Of a stretch of DNA of 64,000 nt, positions 1 to 64,000 are shown one piece after another. The notes under the pieces are model-generated. The model did not search any database. It worked only from the letters and a program-made list of their open reading frames with translations, and had not been told where the DNA came from. The stretch spans positions 7,564,066 to 7,628,065 of the forward strand of contig NC_049985.1 in NCBI RefSeq assembly GCF_000003815.2, written 5' to 3'. The position numbers were made by a program, and so were the translations under genes. Source of the stretch: Branchiostoma floridae. Lineage: Eukaryota > Chordata > Leptocardii > Amphioxiformes > Branchiostomatidae. Position 1 is the first letter of the stretch, and every line of letters begins with the position of its first letter.

Positions 1-3155
<3,155 letters not shown>

Positions 3156-4218
3156 ACATTATTACCATGTATAGTGTCATAGAAAACCACAATAGTTATT
3201 TACATGTGTACTTATAAAACTCATGCAGTGAATCCTTAACACAACAAGTGCCAGAGATGAATCTATGAGCAAGGGAACAATGGGAATTTTCGATGGTAAA
3301 TATGAGGATGGTATTACGTGGATTATGGAAGTAGGGTCTTATATTGTTTAGAATTTATGTCATTTTCTAAGAATTGTTGCATGATTGGTGAAACATACTC
3401 TTTTTTAACATACAGTAAATTTTAATGTAATATTTGTGGATTTGTCAGTGGTCAACTTTCAGGTACTTTGCAGAAATACCTGTATTCTTGGATCTCTAAA
3501 TGTTTGTACACTTGTGCAATAGACATGAAAATGAGTCTTAGTGCAAAGAGACAAAGGTTCAGTTACTAGACATGAAAATGAGTCTTAGTGCAAAGAGACA
3601 AAGGTTCAGTTACTAGACATGAAAATGAGTCTTAGTGCAAAGAGACAAAGGTTCAGTTACTAGTATTGAAGATACTCTCTGGCTTGTACAGCTGGTACAT
3701 ATGATCCTGACTGCCCATCACGATTAGCAGTTCAACCAATGAAAAGAATGGCAATTATTCATTTGACCAATGAGAGAGTGGCCACACTTGTCAAAAAATT
3801 GTATTTTTATGTTTTTCTTTTGCATTTCTACATTTTGATGGGGGTGGTCAGGATTTTTTCAATGACATTATGGCATAAATCTTAAGAGATCTACATGTTC
3901 CTAAAACAAAGAAACATTGGCTGCTAGTGGCGTACATAAACAATTACATTTGTATCTGTAAATATTTATTGTCTCAAACAAATGTACATCACTTGTGTTT
4001 AACACACTACAAACATATACTGCCAACTTAAAATGTCTGTGACAATTGTAATATAAGGACTACAGCATTGACTGAGGGTGATTCTCCAGAGTAAACTTAC
4101 AAAAGTTGTTTTTAATGTAGATATAAAGGTATTAAACTCTTGACTACAGAACACATATGTACATTAAAAAGGGATGTCTATCAAATATCTATGGTTATGT
4201 CATGTGGAAAGATTCTTA
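3156..4218. other. 3' UTR / convergent spacer between TMEM184C and PRMT9
   Basis: No gene is seen. The stretch should hold both 3' UTRs. It contains three 47-bp tandem copies (3521-3661) and a member of a dispersed repeat (about 3712-3845) also seen near 1110-1210 and 12015-12140. An AATAAA on the minus strand near 3962 is a plausible PRMT9 polyadenylation signal. Confidence 0.7.
3521..3661. repeat. 47-bp tandem repeat, three copies
   Basis: Copies start at 3521, 3568 and 3615, each beginning AGACATGAAAATGAGTC and apparently identical. The lack of divergence indicates a very recent expansion in the 3' flank of TMEM184C. The period (47) is not a multiple of three and nothing is encoded. Confidence 0.95.
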
Positions 4219-7200
4219 CTAGCTGTCTTGTTCTTTGACAGTGATAGAGATTGTACTATTCTGACAACTGGCCTCTAAGATTATTTGCTGGCCTCTCTCC
4301 ACAGGCACTGATTTATCCAGAACTATGGCAGCCTGCTTCCAATGACTGCTTTCATCCCTTGTACTCAGCCTATTGTTGGAGTCCACCCAGATCTCAAACC
4401 AGAATGGTACAGCTGATAGTGTCCCAGAGTCGGTTGCCATGACCACCAGTGACCTGGACTGTTCCAAGTACGAGGGGAGGGTGTCGCCGGAGGTTTCCTC
4501 GTCCAGTTTGAAGTTGAAGATGTGAAAGGGCTCTGTAAGGGGTTTGTGGGGGAGTGTGGAGAGGGTGATTTCCTGGTGGGTTGTTGCCTGTGGTTGGAAA
4601 CATTTTAGTATTATGATGATTATTATTAATTCTTTTACTTTCACAGGGTTTTGTTTTGTAAGAAAGGTGGTTTACATGGTGGTACAATTATGTGGTACAC
4701 TGTACAGTATTACTACAATGAAAACACTTATTTGCGGCCATGTCATAAATTCAAAGTCGAGAGATCACTGCGACAGTAAAACCACAAACGTTTTTAGACC
4801 TACAGTAAGCAGTATAAACAGAAAACCGTATAATGGAAAAAGCTGCTTCACACAGTGTAAAACCATACCTGGAAGATATTCATGAAGTCTGCAACCTTTA
4901 GCCCTAATGTTGGTTCTGAGCCCAGCACCCTGTTCTCCCTCAGCAGCACGTCTGACTGTACACACACACCATACACTGCTGCAGCACAGGGCAGGATGGT
5001 CCCTCCTGGTTTTAAGGCATATGCCCTGGGGATAATACGATGTATGGGATAATACGATGTATTACAGAATATGACAAACTATTCTTCTGATACTGTTACA
5101 GAAGTGATTAACACAAATGCTAAATTTAGCTTATACACATGTGCGGGTACAAACAAAATGCTGAAGTTTATACTTGTGCATTTTGTACATGTTTACCATA
5201 TATCACTGGATGTAATCTATCTGTGTGTGTCTGTGCACATTTATAGTAAGAGATATATGAATAGATCTATACTTTTCATTTTCTAATTCTAAATCTTTAA
5301 CGTTATGTTTATACACTATCTAATCATACTATGCAGCATGTGTATCAAGATATAATAACACTTTTATTGAAAAATGCTGCATTAGCTCAGGAAATTGATT
5401 TTTACCTTGCCAGAGCCATGTCCTCCAGAACCTGCTGTCTCAGCACTCCCGACGGCTCCACCAGCTCTGTCACCACCACATCCCACAATGCACCACTACT
5501 TCCTGTTGGTTCCAGGGAACTCGGCCCAAACTCCACAACTCCTTCTGGTATTCCGTTCCTTCTTGCCAACATTTCGAGCAGTTTCTGAGAGCTGGCATTC
5601 TGGCCAGAATACCTGACCTTCCCCGCACCGAGCTTGGCTGCACAGAGCCCTACCATAGACATTCCCTGGCTGAGGTCCAACACAGATTTACCAGAATTTT
5701 CTGTTCTTTCATTTGAAATCTGTGTCCCTTCTGTTTCCATACTGTCTCCTGCACAGAAGCCTGTCAAGTCTACAACATTGCTGCTGCCACTCCCAATGGT
5801 TCTAGAAAAGTGTTCGTGTAGAGCAGCATAAAAGGCATCATTAAATCCACCATCATTCAAGGCACAGATGTCATTTTGAGCAAGGCACACAACTTCTGCT
5901 TGCCCTGGTTCTGGCACTACTGGTGCACTACTACAGGCCTCCATCTCATGAGCATCTCTGTGTTCTTTGGAAACTTCAAGTCGCTCTCTCTGTCTGTTCT
6001 CAGTGGAACTGCAGAGCAGCTGCCTGCCATCTTTGTGATGCTGCACCTCAGACACCCACATCCTGATGCAGTCCCCACCACATGTAGCTGACACAACAAC
6101 TGTGTCCCCCTCTTCCACTTTGAGACCACTCCTCAAGCAGTCTGATCCTGACAGGAAGAAATGCAAATATTACAGAAAAACATTTTTGTCATTAAGGTCA
6201 TTTTCCCAACTCAATCATTAGAAAATAACAAAAATTACCATCACAGATGTTAGTGATCCTCCCCTGCTCTTCTTCCCTTAATCAATCCCAGTTAACCTCC
6301 TCCCACAAGGGGTCATTCCTCTGTAAAGCTGCAGTACCTGAAATTACTGCTAGGTGGCCCAAAATTGCCATGTTTCTTTGGGACCTTAATAACTACCCAC
6401 ATGCCAAAATTCATTTAAATCTATCAAGGATCTGGAGTTATTGGCACAATCAGTACTCAATGTAAGCTGTATCTTTGTTATATTTTATCTGACCCTTACC
6501 TCCCTCATTACCTCAATGAAAAGCAGCCTACAGGCCAGTTTGAGCCTCTTATGAATAAACAAAGGTTTTATGAATAAATAAAGGTTCAAACAAACAACAC
6601 ACACCAAAAATGGGGAAGAACCTCCTTCAAGTGACAAAATGTACCATACCATCATGATCATAATTTCTGGTTGGGTATCCACTGCAAGTTTTCCTCACCT
6701 GTCAGGTGATGCCTGTGTACAGGGAAGATGGCCTGCTCCCAGCAGGTGTCCTGTTCAGGTGAAGTAGACAGGTGAGTCTCTTCATCCAGGTGCAAGTCAA
6801 ACCACATCACGACGGCATCCACCATACCTGGGTGCTTCACAGGCAGGTGGAAGACTCGCAGGTGCTCCAGAGATTCAGGTGAAAATGTCTGAAGCATGGC
6901 AAAAACATACAGATTTTGTACTATTTGTAAACAGCTGTGTAATCAATAGTTTTTTGCATTTTCTATGTAGCAATAAAAAGAAACTTATTCATGTTTCTAT
7001 CCTTTCCACAACCCCTAGGAAGTATGACTGAGGCAAACAAGGCTTGTTTTCTGCCTTGTTCTTAATTGATATTTTATCAGACTTCCTGTACTGTGAAAAA
7101 ATAGAAGATCCAATAAAATGTACAAAAAATATTAATACAAAATAAAACGTAAATGCACACTTGTCTGACATTCAGCTACTCTCTTATTAGTCAAGCTGCT

Positions 7201-10200
7201 GATTGCCAGTCTGTCATTGGTTGAGCTGCTAAATGCGATGGACTGTAAGAATGTATCTATTGCTTCAAAATCACATTCATGCCAACTGTCAAATGCTGTA
7301 CCAATCTTTACAAAATTGTAAAATAGGTGAGAGACAGCTGTGTACCTGAGGATCATTGAAGTCTATCTGGAACACCTGGCAGGGTTTTGTAAGACAAGAA
7401 AACCCGCCTCTGACTCGGTTTAACACCTCAGAGGAGTAAGGCTCTGCATCAGAGGATGTCTGGTCAGCTGTGTCTGGAAATATCATAGAAATACACTTAG
7501 ATCAGAACAACAGGAAAGATTGATTAAAACCATTTTCACATGCAGTCATGGCTGTGTCAATTGCCATGTGAATGTCCCTATTTCAATTAATCATAGCTCA
7601 AGCATTTTCATAAATCATCTTCTGTCTCTAATGACCACTATTGAATACCTGCAACTCAAAGAAAGGAATACTAAAAGATGCTTAAATACCATAAAACACA
7701 AAAATGCTTTGAATGAATGTATACATGTACCTGTGTGGATGGCAGTTTGGCTGGTGATGTCCAGCCCAGACATGTCCACTCCACAGCAGCTGGTTTGTAG
7801 AACCGTGTGATTACGTCTGATGTCTGGACACTCCACTATACAGGCATGGACAGTCGCACCACCTGGGATCACCCTACCGTACCTCACAGACTCCTGTAAG
7901 CCATGTGGGAATAAGATTGAATGATATTCTTTGTGGAAATGTATAGTATGAACAAGACCATTGCAAAAGATACAAAAAACAGACTGAAGTTCTGCCGTAG
8001 CATCAAGGTCGGCTGCCAGAGGGCCTAAAATTGACCTTTATTCCAAATTCACAACACGTACCTACATACCAAATATCTCGATATTAATCCATTCCAGAGA
8101 TTCCAGAATATTGGTGCAGAAATACATACAAACATATGAATCAAAAACTATACCTCCATTCTTCATGGAAGTAAAAAGTCATTATTGATAAGAAATCTTG
8201 CAAAATTAACATCAGATGGAACAACTAACTTTAAAGATCTCAGCAGGAAAGCAAAGATTGTGGGCAAGGCTCTGCATAGGAGAATGCTTACCGACTGGTT
8301 TATTGCAGATTTGGGAGGCAGTAGCAGGTGTTCCCATGCATGTCTCAGGGTGGACAAGATGTGTTCACCTAACAAACCTGCATCCACAGTTTCAGTCACA
8401 ACCAGAGATACCCTGGGTATAATATACAGTGTGAGATACTGGCAGTTTGTCTGCTCTTAGACAGACACGTGAATGTCCATGTTGTAGTACACAATAGATT
8501 CAATTTAAAAAAATAAACACTAGTATGTACAATGTATATAGCCCCGAAAAGTATGTCAAACAAAAAAACAAGTCACATTTATGAAGGTTACACATCATGG
8601 TGAACGATATTCAAATACATTTGCTTCCAAATGTTTTGAGTGACATCCATCACTCTTCTTCAGCATCACTGGAATGAACTGAAAACTGAAACCAATTCAA
8701 CCATGAATGAGAGAGTGGCTGCATGTCTTGACAGAGGCTACAATATGAAGGAACGTGTTTAAGATACCTTTCCGGTAAATGTTCAGGAATAGACATATCT
8801 GTTGACTTGATGTGGTGCAGGTGGACACTGTTCTGCATGCCGTTGGCTACCAGCACGTTGCTGGCCAACTGGTGCATGGTCCTGGACATCTCACAGGCGT
8901 GGACAGTCCTGGCACCGCACTGTACAGCAAACATACTGGGAACATGGGGAAACAAGTTAGAAATCTATAGCTAGCCATCCATATCCATAAACATACAATT
9001 ACATGATTTCATCATCATCCGGGCGTGCTGGTTGCACGGATGGACATGTATTACAGTAACCATTATTCTAGTTTGGGTATGCTATTGCTGATAGAAGTGT
9101 GCACAAGACTTCTACTAAACTTTTAACAGGGCATCTAGACACTTACCTCAAAATCCCAGTGCCTGTCCCTATGTCCAGCACAGTGTCATGCCCCCCTAGC
9201 ACAGCCCGTTGTATTGCCTGATGAAAGGCGGTGTTCCTGGCCCTGTCGTTCAGCATCCTGAAGTGCCACCTCTCCACCAGGGCGGTACACACAGACTGGA
9301 GGTTCTCCCTGGCTGACCTATGACCTGGATCCAGCTGTAAGGCCTGGATGAAGTAGGAAGCTGCTTCATCTGTGTAGCCATGCCTGTTGACAATGGAGAA
9401 GACACTACATGTTATGCTACAATCTTGCCCCAATGGGTATATTAAGTTAAACTTCACAGAAGCGGAGCATCGTGATCTGGTCCATTTGTTCATCTTCTTC
9501 TGTTGTTCCAAACAAATAAGATCAATGACTTGGTCCAGATGGCTGTCACCATTGTTACTGGTAAAGTAGTAGACACCCTGTGGTGTACTCTTAACTTGAT
9601 TATGTAGCAAGTGGCAGCTAGGACAGAGCAGAAAGGGCTTGTTATGCAGCCACTCTTTCATTGGTTAAACTGCCAATTGAAATACTATTACAGTAGAAGC
9701 CGCTTAATTGCAAACCCCATTTGCCAGCGTATTTCGTGCAATTATCCAGGTGGTGCAATAATGCGAAGTTATCTTGCTGGACCGCACTGGTTTGGGATTT
9801 TGGGATTCCGTGCAATAAACAGAAGTGTGAGCTAATCCGTTGTGCAATCAACTGGCTTCTACTGTATCTCATTGAAGTGCTAATTGCGACAGACTTAAGA
9901 TAGGTCTTTTGTACAAAAGCAAAGTGTAAGGTTTTGCCTACCTGAACAGATATGCCCCCATGTTGTTGACGACCCCCTCACAGTCAGGGTACACCTGCAG
10001 TGCCTGCTGGTAACTGTGCAGAGCTTCCTCCCCCCTCCCCATGGATTCCAACTCATCCCCCCACAACTTCACCGCCAGGATGAAGTCATCCTTCACGTAA
10101 GGCTTCAGGTCTGGGGCTAGAAAAAAAAACAATGTCAGAACACAGAGTGGCTGTCTGAACATAGGTCTGTCCCTGGAAAAAAGTCACTATTAATACATCA

Positions 10201-10760
10201 TGTATTCCCAATTAATAGATTGAGATGACATGATGAGATGAGAAAGGCTCCAAAGTCGGTTGTTTTTAGACAAGGCTCTTAAGAGCGGACGGGAGATCCT
10301 GTCTTGTATTTGGCAAGAAGAATTTAGGGTATGCCCCCCAGTAAGGCGCGGTATAACCCCAACGGTGCTGTGATGCATCTCACCTATACTAACCACCATG
10401 AGGTAGTGTGTGAAGGCAGTCTGGTAGTCCTGATGATGTAGAGACAGTTTGGCTGTGTCCATGGTCTGTTGTAACAGGTGGAGCTGTGCCTGTCTGTCTC
10501 CAGCCTCACTGCTGGAGGAGGAACCAGTATCTTCATCATCTCCATCTATGTCTGGAAAAAGAAAATAGGACGGGCAACACATCTTTTTTCAAGAGATAGC
10601 TATAGAAGTCTCACTTACAGCAGGAGTAGCTAATGCCACCTCATCATCTCCATCTAAATTTCTATTAAATGTCTGAATCAGGAACAAAATAAAAATGTAA
10701 CACAAAATAAAGTTATAACTTACCTGAGTCATCACTACTAGAATCCTGTCCGTTCTCCAT
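4219..10760 (-). CDS. PRMT9: Protein arginine N-methyltransferase 9
   Basis: Type II arginine methyltransferase making symmetric dimethylarginine; the mammalian enzyme methylates splicing factor SF3B2. Twelve coding exons on the minus strand, read from the start: 10724-10760, 10384-10551, 9942-10116, 9147-9383, 8768-8935, 8292-8412, 7731-7893, 7346-7473, 6699-6888, 5406-6147, 4869-5025 and 4219-4587. All phases agree, giving 884 residues (human 845). The N-terminus is an acidic Asp/Ser tract, followed by TPR-like helices (residues about 20-150: [28 protein letters not shown]). Next come [12 protein letters not shown], motif [12 protein letters not shown], post-I HACEMS and the double-E type signature [14 protein letters not shown] second, degenerate methyltransferase half follows, with LKPGGTILP and a C-terminal barrel strand set. 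The long exon 5406-6147 carries a Ser/Glu-rich linker. The gene is tail-to-tail with TMEM184C and head-to-head with CCDC22. Confidence 0.93.
9691..9864. mobile_element. 174-bp pogo/Tigger-like MITE in PRMT9 intron
   Basis: Ends are inverted repeats of about 24 bp starting CAGTAGAAGCC (left 9691, right end 9864), flanked by TA on both sides (9689-9690 and 9865-9866). A CAGTAG terminus with a TA target duplication is typical of pogo/Tigger elements. No coding capacity. It lies between the exons at 9147-9383 and 9942-10116. Confidence 0.75.
10619..10653 (-). other. 35-nt candidate alternative (poison) exon of PRMT9
   Basis: This segment has an acceptor (AATTTAG before it) and a good donor (GTAAGTGAG after it), and continues the exon-1 phase as [12 protein letters not shown]. 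It is 35 nt long, so its inclusion makes the next exon read ACA TAG, an immediate stop. Skipping it gives the full-length frame. It resembles the start of the following exon (both read GATGGAGATGATGA), so it may be a local duplication. RNA data would decide. Confidence 0.45.
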
Positions 10761-11124
10761 CCTCCAATCAGTTGATTGTTTATCGGTCCTTTGGTTTTTG
10801 CCCAAGTCCATCGATCTTTGTAAGTTCCCTCCAGACCCCTACCTCCCCCGTCTTCACAACTTGTCTCCGTACGCGTGGTGCGCACTCTCTTGCAAGCTGA
10901 AACTTTCAAAAGATCAAAGCAGTCAAAGTTTCAGTTTTTGTACAGAAAAACTCCCACACAATCAAACCATCAATGTTCTTGCATTGCAAAAAATTGCAAA
11001 CCTCGTGGTGAAGTAGCTGAAATGTTTTCATCAAAATGTGGCGCTTTCACTTTGAACTTTGAACTTTGTTGGGGTCAAAATGTCAGCACAGTGCAAAGTT
11101 CAAGTATCACATGACTGATCCAAG
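10761..11124. promoter_or_regulatory. Putative bidirectional promoter PRMT9 / CCDC22
   Basis: The two start codons are divergent and only 364 bp apart, so both 5' UTRs and promoters must share this segment unless upstream non-coding exons exist. A CCAATCAG (CCAAT-box-like) lies at about 10764-10771. A perfect DR1 direct repeat on the minus strand (AGTTCA A AGTTCA, plus-strand 11053-11065) fits nuclear-receptor half-sites of HNF4/COUP-TF type. No TATA box is obvious. Function is inferred from layout only. Confidence 0.55.
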
Positions 11125-14100
11125 ATGGAAGAGGTGGACAACATTATCATCCACACTCTCCGAGAAATCGGCTGGTAAGTACCGTTCTCTGTTTCTACGT
11201 TGACCAAAAATGTTTGATAAATCGCCTATACTGACGTACAAGGTACGATTGTCTATGTGAGGTACATTTGGCGTCTCAATCTCAGCTGGTTTTACATTTT
11301 TGTGGGAGGGGGGCGGATGTCTGAGCTCATATCAGCGGAAGTGGGCGGATTACACTGTACTTGACTGCTTCGTCCTTGGTCTAACTTGAGTTTTGCTTGC
11401 TGTCGCCGTAGTAAAAATTCTGCATAATTTATTGGCATCACTGCAACTGTCATGGATTGGCACAGGAGCCAAGAATAGGTGAAATACTACTATGTCGCTG
11501 AACAAATGTTTGATATCTATATCAGAAATAAGCCCTTTCAGTCACAGATCCAACTGTGCATAACCAGGTGAAAGGTGAACGACCCAGAAACGTTAATAAA
11601 ACATGTCTGAACATTGTTATGCAAAGTGATTAAAGGAAGTCATATACATCTGGACATGTATACTAGTATATTTTAAGCATGGTCGATACAAGAACTGTAT
11701 ACAACTTACAAGTCAGGGGCCTTCATCATTTACCTAGTAGGATCTATGTATTATGTACATGTATCAAATATGTCTAGTATTAACCTATGTGGGATTTCTT
11801 GCAGTGGGTTGGACGATGATGTCCAGAGCCTGAAACACTTCAGCACAGAGAACATTGTTGAAGCCACAGTGAAGTGCCTGCGAGTGATCGGTGATGGAGT
11901 CAACATCTCCCCAGCCCTTCCCCCCGGCATGTCAGCCAGGTACAGGGTCGGCACGCAGCTTGCTACGTCGTGTCAGGTGAGAGCTAGAAGGCCACCTGTT
12001 CATTCTATACACCAATCCTAACTGTCCATCACAATTAGCATTTCAACCAATGATTGACTAGTGAGAGAGTGCATGCATGTCCATCAAAAAGTGTTTGCCC
12101 TTTAATGTTCTTAGTTTGCATTTCTATGTTTTGACAGAGGTCGATGAATGATGACAAGCTGTCAGTACATACCTATGAGGGAGCTTCACACATTGACGTC
12201 TGTACAAAAAGAACCCAACACACTTATCAAGAAGAGAAATAGTGAGAAGAGTTGCAAAGCCACAGAGCTGCATTGCTCCCTTCTTGTTATAAGAAAAGCA
12301 TCATGCTTCAACCTGGTTGACTGCGTTAGATTTATTTAGGATAAGGAATGATTTAGAAACAGATTTTTTTTGCTAAACACTAGCTATACATCTTTATCAA
12401 AACATAAGTTGATGCGAATTTAGACTTAGATTCAATGTTATATTTTGATCACCTCCAGGAGCTGGGATTCCGAGGGGACATTGGGTACCAGACCTTCCTG
12501 TATTCCAACGAGGCTGACATTAGGAGAGTCCTCATGTTCCTCATTGAGAAGATGCCTAAAGAAGCTGCCGAGGTGGCATCAGAACCCATGGGTAAGAAAT
12601 TACAGTGTATGATGGATGGATGGACTGACGGTCGGATGGATTTAAGCCTTCTATCTGTAGCCTGCCATTGGCCACTGCATTTTGTTGTGTGTGTAAGAAC
12701 ATGGAGGTTGATTTTAAAAAGTCAATTGTTGCACAGAGTGAATTTTCAAACATTTGTTTTTTTGCTCAATGGGAATTTTGGAATGTTCCCTTTTTTGCTC
12801 TGTGATAACTTTGAAACTGACCATTTTTGCTTGGGATAGGAATGGGAGTGAAATTTCCTGCATTTGCTTGCAAATGTTTGGTGTCTAGAGTGTCATACAT
12901 GTGAACGACAGTTGACTGAAGATATACACAGGCAGATATAGTATAATGGCAATGTCTTAGGTGCATATACTCAAGGTATGGAAATAATTGAAATGGTTTC
13001 CAGGAAAATGTATTAAATTGTACATTGTGTCATGTATACACATGTGACAAGCATTAATCCTCTTCCTGTGTGTATGTTTTTTTCCTAACAGGGAAGTCGG
13101 CCATGTTGAAGCGTAGCATAGCGGCAGAGCTGGACAGACAGATGAAGTCAGCGTGGACGCCATCCTACTGTAAACAAGATGGACTGTGCTGGAGGGGGAC
13201 CAAACCACGGCAGTGGCACAGGGAGGTAAGTCCTGTCATCAGAAAAAACTGGCCTCAGTTAATAAAACACCAAAATCAAATCAAATCCAATACTGTACTA
13301 CACAACAGGCTCTGCCCCTGAGGTGTCTTCAAAATCTCAGTTCAAACATGATTCAAGACCAGTTCATAACCATGGACCTCTAAAGTTGGAAAGATGATCC
13401 CATTGACAGTACTGTAATTCTACCTGATAATGGAGTTGATCAGGCTATATGGGGTTAGTTTATTTTTTTTTTAGGTTTTGAGTCTGCTATTTTGATCATA
13501 CATAGAGTATTTAACAGGTGTCACTAGCTGCACAGTATGATTGTATGTAATGAGGTATCACACTTTTTACTCAGGGTCTGATCGGAGTAAGAAGGTTTCA
13601 CTCCTGTCCTGTACGCACACCCGAAGGAGTTGGCGATATCACAAAAAAGATTCCAAAAGGTAATGTTAATTATAGGATCCTAGCTGTACAAAAATTTGAT
13701 GAAGATTTGTGATATCTATACCTGTCTGCTGTACTTTGCTGCAAATGCGCAACTATCCAAAAAATCATGTCTGTCTGACAACGAAATAAATTGAGGATAG
13801 CTACATGGTTTGTCTTGATATTTGTATATGGGTAAGTCTTCATCTGACTCATTTATGGCTTAACTGAATATCTTTATATTATCTAGTGTTTATCACTGAG
13901 TTATAGTTTTGAGCTTTGTTCAACACAAGGAAGACACTTACCATGAATTTTCAGTTGATCTCCTTGTTTTGGAACATAGGGCTCAAAACTATGGATTCTA
14001 ACAATGCAGATAAGTCTTCATTCGTTTCTTACTGACTAATTGTGAGAAATGCTGTGTCTGCTCCAGACTTGAAGAGGTACTATGACAAACACCTGCAGCC

Positions 14101-17100
14101 CCTGACGTCCCAGCCCCCCCAGAGTTCCCAGGTGGTCCCGTCTGTGGTGGAGGCCAACGACCTGTCAGTCACTGCCCAGCAGGAGTGGGAGGCGGAGTGG
14201 AACCAGCAGGGACTGCCCTCAAGACTGTCAGAGGAGGTGCATACTGTAGATTTGTAACAGTGGGTGGGGTTCAAGTGCCACGAAACTGACCATGCCAAAT
14301 GGTCCAACCATTGACCATGGCGGCCTGGATTTGGCACGGGTTCAAATCCCTGGAGCCAGGAGACTGTTTCTACTCACCTTTTACATTGGTTCCCACACCA
14401 ACCCTGTGAGTAACAGGCTAAAGCAAAGATGTGCCACACAGGTATAGCGAGCTTGGAGATTCGATGGAGTAACCTTGAGAAGCTTTTGAATAGCATCCAC
14501 CATTCTTTGTCAACTCTTATTGTCATGGCACTCAAATTTCACAGTACAGGTAAAACCAAAAGTTTGCAGTAGCATAGGGCTAAATAGATTTAACTCTAGT
14601 AAAGATATATGCTTAGAAGGAATGAAGGTAGCAACTTGTTAGAGACATTATCACAAGCTAGATGACATCAACCAATCTGGAGCCAGTTTTGAGATTTGAA
14701 TATGAGGCTGTGATATCATTGGCCAGGCAAAAATGTTTGGTTGTTCAACACAGGACTGATGTTGCAATGTTTTACAAGCAACACACATGTTCCTCCCTCT
14801 CCAGGACTATAAAGCGAGGAAGAGACAAAGGTTGGAGAAGAGAATATCAGACCAGCTACGACAGGCTATCCAGCAGGAGACCAGCAAGGCTACCGCTGGC
14901 AGGGATCTTCTACAGGTGTGTGCTGCTGTGTTTTGTACACCTGAGCTCTGTTTTCACACCTTTTGTGCACCTGTCGTTTTGTTTTCTCACTTTTGTACAC
15001 CTGAGCTTTGTTTTCATAACTTTGAGCACCTGAGCTTTGTTTTCATACCTATATGTAAGGTTTTCTCTCTTGTTCTTGTTTTGAGTTGGTATTTCATATG
15101 AAAACTAATTCTTCCTTTTGTAATGCTTTTGCAGTAAAAATATGTCAGAACTGATATTTTTTCTTTGTTTTTCAAGTTTATAAGAAACTTTGGTACCTGG
15201 TAATCCAAGACATTCAAATAGCAATAAGATTAAGAGCATTATACATCGGTACATTTCCTTTCAAATGTTACTTTCAGGGCAGTGTATACATGTCCATGCT
15301 TCAACATATTGTTCGTGTATCTGACATTGTCTCTTCATCCCGTAGGTGCTGAGCTCGTTCACAGATAGAGGTGCAGGAAAGGGCGTGACCAAAGGGTCAA
15401 GGTTCACCCACACTGAGAAGCTCCAGTTTGCTCAGGTAAGAACCAGTTAGAAGCACTGATGTATACATGATGTATACAGTCTTATAGTCACTACCATTGA
15501 GGCTCAGAGCTGTTGCAACATTATGCTGAAGTATGGTAATTACTGGAGGTCTTGAATGCTTTCTTTTGGAAGAAATTCTTAGTTTGCCTGTTCTTGTAAT
15601 GTCTTGTAATCTCTTCTTTTTCCCATGAATTGATTGCATTGAAACATTTGTTACATTTCACCATACATGGGCAAGATTGTCAACATGGTTCATGTAGAGT
15701 AGAAAGAAAGATGCCACATCATTTTCATTGTGCCAGGAGTCAATTTGTTGTTCTGACCTTGCCTTCTTAACCTACAGGATGAAGAAACTGCAGCACAAAT
15801 GATGGGAGAGGGACCAAGAGTGGATACAGAAGAGGTACCGTTACTAGTAGTTCTCTGTTCACAGTATTGTAGTGTTGCAGGTCACTTTTCATTGCGGTCA
15901 TGAGGGAGGTAAGGGTCAGATGAAATATAAAAGTGATACAGATTACATTGACTCCTAATAAATTTATCAACAGATATCATTACATATACCTACCTACCTA
16001 CCTAGTCCCTTGACCTCCAGGTCGTCGGGGGGACAAGGTAGCCATGAAGATATACATGGTACAAAAACATACTGCAGGGTGGAAGCTCAGGGTTCATAGT
16101 CCATTCAGTTTGGTCAGCTACTCACAGCTATACTGTATACATACATGATCTCCCATGATTCCTTGCAGGAGATGCAGAGGAAGAGAGAGGAGGAGGTAGA
16201 GCAGCTGCGGGGCCAGCTGGAGGAGGTCACAGGTCAGCTGCAGTCGCTGGATGTGGAGATGAAGAAGTTTACAGCTGGGATACAGCAGGTGAGTCACACC
16301 ATCACCTGGCCAGTGCTTACACTTCACAATCAAAGTTCCAAGCACAGTTTTGTACAGTTGTGCGGGGGTAACATGTAAAATCATTTGTGCCTAACAAATC
16401 ACACCTGCACTGCTCTCTGCAAAAAATTTTTAGAAACTATTGTAACAGTTTAGAAGCAATTTCAACATTTTACAGTATTGATAATATACCTTGATGAAGG
16501 TTAGACATCTTGATAGAAGGGGGCACACACCAGTTTATTTGGGGTTTCAATTGGAGGCGGCATACCCTAAAGTCTAGCGACCAGCTCTACCAGGGAATTA
16601 TCCTGAAGCAAAATAACTGTATATCTGGTGAAAGCATATTCCTTTAGCTACAAGACAAACTAAGTTTCGATCCTTCAACTTCTCTGATTTTAAAAAATTA
16701 GAGGGAAAAAAGATTATTTTCATGTAAAAAATAATGCAAAAAATCGGGCATTTTGGCATTGAAAGAAAAACATGAAGATGATTTTTCCGGCAAACACGAC
16801 TGATACTGTCAGAAAGAGGAAAACCTAACGAGTAATCCAGCTAATTATAAAGAAAATTCTAGTACTACAGTTTTTTTAATCATCCACGGCGCGCGGCATT
16901 ACAACTAGGCTTAACACAGCGCTTCAGAGGTCAATCTAGGTCACGAGCCTAATCACATTCAGGTGTAGGAATATCCCGGAAGTAAGACGCGGACCAAAAC
17001 ACAATTTGCACCGAAAACACACCATTTCCTACGCTTTTCAGCCATGTAACCGTTGAATGTCATTTCGCAGGAAATAATGAGAAATGTCAACTCAAACATG

Positions 17101-20100
17101 GACCCTCGGAAGCCTTTCGTCACTTTTTTCTCGCGCACTAGCTCGGACCCCTGTCGCGGAAGAACTGGTGTGTGCACCGTTAACATACATAATACAACAT
17201 GAATCAGTCAACAGAAAAGTTTCTCTCCCGTTGCTTGACTTATTTCGTATTACAAAATGTCAATACAAAACAGTCCTGATAAGAATTCCTGATAAGCAGT
17301 CCTGATGCCTAAGAAATTGACAGTCTGAAAAACTACAGTCAAAACTGCCCAACGCCTAAAACTGTTATAATTTTGCTGCCTATAGATGGAAGAAAAGGTG
17401 AATACAGAGGTTCGAGGGAGGAGTGACAAGGAGGAGGCTTACAAGGTCAAGAAGAGGACGTTAGACCTTCTTCCTGACGCTGAGAACAACATCACAAAAC
17501 TCCAGGTAATCTTAAACTTTTAATGCATTAATTTTCTTCAAAGAAGTCTAATTCTAGATTCTCTTGTTGCACTTTGTTCCATTTTGCTAGGTGGTATGAC
17601 TACATTGCTACATGTTTCTCTTGTGAAAACTGTAACAACAAGGAAGACAAGGAATCTCTCCAACTCTTGGTGTCATGAAATTAACATTTTGGGGTCATAA
17701 GTGGTACAACTGATCTTTTTATTTAGTTTTCAACATTAGGACAATAAGCCTATTTGCATTTACCAGTACGCATGCGCGGAATTCCTTAGCAACGAAAAAA
17801 GTGAGATAAACAAGTCGCGTTCGACAAGGCAGCGTGTGTCCAGGTTCAATGTTCAAGTGTCGAGATTTTTAGCCTCTACACGGCGTTAACGGCAGCTACC
17901 CGCCTGGATCTGATGTTCCAACGATGTCCTAAACCTTGTGTACCTGAAACACCGTGTTCAATTTCGCTTCAGAGGAATTTACGGTACGTTTTTTGACGGT
18001 ATCCAAGCAAGTGTTACCACAGTTAGTGATAACGCATGCATCCCTCCCCCATGCACGATGCCATCTATCTTTGCCGCTTACTTCTAGAATTTTTGTCCAT
18101 TCTCACTACAGCCAGGTTTTTGTCTGTAAAGGTTACCAGTGTGACATAACTAGGAAATTTTAACCTACGTATGTTATAAACCGTAAAAATGTTAGCTAAA
18201 ATGCATGACCTTGTGTCTTCACAATAATGAAAGCCGATATGGTCACTGTCTCGTGATCTCTCGTGTCCGGACATGACCCCGCTTGCACTGACTGAGGAGC
18301 TTTCGTACTGTGACCAACACTTCGATTAGAAAGATAAAAAAATGTTAAGAACCAACAGCGAGTACACTAATAATCGCAGTAAATGGCTTGGATGTCCGTA
18401 TTAGTATTAAACTGGTGCTTTAGGTTGAAAAATTGTACTAATAAATGTGCAAGCAAGGTCGCTGCAAGTTATGCAAACGTGACGGTGGGGAGGGGTGCAT
18501 GTAGAATGTGCATTGAAGTGTATTGCGCTTTAAAGCTGTATTTTTTGTTTAAGTGTTGATATTTGCTTTAATGTTTCTTCCTTTTTTTAAGGTGCCGGAG
18601 TTCAACATGAGGCTTTGTGCAGTGGTCGGCTGCGGTAATGGAACATACCAACCAAGGCGGTTTCAACCTTCTTGTATCAACTTTAAAAAAAGGAAGTCAG
18701 GGACATGTCCAAATAAAAACATGGAACAAAAAAAGGATTTTGATGATGCAACTGTCCCCAACCTTTCCAGCTATGCATTTCCCACTGACAAGAAAGACCC
18801 ATGGTCGGACAAAACTGTTCTTGCTCACAGATTTCCAACACTTGGGTTCGCTTCCTGTCTGTTACACTACAACCACTGATAGTATGGCCAAGTAGAGCTG
18901 CAATTTCCAAGACCTTGCCACCACAGTTCAAGAAACAATGTAGTAGAATAAGATGCATAATTGATTGTACAGAAATATTTATTGAGAGACCTAGATCTTT
19001 AGACTTACAAGCCTCCACATGGTATGACTATAAAAACACAATACTTTAAAGCCGTTTGTAGGGATCACACCAAATGGGCACATCTCCTTTCTTTCAAAGA
19101 CCTATGGTGGAAGAGCCTCTGATGTGTTCATTACCTAGGACTGTGGCTTTTTAGATTTGGTTGATCCAAATGACGTTATAAAAATAATGGCAGATAGGGG
19201 ATTTCCAATCCAGGAGGACCTGATGCTGCTGAATGCAACACTAGAAATACCACCAGCAGCATAGGGGACGCGACACATGACAAGAGACAAAGTAAAGAAA
19301 ACAAAAACTGTTGCAAACTTGAGGATCCGCGTAGAGCGTGCTAACAATCGACTGAAGGACTTCAAAATCCTGGAGGGTACATTTCCCATAACACTCATGT
19401 CAGCAGTAGATGACATTATCAAGGTCTGTGCTGCATTGGTTCGGAACCTGCAGCCAGACTTGGTCAAATAAACAGTTGGCATACAAGCCATTCAAGTTGG
19501 CAGAGATAAACTGTATTGAATTGCTGGCAGCTGAGTGCCAGTGACTTTTTTAATGATCCTTTACTGATTATGTTGTGATAGCAGGAAACTGTGACCGATG
19601 ACAATAATGACAATGCAATGAAGATGTAATAGATAAAAGTGGATCCTTTCTGTAACATGTCCTCAAACGTATTCTCAAACATTTTTCATACATTAAGTTG
19701 TGAGTTCTGTACATTTATGCTGCCATACTGGTGGTGATGTAGGAACATATTTTTTGGAATAAAATCAACGGGATCTTACTTTTGCCTTTGTTCATGAAGT
19801 GGCTTGTGTAATGGGAAATGACTTATCGAACAGACAAACTAACAAACTAGCAGTAGGAGCTCACAATAATTATGTTTTCCCGATATGGATAAAATTGCTC
19901 TTGCTGGTGTCTTCTTTTCATTTCTTTTTCTACTGTCAGGAACCAATCAGAGCTTATAACTGCCATGAACCAATCAATTTTAGAACTGCATTAGCAAATG
20001 AGCAGTATAACTATGAAGAACCGTCCTGTGTCTTAGCTCTTCATGTGTATAAACTTCCGCCTCCTCATCCTTTACGGCCGGAACGAAAATGAAAAAAAAA

Positions 20101-23100
20101 ACTCCACTTACTTCATATACTGTCAGTAAAACACAAACACACGTCTTACACCAGACTTCAAAAACTTAAAATTATCTTTATTCTTAACTGACAGTTCTAG
20201 AATCTTCTTTAGAACAGGTGTACGTTCGTACCTGTCAGGTGGGAACACCTGCGGCGCCGCACGGCGCGGCGCGGAGCGCCATCTCCTTAAACAAACGCTG
20301 ACACTACACACGCGTGACGCAACACTGGGTTGGCAAGTTATCTCCCAAAATGGCGGATTTTACCCGTCATGCACTTCGCGCCGGTAATTGCGAATAGGCT
20401 TATTATGTGGAAACCTGACAACTGAGAAATTAAATTATATTGGCCTAAGTTGATCCATTTTTGTCCAATGTTGTTTTCTAGGGGGTAGTAGATGGCAGCT
20501 CCCAGAGACTTGTGAACCTGGCCCAGCAGTGGGAGAAACACCGGGTTCCTCTCATCCAACAGTACAGGGAACTCAAGGAACTCAACGCTAACAGAGAGGT
20601 ACACTTCTTCATTGTGTACTGGAAATCCTAAGTTACTTGTGGTACTTTTTATTCCATGGTTTTCACAGTGCCTTTCTGCCTCAATATTATAACACAGCAA
20701 AGATTAATTTTTATGTTACAATATTGTTTTAACCATAAACTTAGGACACTGCAAAAAGCCTGTTTCCAGTCTTACTGCAAAAATAAAGTACTTAACAGTA
20801 TGTCAAACTTTACTACTTACGACGTCAGTGTATTGAGTGTATTAAGGACTCATACCCTTTCAACTCCTGAATTGTACATGCACAAGGTTTTAGTAAATTT
20901 TAAAGATCTTGTACAAATGTGTTCCTCCATGGTTCAGATTTTTGTAAAGGAAAATCTATGCCATAGAAGTTAGTTGAAATCCTCCTATATCCTTTGGCAT
21001 AAAGGGCAGTGCCCATCTCCATTGCCATAGCCCTTGAGCCACAGAGTTGGTCTGCCTGACATGCGAGGGAACATCAGCAGTCGGTCAACTCGTTCATCTA
21101 CGAAACTGAACTTGCAACGCTGCAAAACTGAGCGCTACAGAAACAGTGCTATTCCCCACATGACCCGATTGTTGAACGATTCATGACTGTACCAAAGCCT
21201 ACTGTTGCCACTTTATAATTAATGGTTAATTGTGTGAACGTCTTTCTCAAACCAGTCCTCTCGAATTAGAGCAGTTTTTATCTAGCTTGCCTTTTACCAA
21301 TTCGATTATGATATTTTATTTTATTGTATGCCAGATTATTTTGTATACCAGATCGTTGGCTGATTTGTATATGTATGCCAAGTTTAACATTGTGTATGTA
21401 AAGTCTAACAACAATTCAGCCCCTGGGCTGCTAGTGTTAGACTCTGAGTTTGTCTCTCAATAAAGCCATTCAAAAAAAAAAAAAAAAAAAAAAAAAACAC
21501 TACACTTTGATTAAAATTGTAAAGTGACGTTCTTGTTCTTCCTCATACACAGTCCCAGTCTGAGAAGAAATTAGAAGAGATCAAGAGTCTAAGGGAAAAG
21601 ATGAAGGAGGTTGCAGATGAGGCCAGGGGCAAGGACGATGTCTACAAACAGCTGGTTAGTATGAATGGTGGTGGAAAAACGTTCTTCTGCATAGCTGTTG
21701 TTACCCTATAAGGAGGTTCTGACGGGTACTGTTTTGGGGTTCAAGTTGGTGCAAACTCAGTTCGTCACCCGAAATTGTGAATTTTGAATTTTTTTGCAGT
21801 TTCCAAAATAGCACAGTTCATATATTTTATAATATCTTGCCTATGTTACACCAATTAGACATTGTACATTGGTTTTTGATTCAGTGGTAACGCTACCTGC
21901 TCATCTGGGTTTCACACAAGTGTGTCACGTGTTATTTTGTCCGCAATGGAAAATCAGCACAAATTTGCAAAGTTGGCACAATTTCCTAGCACAATTTGGT
22001 GCAATCCATTGGGATACTAGTAAATTGTAAATTGTACCTGCCTTTGTAATGAAGTAGTCTTGCCACACATGTAACTGATCGCCCATGTTACATGTATGTC
22101 TGTAGGCATCTGAGTATGAGAGGATGACTAAGGATGTAAACAGAGGTGCCTACACCAAGAGGATCATGGAGATAGTGGGAAACATCAAGAAACAGAAGGA
22201 GGAGATAGACAAGGTCAGTGGGCCAATACTTTCATAAGATTTTATTCAAATGTACTATTTTTTTCTAGCATGTAATGTATGTGTGCAACACTAGTGGTCA
22301 TTAGAGTAATAAGTACAGTTTTGGAGTCTAATTCATAGGCAATATTAAATGCTTGGTGTTATTCTGTGATCATTGATCATACGTGAATTGTATTCTAGTG
22401 ACCTATAAAGTAGTTACTAGTAAGTATAATTTTGAAGTCTAATGTTGGGGCAATGTTAATTGTTTTATTCTAGATTCTGATAGACACAAGAGATGTTCAG
22501 AAGGAAATCAACCAACTCACAGGCAAGCTGGACAGGACTTTTGCTGTTACCGATGAGCTCATTTTTAGGGTGAGTAAACTCTTTCAATCTCTGAACATTT
22601 CTTTAGTACCAAGAATCTAGTACAAGTTTTTTAAACCTTTGTATCTATGAACATGTATGCTGTACTAATGGCTAAACATGAGAAGAAATGCATTTTACCC
22701 ATTGCAGATAAAGTTCTGAAATGCTGTTGAAGCTCTGAAATACCCATATGCAGATTGCTCTGCGCTACATATTTTAGGTTGATTTTTTTCTTCTTTTTTT
22801 TTTAAATTACAGGATGCCAAGAAAGATGAAGCTGTCAGGAAAGCCTACAAGTCTTTAGCAGCTCTACATGAGGTAAGCTGTTTATTTTTTGCCTTTAAAG
22901 CATCAACTAAGAACCTTTTAGATATGTAGAAAAACAAACAATATATCTGTGTTATGCGGTGAATGGTGAATCAGAAGTGCTCACCTTGAGCCAATGGAAT
23001 GTTTTTTTACCTCCCAGAACTGTGAGCAGTTGATCAAGACAGTGGAGGAGACGGGAGGGATCATGAGGGAGATCAGAGATCTGGAGGATCAGGTATGTGA

Positions 23101-24015
23101 TGAGATAAGGCAGAAGATAAGATTAACTCTGTGAATGAATATGTAACATTGTATTGCAAGGTTGCTCAAAAACGTACCAACATAAGTGTCATGTTCATGA
23201 CTTGCTATACTTTGAATGCTTTGACCAAATTAGAATGTAATTCGAACATGCTTTCCTGACTAATGTGAAAGATTCTAAACCTGTCTACCATAGATTCTTG
23301 ATGCTCATGTCAATGAGAAAATTATTAAGGGGACCACCAAAAAGTGTGTGCGTTTAAGTGTTCACACTGGCCAAGTGATCATTAGGCCACACCGATTTAA
23401 TTTCTTGGTTCACGGATTCGCTCGCTCCTATTTTTTGGAGAAAAAAAATAAAAATTACTACTCAGCAGATTCTCACCATTAATGAAACCATTCACCAACT
23501 TTCTGGTGTAGCAAATTGGCCTTTACATTATAAGCTCCTTAAAGTGTGGGTACAGGTGCTGTTACTGTACAAAAATAGTGTTTTTGTACTTTTTTCAAGC
23601 TGAAAACTTTTTTTCTTTATGTTTTGGATTAGCCGCCGTTACCTTTACCCCAACCATTTTACAATTTTTATTTTTATTTCGCCCTCTCGCTCCATATTTT
23701 TTATGAAAAAATCCGTGAACCAAGAAATTAAATTGGTGTGGCCTTATGTAGAGGTGGACACTACCGGTAGTGAAGTTTTGATTCCATTGTAAAGATTTAT
23801 ATTGTAACAGTATAATCATGTAGAAATGTATACATTGTACTTTATTGCAGGAAATCAAGACAAAATATTCACAGACATTTGTTGTCATTTTTATTTTTCA
23901 GATTGAAACGGAAGGGGCCAAGAAGACCACCCAGAACCTGGACAGGATTATGGGGGATTTCAAACAGATGAAACAAGAAAACTCTGGCATCGTGGCTAAA
24001 CTCAAGGGCAAATAA
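11125..24015 (+). CDS. CCDC22: Coiled-coil domain-containing protein 22 (CCC/Commander complex)
   Basis: CCDC22 pairs with CCDC93 and the COMMD ring in the Commander complex that recycles endosomal cargo. Eighteen exons: 11125-11174, 11805-11976, 12459-12591, 13092-13225, 13575-13659, 14067-14236, 14805-14915, 15346-15435, 15778-15834, 16169-16288, 17386-17505, 20482-20598, 21553-21654, 22106-22213, 22474-22569, 22813-22872, 23018-23092 and 23902-24015. All are in phase, giving 637 residues (human 627). It starts [16 protein letters not shown], the N-terminal calponin-homology-like NN-CH domain (about 1-110: [29 protein letters not shown]). A linker contains the COMMD-binding region, with [15 protein letters not shown] near residue 325. 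Long C-terminal coiled coils follow, with the highly conserved [16 protein letters not shown] and [20 protein letters not shown] blocks. The ATG is supported by the human-like N-terminus. Many introns hold mobile elements, but the reading frame is intact. Confidence 0.95.
12015..12140. repeat. Member of a dispersed interspersed repeat
   Basis: It shares the order 'CATCACRATTAGCA - CAACCAATGA - GAGAGAGTG - GCATTTCTA - TTTTGA' with about 3712-3845. Weaker or partial copies lie at 1110-1210, 7170-7270 (inverted), 8695-8745 and 9600-9680 (inverted). Termini are not resolved, so the class is unknown. Confidence 0.55.
17743..20404 (+). mobile_element. Decayed ISL2EU/IS4EU-type (DDE_Tnp_4) DNA transposon in CCDC22 intron 11
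   Basis: A 2.66-kb insertion bounded by inverted repeats of about 22 bp: left 17743-17764 (AATAAGCCTATTTGC...) and right 20383-20404 (...GCGAATAGGCTTATT), with a few mismatches. Inside, on the plus strand, are transposase remains (18607-19471). No sure target duplication was read. GC-rich material just inside both ends may hold the element's promoters. The element occupies most of the intron between the exons at 17386-17505 and 20482-20598, and the host splice sites remain intact. Confidence 0.75.
18607..19471 (+). pseudogene. Broken THAP-like/DDE transposase pseudogene
   Basis: An N-terminal piece begins [15 protein letters not shown], resembling the Cys-x4-Cys start of a THAP-type zinc finger. 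In another frame follow [16 protein letters not shown] and [18 protein letters not shown] (first catalytic Asp region). Later come [12 protein letters not shown] (second Asp) and [15 protein letters not shown] (catalytic Glu) up to [13 protein letters not shown]. These are hallmarks of the DDE_Tnp_4 family. Frame changes occur around 18880 and 19045, with a stop near 19262, so no intact enzyme can be made. It is a fossil of an autonomous element. Confidence 0.8.
20985..21500 (+). mobile_element. 5'-truncated non-LTR retrotransposon (LINE) 3' end
   Basis: This segment lies in the intron between CCDC22 exons 12 and 13. A short frame ends [20 protein letters not shown] and a stop at 21184-21186, a pattern typical of the extreme C-terminus of CR1/Jockey-like ORF2 proteins. 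A roughly 270-nt 3' UTR with AATAAA near 21461 and a pure A tail (21473-21497) follow. The 5' boundary is approximate. The clean A tail suggests a fairly young insertion in sense orientation to the gene. Confidence 0.65.
23385..23743. mobile_element. 359-bp PIF/Harbinger-like MITE in last CCDC22 intron
   Basis: Terminal inverted repeats of about 33 bp begin GGCCACACCGATTTAATTTC (left 23385-23418) and end in the complement at 23711-23743. The element is flanked by TTA on both sides (23382-23384 and 23744-23746), the 3-bp TWA target duplication of PIF/Harbinger. There is no coding capacity. Confidence 0.85.
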
Positions 24016-24174
24016 CAATCCTAGTTATAGCATGATTACTAGCTTTGAACATACTACATGTATATTGTTCAGATACATGTACGTAGACTGCCAATGTTTC
24101 TGTCAAATCCAGCCTAAGTCTAGCAGCCCTTCAGCTGGTCAGGCCTGTTGAAGCTTGATGGCAAACACCAGTAA

Positions 24175-24285
24175 TCTCCAAGCAGTGGCAAAATGATATT
24201 CATGGCCCAAAACAATGTCCATGTGGCCACTGGGTTCAGTTGGGTTCTGTTTTAGCCCATGGCCACCTGAGGATCTGCTTGGAGA
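24175..24285. mobile_element. Short fold-back element with TCTCCAAGCAG ends
   Basis: Inverted 11-bp arms (TCTCCAAGCAG at 24175-24185 and its complement at 24275-24285). The same terminal motif ends the elements at 26898-27120 and 28165-28348, marking one MITE family. Confidence 0.55.
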
Positions 24286-25850
24286 CAGCAACATCTATAA
24301 TCCAGAATTGGAAACAACCTTATCCTGTTGATTCATACATATTGCCAGAATGAGAAATACCATAATGATTTGTGTTGTGATGACTGGTTTCCATAGTGAC
24401 AGGGAAACCCGAGCTCTCATTGGACTGATTTCCATAGTGATGAGGAATCCTGAGCTCCTATTGGTGGAAAGGCGATGGTTCTTTTGAACTTCCACAAGCT
24501 TTCCAGGAGATCCAGTCAGCCTGACAGCGAGAGATTGTTTAACACAGGGTCTGTCAAATATAACAATTGATTTCTGTCCACACCAGCATTTTTTGTGTCA
24601 ATTTAATTCCTTTGATAAGTACAAAATATTTTTCTCTGATCTTAAACTGGGAAATAACAAAAGTACATTTTTTCTTCAAATTCCATAGAATTGCCACTTA
24701 AAGAGAAATTTTATCCTTGGAAAAATGAATACTCAATTATAAACCATTTGAAAGTCACAAGAATTATGCAATCATTAAAAAACATTACTTATTTTATTCT
24801 GCTAGGTACCATCATTTTCCATTGACAGTGTTATGGTATTTGGTAATCACTTAGATATTCATCTCTGTAATTGTTATGTGCTTGCTTGTGGTATGCTAAT
24901 ATCTGGTAGAATCAATTGGTCAATTCATGTACAACTCAATCATTAGATATGAATTAAACTAAACACCAGAAAAATTTGTTTCAATTTTGATTAGCTTTCT
25001 ATGTTAGTAAAGATATATTGATTGCAAGCTTATATCCATTTTACATGGGATGCCATGGAAATACCTGACACTTTTGAATATGATTATGTCACAAATAAAT
25101 CAAATTGGATGCCATCAATTGAAATGATTTTTGCTTTAAAAAGCAGATACAATGTTAATAGTTAGACATACTGTACAGTATTGTCTGCACAAAATATATA
25201 AATAACAAAAGAAATAAAGTAATTATACATTTTGACATAGTGCCAAGAGAAGTTGTTTCCAACAAATAAATCACAACTACCAATTCTTGCCAGTATGTGT
25301 ACATGTGAGTGTGATTTTTTGTTTCTGCTGAGGTAGGTCATGTTGATTTGATTATAATAGATGACATCCTCAGGCTCTGGGAACCCCAAACTCAATGCGA
25401 GTGCACAAATTTGGTCATTTTACAGCTGCTTTGGATCATTTACAGCATGGCTGAAAACTTATCTTTTTTGTAAAAGGAAGATACATCATAATACCTATTT
25501 TGTTTTGTTTCAAATAAATACAGTTGCATTGCTGTAGGCATTTCTACCAAAAGCCAGATTCCAGAAGGCCAAAATACTGTGTAGCTTGATTAAAACTGAG
25601 AGACGGCCTCACAGTGACCCATAGCAGATATTACTAGACATGCAGTACAGTACTGATGTGCACATGCATCAACATTTCTCCAATGAGCTGAATGGCATGA
25701 AGAGGTTTAGTGGGGATGTTCTTGAAGTAAAAATCATGTGGGGAAAAAACTAACATCAAAGGATTGAATATAAAAGAGAATATTAAAACTTTTCTTGGAG
25801 ATATGTTGGCCATGGAGCTGAGAAGTTGGCCTGTGTAGTCTATGGAGACA

Positions 25851-25966
25851 TAGCCTGGGTACCATCCTATTTCTACCGGGGTTCCCTACACTCACTTCCC
25901 TAAAAAAAATTTTTAGGGGTAGCGAGTGTAAGGAGCCCCGGTAGAATACGGATGATACTCAGGCTA
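25851..25966. mobile_element. 116-bp near-perfect palindromic MITE
   Basis: Two arms of about 57 bp (left starts TAGCCTGGGTACCATCC; right ends GGATGATACTCAGGCTA) pair almost completely. The centre is AAAAAAAATTTTT, so a single strand would fold into one long hairpin. No coding content. Confidence 0.75.
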
Positions 25967-26383
25967 ATGGAGACAGTCTGGTATCCAGCTAACTTAAATC
26001 AGCCATCTGAACAAAAATTAAGTTGATTCTGCATAATAATTCTAAGATCATTAGTGTTATAGAAGAACTGAAATGTCTGAATTAAAGCTAAGGCCATTGT
26101 GCATTGACAATAGGATGTTATACTAAAATCCAGACCTGGAATGCATATAGTCTTGATGCCCTCTCAGAGTTGAGTAAAAACTTTCAACTACATGTACTTA
26201 AAACACAAGTCTGATATCTTGAATTCAGTTGATCATATGAATGTACATGTACAATCATAACAGATGTGCTGCCATTGTAAACAAGCTATCAAATGATATA
26301 TACCAGTAATACAATGAGGTAGATAACACAGTAACAGAGATATGATCAACAGAAATCAAGTTTCCAAACTCTTCAGTTTTCAG

Positions 26384-27749
26384 CTACTTAGTAGCAGTTC
26401 CCATAAGATGCGGCTCTATAAGAGACATCTTGAGCGGAGCATCAAATTTTTGATAGTCTACTTCTGAGAAGCCTGCTGCGTCCAGATGGGTCCAGAGTTC
26501 TGACCGGAGGGTGCAGCCGTCGGACAGATACGGCCAGATGATGTCTAGCCAGTTCTGTTTGGTGTACACCCACGTACCAGGGGTGCCATGCACGTGTTCC
26601 ATGTAGTAAAACTTGCCTCCCTGTAGATGGGATGGATAGATATGGATGTTAGTACATGCACCTGGCAAGAAAGCCGCATAAACTGAATATACAATGTTAT
26701 GAATCATGTATATGCTGTTATGGATTGACCTATTGAAGGCAACAATGGAGTTTGGGTCCCCTGGCGGCTTTCCGTGGTGCTGCAGCAATGCAGGTCTAAA
26801 TGTCAGAGACCCATGACGGTCAGAAAACGTTACCATATTCCATACTAACGTCTGCTTGGAGATAAGGATTTGACCAGGACAGCCACCCAAAAGAACTTAT
26901 CTCCAAGCCGATCCTACAGTATCCTAAAGATAGTATCTAAAACTGATAAAGGAGTGTAGCCGGCCTAGGAGTGTGCATTGGCTACCAGAGGCCAATCAAT
27001 GCACACTCAATATACCAGTAGCCAATGCACCGGTAGACAATACACACTCTGAGGCCAGCTACATCCTTTTGCCAGCTTTTCATACCATCTTATGCTACCG
27101 TAGGATCTGCTTGGAGATTATGTAAAACCACCTGTTAGGCCTAGGTCACTTGTCGTTGTAGAGTAGAGTTGAACCAAAACCTCTTTAGTTGATAGGTTAT
27201 GTGATGAACATAGACTATCATAATCCACGCTACTTTTCCCCCCATACTTACTGGTTTTAAAACCCTCTTGATTTCGGACAGGACCTTCGGCTGGTCAGCC
27301 ACGGAGCACATGACCAGTGTGCAGACCACAGCGTCCACCGAGTGGTCAGCCACGCCCGCCATGTTTTCTCCGGACGCGATGACGAACTCCCGCAGTTTCA
27401 CCTCGCCAAACTCCGCCGCGTTCTTCAGCAGATACTTGTCAAACTCCGGGTTCGGATCCACGGCGATGACGGAAGTTCCCGGTGGGTAGAACTTGAAGTT
27501 GGCCCCGGCGCCGACTCCGATCTCCAGCACGGTCAGACTCCCCGTCACAGCCGCTGGATGAGTCTTCAAGTCTTCGAACAGTTTCTCCTTGAATGGGGTC
27601 ATCTTCTTGTTGTAACTCTTCGCTATACGAGAGAGGATATATGCATAAACCTTCATGTATATTAGACGAAGTATAGCCCTTCCTTGTTGAGTCAGAGCAG
27701 CGGCAACTATGATCACAAAGAACGCTACAATCCACCAGACCACCGCCAT
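26384..27749 (-). CDS. METTL7/TMT1-like methyltransferase, copy A
   Basis: SAM-dependent thiol methyltransferase family (METTL7A/B, now TMT1), anchored at ER or lipid-droplet membranes by an N-terminal hydrophobic segment. Two coding exons, 27252-27749 and 26384-26620, give 244 residues, the same length as I recall for human METTL7A. The N-terminus AVVWWIVAFFVIIVAAAL is a single membrane anchor. Motif I is VLEIGVGAGANFKFYPPG, followed by VIAVDPNPEF, then VVCTLVMCSV, IKRVLKP|GGKFYYMEHV and the C-terminal HLMGTATK. It lacks the first intron present in the two plus-strand copies; the intron before GGKF is shared. It points away from copies B and C across a 1.2-kb spacer. Paralogue-level naming is not possible. 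Confidence 0.9.
26851..27120. mobile_element. Fold-back MITE inserted in the intron of METTL7-like copy A
   Basis: Arms TATCTCCAAGCCGATCC (from 26899) and GGATCTGCTTGGAGAT (to about 27118) are inverted. Inside is a second inverted pair built on GTAGCCGGCCT...AGGCCAGCTAC with GTGCATTGGC copies (26956-27064). A third TCTGCTTGGAGATAAG at 26851-26866 faces the left arm, suggesting abutting or nested copies. The exons of copy A are not interrupted. Confidence 0.6.
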
Positions 27750-28164
27750 GTTGTCACTCTAACCAAAGGTGAAGAGTTCACAGGAGGTGGTTGACCTTTT
27801 CACTTTCACCTAACCTTAACTGTACTGTGGCGCCGGTTTCAGGTTGTGCTTAACTTCCGGATCAGATTTCCTACAGTCCTTCGGTGGTACTAGGTAAGAT
27901 ATATGATATCTTCTTTTTTCCTGGCAGTTTACCTTTTTCTGTAAATAAGAGTAGGATATTTTACGGCGCGGCAAACAAGGGAATTTATCATGATTGTTAG
28001 AAAAATATACTGATGAAAAATTGCTTTCATGCGCTTCAAATTGACCTTTTTAATAGCAGACCGATACGAAAGACAGGAAAGGGTACAGCTACAGATGCGA
28101 TAATCAAGGAAGTTATAATGATCCTTCTCATGATAGCAGCATATTGGCGTTGCCTAGCCATAAT

Positions 28165-28348
28165 TAATCTCCAAGCAGATTCCTCCGGTGGCTTAAAACA
28201 GTAACATAAGCTGGGGAAGGAGANNNNNNNNNNNNNNNNNNNNNNNNNNNNNNNNNNNNNNNNNNNNNNNNNNNNNNNNNNNNNNNNNNNNNNNNNNNNN
28301 NNNNNNNNNNNNNNNNNNNNNNNACCGGAGGGAATCTCTTGGAGATTA
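28165..28348. mobile_element. TCTCCAAGCAG fold-back MITE spanning the N gap
   Basis: The left arm TAATCTCCAAGCAGATTCC (28165) and the complementary right arm (28324-28348, ending CTTGGAGATTA) lie on opposite sides of the 100-N gap. The right arm starts at the first base after the gap, so the missing sequence is the interior of this element, of unknown size. Confidence 0.65.
28224..28323. other. Assembly gap (100 N)
   Basis: Exactly 100 unknown bases, a conventional placeholder, so the true length is unknown. Confidence 1.
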
Positions 28349-28974
28349 AGCTATAATATCATATGGTAGGAAACACCAGACCTATTACTAGTACGAGTAG
28401 CAGGCCGTACAGTACGTACAGAAAAACAACATAAGCTGGCAAAGGAGAAAACCCCGACAAACACGCATAAAAGACGTAAGAAGGGGACCAGGGTCTAATT
28501 ATAATCTCTAATGTGGTAATACATAAAAACGATTAGGATTATCTAAAAGTGTTGGCCTATGCCACCATGGGAGCATTTCTGTGCTACCAGGCAATATATT
28601 ACCCGCGTATATATAGCGTTCACGCCTTACTTAGTCACTGACCTTGGTCAATATTTAACCGTAGTGTACACAATGTTGTAAGGAGAAATTTGACTCTACA
28701 GCCACAACATGGTGTGATTTTTTATCAACCCCAGTGCTAGTGGTACATATTAAACTTCATCGTTTTTATGGTTTAGTATTGCATGTATAAAGACGCATTT
28801 AAAGAATAGACCAAGTATGATGCAAGATCATATAATAACTAAACCAATCATGTATCAACGAAGAAAAAAATGGTGCAACAGCAATCTATACCGTACCGTA
28901 AAGACAAAAAGAAATACCATACAGATATTAAGTATCATTTTTTTCGCCCCTATTTAATTACAGAAAGAAGCGGC

Positions 28975-31568
28975 ATGGCGTCCTTGCTCCGCCGCTTGGC
29001 CCGTCCGGCCGTCCTGATACCCTTGGGGGTCCCTGTTGGGCTGTACACCTTCGCTAAACTCAACCCTGACGCGGCTTCAGCCTACTACAAGCGCGGCTTC
29101 GCTTGGGCCTGCGCCAGAAGCACGGAGTCCAATAACAAGAAGCTTCAAGAACTGAAGCAGGACATGTTTACTGGTTTGAAGGAACAAGACGGGGGTTCGA
29201 GTTCCTTACAAGTTTTGGAGATCGGCGCTGGGAGTGGGGCCAACTTTAAGTACTTTCCCCCGGGAACTTCCGTGATCGCTGTCGACCCCAACCCCCACTT
29301 TGACCAGTACCTGAAAGAAAATTCTGACGAGTACCCAGAAGTCAAGGTATACCAATAATCCCTTGTTCTGTTATTTTCTATCCATGATTTAGAAATTTAT
29401 AGTTTGCTGTTATGATTGAAAAAAAAAACAACATAAACACCTGAAGTAAAATCATGCGCTGGTTCTGATGAAAATTTACCAGGTGACGAAGTTCGTAGTT
29501 GCGGGTGCAGAAGACATGGCTGACGTTGCGGAAGGATCTGTGGACGCTGTCGTGTGTACTTTGGTCCTGTGCTCCGTCCATGACGTCGACGCCGTCCTTG
29601 GAGAGGTTAAAAGAGTTCTCAAGCCGGTAAATTTTCACTTATATTCAAACGTGTAAACGTTACGTACACATAGACATCAAGCAATGGTCAATATAGAAAA
29701 ATAAATGCAATAATAAGAATTCCATAGCTGGAAATGAAAATGCATATAATAGTGACATTTGAATTTTGGGCACGTGAAAAATTGATTCGGCAAGTAATTT
29801 TTTGGACAAGTGAATTTAAGAAAACTTGTCCAACCCCGTTTAGGCTTAGCCTCCATAGCAGGCTCTGCAAGAGGCCGGCGATCAGAAAACGCCAGCAATC
29901 AGCGACCGAGTACAAATAGAAATGGCCAGCAAAAGTGTATTATGAGCCCCCAAAAAGGCCCCAAAGAGCCTGCTATGGAGGCTAGTTTTTGCTTCAGTAC
30001 CATGGAGGTTTCATGCGTAGGTTAACGGCTGGGGTACAGTACACATTGTCGCGGCCGTGGTTTATGTTCGGGTTTTTGGTTTCTTCTTAAGATCTTCTAC
30101 TAGCAAATAAATCCACTACATTGCGATAGGAAGACAGGTTCTTCTTTTCGATTTAAAAAAAGGGGGGGGGTAGAAACCACTCGGAATGCGTTCCCTTCCT
30201 CCAGCCCCTCCGTAAGAGGGGGACGGTCATCAATGGCCGGGAGCCCGGTACCCCAGGGGCACCACTCCCGACCCGCTTCGCGCTCAGAAGGGAACGCTAC
30301 TGCTCGTCATCGTGGCTTCTGCGTGCGTTCACGTTTCCGTGAGAATGCACGGGTCACATACTATAGAAATGATCCCTTAAAGTATGATCTTGATGACTAT
30401 AGGTTGTTACATAATACAAGTATAAAAACTTCACAACTTTCTTAATGGCTTTATTACCGCAAAATATCCATACATTAGTCAAATCTAAAAAGCATTTGGT
30501 AGACAATAACATAATCGTGTTAAAGAAGATTATTTCACTTAATTATTGACGGAAATTTTTAAAGACATTTATGTAGCTATCGGCAGTAATTGAACAATAG
30601 GTCAGTTATAGTCCACCATGCATGTTTAAAGTAGGTACGCTGCATCATGGGAAAGCGGGAGATTTAAGATGTCAAAATAAACAATTGTTTCCGCTTTGAG
30701 GAGGGCGTATTTGTGGTCTGTATTAAACGCAAGAGAACTTAAGAACGACTTGGTGGATCGTGATGATATTTGGTAAAACGTGGGAATACGAAGCCGTATG
30801 GGCAGTATGGGTCATGTTTGGCCTCCTTACGGCTAATCTTGGTACTGCAGCAAAACTTTCCGTTTTTTGGATCTTTTGTCCTGGACATGCTATCATTTTC
30901 ATTCTTTTCACACAGACAGAAGTGCATTCCGAGTGGCTTCTCCCCAATTAATTGGAAAACTTCAATTCAAATGTAGGCTGGGTCTCCTAGCATCTTGATC
31001 AGGAACTGCAGGGGCGTTTTCTTTTTGCATATTTTTAAGCCAATTGTGGATCTTAATAAAGTCAAAGAGAGGATAAATTAACTTCGGTATGCGGGTAGCT
31101 TAGAAAAAGATATATACAAGTAAACTGCTTGTAGGAATGAAATCTCCCAACTCTTGTCGAAGACCGTGTTTGTTTGTTTGCTTCTCCGTTAGATCAAGGA
31201 GGTTATATAACCTCCTTGATTATACTTTACAAATTACTGGCGAAATCTTTTCTTCCTGGAGTCCATACAAAATTACAGAAAATCAAATAACATAACGAGT
31301 CAACAAAAGTGTGAATCATGTTGTTCCTCCGCAGGGCGGGAAGTTCTACTTCCTGGAGCATGTTCGGCACCCTACCCAGGCCTGGGTACAGTCCCTACAG
31401 GACATTCTCACGCCGGTGTTCCGGGTACTGTCGGACGGCTGTCAGCCCAACAGGGAGACGTGGAAACACGTGGATAGTGCCGGCTTCTCGGACGTGCAGT
31501 ACAAGATAGAGGGAAACCTCAGGCCTAAGGTCATCATGCAGATTCTGTACGGCACGGCCACGAAATAA
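28975..31568 (+). CDS. METTL7/TMT1-like methyltransferase, copy B
   Basis: Same family as copy A. Three exons, 28975-29346, 29483-29626 and 31335-31568, give 249 residues. The start MASLLRRLARPAVLIPLGVP is preferred over the earlier in-frame ATG at 28870 because it matches copy C. The N-terminal hydrophobic anchor spans about residues 10-30. SAM motif I is VLEIGAGSGANFKYFPPG, then SVIAVDPNPHF, VVCTLVLCSV and RVLKP|GGKFYFLEHV, ending ILYGTATK. The middle exon encodes exactly the same 48 residues as copy C. Intron 2 (29627-31334) holds a small inverted repeat and part of a dispersed repeat. The gene is intact as read. Confidence 0.9.
29847..29984. repeat. Inverted repeat in copy B intron 2
   Basis: A 19-bp perfect arm, TAGCCTCCATAGCAGGCTC (29847-29865), is matched by its complement at 29966-29984, about 100 bp apart. 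A small fold-back or MITE remnant. Confidence 0.65.
30712..31140 (+). repeat. Dispersed repeat, 'GATATTTGGTA' family, copy 1
   Basis: It shares a consistent order of short blocks with 51543-52030 and 60762-61360: TGATATTTGGTA, GGTACTGCAGCA, a TTTTTTGGATCTTTTG-like block, GGGTCTCCTAGCA, GGAACTGCAGGGGCG and GGTATGCGGGTAGCTTA. It is non-coding. The class is unknown. Confidence 0.6.
31194..31221. repeat. Perfect 28-bp palindrome
   Basis: ATCAAGGAGGTTAT followed directly by its exact complement, with no spacer. It lies in copy B intron 2, 113 bp before exon 3. A related AACCTCCTTG half occurs at about 62910. Confidence 0.85.
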
Positions 31569-34500
31569 ATGTTTCAATATCTGTCCTAATCATCATTATA
31601 TCGTTCCGTGGCAGTACTGCAGCCAAGTTCTCATTAGCTTCTAGCACTAGGAGCAGGTCCCGGTTGGAGATGTTGGGGCCTAGTACGCAGCCCTGTGTAA
31701 TGTGTCCCATAGTTTGGGTAGGTTGACCGCTACGACCCTCAGCTATCCTAATAAGTCGGTCGTGCGACATGATTACAACAGTGGATTCAAACGTTTTAAG
31801 ACAGTCGTGTGCATCGTGTCCATCAGTGTATTCTAAATGTGCCATTAATTGTTGCCTCCATATTGTTTAGATGGGTGACAGAACAGAGCAAATTAGCAGT
31901 TTTTATTGTGCCAAAATATGGTAAAAAAAACGACGATTTCATAGCATTTCGCGCGAGTATTTTTAATGCTTATGAGCTGAAGTCTATCATTTTATTTCCT
32001 GATCTTGAAATTATCGCCTGGTTGCGTTTATTTGGAATTGTAAATATCACATGTATGTGTTGTAAGATGATCATCTAGAAAAATTTTAGGAACGAACGAA
32101 GTTTAACCAAGGAGCTTTTAAAAAAAAGCTCCTTGGTTTAACGAAACAAGAAGGATTTATATGTGAGATGCAAATACAAATACATGTACTATTTCACTGG
32201 AACTTTGACACGGACACTTTGGTTTCTTTTTTCTTTAACTCCCTATTTTGTAGCACCTCTTTGTAGTTACTTACAAAAGATTTGAAAATTGCAAATAGAT
32301 AATCCTTTACCTTTACCTTCACATGGTCTAGCCTAACAAATTACAGCTCTGTTTATTGGGTATTCAAACACATCGTATACATGGCGACCAGTGCAGCCCC
32401 TCCAGCTCTGTAATGCCACTTGCTACATAATAATTAGTCGAACACCACTAGGGTGTCTGCTACTTTACCAGTAACCATGGTGACAGCTCTATGGTCGAGG
32501 TCATTGACCTTATTTGCTTGTAGAAGAAGAAGAGAAAGAAACGGATCAGAGTAAAAACAATGTGTTTCCCTACTTTTAACTGTTACGGTGGCCCCGGTAG
32601 TAACCTTAAGTCAAGAATGAACAGGAGATTGTGGGATGAGATTGACTTTTTTCTCGAGATGTTTCTACGTATGACCTCTCTCCGTGGTCCTCTGACTGAC
32701 TAGGCCTTACCTCGCTCTCTCTTGGACCTCATGCCTTACATTTGATCTTTGTTATCGGTCACGATTTCCTCTCGTGACACTTCGGTAAACATGACGTTAA
32801 GCTAAGGGCACGACCCGCCGTACGTGCAAATACGTGCTGTCTCAGACGTGCCAAAACGTGGGCAATCGTTTGGGATCCGTAAGTGGTAAGTACCGCCTCC
32901 GTACGAACTCGTAGGGAATCCGACGGATTTTGGAGCACGCAGACACGCCGTAGAACATTACGTGCAGGCAAAACTTGGTGTGCCATTGGGCGGCGGATTC
33001 GCCTCCCGTACTTGCCATTACGGGCGACGCGCCTACCCTGTACAGCCTGAACGTTTTCAGAAATACGTGGCGGACGTGGCCTCCCAAAAAACGTACGGAC
33101 AAATTGGACGTACGGCGGGTTGTGCCCTTAGCTTAAGCCACGCAGTAGCTACCATAACAGTTTCATGAGAGAAGTGCCGTTACCCGACGTCATATGAATC
33201 ATACGCCAACGCAGTGGACCGCCCCACCTACCAAAGGAACTGGTGACCGAGAGTGGCTGTCAAGTTGCCCTTGACCTTTCACCTCCCATTATGGCGGATG
33301 TGTTGTTGTTGTAGTAGTTTGTACGAGTTCCGGGATCCTACAAGCCACGGACGGCTTTACGTGCGACGTCCCCTGGGACAGGAGGTAAGGACTAGCTGTA
33401 AGAAATTCACAAACACGCTCAATGTAATTGTTTATTTGAATAAGCTGACAGTAGCATTCCTGCTACCCGATTTGTTTTGTCTGGTGATTTCCAACTAACC
33501 TGTGACAGAACTGGCCGCCGACATGGATCTACGACAATTTTTCCGTCACGTCGCAGGACAACGGATTGCTGCACGACAATTCTTAACGACTGTCCAAGTC
33601 AATTTGTTGTCGTAAGACTTATCAAGGTGCTCTTGTAAACTGTAAACTGTCGTGAACTCGCAAATCAGTGAACGTTTCAATGATGACCTTTGACTTTGGG
33701 TTGTATGTGCTCTTCTAGACTAAAGTTCACCACCAGACCAACTACGCAGGCTATGTGGAGAGTATTCGCCTGGAGAGTTTGGCCACCATAGGTTTCATTG
33801 GCCTGCCCAGTTAGAGTCGAAATTATGAATTTAACCTTCCCATGAATTAAATCTCCTGCCCAACTATTCCCCATTTTTGCCGAATTTCAGACTGAATGTT
33901 AGCCGTATATTACTTAAATACTTTATCATGGTATTGGTGAGTATTTTTGTCGCAATACATTCCCATTCCACAATATCCTAGTTGTATGTATGTTTGTATG
34001 TAGCGTTAGAATTGTCTTAGTCTCGCCGGCGGCACGATACGTAGCCGGAGAAAAGGTATTGAGGACACCTGAGTGAATGAGTGCCAGATGGCGGCCACTC
34101 CAGACATGCATTTTGTAGATGATATCCTTGACCTGTCAGCTCGTGCACAGTTCGTGACCCCGGGCTACAAGGACTGTATTATTTATCTGTGTCGCATAAG
34201 CTGTAAACGTGCTGTAACACAACAGGTCTGTATCGCCAGAACAAACTGTGTTTGATATATCTAGAGCTGTCTAGTTCTTATGCTTTCATGCTTGTGCGTG
34301 CTCCTTCTTATATCAAGGACGTGATTAGAGGCGTGGCTATCCTCAAAACGGGATAAAATTCCCCTCAAAAATACTTCAACTCTTACTGCTCCGTAGCATT
34401 CAGTCAAACCAGGAAGTCACGGGTCAACAGTCTTCAGCCTTACTCGATGGCAAGTTACAATAACTCTCAGGCTGAAAACAACACAGTGCAATAAAGTAAG

Positions 34501-34704
34501 CGAATTGTTTACGCGGGGCTGCATTAAGTCTCTTGTATATTGATTAAGTAGTGGTATGGCGTTGACCAATGTACTGCCCCATTTTTGTGTATTAGCTATT
34601 GTGTACCTGGGCTGACTATATTTTTAAAATAGCATTTTTATTTTGCCTCAGGTGGCTAAAATAATAGTCGTCACACCTGCTCCAGCCACAGGAAGGCGGC
34701 ACAT
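31569..34704. other. Spacer between METTL7-like copies B and C
   Basis: No gene is supported. It contains a hairpin (32103-32140: AACCAAGGAGCTTTT and its complement around an A run) and a TTAA-flanked MITE (32801-33132). The rest shows nothing recognisable. Confidence 0.7.
32801..33132. mobile_element. 332-bp MITE flanked by TTAA
   Basis: Inverted ends of about 25 bp (GCTAAGGGCACGACCCGCCG at 32801; complement ending 33132) are flanked on both sides by TTAA (32797-32800, 33133-33136). TTAA duplication suggests piggyBac-like mobilisation, but the terminal bases are not the usual CCC/CCT of piggyBac. The interior is rich in ACGTGC/ACGTGG and has no frame of note. Confidence 0.75.
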
Positions 34705-36283
34705 ATGGCCTCAGTCCTCCGCCGTGTGGCCGTCTCCGCTACCCTGGTGTCCCTAACCGTTCCTGCCGGACTGTACGCCTTCGCCAAACTCAGCCCTGAG
34801 ACGGCAGCAGTCTACTGCAAGCCTGCGTTCCTCTGGATATGTGCTAGACTCAAAAGAATCAACCAGAAGCGATTTTCTCGATTGAAAGAGAACATATTTT
34901 CTGGGCTGAGGGAACAAGATGGGAGATCTTTGCAAGTTTTGGAGATCGGGCCGGGGAAAGGAACCAACTTTGAATATTTTCCCCCAAGAACTTCTGTGAT
35001 CGCTGTTGACCCCAACCCCTACTTTAAACTTGATCTTGAAGAAAGTTCCAAACGGTACCCCGATGTTAAGGTAGGAAAGTCTAAGATATTCTAAAACCGT
35101 CGCAATATAGAAATGAATACTAATAACAAAATACCAAGTATGATGTTACATGTGCTATGTGGTAAGATTATCAATGATACAAAGCTATCTCGTTGCTGCC
35201 CATTCAATAAACAGACTGTTAATCATTAGTCCCGAAAGACCTGATTGTTTTTCATCAACTTGACCAGGTGACGAAGTTCGTAGTTGCTGGTGCAGAGGAC
35301 ATGGCTGACGTGGCGGAGGGATCTGTGGACGCTGTCGTGTGTACTTTGGTCCTGTGCTCCGTCCATGACGTCGACGCCGTCCTTGGAGAGGTCAAGAGAG
35401 TTCTCAAGCCGGTAATATCACAATAGCACGAAAACTAAGACTTAGTAAAACGTGCTCCAAAGGCTGTACCTTCTTCCTTTCAGCGCTCTAAATCATGAAT
35501 AGCGCTTTCGGGAATACTCTGCAGACTGTCTCAGATTCAGAACATAACTTGTACCTCCCCCATATATGTATATACGCATGCAGATGCTGTACATATATGA
35601 AACATTTAACCGTCTCTCATCATTGAACTTGAGTGTTTGTGCGTACCGTTTCACGCAAATATATTATTACATGGTAAGCCAACTTGAAACTCAAGTGTAC
35701 GTATGTGAGCTGCCCAAAACACCTTACTACCTAACAGTTGTATGCACGTACGTGCCGTATCGCCCTTGCTCAACGAAGTATATATGTCCATATAACCTTG
35801 CGCAAATCACTACATGTACATGTATCAGATGTCCCGGTACAACTTACCCTGGGAGCCAGCCGGGATCGGGCAGGCTTAAACTCCCCCGGCGCACTAATGT
35901 GAGATCTGCTGGCTGACTGCCTTGGGTCCCCGAACAAAACTCGCTAGCTACCCGGTCCTGTTTGGCTCCCAGGGTAGGTACAACTGTACCTGAATATCAA
36001 CGAAGTGCCAAACGCCAACAACACAAAACACCGTGTCTCTTTTCCTCAGGGAGGCAGGTTCTATTACCTGGAGCACGTGCGGCACCCGACCCTAGCCCGG
36101 ACACAGGCCCTACAGGAGCTGTTCAACTCCGTCTTCTACTCGCTCGGAGGCGGCTGCAATATAAACAGGGAAACGTGGAGAAACATCGACAATGCCGGCT
36201 TCTCAGACGTCAAGTACAAAATGGAGGGCAACATCAGGCCCAAGTTCATGTTTCACATGCTGTATGGGACGGCTGTAAAGTAG
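34705..36283 (+). CDS. METTL7/TMT1-like methyltransferase, copy C
   Basis: Same family and exon plan as copy B: 34705-35070, 35268-35411 and 36050-36283, giving 247 residues ending TAG. It starts MASVLRRVAVSATLVSL, with an N-terminal hydrophobic anchor. Motif I is VLEIGPGKGTNFEYFPP (GxGxG kept), then SVIAVDPNPYF, the shared middle exon, and GGRFYYLEHVRHPTLA to MLYGTAVK. By eye, exons 1 and 3 have drifted from copy B to roughly 60 percent protein identity, while exon 2 has not changed at the protein level. An inverted-repeat element lies in intron 2 (35845-35976), close to the acceptor. Intact and probably functional. Confidence 0.9.
35845..35976. mobile_element. Small fold-back element in copy C intron 2
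   Basis: Arms TACCCTGGGAGCCA (35845-35858) and the exact complement (35963-35976) are about 105 bp apart. The right arm ends 73 bp before exon 3. Confidence 0.6.
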
Positions 36284-37196
36284 ATAAAACAAAATATTGA
36301 TATTGCACTGACACTACTGATGATATCAGTATCTTAGTACAGTACGTATTCACAACAAAAGCATTTCATGTCGACGTCATTTAGAAATAAAACCTCTCAG
36401 CCAAATAACATACTTCCAGAAAACATTTCAAAATGCACTCCTTAGTAGGTAAGAAAGCTGTCGTTGGATTTGAAACTGAATCATATGACCAATAACGTTA
36501 TACATTGTATCATATGGGATTTAAACATTCAAAGTTTTCGACAATCAAGGAATTGTATTGTACAGAATGTTTTGATGCTAAACTGATTTTGTTTTTGTGC
36601 AAAATATCTGTATATAATTATATATATATGATAGTTCCCTTTGTTGTGTATGGAGTATGTATACTTCATGTACATATTTGTACATGTGTCGTGAAGATTA
36701 CATAAACAAAGCTGGGTACTGAATATGCCACTGTCTATAACGTTACGTGCCTAACCTATAATATAGAAAAAAATAACCTTTACTCGAGGTTAACGTTATT
36801 TTTAGAAAAAAATCATAATCCCAATGTCTTTCCTTAACGGTGATTTGTTCAGCTCGACACAACTGGGCTACAGGCGCTGAGATGACAATTTTAGGCGAGA
36901 CACCTGCGACATAACATGAAACCATCTGGGTCCGAAATGCCAAAGTTCTTTTGTAGAATCAATCTTCCTGTGTGCACTTTTCAACCCATTCTTCTGCCTG
37001 TCTGCCCCTCGCTTCCTTGTTGTCACCCCGTTGACTTGATACAATGCTCTAGTCCTCATGGGTGTATTCAGTATCTACTTTTATATCAGCAACACAGAAT
37101 TGATGCGCGCATTACTAAATTAAATAACTCTGGCGTGACTCATACGAAACAAACTGAGGGCTTGCCACGCGCGGTAATTTTGGCTCAGATAACAAA
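36284..37196. other. Spacer between METTL7-like copy C and STEAP
   Basis: It contains the 3' flank of copy C (AATAAA near 36386) and the STEAP 5' flank. No RNA gene, repeat or further coding region could be supported. Confidence 0.7.
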
Positions 37197-40100
37197 ATGA
37201 TGGTGGAATATAAGGAGATGTTAGAAGACGGTAGCGTAACGTCTACTCCTAAACGGTCGGCTAGCGGGAGTAACATCTCCACCCCGGTCCGGATGAGGGA
37301 CCAGTCGGTGCCGGGGAGTGTAACCTCCACCCCGCGGAGGTACGGGGACATCTCCGTTGGTACAAGCAGGAGCGCGACGCCGAAGCGGCGGACCAGGAGC
37401 ACGCTGGACGGGAGGGGGCTGAGGGATGCCCCGCCGCCCATCGTCGGGATACTCGGCTGTGGGGAGTTCGGACTGGCCTTGGCTAGGAAACTGCTGAAGT
37501 CTGGCTATCAGGTACTGTAGACTTATGGGTTAAAGCATTTACCCAAGACAACTGAATTTACTGTTTGGAAATACATCGGTGTGTTTGTGTGTGTGTGTAT
37601 GTGTGTGTGTCTCTGTGTGTGTGAGAGAGAGTGTGTGTGTGTGCGCGCGTGCGTGTGTGTGTGTGTGAGAGAGAGAGAGTGTGTGTGTGTGTGTGAGCGC
37701 GCGCGCGTGTACATATGCGTGTATGTTTGATGCGAGCGTGCATCACGGTATGCACGCATACGTGTGTGTTTGGCCCAACCAAGGAGGTTGAAAAGGTGGT
37801 TAACCCCCATTTAATAGCCCAACAGTGTTGTACGGTATGTCCATAATATCATAATAACTTAACGTGTAGGTGATAATAAAATACACACCCTTTCATTTGT
37901 CTATTTCCTATTCGCAGGTAGTGTTGGGAACACGTGACCCAGAGGCGATGAAGAACCTGGTTCCGTTGGGCGTGACGCTCACCACGCGGTACGAAGCGGT
38001 ACTGCAGGCGGAGGTGGTGTTCCTGGCGGTCCGGAGGGACCACTACGATCAGCTGGTGTTTCTGACGGACGCCATGAGCGGGAAAATACTGGTGGACGTC
38101 AGCATCACCAGCAGGTTCAACGACGGTGAGGCGAAGTTTCACTAATCCAGCAATTTCTTTGTCAAAGACATCTAAACGTCAGCAGGGCGTTCAGTGTAAT
38201 ATAACCAGCTGCTGCCACGCCGCGTGCCTGCGAAGCTGGTGTGTTACGTCGAAGGGCGGTTATACCGGCTATAAAGATACAGATACAAATACAGATACAG
38301 ATAAACGACTAACATTTCCATGGTCACCCTCTAAAGGATGTTTGATAGAGCGGTTGGAGTGGGACAGAGCTCGGTCAAAATATGATTCGTCAGCATAGAG
38401 TGGGAGGCACTGGGAAAATCCACCGGCTGTGATGGTTTGGTATGGCTGTTTTGTGTCTGGTACTCAGTTCATCTACCAGGACTAGATAGAAAACTTAGAG
38501 TAATTTGTATGTAAGCTAGCTGCATATTAGAGTGGTCTTTCCTTGATTACGGAAGCATATTTTAACTAGAAAGGCCGACATTTGCTTAAGAGCAAATACA
38601 GCATATTTCAGCCATACCCCTTCCCACGCAACATTGGACTGTTCCAAATCACCCCTGCGCAAAAATGGAACATCCCCTTAACAGTACATTATCCCCCAAA
38701 GTGGACTGGTATTGTGAATTGACTCCAGGTAAAAACAGAGCTTGCTTCTATTTTTCAGAAAATGACAATAATCACACCTTCCATTCAGAAAATTTTCATC
38801 ATGACTGAAAATTGTTGAATGACTTCATGTAATGTCATTAACAATTTTCAGTACGATAACTAGGTGTAAGTTTAAAAAAGTATAAGCTCCTTGTGATGTG
38901 GGTACATTTATTATTGCAATGAACTTTTTTTATTCAAGTAGGGCATACGATTTAATAATTATCAAGCAGGTGCAGGTACTGTAGGAGCGTTTGTTTTCTT
39001 CAAGCTGTAAAACTGTTAAACTGTTTTACTTTGTATGCAATCAACCATCGAGCCTATTCTTATTTTAGTTTAACAACTTCCTGCCAGACCCGGAAGATAC
39101 GATTGAACTTTGTTCGAGGATTTATTTTCGTCTGTCTGGTCAGTCTGTTCATACCCTGGCGCTGAGAGTGTTTTATTGGGCTGAAACTCTGGCAGTTTAA
39201 AGTTACTTACAATTTAAATGTTCAAAGTTTATGCCAAACAACAACAGCACTAGGAAATGTGGCCACTATAGACAGGTGGTCACTATAGAGAAAATGCTGA
39301 TCTATTGACTAGGAGCCATACGTTACACATGATTTCAGTACACTGATCATTAATCATATAAACATTGCACAGGTAAGCCAATTGTTTAGATGTACAATTA
39401 AGTTCAAATAATTCTGAAGAGAAATATTGATGAGAAAATAATCATTCTCGCCACTGTCTAACTTATAATTACGTATCAAAACTAAACGCAGATTTTCTAA
39501 CTAACGCACCTTTCGCCGACTTCATCATAGGACCGCCGGCTATCAATCAAACACGGCTGTTGATTAGACTTAGAGTTTCAAACAGTCATGTGCTGTGTGC
39601 CAGTTGACAGCGAACTTCATGCTACGTGATGTTTTACATTGCTTGGACCTTCTTTCCTACAGCGGTGCTTCTACAAAATATTTAGACTGTAACACTGAGT
39701 TTTATAGAATAGAATTTGACGCAGAACAGCGTTTTTTGCTGGGTATTTTTTTTTAAACATGTCCGTGGGAATATCAGCGAGGCGGCGACGTAGGGATATC
39801 AGACCGTCAACAAAAGTCGCACGGCGGCTAACGGCGCAGCGAAGATACTAGCGCTATAAATAAGCGCTTCAACTAAGGATGGCAACCCGTACAATATTTT
39901 TGTATACTGTTGAGCTAAGTAAAGTTTGTTGTTTATGAGGTTTTAGTTGTCTTTGAAGCTTTGACCCGAAATATTTTAAAGTCAAACTGCTGAAGAGAAG
40001 TAAGTGACTGCTACGATTATCGTAGATATGGCCCTAAAAAAACTGATAAAAGAAGCCTTCTCAATAGCCTAAAATGCAAGAGCTTCCGGGGGGGCTTCGC

Positions 40101-43100
40101 CCACCTGGGTCCCCCCCACAGTGGCCCTGCCCCTGGACCCCGCCAGGGACATTCGGCGGCCCCCGGACCCCTGTCCGACGCTTTGAAAAAATCCTGGCGA
40201 GAAGTCTGTACGGCCTGAGTCTTCAAGTTAACGTATTGTGTGGTCCCGCTTATGAATATTAATTAGCCTTCGCTTTCCTCTTCGCTGATTGGCTGAACCA
40301 TTAATTGAATTAACTCTTCCTGCCGGCTAGACGCAGGTGCAGATGTCGGCTCTGTGGGGTGAACGTCCGAAAGGTCACGGCATGGAGAACGAAAGAAAAC
40401 CAATTTCCCCTAAAAAAGTGCTGTAATTAAGCCTTTTACAGTACTTTATGCCAAAAATTTTACTTGGATCATTTTACCAACTATATTATGCCTATCTATA
40501 CCAAATGTTACTCATACCAGGGTACAGGGGTGAAAAATATACCGTTATAAGACCGTCAACAACAGTCGCACGGAGCTAACAGCGCAGCGAAAATACCATC
40601 GCTAGCGTTTCAACTTCGGATAACAAGTTATAAGTACTGTTGAACTCAGTAACGTTAAAGTTTGTTTTTAGTTGCCTTTGACGGTTTGACCTGAAACAGT
40701 GTTACGCTAAACTCCTGAAGAGAAGTTAAGTGACTGCTGCGATTATCATAGATATGCCCCTAAGAACTGATACAATATAAAGCCTTCTGAATAGTCTAAA
40801 ATGCGAGAGCCTTAGGCGGGCTTTGCTCCCCCTGGCGGGAACACTGCTATATACGGGATCATGAGGCCCCGCTTATGAATATCAATTAGCCTTTGGCCTC
40901 CTCTTCGCTGATTGGCTAGGTCTTTGATTCAATTAACTCTCCGCCTGACGCGCACAGGTGTGGCTCTGTGCGGGGTCACGGAAGGTCACGTCAGGAGGCC
41001 AAAAGAAAACAAATTTCCCCTCAGAAAAGTGCCAAAATTAATCATTTTAAAGTTGTTTATGTCAAAAATTTTACTTGAATCTTGTTACCAAGTATCTAAT
41101 GCCTATCTATACCAAATTTCAGGTCATTTAATTGTAATACCAGGGTACAGGAGCCAAAAGTGTCCTTTTTTGGTCAAAAATTGGCCAAAAATCGCAAAAA
41201 TAAGCATTTTGTTGCACTGTACACCAAAAGTGTTATTGAATTTATATGAAGGGATTATCAAGGCACATCTGTGTCAAATTTCAGCTCATTCGGTTGCAAT
41301 ACCAAGGTACAGGAGCCAAAAGTGTCCTTTTTTGGTCAAAAATTGGTCAAAAAATCGCAAAAATAAGCATTTTGTTGTACTGTACACCAAAAGTGTTCTT
41401 AAATTTATATGGGGGCATTATCAAGGCACATCTCTGTCAAATTTCAGCTCATTTGGTTGTAATACCAGGGTACAGGGGCCAAAAGTGTCCTTTTTTGGTC
41501 AAAAATTGGTCAAAAAATCGCAAAAATAAGCATTTTGCTGTACTGTACACCAAAACTGATATTGAATCTATATGGGGGACTTATCAAGGCACATCTGTGC
41601 CAAATTTCAGCTCATTCGGTTATAATACCAGGGTACAGGGGGCCCAAATATACAGTTTTGGTCTTAAGATGACCAAAAAACCTTAATAAAATCATTTAAG
41701 AGACAGATATGGAAAAAATGAAAAAAACGCCCGAGGGTATTGGCCTACTCTACCCTTGTGCCAAATTTCAAGTCATTCGGTTGAGGAACAACGGAGATAC
41801 CGTGTTCTGAAGATTTGACAGGAGAAAGAAACATTACGAATACAATATATTTCACCATACCTATGGTATGGCTGAAATATAAAGACACATTCCGTAAAAA
41901 AACCTTTGTCTACGACCCGAATATCTACAGGGTACCTGTGGAAGATACAGAGATGTATACATCTAACTCAGTTTTTAAGTACAACAAACTAACCTAGCAT
42001 CTTGACTGTCTGAAGGTTTGCGCTCCAACGCGGAGTATCTGCAGTGGCGGCTGTTCCCGTCCTGCAGGGTTGTGAAGGGGTTTAACGTCATCCCGGCCGC
42101 CGCGCTGGACGCAGAACTCATGGACGGGCCCAAACAGGTACGGGCGGACTGGCCGAGAACTAGGAGATCTCCGCCGCTCGGGGTTTTAGGAGGTTGGAGC
42201 TAACCCCGAACGAATAAAACTTTTACCATGCGCCATAGTTGACCTGGGCGGGGGCGATTTCCCACAAGAGCACCCGTCCAACCCACGATAGGCTGGATGG
42301 CAGGTTAGCAGAGACTGCACGTACATCATGACTCTCTTCTCCCCTTTCCATTTTCATCCGCTCAATTGTAGCATTGCAACTTGAATAAAACGCCCCTGTA
42401 GTGCTAAGACAAGCTGGTAGGTGATCCAAATCTATGAGACACATTCCCGACCCTAAACGTTATCTGCCACCCAAACATCAAGACCATAGCATATTAAGAA
42501 CAGAAGCTATTGGGAAAAAGCAGATGTTAGGCTGCAGTACCAAGGAAAACCGCTAGAAGTCCTAAAATCGACCCGTATCTTCATAAGCATGTTTGCAAGA
42601 CCTTAACATAGATATGTTCTGAAGGCAGTACATATCCATATACTTAAACAGATATGTTTAATCTGCATACTCCTCTTTATCTTACTACATATGCAGGTGT
42701 ACCTCTGTGGCGATGACCACCACGCCAAAGCCACAGTCACCCACATCGTTTACGACCTCGGGTTCATTCCCGTGGACCTCGGCGCGCTGAAGTCGGCGGG
42801 GCACATCGAGACCATCCCCGCTCGCTTCCTGCCCTACTGGGGCCTGCCCGTCAGCGTCGGGATCTGGCTCTTCATCGTCATGTTTCTCTACGTCATGATT
42901 CAGGTGGGAGACATTCTCGGCGTGTTGTACAGATTCAATTGACTGGAAACTACTTCGCAACGGGTAGAAACGATTGCACTGTTTAGTGTTTGTGTTGTAT
43001 TATATCATAGGATGTTGTACTACAGTATATGTTATGACAGGGCAGCATTCTTCGGTTGCTTGAGTAACTGCTTTTTGGCGACTTTTATATTGCGTTCCCG

Positions 43101-45593
43101 GCGGTCCCCGGTTTGAAAAAGGTGATACTTGCATTAAGTTAAATTGTAAAGGTTCTTCAGTCACATAGATACATTTACCATTCGGATATTTCTTGTTTCT
43201 CCAGGACATCATCCGCCCTTCAGTCTCGGACGGGTCGAATGAGCTGTCCCGTCTCCCCCTGTTCCTGGTCAACCGCGTCTTGGCCTTCGTGGCGGGAACC
43301 TTGCTGTCCGCGGCGTTCTTCCCCGACATCTTCATCCGGCTGGTGCGCATCTTCAAGGGGTACGGGTACCGCGACTTCCCGGTGTGGCTCGGGGAGTGGC
43401 GGAAGGCTCGGCGGCACATTTGTTTGGTGGGGGTGATCGTGGGAGCCGTGCACGCCATCATGTCCCTCACCATCCTCAGCCCCACCTACTACCCCGAGCT
43501 GTACGAGAAGACGTCCAACCGCGGGATCCCGGCCCTAGGTAGGAAGATATAGGGATTAATTTAGCCTCTACCAGGCTGGGGAGGAAGTGTTTTAGGACTG
43601 GTCTATTTTACCTTTTTACATGTGGTGCACTGGAAGAGTTCAGTCTTGCATGTTAAGATATTTTAGGATTCTTTTTTTGGGACTAACTGTGTCATTTTTT
43701 AAGCAGAAGTGTTCCATTTTTGCACATGGGCGATTTTGGAACAGTCTATTGTTGGAGAGAAGTGGCTGAAATATGCTGTATTTGCTCTCAATCAAATGTC
43801 GGCCTTTCTAGTTACTCTTGTTTTTAGCTTTTATCAGTTGATTACAACAGATTATGAGGACGTCGACAATCCTTGTGTGGGAGGAGTGTAAGGTAGATGA
43901 TATTTGGTGTATCTCAGGATTTGCCGTTTACATGATGAAGGAGTAAAGGATGTGGCTTTTCCAGTCTTCTTCCATCTACGTAAAGGTTGAAAAGGGTGAC
44001 GTTTCCATTGTGTTCTGTTGCAAAGAAAACACACCGAGTTTCATCCCAAACGTGCATAATCAGCCCAGAAGTGAATAATGAGGCCCTCTCACTCATTTTC
44101 ACCCAGTCATTAGGGGTAAGGACCCCCCCCCCCCCAAGGTCCGTTTAATCCCATCCAGGATCTAATAGTGTACACTACAGCGTAAATATTGTTGTCTTTC
44201 TCTTCCTCGCAGGTAAGATGATGTGGTCGGGGGAGGCGTTTGCGTCCATGGGCGCGGTGTGCCTGTCGGCCCTGCTCATCCTAGGTATCGCCAACATGCC
44301 GTCGGGGAAGGACAAGCTGAACTGGCGGGAGACGACCTTCCTGTGGTCCAACCTCGGCACGGTCGCGCTGTTCACCGCCACGTTCCACGTGGTGTTCCTG
44401 GGGATACAGGTGTACCCGAACGGATCTCTTTACAGGTGAGACCGATACAGCTGCAGGACTACCCAACGCTACAAGTGAGACCGATATAGGTGTGTCCGAA
44501 CGGATCTCACTACAGGTGAGACCTATATACGTAGGTGTACATTAACAGGTCACTCTACAGGTGCACCAGAACGGGTCTCTCTACAAGTGAGGCCGATACA
44601 GGTGTACCCAAACGGATCTCTCTACAGGTGAGGCCGATACAGGTGTGCCCGAACGGGTCTCTCTTCAAAGGTGAGACCGATATGGGTGTGCCCGATGGGT
44701 CTCTCTACAGATACAGGTACAGGTGTACAGGTGTACCCGAACGGGTCTCTCTACAGGTGAGGCCGATACAGGTGTGCACGAACGGGTCTCTCTACAGGTG
44801 AGCCGATACAGGTGTGCCCTAACGGGTCTCTCTTCAGGTGAGGCCGATACAGGTGTGCCCTAATGGGTCTCTCTACAGGTGAGGCCGATACAGGTGTGCC
44901 CTAACGGGTCCCTCTACAGGTGAGGCCGATACAGGTGTGCCCTAACGGGTCCCTCTACAGGTGAGACTGATGCAGGTGTGCCCGAACGGGTCACTCTACA
45001 GGTGAGACCGGTGCAGGTGTGCCCGAACGGATCTCTCTACAGGTGAGGCTGTTACAGGTGTGCCCGAACGGATCTCTCTACAGGTGAGGCTGATACAGGT
45101 GTGCCCGAACGGATCTCTCTACAGGTGAGGCTGATACAGGTGTGCCCGAACGGATCTCTCTACAGGTGAGGCTGATACAGGTGTGCCCGAATGGGTCTCT
45201 CTACAGGTGAGGCTGTTAAAGGTGTGCCCGAACGGATCTCTCTACAGGTGAGGTCGATACAGTTGTAAATGAGGTCGTTATAGGTATACTCAAACGAGTC
45301 TCTCAACAGGTCACAGGTGTACCCTAAGGGGTATACGATTTCGGTAGTAGAGTTCCTTTTATACATAGAGATTCTACCAACCTCCTGTAATTTTGTTGCA
45401 CTCCTCCAGCCTGTTCACCCTGCCGGTGTCGCTGATCTCGCTGTTCCCCCTGGCGGCTGCAGTACTACTGAAGTGCGTGACGTTGATCCCGTACCTACAG
45501 AAGCACGTCATCAGCATCCGGGACAGACTGCAGGGCAGGAAGCGGCTGGACGATGGGGACGAGCTCGTCGAATGTGTGGTGGTGAACCTGTGA
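37197..45593 (+). CDS. STEAP-family metalloreductase
   Basis: NADPH- and heme-dependent ferric/cupric reductase of the STEAP2/3/4 type, acting at plasma or endosomal membranes. Seven exons, 37197-37511, 37918-38125, 42016-42137, 42697-42903, 43205-43538, 44213-44435 and 45410-45593, are all in phase and give 530 residues. Residues 1-80 are an unusual Ser/Thr-Pro-Lys/Arg-rich extension (VTSTPKR, STPVR, VTSTPRR, SATPKRR). The F420H2-oxidoreductase-like NADP domain follows (about 82-245: VGILGCGEFGLALARKLL, VVLGTRDPEA, VVKGFNVIP). Next is the six-helix ferric-reductase-like domain with GAVHAIMSL (His about 367) and ATFHVVFLG (His about 454), the two expected heme ligands. Presence of the NADPH domain excludes STEAP1-type. 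The paralogue is not resolvable, hence no symbol. Its last intron carries the junction minisatellite. Confidence 0.92.
37565..37765. repeat. GT/GA/GC low-complexity tract
   Basis: (GT)n interrupted by (GA)n and GCGCGC runs in STEAP intron 1. Open frames across it encode His/Thr-rich or Thr/Arg-rich low-complexity strings and are not genes. Confidence 0.9.
38232..38273 (+). repeat. Dispersed 42-bp block (copy 1)
   Basis: It starts GAAGCTGGTGTGTTACG and runs through GGGCGGTTATACCGGCTATA into an AGATACAGATAC tract. An inverted copy lies at 59331-59374. Strong conservation over about 45 bp suggests the end of a dispersed element. Confidence 0.65.
38566..38690 (+). repeat. Interspersed repeat, inverted partner at 43685-43817
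   Basis: Blocks AGAAAGGCCGACATTTG, GAGCAAATACAGCATATTTC, GACTGTTCCAAA and CAAAAATGGAACA recur in reverse orientation at 43685-43817. One copy lies in each of two STEAP introns (2 and 5). Confidence 0.7.
38804..38852. repeat. Short hairpin
   Basis: ACTGAAAATTGTT-GAATGAC (38804-38823) pairs with GTCATTAACAATTTTCAGT (38834-38852) around a 10-nt loop. In STEAP intron 2. Confidence 0.6.
39790..41150. repeat. Direct tandem duplication, period about 750 bp
   Basis: A block beginning GACCGTCAACAA (about 39800) recurs from about 40551. Both copies contain GTCGCACGG, CTGAAGAGAAGT, ACTGCTACGATTATC-like, AAAATGC-AGAGC, CGCTTATGAATAT and CTCTTCGCTGATTGGCT in the same order. Copy 1 has an extra GC-rich insert near 40084-40190. 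It lies in STEAP intron 2. Confidence 0.75.
41154..41640. repeat. 162-163-bp tandem repeat, about three units
   Basis: Units start at 41154, 41316 and 41479 (each CCAAAAGTGTCC), with a partial one from 41643. Each contains TTGGTCAAAAATTGG, TACACCAAAA, TATCAAGGCACATC and AATTTCAGCTCATT. A related partial unit sits inside each copy of the 750-bp duplication. Because the first period is 162, it opens a long false reading frame. Confidence 0.9.
43685..43817 (-). repeat. Interspersed repeat, partner of 38566-38690
   Basis: Reverse-oriented copy sharing the blocks listed for 38566-38690, located in STEAP intron 5. Confidence 0.7.
44404..45315 (+). repeat. 41-bp minisatellite built from the STEAP exon 6 / intron 6 junction
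   Basis: About 22 units of a 41-bp period. The first unit is the real end of exon 6 (ATACAGGTGTACCCGAACGG then ATCTCTTTACAG) plus the true donor GTGAGACCGATACAG. Later units repeat exon tail and donor together, consensus CCGAACGGATCTCTCTACAG followed by GTGAGGCTGATACAG. Units near 45040-45180 are identical to one another; those at 44440-44700 are degraded. Each unit has a pyrimidine-rich CTCTCTACAG (acceptor-like) fused to GTGAGG (donor-like). Confidence 0.95.
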
Positions 45594-47923
45594 ACGAGAG
45601 CGAAGGAACTGTCCTTGGTGCTGAAATCACATTCACTGCGATGTATTAGGCTGACGTCACAGTTCCACAAAGGGGCCCTCCGGGCAGTTTTAGGGAACGA
45701 AACGTACGATGTAAAGGAGAACAAAAATGCAAAATGCACCAAAAATAATTCAACAGCATGCCTTGTGTATATTCATTAGCATAGAGTTTAATATTTCGTT
45801 TCCGCAAACAGCCAGGTCCACAGGTAGGAAATGTGACGTAGGCCGTATAGACAGCATAGACTGTTCCTACAATAGCTAGTGCGGCGGATGCCTTTCAAAA
45901 CTCACCTATATCTCTGTCATTTGACCTCACAGGAACTTAGATTGTTTACTTGTTCATATCTGATGTCTTGTTAAGTCACACGGTATACCTTTGCTTTTAC
46001 TTGTGTACTTGTAGTATTTATGGGGTACAGTTTTTGGAAGTCCACGATTCCTTATTGTCAGTACATGAAAAGGTATAATAAACAAAAGTTATGATAAGAA
46101 TTTCTCTTCAAGTATTCTGTTCATCGTGTTAGAAAAATTAAGTACAACTGTTTCTGTTTTAAAGGAGGGCAAGTATGACATACTAACGTAAGGTAGTGGA
46201 CGCTACCTGAAACGTATGACCATTTAAAGATTTATGTAGCCACTGTTATCTTCATCTACATATCAGGTATGAAACACTGTTGTAAGATAAGAATTCCTGA
46301 AATATTAAAGACGTCCTTTTGTCAAACGCCCTTTGAATAGTGAAAGTGGAAATTCTATCTAGTTTCAGCGGACAAGTGAAGGCCTTTTCTGAAATCCCTA
46401 GTAATTTTCAGTCGGACAAATACTATAGTACGCGTAACACTTAACAAATGGCCCCCCTTAGACCTTGTGAAGCATAGCATGACACTCCTTTCAAGTACCT
46501 TTCACACATGACGTATCACCAGTCCCACGTAACTAGCAACACGCCTTGCTTACTTGCGAAGCTTAATGGTGAAAAGTAAACAAAGAACACAATACTGCCC
46601 AACCCACTATTTAAATGGGCAGGGTATGTTTTGGCGTGACCTCGTGGACGCTGCACATACAGCAGTATGTATGTCAGAGCAGGATTGACACAACTACTGG
46701 GTCCGCCTTTAGAGGCTCCTTAACCTAGAATTCTACCAAAGGTTGGTAAGTTACATGTATTTATCTGTCTTGTTCACCTTTAGTTTGCTCTAGCGTTCGT
46801 TTCCCCGTCACACCCTCTCGTACGGTTTAGAGTAAAACAAGGTTCTTCAAGTCGCTCATGTAGACGAGTTCTAGTCATTGAATCTGTTCGTGTTGACTTG
46901 TTGGTCAGTTGTACGTAAATGCCAATCATACCTGCTTTGACGTAATCCTGTTTAATTTCTATGGGCACATTTACTGGAATATGCAATGCAATGCCACTGG
47001 ATAACAACATTCCTTGCAAACAACCTGTACGTTTCGTTGGCCGTCTGTTACCTTTCCAAGTACAATACTTACTGTATAAAGAACGTATCCAGTCATTTAA
47101 CAACCCGATGAAACTATTATTCACGTATGTCTGTCTCTGGTCTAGTACTAGTTCTAGAGAACACGTTTGAATGTAAAATTACACGGAGAAGAACATAACA
47201 TAAACATGAACCTTGAGGAAAAGATTCCGTCACCCGAACTAGTATTACATGGGCATGGCTAGTACAATCAAACAGGGCATTTCATTAGGATGTTTAAACA
47301 TATGGGCAGGGTAAAACTCGGTCCATTTGTAATATATTACCTGCATTACCGTCATAGTACACACACTTACCTTATCCTTATTCAGTCCCATGTCAACGGA
47401 CTGTCGGCAACACTGTAGTGTAAAATATATCTAAAGCCGCCATGTTTGTACAGTTATGCTGCATCACACATTAACAATCACACCATACACATAAGAGTAA
47501 CTGTTCTTCTGCAGTATGTTGAATGTTGAACATGAAAGCGTCTTTACGGATTACAGTTGGAGTGGAGGAATTCTGGGTTCATTGAGAAGATCATAAGGCA
47601 TAAGCCGACGATGATGATAATTTTGCTTGCCTGGGATTTCTCAACATAAGCCCCCATGATCCACCTTTAAAATATTCATTCATTCATCCATTCATTATGA
47701 GGGGGCAAAAAGGTGTCGATCTTTACTTCAACCTTTGCTCTATGAGGAGGTACGTCATGGGAAGATTGTGGCCTTATTCTTATTTGTCGACCTGTTTTCT
47801 TACAGTCGGCTATCCAACTAGGGATCAATTCCTGAGAACCGGTCAGAGACCACCACGATTATCAGCTTGGAGATCATCAACACCCACCATTTCAGAAGAC
47901 CCCATACACAATAAAAAAAAAAC
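45594..47923. other. Spacer between STEAP and DEG/ENaC genes
   Basis: STEAP 3' flank and DEG/ENaC 5' flank. Small frames exist (for example minus strand 46780-47124) but none resembles a family I know. No RNA gene or element boundary was found. Confidence 0.65.
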
Positions 47924-50864
47924 ATGGATGGCAAACAAAAATCTCCACAGGATGCTCTGGACCACGAGTTTGCCAACTCCACCACGTGCCATGGCGCGTC
48001 TCGGATCGCCAATGCCAAAAACAGACCGCACATGACGATGTGGACTCTGGTCTTTTTAGCTGCGTTTGGCCTGTGCACGTGGCAAGTTTCCGACAGGTGA
48101 GAAAACGTAGCCTCCACCAGGCCGTCCTACAGGGGTACTGGGATAGTAGAATTCGGCAAAAAAGTCGGAAAATTGGCCAGGGGGGTCAGTCCTCGCTAGA
48201 TTACTGTTTCCTCTCCGGCCGGCCAAATTTGCAAAATTCCCCTAGCAAATTATTCTCCCTATAACAGCCAGCGCAGTCAGTCTGGTAAAGACTATGAAAA
48301 ACGTACTGTGCATCATGAGAAATATTGTATTTATAGAGAAAACGTGTGGTTTTGTTAAGACAGATCTAGACAGAGGTCAAAAATGGAGATACGGATTCAA
48401 GGAGAAGCCCGATGTGCTTGGCGAACTGAACGAGAGCAGTGGTGAGGCCGCATGGCACTCAAGATACGAGGGGCGTGCAATTAGTAATGGTCCTGACCCA
48501 TTTCCCATAGCAGGAGATTAATGAAACTTGGCACAGTTATTAGTCTTTCTCTTCATAGGAATCACCCAGAGTTATGCATTTCTCCCATCGTTTGATGCAG
48601 CTCTGGACACCGATTTTGTAGGACACCCCAGGTTGGTCCTCCAACTGATGCCTCATCAATGGCACAAGAGGGACGACCAGGTCTGGGAGCTGTTTCCACA
48701 GACTTCCAGCCACCTTTGAATTCAGGATGCCAGCGTTTTACAAGGTCATATGATGGGGCATCATCACCATAAGTTTCATTTATTTCATCAAAAGTCTTCT
48801 TTGGTGTGCGTCCTTTCAAATACAAAAACCGGATCACTGCGCGACACTCAACTGGTTCCATTTCACACCTGGTCCATTTCGCACCTGACTAAGTTCAAAC
48901 ACCAGTAAATCAGAAACCACAATTAGTTCAGAGCTGTCTTTTGCAACATAACCCATAGAGATATGAATTATTACACATACAAAATTTCATTTAGATCAGA
49001 CAACTGGAAGTGGGTCAGGACCATTACTTATTGCACGCCCCTCGTAATATTAGTACCTTATGTCCCTTCATTCTCATTTCACATAGTTATGAAAACATCC
49101 ATTGATTCAGGATTTGACATGTATTTCTCTTATAAGCACAGGTTCCAAAACTATTTCGCGTACCGTACTGGCACAGAGATAGACGTGCAGCTGGAGAGCG
49201 AGCTGAATTTTCCGGCGGTCACTATCTGTAACTTTAACAGGTATGTTAGACATCAGCTTGGATGTTTTCTTCAGAGACGTTAGAAAATAAAAACGACCAA
49301 TAAGATACGCAGAACAATGAATGAATGAGTGGTACCTACATGTCGGTGGTATTTCTGCAGTTTCTACGCTTTGCTTGAAGTAGTTGCGGCTTTGGAATAC
49401 TTGTCCCTTTCACGCGATTTCTAATTCTGGAGCTGCACCCGGAATTTTTGCCTTCTTCTGGAGTACTGACGCACTTAAATCCGCCACGCCACGTGACGTA
49501 ACAGATGTTGTGGGTCAATTGATCGAGGATAACTAATGAATGTGTGCTTCTTTTCTGATTTGTTTTGGTTTTAGAATCCGTGCTTCGGGCGTTTCAATAA
49601 ACGACCAGTTATACCTGGGAGCCGCGTTCTACATCCCAACCTTGGTGGGCGATCCGGAGGCTCTTAACGCCTACCTGAACGGTGTGGACTGGGATTCCTT
49701 CGGGGCGTCGGCGGAGCTTCTGGGGGACTATGCCGGCTACACCCGGCGGAATGGGTTCGTGCTGGACAACAGCACGCTTTTAGAGTGTTTTTGGCGCGGG
49801 AGGCCATGTTACGCGGAGGTACGAAATACCAATATTTGTGGGGACACCTCTGGTATCTTTGACTCCGTGTACGGTTTTCGGTATGTAGTCTCAGGCTGCA
49901 CGTGTCACTGGAAAAATAGTAGAAATTTGGCAAATTTGACAGAAAACACGCCAGAGGGGTTTAAGTTGGCAAACTGTACTCCTCGGCCATCGGACTCCTC
50001 TGGTGTGTTTTCTGTCGTATTTGGCATGGGGTCAATGGAATAAGCCACTACTAGTATTTCAAGGAGAGATATTATTTTTATATTTGGCCTGTCTGTTTGT
50101 TTTTCCAACATGTTGAATTCAAAGTTTCAAACGTCGACTATTAATTTACGATTTTCGTTCTTTACTGACATGACACCTGTCAATCTCATCGACGAGAGGG
50201 AACACGGTAAGCTATAGAAGAATCTTCATGTCAATTTTGGATAGATTGTGATGGTAGTATCATTTGTTTGTTTCCAATTCAGAACTTCACCCACGTGTTC
50301 ACGACTTACGGAAACTGCTGGACATTCAACGGGGACAAAAACAGTCCCTTAAAACAGACAACACCGGGGGCCGGCAACGGTCTCAAGATGACTCTGGACA
50401 TACTTACGGTACATAACAATGTTCCGTTTCTACCTCCATGACAACTGCGGTATTATTTTCGGTCTTCAATCAGAACTGCTAGCATGAAAGAGATGAGAAA
50501 AATTGTCACACTTCGTTACGTTGGAAAATTCTACTTAACGTTAGATGATGTTTCGATCGATGGCAATTAATGGCTTGTGCAAAATCGGTTGAGTCTGAAT
50601 CCAAAGAATGCTTCTTTGCACCTCCCCCCCCCTCCTCATGTCAATGACATCCCTTGCGTTTGTTTCATTAATCCATGCAGGACGAATACACAGAGAACCC
50701 ACTAACTGGATATCTCGAGTATGGCCTCGTATTCCAAGTACATGACCAGAACGAACCGCCCCGGCCGGAATTGGTCGGTACTGCAGTCGCACCTGGAAGT
50801 CACACCTACGCCAGCACCTTCCAGACGCACGTGAGGCTTTAGTATTTTGATATAGTTTTTGGTG

Positions 50865-50899
<35 letters not shown>

Positions 50900-53800
50900 G
50901 TGGCAAATATACAAAAGTAACGGTCTCCTCTGTCAGCACTGGAACACCAGTGCTGAAGTGGTCGTCAGCACTGGTGTTCCAGTGCTGAGCCGGCGTCAGC
51001 ACTGGAAATCCAGTGTTGAGGCAGCTTCAGCACTGGAAGCCCTCCTGTCAGCACTGGAAACCGAGTGCTGAGACTACAATTAGCACTGGATTTCCAGTGC
51101 TGAGGACGTTTCAGCTCTGCAAATCCAGTGCTGACAAATATTCCGCACTGGAAACCGAGTGCCTAAGCCGTCGACTCTAAAGTACTTTTTTAAGTAGCGA
51201 CACGACTGTAAGTACTAACTCTTTGTAAAAAAAACAAGAATGGTGTTAAAAACACCCTGGCGACGCTGGGTCTAATGGATTTGTGAGTCTCTATATGAAA
51301 AGGATGTTTATTAGGTAGCCATGCTCACAACACAGTCTTGCACGCACACATTTCCATGCAATGATTCCATCTTGGGAGAAGCCTCGCAAACATTTTATCA
51401 ACTCTGCAAAAAAAGTTAAGCTTGCCTCATTCTGAGTAAATTCTGAAAATCTATATTTACCTTTGCCAAAATGTTATATTTGGGCGTGTTTAGCCGTCAG
51501 GTGACAACCCCTCTATCCATAACCCCCTATACTCCATACAAATATTTGTGTGTGTGTCTGTGAACAGTATAACTTGATTAAGTCTTGGATGGATCTTTAA
51601 TGGTATTTGGTAGTCAGGGAAATCGAAGGTCAAGTTCGATAATGGATCCCCAATCTACTCCCTAAGGTACTGCAGCGGAACTACTGTTTTTATATTTCCT
51701 GTTTCCTGACATTTCACGGTCTTGATTTTTTAAAGGTGGGTATCTCTTGGGGCAGAGAGTTAGTGCTGTAAGTTTGGATCCCCTAGCGCCTTTATTTTCG
51801 GAAATCGTTTCAAAGTTTAGAAGAGAATAAATCAAGAACGTTTTGATGGATCGTCATGCTTTTTAGGTTTTGTAATGTCTAATTTGCATAAGTAATGGCA
51901 AAATGTTATAAATCCCTACATTCCATCTAACTTCTCACATATGTAACTGAGAAAGACCGAAATTCTTTGGGTATCAATTATGCAAATAGATACCTCTTTT
52001 GCATAATCAATGACAGGATACTATAATTCTATAGTAGTAAATGATGGAAATTTCATATTTGAGGCATCACGAAGCAAACTAAAGCGAAAATTATTAAACA
52101 TAAATCATTCAAATCAGCAGGGTACGTCACATCTAATTTTTGAGGTAACGCTACAACAGCCTTCTTTGCTATCAGATAAGATTTTCATACTAAGATAAGA
52201 TTTTCATAGTTTAAACTTTTCCCACCTTATGTTCACCTGTACACACCTACATATTTTTTCTTAAGTTACAAGACCTATCTTAGACTTGGCCAGAACACTA
52301 GATATCAAAACCGAAAGTTCACTGCAGTACGCTAGAAAACCGATAGGCGGAACCATTTTAGAACTTGACTTTTATGTTCACGACCCTACACACATTCAAG
52401 ATTCATCAGAATCCATACTTTGCGAGTTATGCAGGCTACAAACAGACACACATGGAGATAAACGGCACCGAACACATAACCTTTAATGGACAAAGTTACG
52501 TTTTAACGTATTACGCTTGGGTTCTGTATTCAGTGCAAAGCTTTGTTGGGACTCCCTCACTCCAAAAGAGATATCTAAATAATACAAATTCCGACTACTA
52601 CCATGATACTATCTCCGCCGGACCAAACCTCTGCTTGGAGAATATGTGTCACGATGGTCTAAAAAGGCCCTGAAAATCCTATCTTGAAAGCCATGTCAAT
52701 CAATGTCAATCATCCATTTCACTAATGGAAACGGTAGCTGATTGGTTCTCACCTTTGAGGGCGGAAACTTGAAATGTTTTTGTTTCACCTAGACGAGCTG
52801 AATTTTTCCCGCGAACTTACCCTTTCAAATGCACGCCTGTCTCCGCCCCAATTGTTCCCCTGTTTGCACAGTAAACAATACCCAAGCTTTCATTCCTACG
52901 ATGACGCATCTTTAATACTGACACAGCCCTCTCAGTCCCTTCTTTGCTATATTCTCGTCTATTCTGTCACCAATATTTATAAAATACCGAAGCTAAGGTG
53001 CAAGGAAATATCAGTTTCCGACATTCCCCCGGGGCATTCCCCGCGCGGGGCCGGTGACGCGCGGAACCCGTCGCCATTTCCGTTCTTTCCTACGTACATT
53101 ATATCTGCGCTAGACACACACAAATTTAACCGGCATAGTACGGATAGTTCGTCGATGAAGTCGACTTTCTATATATAATTTGTTTTCAAAACACATCCAT
53201 GAAAGCAACGTCAACACTGACCGCCTTGCTACATATTTCCGCCCTTGATTGAGAACTTGACTCTGGCCCTGTCCTGTTCTATCAATAATCGACAACGCCT
53301 CGGAAATATCAACCCTCGCTTTCCGATTTAATAAGGTATTCTTTCCAATAACTCATTACACCTATGTATTTCTCTATTCTAATGAACTACAGTTCCTGAT
53401 TCAATACGACCGGTAACAAACTCTGCACAAGCCGCTGTTTGATGCGTCGGCATGTGTTCGACTAGCTCTGGCGTCCTTGATAGGAAAATTGAAATTGAAA
53501 AAAAAAAGCCACATCTATGTAAATAAAAACGCAACTTGTAATGAAGCACACAATGTAAAGCAAAGTCTGGGGAAGAAGGGGGAATTGACGAGGGAGCTGG
53601 ATTAGATCGGTCGGCCGGCCCTCCAGTTTGTTTACAAACCGACGCCTGGCGATGTTTGAATCAATGTGTTGAAAAAAGGAAAATATATCGGCTTTTAATA
53701 CGTGGTAAACTTTTGGTGTCCTTCTGCTTGAAAATGATACATTACACAAACGATTTGAATTTTACTAAAACACACAGAAGTAATTTAGTTGGTGAAGGAG

Positions 53801-56800
53801 GGGTTCAAGAGAGTGTTGTTGTTGTTTGCAGCCCGGGATCCTTGACTTACAACCGACGCCATTTTTTCCGGTTGTCATAGATCTGCGAATCTTCATTCGT
53901 ATTGTCGTTATTCTCCCCAAATGTGAATGTCACTAGCTGAGCAAGTAAAACACTCAAGGTGGTAATCGTGACTCGTACAAGTACTAGTAACAAAGATCAA
54001 GTCAACCTAACTATAAAATGTATATGCGAAAGCCCACTCATTCACTTCTTGCAGATTGTTTGTGTTTTCTTTATAAATTTGGGGCATCAAAAACTCCTCA
54101 TTTTGGGATCATAAATCCATGCAACTCCCCACCTATGTAATATCTGCTGCGCTATTATTAAAACCGTGGCAGTGACTAGACACCCTTTTACCCATGATCA
54201 GCATAGAAAACTTAGTTTCTACGTGTTGTCGGGCGTGTACGGGGGTTGAAGTCTGAAATCATTACTGCTTTCGTTGGGTGTTTGGTCAACGTTGCGATAT
54301 CAAAATTCCGCCGTTACCTATTTATACAATCAAGGATAAAACCTCATTGTTACAAATGTGGCCTTACAAGAGGGTGATAGAATGCCTCGCGGGAGGTATT
54401 CATTCACACCATGTCGTATAACAGTTCTCTCGAAGGCGATTAATCTATATGCAAAACAAATGGCCTTCTGATGTTTAGTAGGCCGACAAAAGATCTCTCA
54501 ACGTTATGACACCGGCCTTCTGGACAACTGTGAGAGTTGAGTAGAAACAAAACTCCTGGCTCCCGGGATTCGAATCCCGGCCGCCAGATTACAAAACAAG
54601 CGTTAACCCATAGGCCGAAAAGGTCTTTCTACTACAATGTCGCTGTTGGCCCGGTCAAAAGGCGGGAAAAACTTAACGCCCCGTTCAAGAAGATGTATAC
54701 TAAAGACCAATTATTTGCTCTGTGTGTATGTCTTCCTTTCTTGTATCGACAATAAATTGATGTATCACTCAGTTAGGAAACGAGTTATCTGCTTTTTAAC
54801 CTTTCTTACGTTCGTCTGATTTAATAGGGTATTTTGAAAGCAGTGTATAAGGGTCACTTTTATACTTGTATGAATTTGAAAAATCTACGTATCCTCTCTG
54901 TAAGTGATTTTTGCTGTTTCTTGACATGACCACCATCAATGCGTTATCTTGACAAATATTCAGCAATGTGTATCAGTGTGTAGACATGAATACAGGGCCG
55001 CGGTCGGCACCCCGCCGTGCCTTGGGCGGGGCAAATTCCCCTGACAACGCGGACAAAAGCATAGCAACCGTACCACCGTGTGTCACGAGATAACATCGTG
55101 AGGACCAGGTCGCCGCTGTAATTATAACCATATGGACAGGGGTCGGGTTCGTCTGGCCGTGTGACGTGGCAGGCAAGACAGGACACGACGCGAGAGAGGA
55201 TCGACGTGGATGTTTACAGAGTAAAGTACAGCGTAGAGTACAGAGGGCTGGGAAACAGAATGAAGTTGATCATTTTAACAAGTATATGGCTGTCACCCGT
55301 ATTTGAACGCGCACGTGACATTCTGGTAGTACTGCTGGGCTGGAGTTCAACCAAGATAGAGACGGGAACAGAGAGATCGAGAGAAGTGAGGACGTGGCAA
55401 GGCTACTGGGCCTGTGATGGGTGGCGCGCGGGGCAGGGAGGAAGAAAGAACACATAAAGATGCCCGCCGATCCCTACCCTGAAGAGAACGCCAGCTCGGA
55501 GAAATCTTCCATACTACTGTATTGACACTCGGGGAGCGGGGCAAGATGCGGCGGGTACGGGCGGTGGCATAAGGCGGGAAAGAGATCTCAAGACTACTCG
55601 TCAGAAGGAAAGGTGGGTAGGCTCCCATATAAATTATTGGTGGACCGTGTTGTGGATACCGGTATCGTCCTGTACTGTACTTTATTGTAGTCTTAAATTT
55701 GTCGACACTTGGTTATGTGATTGTGACCCGGAGGTCTGAATCGGGCAGCGATCCACCATTTTGAAAACAGGTTTGGTTACGTAACGTTAGCGTTAACTTT
55801 TTTGTACTACCATAGTTTATGCTCAAGTTCATGTTTCTATATCTGTTCACTGCGTAAACGGTTGTGTATTTTTCTTCCTGCCACATGTCTTCTTTGGATT
55901 GTTTTGTGACCTATGCAGTGAGCGAGAAATCCGCATAGTGAAATGTCTGAAATCATTACGGCTTTCGTTGGGTATTTGGTCAACGTTGCGATATCAAAAT
56001 TCCGCCGTTACCTATTTATAAATCAATGATAAAGCCTCCTTGTTATAAATGTGGCTAACAAGAGGGTGGTAGAAATGCCTCGCGGGAGATGTTCATTCAC
56101 ACTATGTCGTATAACAGTTCTCTCGAAGGCGATTAATCTATATGCAAAACAAATGACCTTCTGATGTTAGGCCGACAAAAGATCTCTCAACGTTATAACA
56201 CCGGCATTTTCCTTTGATACCGATATGTGATGTGTCGAGTGATTGCATACCAAAAGAAGGTCTCACTATAGCCGCCCAAGACCATGGTGACGAATTGTTT
56301 TAGCGAATTAATACAATAGAGAGATGCCAGCCAGTCTATACATATTCTGAATACTGGATGTGATTTAGTTTTCTTCTGATATAACGGCAACTGGGAAATA
56401 CAGACGGGATCCCGTTCTTGTATACGAGAACGTCTGACACGTCTGTTCTGTGAGGTACCCTTTGCTATACAGCAATGTTTGATGAAAAAACGCCTCAAGA
56501 GCTTTCCAAACTTGTCAGGTGACAGTTCGCTCGAGGTCCCGCTTGTTTGTTCCAGCTTTTGTTTCAGTTAGATTTCATGAAGGAAATACACAGCTGGTTG
56601 AAGAGAGCAATTCAATGGTGCAAATCTCTAACCATTCTCGTCATATTTGGTCAGTGCCTTCTCCTTCTGGACAACTGTGAGAGTCGAGTAGAAACAAAAC
56701 TCCTGGCTCCCAGTCCGGGATTCGAATCCGGGCCGCCAGATTACAAAACAAGCGCTAACCGCTACGCCGAAAAGGTCCGGGCCATCGGGCGTTTGGCCTG

Positions 56801-59800
56801 GAGCTGGTCAGATTGGCGAAGTTGAACTCAACTGCCGGACCGATTTTCACGGCCCTTCTATGGGATTCGGTCCGGTCGTGAGAATCGGTCCTCCCTCACA
56901 GTCTTCCAAATGGAGTAAACTATGTGATGACAATGACTTTTATTAACTCGAAAATGTCTATTTGAGTCATGACAGTCAGTTTCAGAGGTGGTTTGGGAAA
57001 GTTTTTGCGCTTTTCTTCAGGCCGGACCGATTTTCACGGCCCTTCTATGGGATTCGGTTCGGTCGTGAGAATCGGTCCTCCCTCACAGTCTTCCAAATGG
57101 AGTAAGAGTCTATGTGATGACAATGACTTTTATTAACTCGGAAATGTCTACATGTACTTGAGTCATGACAGTCAGTTTCAGAAGTGGCTGCGGAAATATA
57201 AATATACATATAAAAGTATCACAAATCTAGTCTAACACAGAAGTTCGGCTTCTTCTCGCTTCTTGTGTAGGATAACGTGAAAATGTAGGATTAACTCGGA
57301 CATTGACATTGTTTTAACATTCAAGTTTTTGCAGTAGTGGGATTGACAGAAGTTGTGGTGTTATGATTTCTTTAGAAGTGCTGAAAATACTTATTTACTA
57401 AATCTTATTAAGTCTTTTGAATTATGTCTACATATCTCCTATGTCCCATGAGTCCCATGAGCTACCATAGTTAGGTTGCCCCATCTTATGGAGTATTTTG
57501 AATTATGTCTACCCCACTCTTATGTCTTCGTTTTGATGTAATTGTCTGTCTAATTGAGTCGTCTGGAGCAATTATGTTTTTAATAGGGAGTTGAGATTGA
57601 ATGAATACAATTATTATACAATGTGATACTACTAATAATTAAACATCATATCTACAAGCTATGTACAGGCAGCACAGCTATGAATAATGTCTCTTGAATG
57701 CAGGCAGAGTCTCATAAGTCTGACATCCATGCTATATGCTAGCCCACATTCATAAGGATTTTAATTTTATTCTTTCTACTTTTGTAGTTGTCTACATTGT
57801 ACTGTGCGGATATTCTGGCCTTTCCAAATATACTCTCCAGTTGAATATTCCAGTAACGGTCAGCTGTTCCCTCTTCGTCCCTATCCACAGTTACAACGCC
57901 GCAGGGGTACGTACTTGACGATTACGTCAGACGATGGCGGTTCCAGTAGGTCAATGTTCGAAGCAGCTGCGGGTAAACGTCTTCGGTATGTCGTCAAGGT
58001 AAGTAAGCACGATGTTCCAATGCGTCGAGTAACCAGAGTTCAACTTATCACAACTTTAGGCAACTAAGTNNNNNNNNNNNNNNNNNNNNNNNNNNNNNNN
58101 NNNNNNNNNNNNNNNNNNNNNNNNNNNNNNNNNNNNNNNNNNNNNNNNNNNNNNNNNNNNNNNNNNNNNAAGGCATAGATAGGCTTACCTGACTCATGAA
58201 TGCCGAAGTTCCAATTTCTCCGTGTTTTCTGGTTGCTACGAATTGACAAGAAAGAGAAGAGAATTGTTCTTGTACTTCAATTTTAACCTTTGTTCTTTGC
58301 GTGCGTTCTCCCTACGTACAGCAGCTCCTGAGATGAACATTAGCTAACTGTGACGACCATCCATGTGGTGACTTAGTCCATGTAGAACACCAACAGACGT
58401 GCAGCGATAGTAGCAAATTTATGAGGGTGACTTTACAATAATCCATTATTGCTAGCATCACTATTATTATAGTATATAAAACGGGTAATACTGTGTTCTC
58501 TCGTGATCTAACGCACAGGCCAACCTACCGGACAAGAGCGACGACGACGAGGTGTTCCTGACAGACATATATTATGTCCATCAGAACGACACATTCCCAC
58601 CACACCCAACATAGAGACTCTTACCGCCACAAGGGAAGTAGGTCGAGTCCCTTCACGAAAAGTGGCCATCGCTGAGAAGAGCCAGAATATACGTTTGTGC
58701 GGCTTGAACATTCTTAACAGAAGGGAGCCACACAACATCCAGAACAGCGCCATCGACAGAAGGAAGGCACTATGAGGGAAGTAGAGGCCAGTAGCAGAGC
58801 CAAGACGTACAGCCGATAGTTGTGATCATACTTGTCCATGTACAGAAAACCTGACATGACACCAGTTATAGAATTCACGGATTGACTGACTGTTTATATC
58901 ACGAATATGTATTTTAGTGTATACATTGTAGTAGTTGATTTTACATGTATATGAATGGACCGTAGATGAAATAACCGTTGTTTTGTGGTTTGACAAGACC
59001 TGTCTGTTTGATACGCCAAAATGTGACCACGAGATATAATGTATTTGTATGACAGATAGTCAGAGAGTAAAGATCAGAAGAGAAATAAAGATCCTCAGCT
59101 AAGACCGAGGTTAGCGAGGTCAGCATTACTAGTATATAGTAACGTCAAACCACCTTAACAGTCTCCCGTGCCCAGTGTACGGAAAACCTTGTCTCTGCGT
59201 CCTTCCTTTATTATAGCTGTGCTAGTCTTCAAAGCAGAATCTAAACAACTTGAAACCCATTGGTTTCATGGCTTGTTTGAAACTTGTGACATATTAATTT
59301 TTCAAAATCAGGCTTTACGTAATCTGTATCTATATAGCCGGTATAACCGCCCTTCGGCGTAACACACCAGCTTCAATTCCAAACGACAACCACCTGAAAG
59401 CACATCATTTCATATTTCATAAAAAGATATCGACAAAAATCTGTGACACATTGGTCTTCATTATTTCTTTGACCTCGTGAAAGCATATCATCCCACCTTG
59501 TAAAAGCAAAACTCAAAAGATGTTGGCAAAAGTTGTGCTACATTAATTGGTCTTGTCTTCTTTAAAACATCTTATTTTCCTACCACTAAAAATCAGGCTC
59601 TCTATTACTCCGAACGATTTATTAACCACTTGACAGCATTTCATTCCATATTGTAAAAAGCGCAGGCTTATAGAGACATAACGGCAAAAAGCTGGGACAT
59701 ATTGGTCTTCATTGCAAATTCATAAAGCATGCAAAACATCGTAATAATCTGTGTGTGCGGCTTATGATATGCAAGGAGCGTAGTCATTCCCGGCTATGTA

Positions 59801-62800
59801 AAAAGACCGTTCCCTTAAATCATTAATCCTGAAAACAAAGAATGCCTTAGCAAAGAAAAATAACAGCTAGAATAGTCCTCAATTGCCAGTGTATGGACGA
59901 CACCCCTACGGTTTAGCCAAAAATCAATTCCCAAGGGAATGCATTCGTGGAATTTTCTAAATTCCTTCAAAGCGATCGTAATACTGTAGAAAATGCCTCC
60001 GCCCCTGAGGCGTCGCCAAAAAACAAGCGATCTCTTTACCACACATATAGAGCACCTATGAGTTGTCTACCTCTGACTACCTATTGTTTTTTAAATTATG
60101 CTACTTTGCCGCACAAGCAGAATGTGTCGTCCACCTGTAACTACCTATTCTTTGTAAAAAAAAACAAGCGATCTCTTTACCACACAGATAGAGTACTATG
60201 AGTTATCTACCTCTGACTAAAAAGACATAGATATATCTAAGTCTAAAGGAAATTACTCAGACAGCCGTACGGGCGCATGCTACACGAATATTACGTTCAG
60301 CACTGGAACGTTCCAGTGCTTTATAACCGTCAGCACTGGAAGCCCAGAGCTGAAGTTTTTACAGCACTGGTGTTCCAGTGCTGAAAAGTTCCCGAGCACT
60401 GGTAAATCCAGTGCGGAACGGTTCAACCCGTTACTTTTGTATATCAGCACTCGGTTCCAGTGCTGACGGCGGTTTCAGCACTGGGTAACCCGCGAGTTCA
60501 GCACTGGTACCCGAGTGCTGACGGCAGTTCAGCACTGGAAAACCAGTGCTCGGAGAAGTTCAACACTGGAAATCCAGTGCTCGCATTGGGTTCAGCACTG
60601 GAATTCCAGTGCTGAGGGAGATTCAGCACAGCAACAAGGCCGCTCAGCACTGGAAAACCATTGCTGACGTTTCTTCAGCACTGGAAAACCAGTGCTGAGG
60701 CCGATTCGACCCATTGATTCAGCACTGGGACACCAGTGCGGAACCCGTTACTTTTGTATACTTGCGTCTGTGTGTCTGTGTGTTTGTGTTTCCGGATATT
60801 TGTGGTCAGCATAACTCAAGAACCTCGTCGTGTATTGCCATGATATTTGGTATGTGGGTAGGTGTTGGAAAGACAAAGGTCAAGGTCAATTTTGGCCCCC
60901 CTAGTATGCGACCTTGGTACCGCAGCAGAAATTCAGTTTTTTGCATCTTTTGACCTGGATGTGCTAGGGTCTTGATTTTTTGGTGGCAGATAGCTTGTGA
61001 CGTAAGAAATATGTGGTATATGTTTGGGTCCCCTAGCAGGTTGCTCTGGAACTGCAGCGGCGTTTTTCTCAAAATCTTCTTAGGAGGATACCTTGACAAG
61101 GGAACGACAAATTTAGATGATATTTGGTATGTAGGTAGCTTACACAGAGATGTACATCATCAAGTGCAAGTTATGCAAACTGGCACTTAATTTGCATAAC
61201 GAATGAGGGAAATCTACATTTGTAGTGTTTGACATTGTAGGACTTAAATACCTTTCATTTATGTAGTTTGTGGCTGGTGGTACATTAACAGATATCAATT
61301 ATGCAAACACATCCCTAATTTGCATTATTAATGTAAAAGTGCTATTATTCTTCTAAATGGTAAATGATTGCACAATCAACATTGTGACCAGTGTAAGTTA
61401 TCTAAATGCATACATAAGCAAGCATAGATTATGTAAATGTGGAAATCATTTACATGATCAGACCATTTCATTGAGATATGAGGTCTCCGAACTCTTGTTG
61501 TAACTTTGCACTGAAGATATGTTGCAATGAGTCAAGTTGGTCGGAAGGAGGTTTCAAAATGGCGCCCTCGTTTATTTGTATGCTTTGTAGAAGAGCCATG
61601 AACAGCACAGTATACTCATCTTCACCTTAAGTGTATTTTCCTTTTTTTTTCAGTACAAGAACGAGCCGTCCCCCTGGGGCCAGTGTGACCCAAAGAAAGG
61701 TCAGAACTACCTGGATTACTACGACACCTACACCCTGCCGGGCTGCCTGCTGGAGTGCCGCGCGAAACTTGTGGAGTCGTGCGGCTGTAGACCTATGTAT
61801 TATCCAGGTGATGTCTTGAAATTGTTTGATATATATGTGATGAAGCGTCCTGTAATTCCAGCTTATATTCATATGTCATTCACTTTTCTCCTTGGCGAAA
61901 GACATAAGCGTATCAGCCTAGTTTGGGTTGCATACTCTCCCCTCATCAACATGAATATGTAGTCCAGGAGGGGAGAGTATGACTACATAGTTCTACGTGT
62001 CATAAAGTGTTACAACAGTAATGTTCCAACGTCCGAATCAGGTATTCGAATTTTCGACGGTGCCCCACTCGTCCCGCTCGAAACAGTTCGATTCATTCGA
62101 ATGGAGCCCGTGTGATACAACTTAGAGTAGAGCCCGTGCCATGCGGAAAGTTATCACCCGGTCCGGAACACCGTACCGGTATCGAACGTTTTCGCGTCAC
62201 AGGTATGACATAATTGGTAATACTATAACCAAGCACAATGTTTTTGCTTGCTAACTATGCATTGTAAGCGAAAAGATTGTGTCAGTTGTTACTATGGAGG
62301 ATGACACTCTGGCTAGAGTATGTAAGCCCTGGTAAACTAACTAGGATGACACTCTGGGTAACATAAGCGATGATTTAGAGATACTTTTATGAATCTTTCA
62401 TTGTCTTTTCTCGATAAATTGTTGACACACATTTCACCCTCCAGGTACCTTAGACTATTGTTCACCACTGAACCTCAGCTCGTGCGTTTTACCAACGTTA
62501 GGTAAGTTGTGCACAGATTTCTGTACGTACGCTGAATAATGTCTACGGTGAGTTACGATAACAATAAGATATTGTAGTAGTGTCATCATAAACATGGACG
62601 TCAAACAGATATCGTAATATTGTCAAAGTGGAAAATATAAGTTCCGTTTTGAACTTCTGTTCTAGAAAAACGAAACGTCCAGCTACCAGATATCTATCTT
62701 AAATGTTTTGTGAACAGGTAAAGTAGATATGAAGACCAGAAGTTCCGCTGCAGTACATTAAAAAGCCACCAAGGGCCATTATCGATCTTGGCCTTCGTTT

Positions 62801-64000
62801 TCTCAGCCCCTATCCCCTACCAAATACCAGTGGATCCATTCACAGTTTCTCGAGTTATGCTGTACGCAAACAAACAAACAAACGGCATAAGGTAATAACA
62901 AACTTGATATAACCTCCTTGGTAATAACGTTCAGTATCTTTCTGCATGTATTCCAGCCACCTTTCTGCAGGAGAATAACGAGTTTGACGCCTGTGGCTGC
63001 ACGGTGCCGTGTGAACACACATCCTACCACACCACAGTCTCGTACGCAGGGTACCCTTCACCACAAGCCGCCTCGTATTTAGAGACAGTTTTCAATGTCA
63101 GCAGAGGGTATAGTAGGTAAGACAGGACAATATGTTTTTCTTTCATTTCAGCGCAAGTAGCTGGAAATCTACTTGCATGAATGTGTCTGTTCGTCCTTTC
63201 TTTCGGTATTCATACCTGCATGGTGGTGACACCTTGTATTGCCTTAATAGTACACTTCGACTGTGGTCAGAAAATTAGAATAATATTGTAATATAAAAAT
63301 TGTATCTGTACCGCGAAGTGCTGTAATGGCAGCTTTTGTCAAAAGCACTTTTTGGAGAGGGGGATATACACTAGCAGCTGATCATTTCGTCCTACTCCAT
63401 GTTGAGGATTGTAACTTGTATCTTCTCATAACTGCCTAACTTTCCCCAGCGTAAACATCGTTCTTCTTGACGTGTACTACCATGAACTGAGGAGCACCAC
63501 GTTAGAACAGTTTAAAGCAGTCACCCAGTCTGGACTGATCAGTGAGTATCTTAATTGTGCGACCTGGGCAATTATCAGAAGTCAGTTCTTCTTCTTTCCC
63601 AAATGAAAATGTAAGATTTATCACTTCTTCTTTACCATTATAAATTTTACTGAAATCCTGAAAATTGTAATAAATTTGTTAACCTCAGATATCTTTAACT
63701 TCTGACAAAGATGAATCCAGCAAACAATAAAATCTTGGGAATTCAATTCCAGGTTTGCAGTCGCAAGACCTGAATGGTTTACTATGGCGTTCCTTGCCTT
63801 GACATTGACCTTTGCACTTTGACCTTTCCTACAGGTGACGTAGGTGGACAGCTCGGTTTCTTCATCGGTGTGAGCGTCATCACCTTGTTCGAGTTCTTCG
63901 AGTATCTGGTCATGAAATTTCTTGTCTTCGCCTGCTATTCTAAGATGGAATCTGAGACGGAAAAGCCAGACAGAGAACAGTCAACTAAGGAAAACAGTAG
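47924..64000 (+). CDS. DEG/ENaC-family (ASIC-like) cation channel subunit, 3' partial
   Basis: Trimeric, amiloride-type sodium channel subunit of the plasma membrane. Exons: 47924-48096, 49142-49240, 49575-49818, 50283-50408, 50681-50830, 61654-61807, 62445-62501, 62957-63116, 63450-63541 and 63835 to beyond 64000. All junctions are in phase (about 473 residues seen). The start MDGKQKSPQDALDHEFANST leads to an N-terminal HG motif (CHGASRI) and TM1 (MWTLVFLAAFGLCTW). The family signature FPAVTICNFNR is followed by the finger/thumb Cys pattern (ECFWRGRPCYAE|NFTHVFTTYGNCWTFN, GCLLECRAKLVESCGC, CGCTVPCEHTSY). TM2 carries the G-x-S selectivity element (GGQLGFFIGVSVIT), with a charged cytoplasmic tail starting. 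The exon order has no missing domain despite the 10.8-kb intron 5. ASIC versus other subfamily cannot be settled by eye. Confidence 0.9.
48467..49044 (-). mobile_element. Internally deleted mariner element (578 bp)
   Basis: In DEG/ENaC intron 1. Terminal inverted repeats of about 37 bp (CGAGGGGCGTGCAAT... from 48467; complement to 49044) have only one or two mismatches. TA flanks both sides (48465-48466, 49045-49046), as in Tc1/mariner. The minus-strand frame starting at 48861 keeps the N-terminal helix-turn-helix (ECRAVIRFLYLKGRTPKK, YGDDAPSYDLVKRW, PRPGRPS) but no catalytic DDD domain, so the element is non-autonomous. Confidence 0.88.
48562..48861 (-). pseudogene. Mariner transposase N-terminal HTH fragment
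   Basis: Residues about 1-70 of this 99-residue frame match the HTH_48 DNA-binding region of mariner/SETMAR transposases (YGDDAPSYDLVKRW and the RPGRPS linker). The catalytic part is absent because of an internal deletion, and the remaining 30 residues are unrelated. A DNA-binding-only product is conceivable but unproven. Confidence 0.8.
49939..50016. repeat. Inverted repeat just after DEG/ENaC exon 3
   Basis: GACAGAAAACACGCCAGAGG (49939) faces its near-complement ending TGTGTTTTCTGTC (about 50016), arms about 22 bp with one or two mismatches and a loop of roughly 35 nt, in intron 3. Confidence 0.6.
50868..50900. repeat. (TCTG)n microsatellite
   Basis: About eight TCTG units directly upstream of hairpin array A. 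Confidence 0.95.
50933..51165. repeat. CAGCACTGG/CCAGTGCTG hairpin array A (about 8 units)
   Basis: Serial short palindromes TCAGCACTGG-n(3-6)-CCAGTGCTGA, spaced by variable 5-12-nt segments (average period roughly 30). Loops differ between units (ACA, TGTT, AAAT, AAAC and so on), and one unit is a half. Preceded at 50908-50923 by TATACAAAAGTAACGG. Confidence 0.9.
51543..52030 (+). repeat. 'GATATTTGGTA' family repeat, copy 2
   Basis: TG-rich start, then GGTATTTGGTAGTCAGG, AAGGTCAAG, GGTACTGCAGCGGAA, TCTTGATTTTT, GGGATCCCCTAGC-like blocks, ending with ATTTGCATAA / TTATGCAAAT pairs. The same block order as 60762-61360. Confidence 0.6.
54252..54632 (+). repeat. Duplicated block, copy 1, with tRNA-like tail
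   Basis: Runs from GTCTGAAATCATTAC to the tRNA-like tail. It is highly similar to 55945-56205 joined with 56663-56783 (shared TTCTCTCGAAGGCGATTAAT, GACAAAAGATCTCTCAACG, CTTCTGGACAACTGTGAGAG). Copy 1 lacks the 457-bp segment present in copy 2. Confidence 0.8.
54556..54626 (-). repeat. tRNA-derived SINE-like segment, copy 1
   Basis: On the minus strand, CCGGGATTCGAATCCCGGG is a tRNA T-arm/B-box with a perfect stem. Upstream GGTTAACGCTTG resembles the A-box/D-arm and TTTTGTAAT an anticodon loop. The acceptor stem is not complete, so this is a tRNA-derived repeat, not a gene. Confidence 0.6.
55945..56783 (+). repeat. Duplicated block, copy 2, with 457-bp extra segment
   Basis: Same as 54252-54632 but interrupted after ACCGGC (56205) by 56206-56662, after which similarity resumes at CTTCTGGACAACTG. 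Either an insertion here or a deletion in copy 1. Confidence 0.75.
56704..56783 (-). repeat. tRNA-derived SINE-like segment, copy 2
   Basis: Minus strand: GCGTAGCGGTTAGCGCTTG (D-arm/A-box like), TTTTGTAAT (loop resembling a TGT anticodon) and CCGGATTCGAATCCCGG (B-box). Better preserved than copy 1, but still without matching acceptor arms. Confidence 0.6.
56834..57205. repeat. 187-bp tandem duplication
   Basis: Copies start at 56834 and 57021 (both GCCGGACCGATTTTCACGG) and remain nearly identical for about 180 bp, apart from small indels. Confidence 0.95.
57891..58614 (+). CDS. Candidate small nested gene, two exons (unrecognised)
   Basis: Exon 57891-57998 (acceptor CTATCCACAG, donor GTAAGT) encodes RGTYLTITSDDGGSSRSMFE and onward to YVVK. 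Exon 58519-58614 (acceptor GCACAG) continues in phase as ANLPDKSDDDEVFLTDIYY to a TAG. The joined frame is about 67 residues, hydrophilic, with balanced codon use and proper splice sites at both borders, unlike nearby random frames. Upstream exons and a start were not found, and an assembly gap lies in the intron. I do not recognise the family. It could be a tail of a gene nested in DEG/ENaC intron 5, or chance. Confidence 0.35.
58070..58169. other. Assembly gap (100 N)
   Basis: Exactly 100 unknown bases; the real size of DEG/ENaC intron 5 is therefore uncertain. Confidence 1.
59331..59374 (-). repeat. Dispersed 42-bp block (copy 2, inverted)
   Basis: Complement of 38232-38273 with one or two mismatches (TATAGCCGGTATAACCGCCC ... 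ACACACCAGCTT). Confidence 0.65.
59386..59725. repeat. Degenerate tandem repeats
   Basis: Three related passages share GTGAAAGCA-TCAT, GGCAAAA and ACATTGGTCTTCATT-like blocks, with irregular spacing of about 80-160 bp. Old and decayed. Confidence 0.45.
60014..60225. repeat. Direct repeat, spacing about 147 bp
   Basis: AAAACAAGCGATCTCTTTACC and following CACACA-ATAGAG, CTACCTCTGACTA occur twice (about 60019 and 60166). Confidence 0.75.
60296..60742. repeat. CAGCACTGG/CCAGTGCTG hairpin array B (about 14 units)
   Basis: The same palindrome family as array A: TTCAGCACTGG-n(3-6)-CCAGTGCTGA units with variable loops and 5-10-nt spacers. The array carries CCCGTTACTTTTGTATA internally (60427-60443) and again directly after its end (60744-60760). 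That motif is the complement of the one next to array A. Confidence 0.9.
60762..61360 (+). repeat. 'GATATTTGGTA' family repeat, copy 3
   Basis: Longest copy. In order: TG-rich start, GCATAACTCAAGAACC, ATGATATTTGGTATGTGGG, AAGGTCAAGGTCAA, GGTACCGCAGCAGAAA, TTTTTTGCATCTTTTGACC, GGGTCCCCTAGCAGG, GGTATGTAGGTAGCTTA, and two ATGCAAAC/ATTTGCAT pairs. It directly follows hairpin array B. Confidence 0.65.

Follow-up and report, generated by a model that had tools for sequence, protein, structure and literature searches.

A probable mirage minisatellite across the exon 6 donor boundary in a predicted amphioxus STEAP gene

We found that a 41-bp tandem array starts in coding exon 6 of a predicted STEAP-type metalloreductase gene of amphioxus and runs into intron 6, in a window of 64,000 nucleotides (the whole stretch of DNA that was analysed). 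The repeat unit, its founder, the extent of the array and the decay at its edges can be read directly in the DNA. Judged by its sequence, the array is a fresh example of a kind already described in amphioxus genes, the mirages, which are minisatellites spanning exon-intron boundaries and for which normal splicing is reported in the cited passages (PMC3087553, PMC3902484). We consider it probable that the array is a neutral mirage, that the first donor, attached to the exon, would be the one used, and that selection for recursive splicing had no part in building the array. A metalloreductase gene would thereby be added to the mirage cases found in the cited papers. With about 20 near-identical donors that may compete in one short intron, the gene is a natural setting in which to ask how the first of many equal donors is chosen by the spliceosome, and whether tandem dual-specific sites are used or ignored.

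The STEAP gene model

The modelled gene and the array comprise the following features.

37197..45593, + strand: predicted STEAP-type metalloreductase gene, seven-exon coding model of 530 aa
37197-37511, 37918-38125, 42016-42137 and 42697-42903, + strand: exons 1-4, joined open frame with GT-AG introns
43205-43538, + strand: exon 5, joined open frame with GT-AG introns
44213..44435, + strand: exon 6, 223 nt, phase 2 at its end
44403..44443, + strand: founder unit, 41 bp, made of the last 33 nt of exon 6 and the first 8 nt of intron 6, agreeing with the array consensus at 37/41 positions
44436..45409, + strand: intron 6, 974 nt, most of it taken up by the array
44437..44439, + strand: in-frame TGA right after the exon 6 donor, predicted to end every downstream-donor product
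44444..45266, + strand: 20 full intronic 41-bp units and one partial unit, AG|GTGAG kept in 16
45267..45326, + strand: degenerate 3' edge of the array (copy 45263-45326, 61%)
45410..45593, + strand: exon 7, predicted last transmembrane helix, C-terminus and stop

The exon ends and the ATG were modelled from homology and splice consensus, and the helix in exon 7 was assigned from STEAP homology. The joined 530-aa protein matched STEAP2 (7tai, E 6.4e-80, query 61-514) and STEAP4 (6hcy, E 1.2e-72), and these matches span the dehydrogenase and membrane parts of the predicted protein. Its Pfam matches covered the NADP-binding part only (residues 83-168), with F420_oxidored at E 2.2e-15.

AG|GT ends four of the six introns of the model, with exons 2, 3, 4 and 6 beginning with GT (37918, 42016, 42697 and 44213). 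The exon 6 acceptor (44200-44220) reads CTCTTCCTCGCAG|GTAAGATG and scores highest among the acceptors of this gene (14.0); a donor-like GTAAGA (10.9) joins it directly, giving the look of an RS-exon. If this exon start were used as a donor after splicing, exon 6 would be skipped, a frame-shifting loss of 223 nt. Intron 2 carries a tandem array of its own (41113-41639, 163-bp unit, 3.2 copies, 91%), with no boundary in it.

A 41-bp unit founded on the exon 6 donor boundary

TRF returned a period of 41 over 44556-45266 (17.2 copies, 88% matches, score 1002), and wrap-around alignment placed 21 full units, the exon/donor unit counted, and a partial one in 44403-45266. A sequence-only reading of this DNA had described about 22 units at 44404..45315, which is close to the aligned extent with its decay to about 45326, and had rightly named the true exon end plus its donor as the founding unit: the founder at 44403-44443 crosses the modelled boundary 44435|44436. 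The motif CTCTCTACAGGTGAGG with at most three mismatches had 17 occurrences in the window; every one lay on the + strand between 44426 and 45253, and one of them is the true donor. The number expected by chance was 0.39, and no more than three were found in any of 100 shuffles.

The same reading had CTCTCTACAG joined to GTGAGG in nearly every unit. This is too strong, as the exact 16-mer occurs nine times in intron 6 (CTCTCTACAG alone 11 times, GTGAGG 12 times), while the core AG|GTGAG is present in 16 of the 20 full intronic units. It had also missed a second AG|GT, of the type ACAG|GTGTGC, which lies 26 nt upstream of the fused AG|GT in most units. The 42 AGGT sites of intron 6 accordingly include 16 of the GTGAG type and 19 of the GTGTG/GTGTA type. 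At two places in the array CAA|GTGAG makes a donor that lacks the acceptor AG. Inverted repeats of at least 12 nt were absent from 44150-45650.

The end of exon 6 aligned to STEAP2 without a gap at the array loop, where similarity is low, and to STEAP4 with a one-residue gap near the loop, again at low similarity. The ungapped match to STEAP2 makes the exon the likelier founder, with the intronic copies derived from it. In an ungapped 30-mer search within 2.5 kb, at 70% identity or more, the exon 6 donor boundary had 16 local copies and the 11 remaining splice boundaries of the model had none. A control with 400 random centres gave 27 matches, centres inside the array being skipped yet kept in the 400.

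Among 19 units (the partial unit and the degenerate units starting at 44444 and 44524 excluded), the mean difference was 0.092 at a separation of one unit and 0.119-0.154 beyond. The Mantel r was 0.233, a value reached in 66 of 2000 permutations, indicating a weak signal of similarity between neighbours. The most degenerate units are those at the array edges. Alike neighbours and degenerate edges, weakly present here, are the pattern expected of slippage or unequal exchange, and the same pattern is described for a globin mirage (PMC3087553).

We also scored column conservation in 18 units (excluding the exon unit, the partial unit and the units starting at 44444 and 44524). The fused AG|GT was 97% conserved, but 10 of the 41 four-column windows, itself included, were as high; for the 11-column junction block CTACAGGTGAG, 3 of 41 windows were as high, itself included. 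Some of the least conserved columns fall at CpG positions, and the pattern may therefore be due to mutation alone. We see here no clear evidence that selection acts on the fused junction. Selection maintaining the fused sites is unsupported by the four-column test, although the 11-column block ranks high.

Fused sites score as both donors and acceptors

Donor and acceptor matrices and the U1 5' end were approximate vertebrate values, so that the scores serve only to rank sites. The true exon 6 donor scored 11.23; 12 of the 16 intronic AG|GTGAG copies scored above it (11.8-12.2), three were equal and one was below. Pairing with U1 was -11.6 kcal/mol for CAG|GTGAGG versus -11.1 for the true donor. 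The idea that the copies act as decoy donors is thus plausible by score. As acceptors, 13 of the 16 fused copies scored above exon 7, but they reached at most 9.01, and three of the six real STEAP acceptors outscored them all (exon 2, 9.97; exon 5, 13.42; exon 6, 14.04; the remaining acceptors scored 4.66 for exon 3, 5.66 for exon 4 and 7.13 for exon 7). Both ways, 13 of the 16 copies equalled or exceeded the true donor and the exon 7 acceptor, so the fused 3'/5' form noted in the sequence-only reading is supported on sequence, with acceptor strength below that of exons 2, 5 and 6. The GTGTG/GTGTA sites were weak acceptors, from -0.9 to 3.8.

Among 589 AGGT sites scored in the window on both strands, 14 reached a donor score of 11.2 together with an acceptor score of 7.1; 13 of them lie in the array and the fourteenth is the founder, that is, the true donor. 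The founder exon end is itself dual, scoring 8.45 as an acceptor and 11.23 as a donor. Since its coding sequence already made it so, the fused form would have been inherited by the array as a by-product of copying.

Within the 16-42 nt upstream of a site, yTnAy matches to a branch point were present at 4 of the 16 fused sites and at 4 of the 6 real acceptors, the exon 7 acceptor having none. The array RNA was predicted to fold no better than any of 20 shuffles (20/20 at least as well folded, z +2.38); it is predicted to be less structured than these, and its sites look accessible. A structure that hides the array sites is therefore unsupported.

All downstream donors meet an immediate stop

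Because AG closes exon 6 in phase 2, AG|GTGA reads AGG TGA and the product of any downstream donor would stop at 44437-44439. All 91 downstream GT donors in fact yield one identical predicted truncation of 470 aa, before the last helix, and retention of intron 6 gives the same stop. The expectation that alternative donors would cut off the last helix was therefore right as a consequence of misuse. A shift of three units (123 nt) had also been proposed to add 41 residues in phase; the TGA immediately past the true donor makes this impossible.

From the 42 AGGT donors, the TGA would always precede the last junction, by 50-877 nt. By the 50-nt rule for nonsense-mediated decay, a vertebrate rule that may not be this animal's, a stop at least 50 nt ahead of the last junction favours decay. 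Splicing to an acceptor in the array, with the rest of the intron retained into exon 7, was in frame in none of the 42 cases. The 42 sites form 861 possible cassettes, of which 274 have a length divisible by three and 25, between 6 and 249 nt long, keep an open reading frame in phase. Six of these 25 have a regular 108-nt form, running from an ACAG|GTGTGC acceptor to the fused donor two units on; such a cassette, which starts at the additional AG|GT upstream of a fused site, would add 36 codons. All 329 cassettes that start with a fused GTGAG meet a stop immediately.

Comparison with mirages and with dual-specific sites

The boundary-spanning unit is what the STEAP array has in common with the mirages of Adh3, BflGb6, BflGb9 and troponin C, to which PGBD5 has been likened. 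In the cited passages, splicing stays regular at the Adh3 and globin mirages (PMC3087553), and the Adh and troponin C mirages are described as giving no aberrant mRNAs, normal splicing of PGBD5 being the source's own deduction (PMC3902484). Mirage copies are said to carry AG/GT and to splice normally, yet to be able to act as cryptic sites (PMC3087553). Mirages are known at both 5' and 3' boundaries, and units in Adh3 measure 10-72 bp (PMC3087553, PMC3902484). The STEAP array lies at a donor boundary and holds about 20 units of 41 bp, whereas BflGb6 is described with repeats on the acceptor side, 3 and 6 in number and 150-160 bp long. Compared with these mirages, STEAP units join an acceptor-like run to a consensus donor. 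Among the matches listed, no title named a lancelet STEAP array.

Recursive sites likewise juxtapose a 3' and a 5' splice site and are described in very long introns (PMC6110457, PMC5126111); recursive splicing in flies is described as confined to such introns, with very strong 3' splice sites (PMC6110457). STEAP units share the AG|GT juxtaposition of the recursive (ratchet, zero-length exon) sites of flies and mammals. In contrast to those, intron 6 is not very long, at 974 nt, and the array starts from the true donor. A fit of the array to the fly description is thus not supported, and the earlier interpretation is borne out in part: for the fused form and the plausibility of decoys, but not for recursive splicing in an intron of this length or for the in-phase extension.

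Tandem dual-specific AGGT sites in human UBC are used and give ladders of isoforms, and the used human sites include weaker-scoring ones (PMC10809524). As in the STEAP array, the UBC and VCX3A arrays offer one AGGT per repeat that could in principle be donor or acceptor (PMC10809524). UBC units are coding, 228 nt long (a multiple of three) and give in-frame isoforms, whereas STEAP units are intronic, 41 nt long and followed by an immediate stop. With 25 of 861 cassettes open and in frame, keeping or removing STEAP repeats would in general disrupt the reading frame.

Weighing the explanations

We propose that the minisatellite would have arisen when the boundary between exon 6 and intron 6 was duplicated in tandem, and that it may then have expanded by slippage or unequal exchange. 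Its fused acceptor-donor look would go back to exon 6, whose coding end is rich in pyrimidines, together with the adjoining donor. The donor at 44435 would mostly be used, and the array would be excised as one intron, up to the acceptor that ends at 45409. If a downstream donor were used now and then, the in-frame TGA would follow immediately, and because this stop lies so far ahead of the last junction, the decoy-donor mRNAs would mostly be substrates of nonsense-mediated decay, at little cost. That the donor's own GTGA closes the frame in phase 2 suggests why the array may be tolerated. Against an inert mirage speak the decoys, 15 of 16 of which are at least equal to the true donor by matrix score at sites that look accessible, and also the conserved 11-column block, the weak neighbour signal and the use of weaker human dual sites. 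Some low-level use of the dual sites is credible.

The copies might instead serve as acceptor and donor in turn, so that intron 6 is removed in stochastic steps. The 14 dual-scoring sites and the isoform ladders of human UBC (PMC10809524) point this way, and since a zero-length exon restores the same junction, stepwise removal would leave mostly no trace in the mRNA. The intron is short, though, branch-point matches are few, three of the six real acceptors score above every copy by the approximate vertebrate matrices, and normal splicing is reported for the mirages of amphioxus (PMC3087553, PMC3902484), so that we regard stepwise removal as unlikely. Its specific form, a ladder in 41-nt multiples through about 16 inherited dual sites, silent in mRNA save for rare in-frame cassettes, seems quite improbable; if it were true, array length would be a heritable but unstable dial of splicing kinetics and noise. 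The decoys might also compete with the donor at 44435 in a regulated way and tune STEAP output through decayed mRNAs, with array length setting the strength. The 12 decoys above the true donor, the premature TGA of all 42 AGGT donors and a rat alpha-tropomyosin pseudo-exon that acts as both an NMD exon and a zero-length exon (PMC5126111) would suit such poison splicing. We hold it very unlikely, however, because conservation gives no support and because the decoys share the sequence of the true site, so that nothing in them suggests a switch.

The last intron of vertebrate STEAP genes probably lies further upstream, which would agree with an array left over from the gain of intron 6, or from its move to the present position, by duplication of a boundary, as proposed for amphioxus globins (PMC3087553). 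The Rogers model explains intron gain by tandem AGGT duplication (named in PMC3087553), and gain by tandem duplication has been reported (PMC4974935); the model and the potato RdRp case share with the STEAP array a duplication across an AG|GT site. In the STEAP array, unlike Rogers-type gain, the exon 7 boundary lies outside the duplication: exon 7 begins CCTGTTC, unlike the unit, and the acceptor boundary has no nearby copy. A simple AGGT duplication therefore does not fit and was rejected, and birth or re-siting of the intron in any form appears very improbable indeed. An assembly artefact, with the repeat collapsed or inflated, would find a precedent in a globin mirage that was seemingly misassembled in the genome draft (PMC3087553), and runs of N occur elsewhere in the window (28224-28323 and 58070-58169). 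The array itself is free of N and many of its units differ by substitutions, which makes an artefact extremely improbable. The neutral mirage, excised from the exon-attached donor, is thus the explanation we favour.

Other features of the window

Two arrays of 31-bp units (50925-51170 and 60490-60705), about 9.5 kb apart, share a palindromic core close to TCAGCACTGGAAA(T/A)CCAGTGCTGA. ORFs at 28843-29355 (+) and 34660-35091 (+), without a Pfam family at 0.001, look related to one at 27141-27755 (-), which matched Methyltransf_11 (E 8.5e-16); the three share a VLEIGxGxGxNF motif, and we take them to be possibly a METTL7-like cluster. A 47-bp unit at 3520-3663 is repeated 3.1 times at 100% identity, which suggests a very recent or homogenised array.
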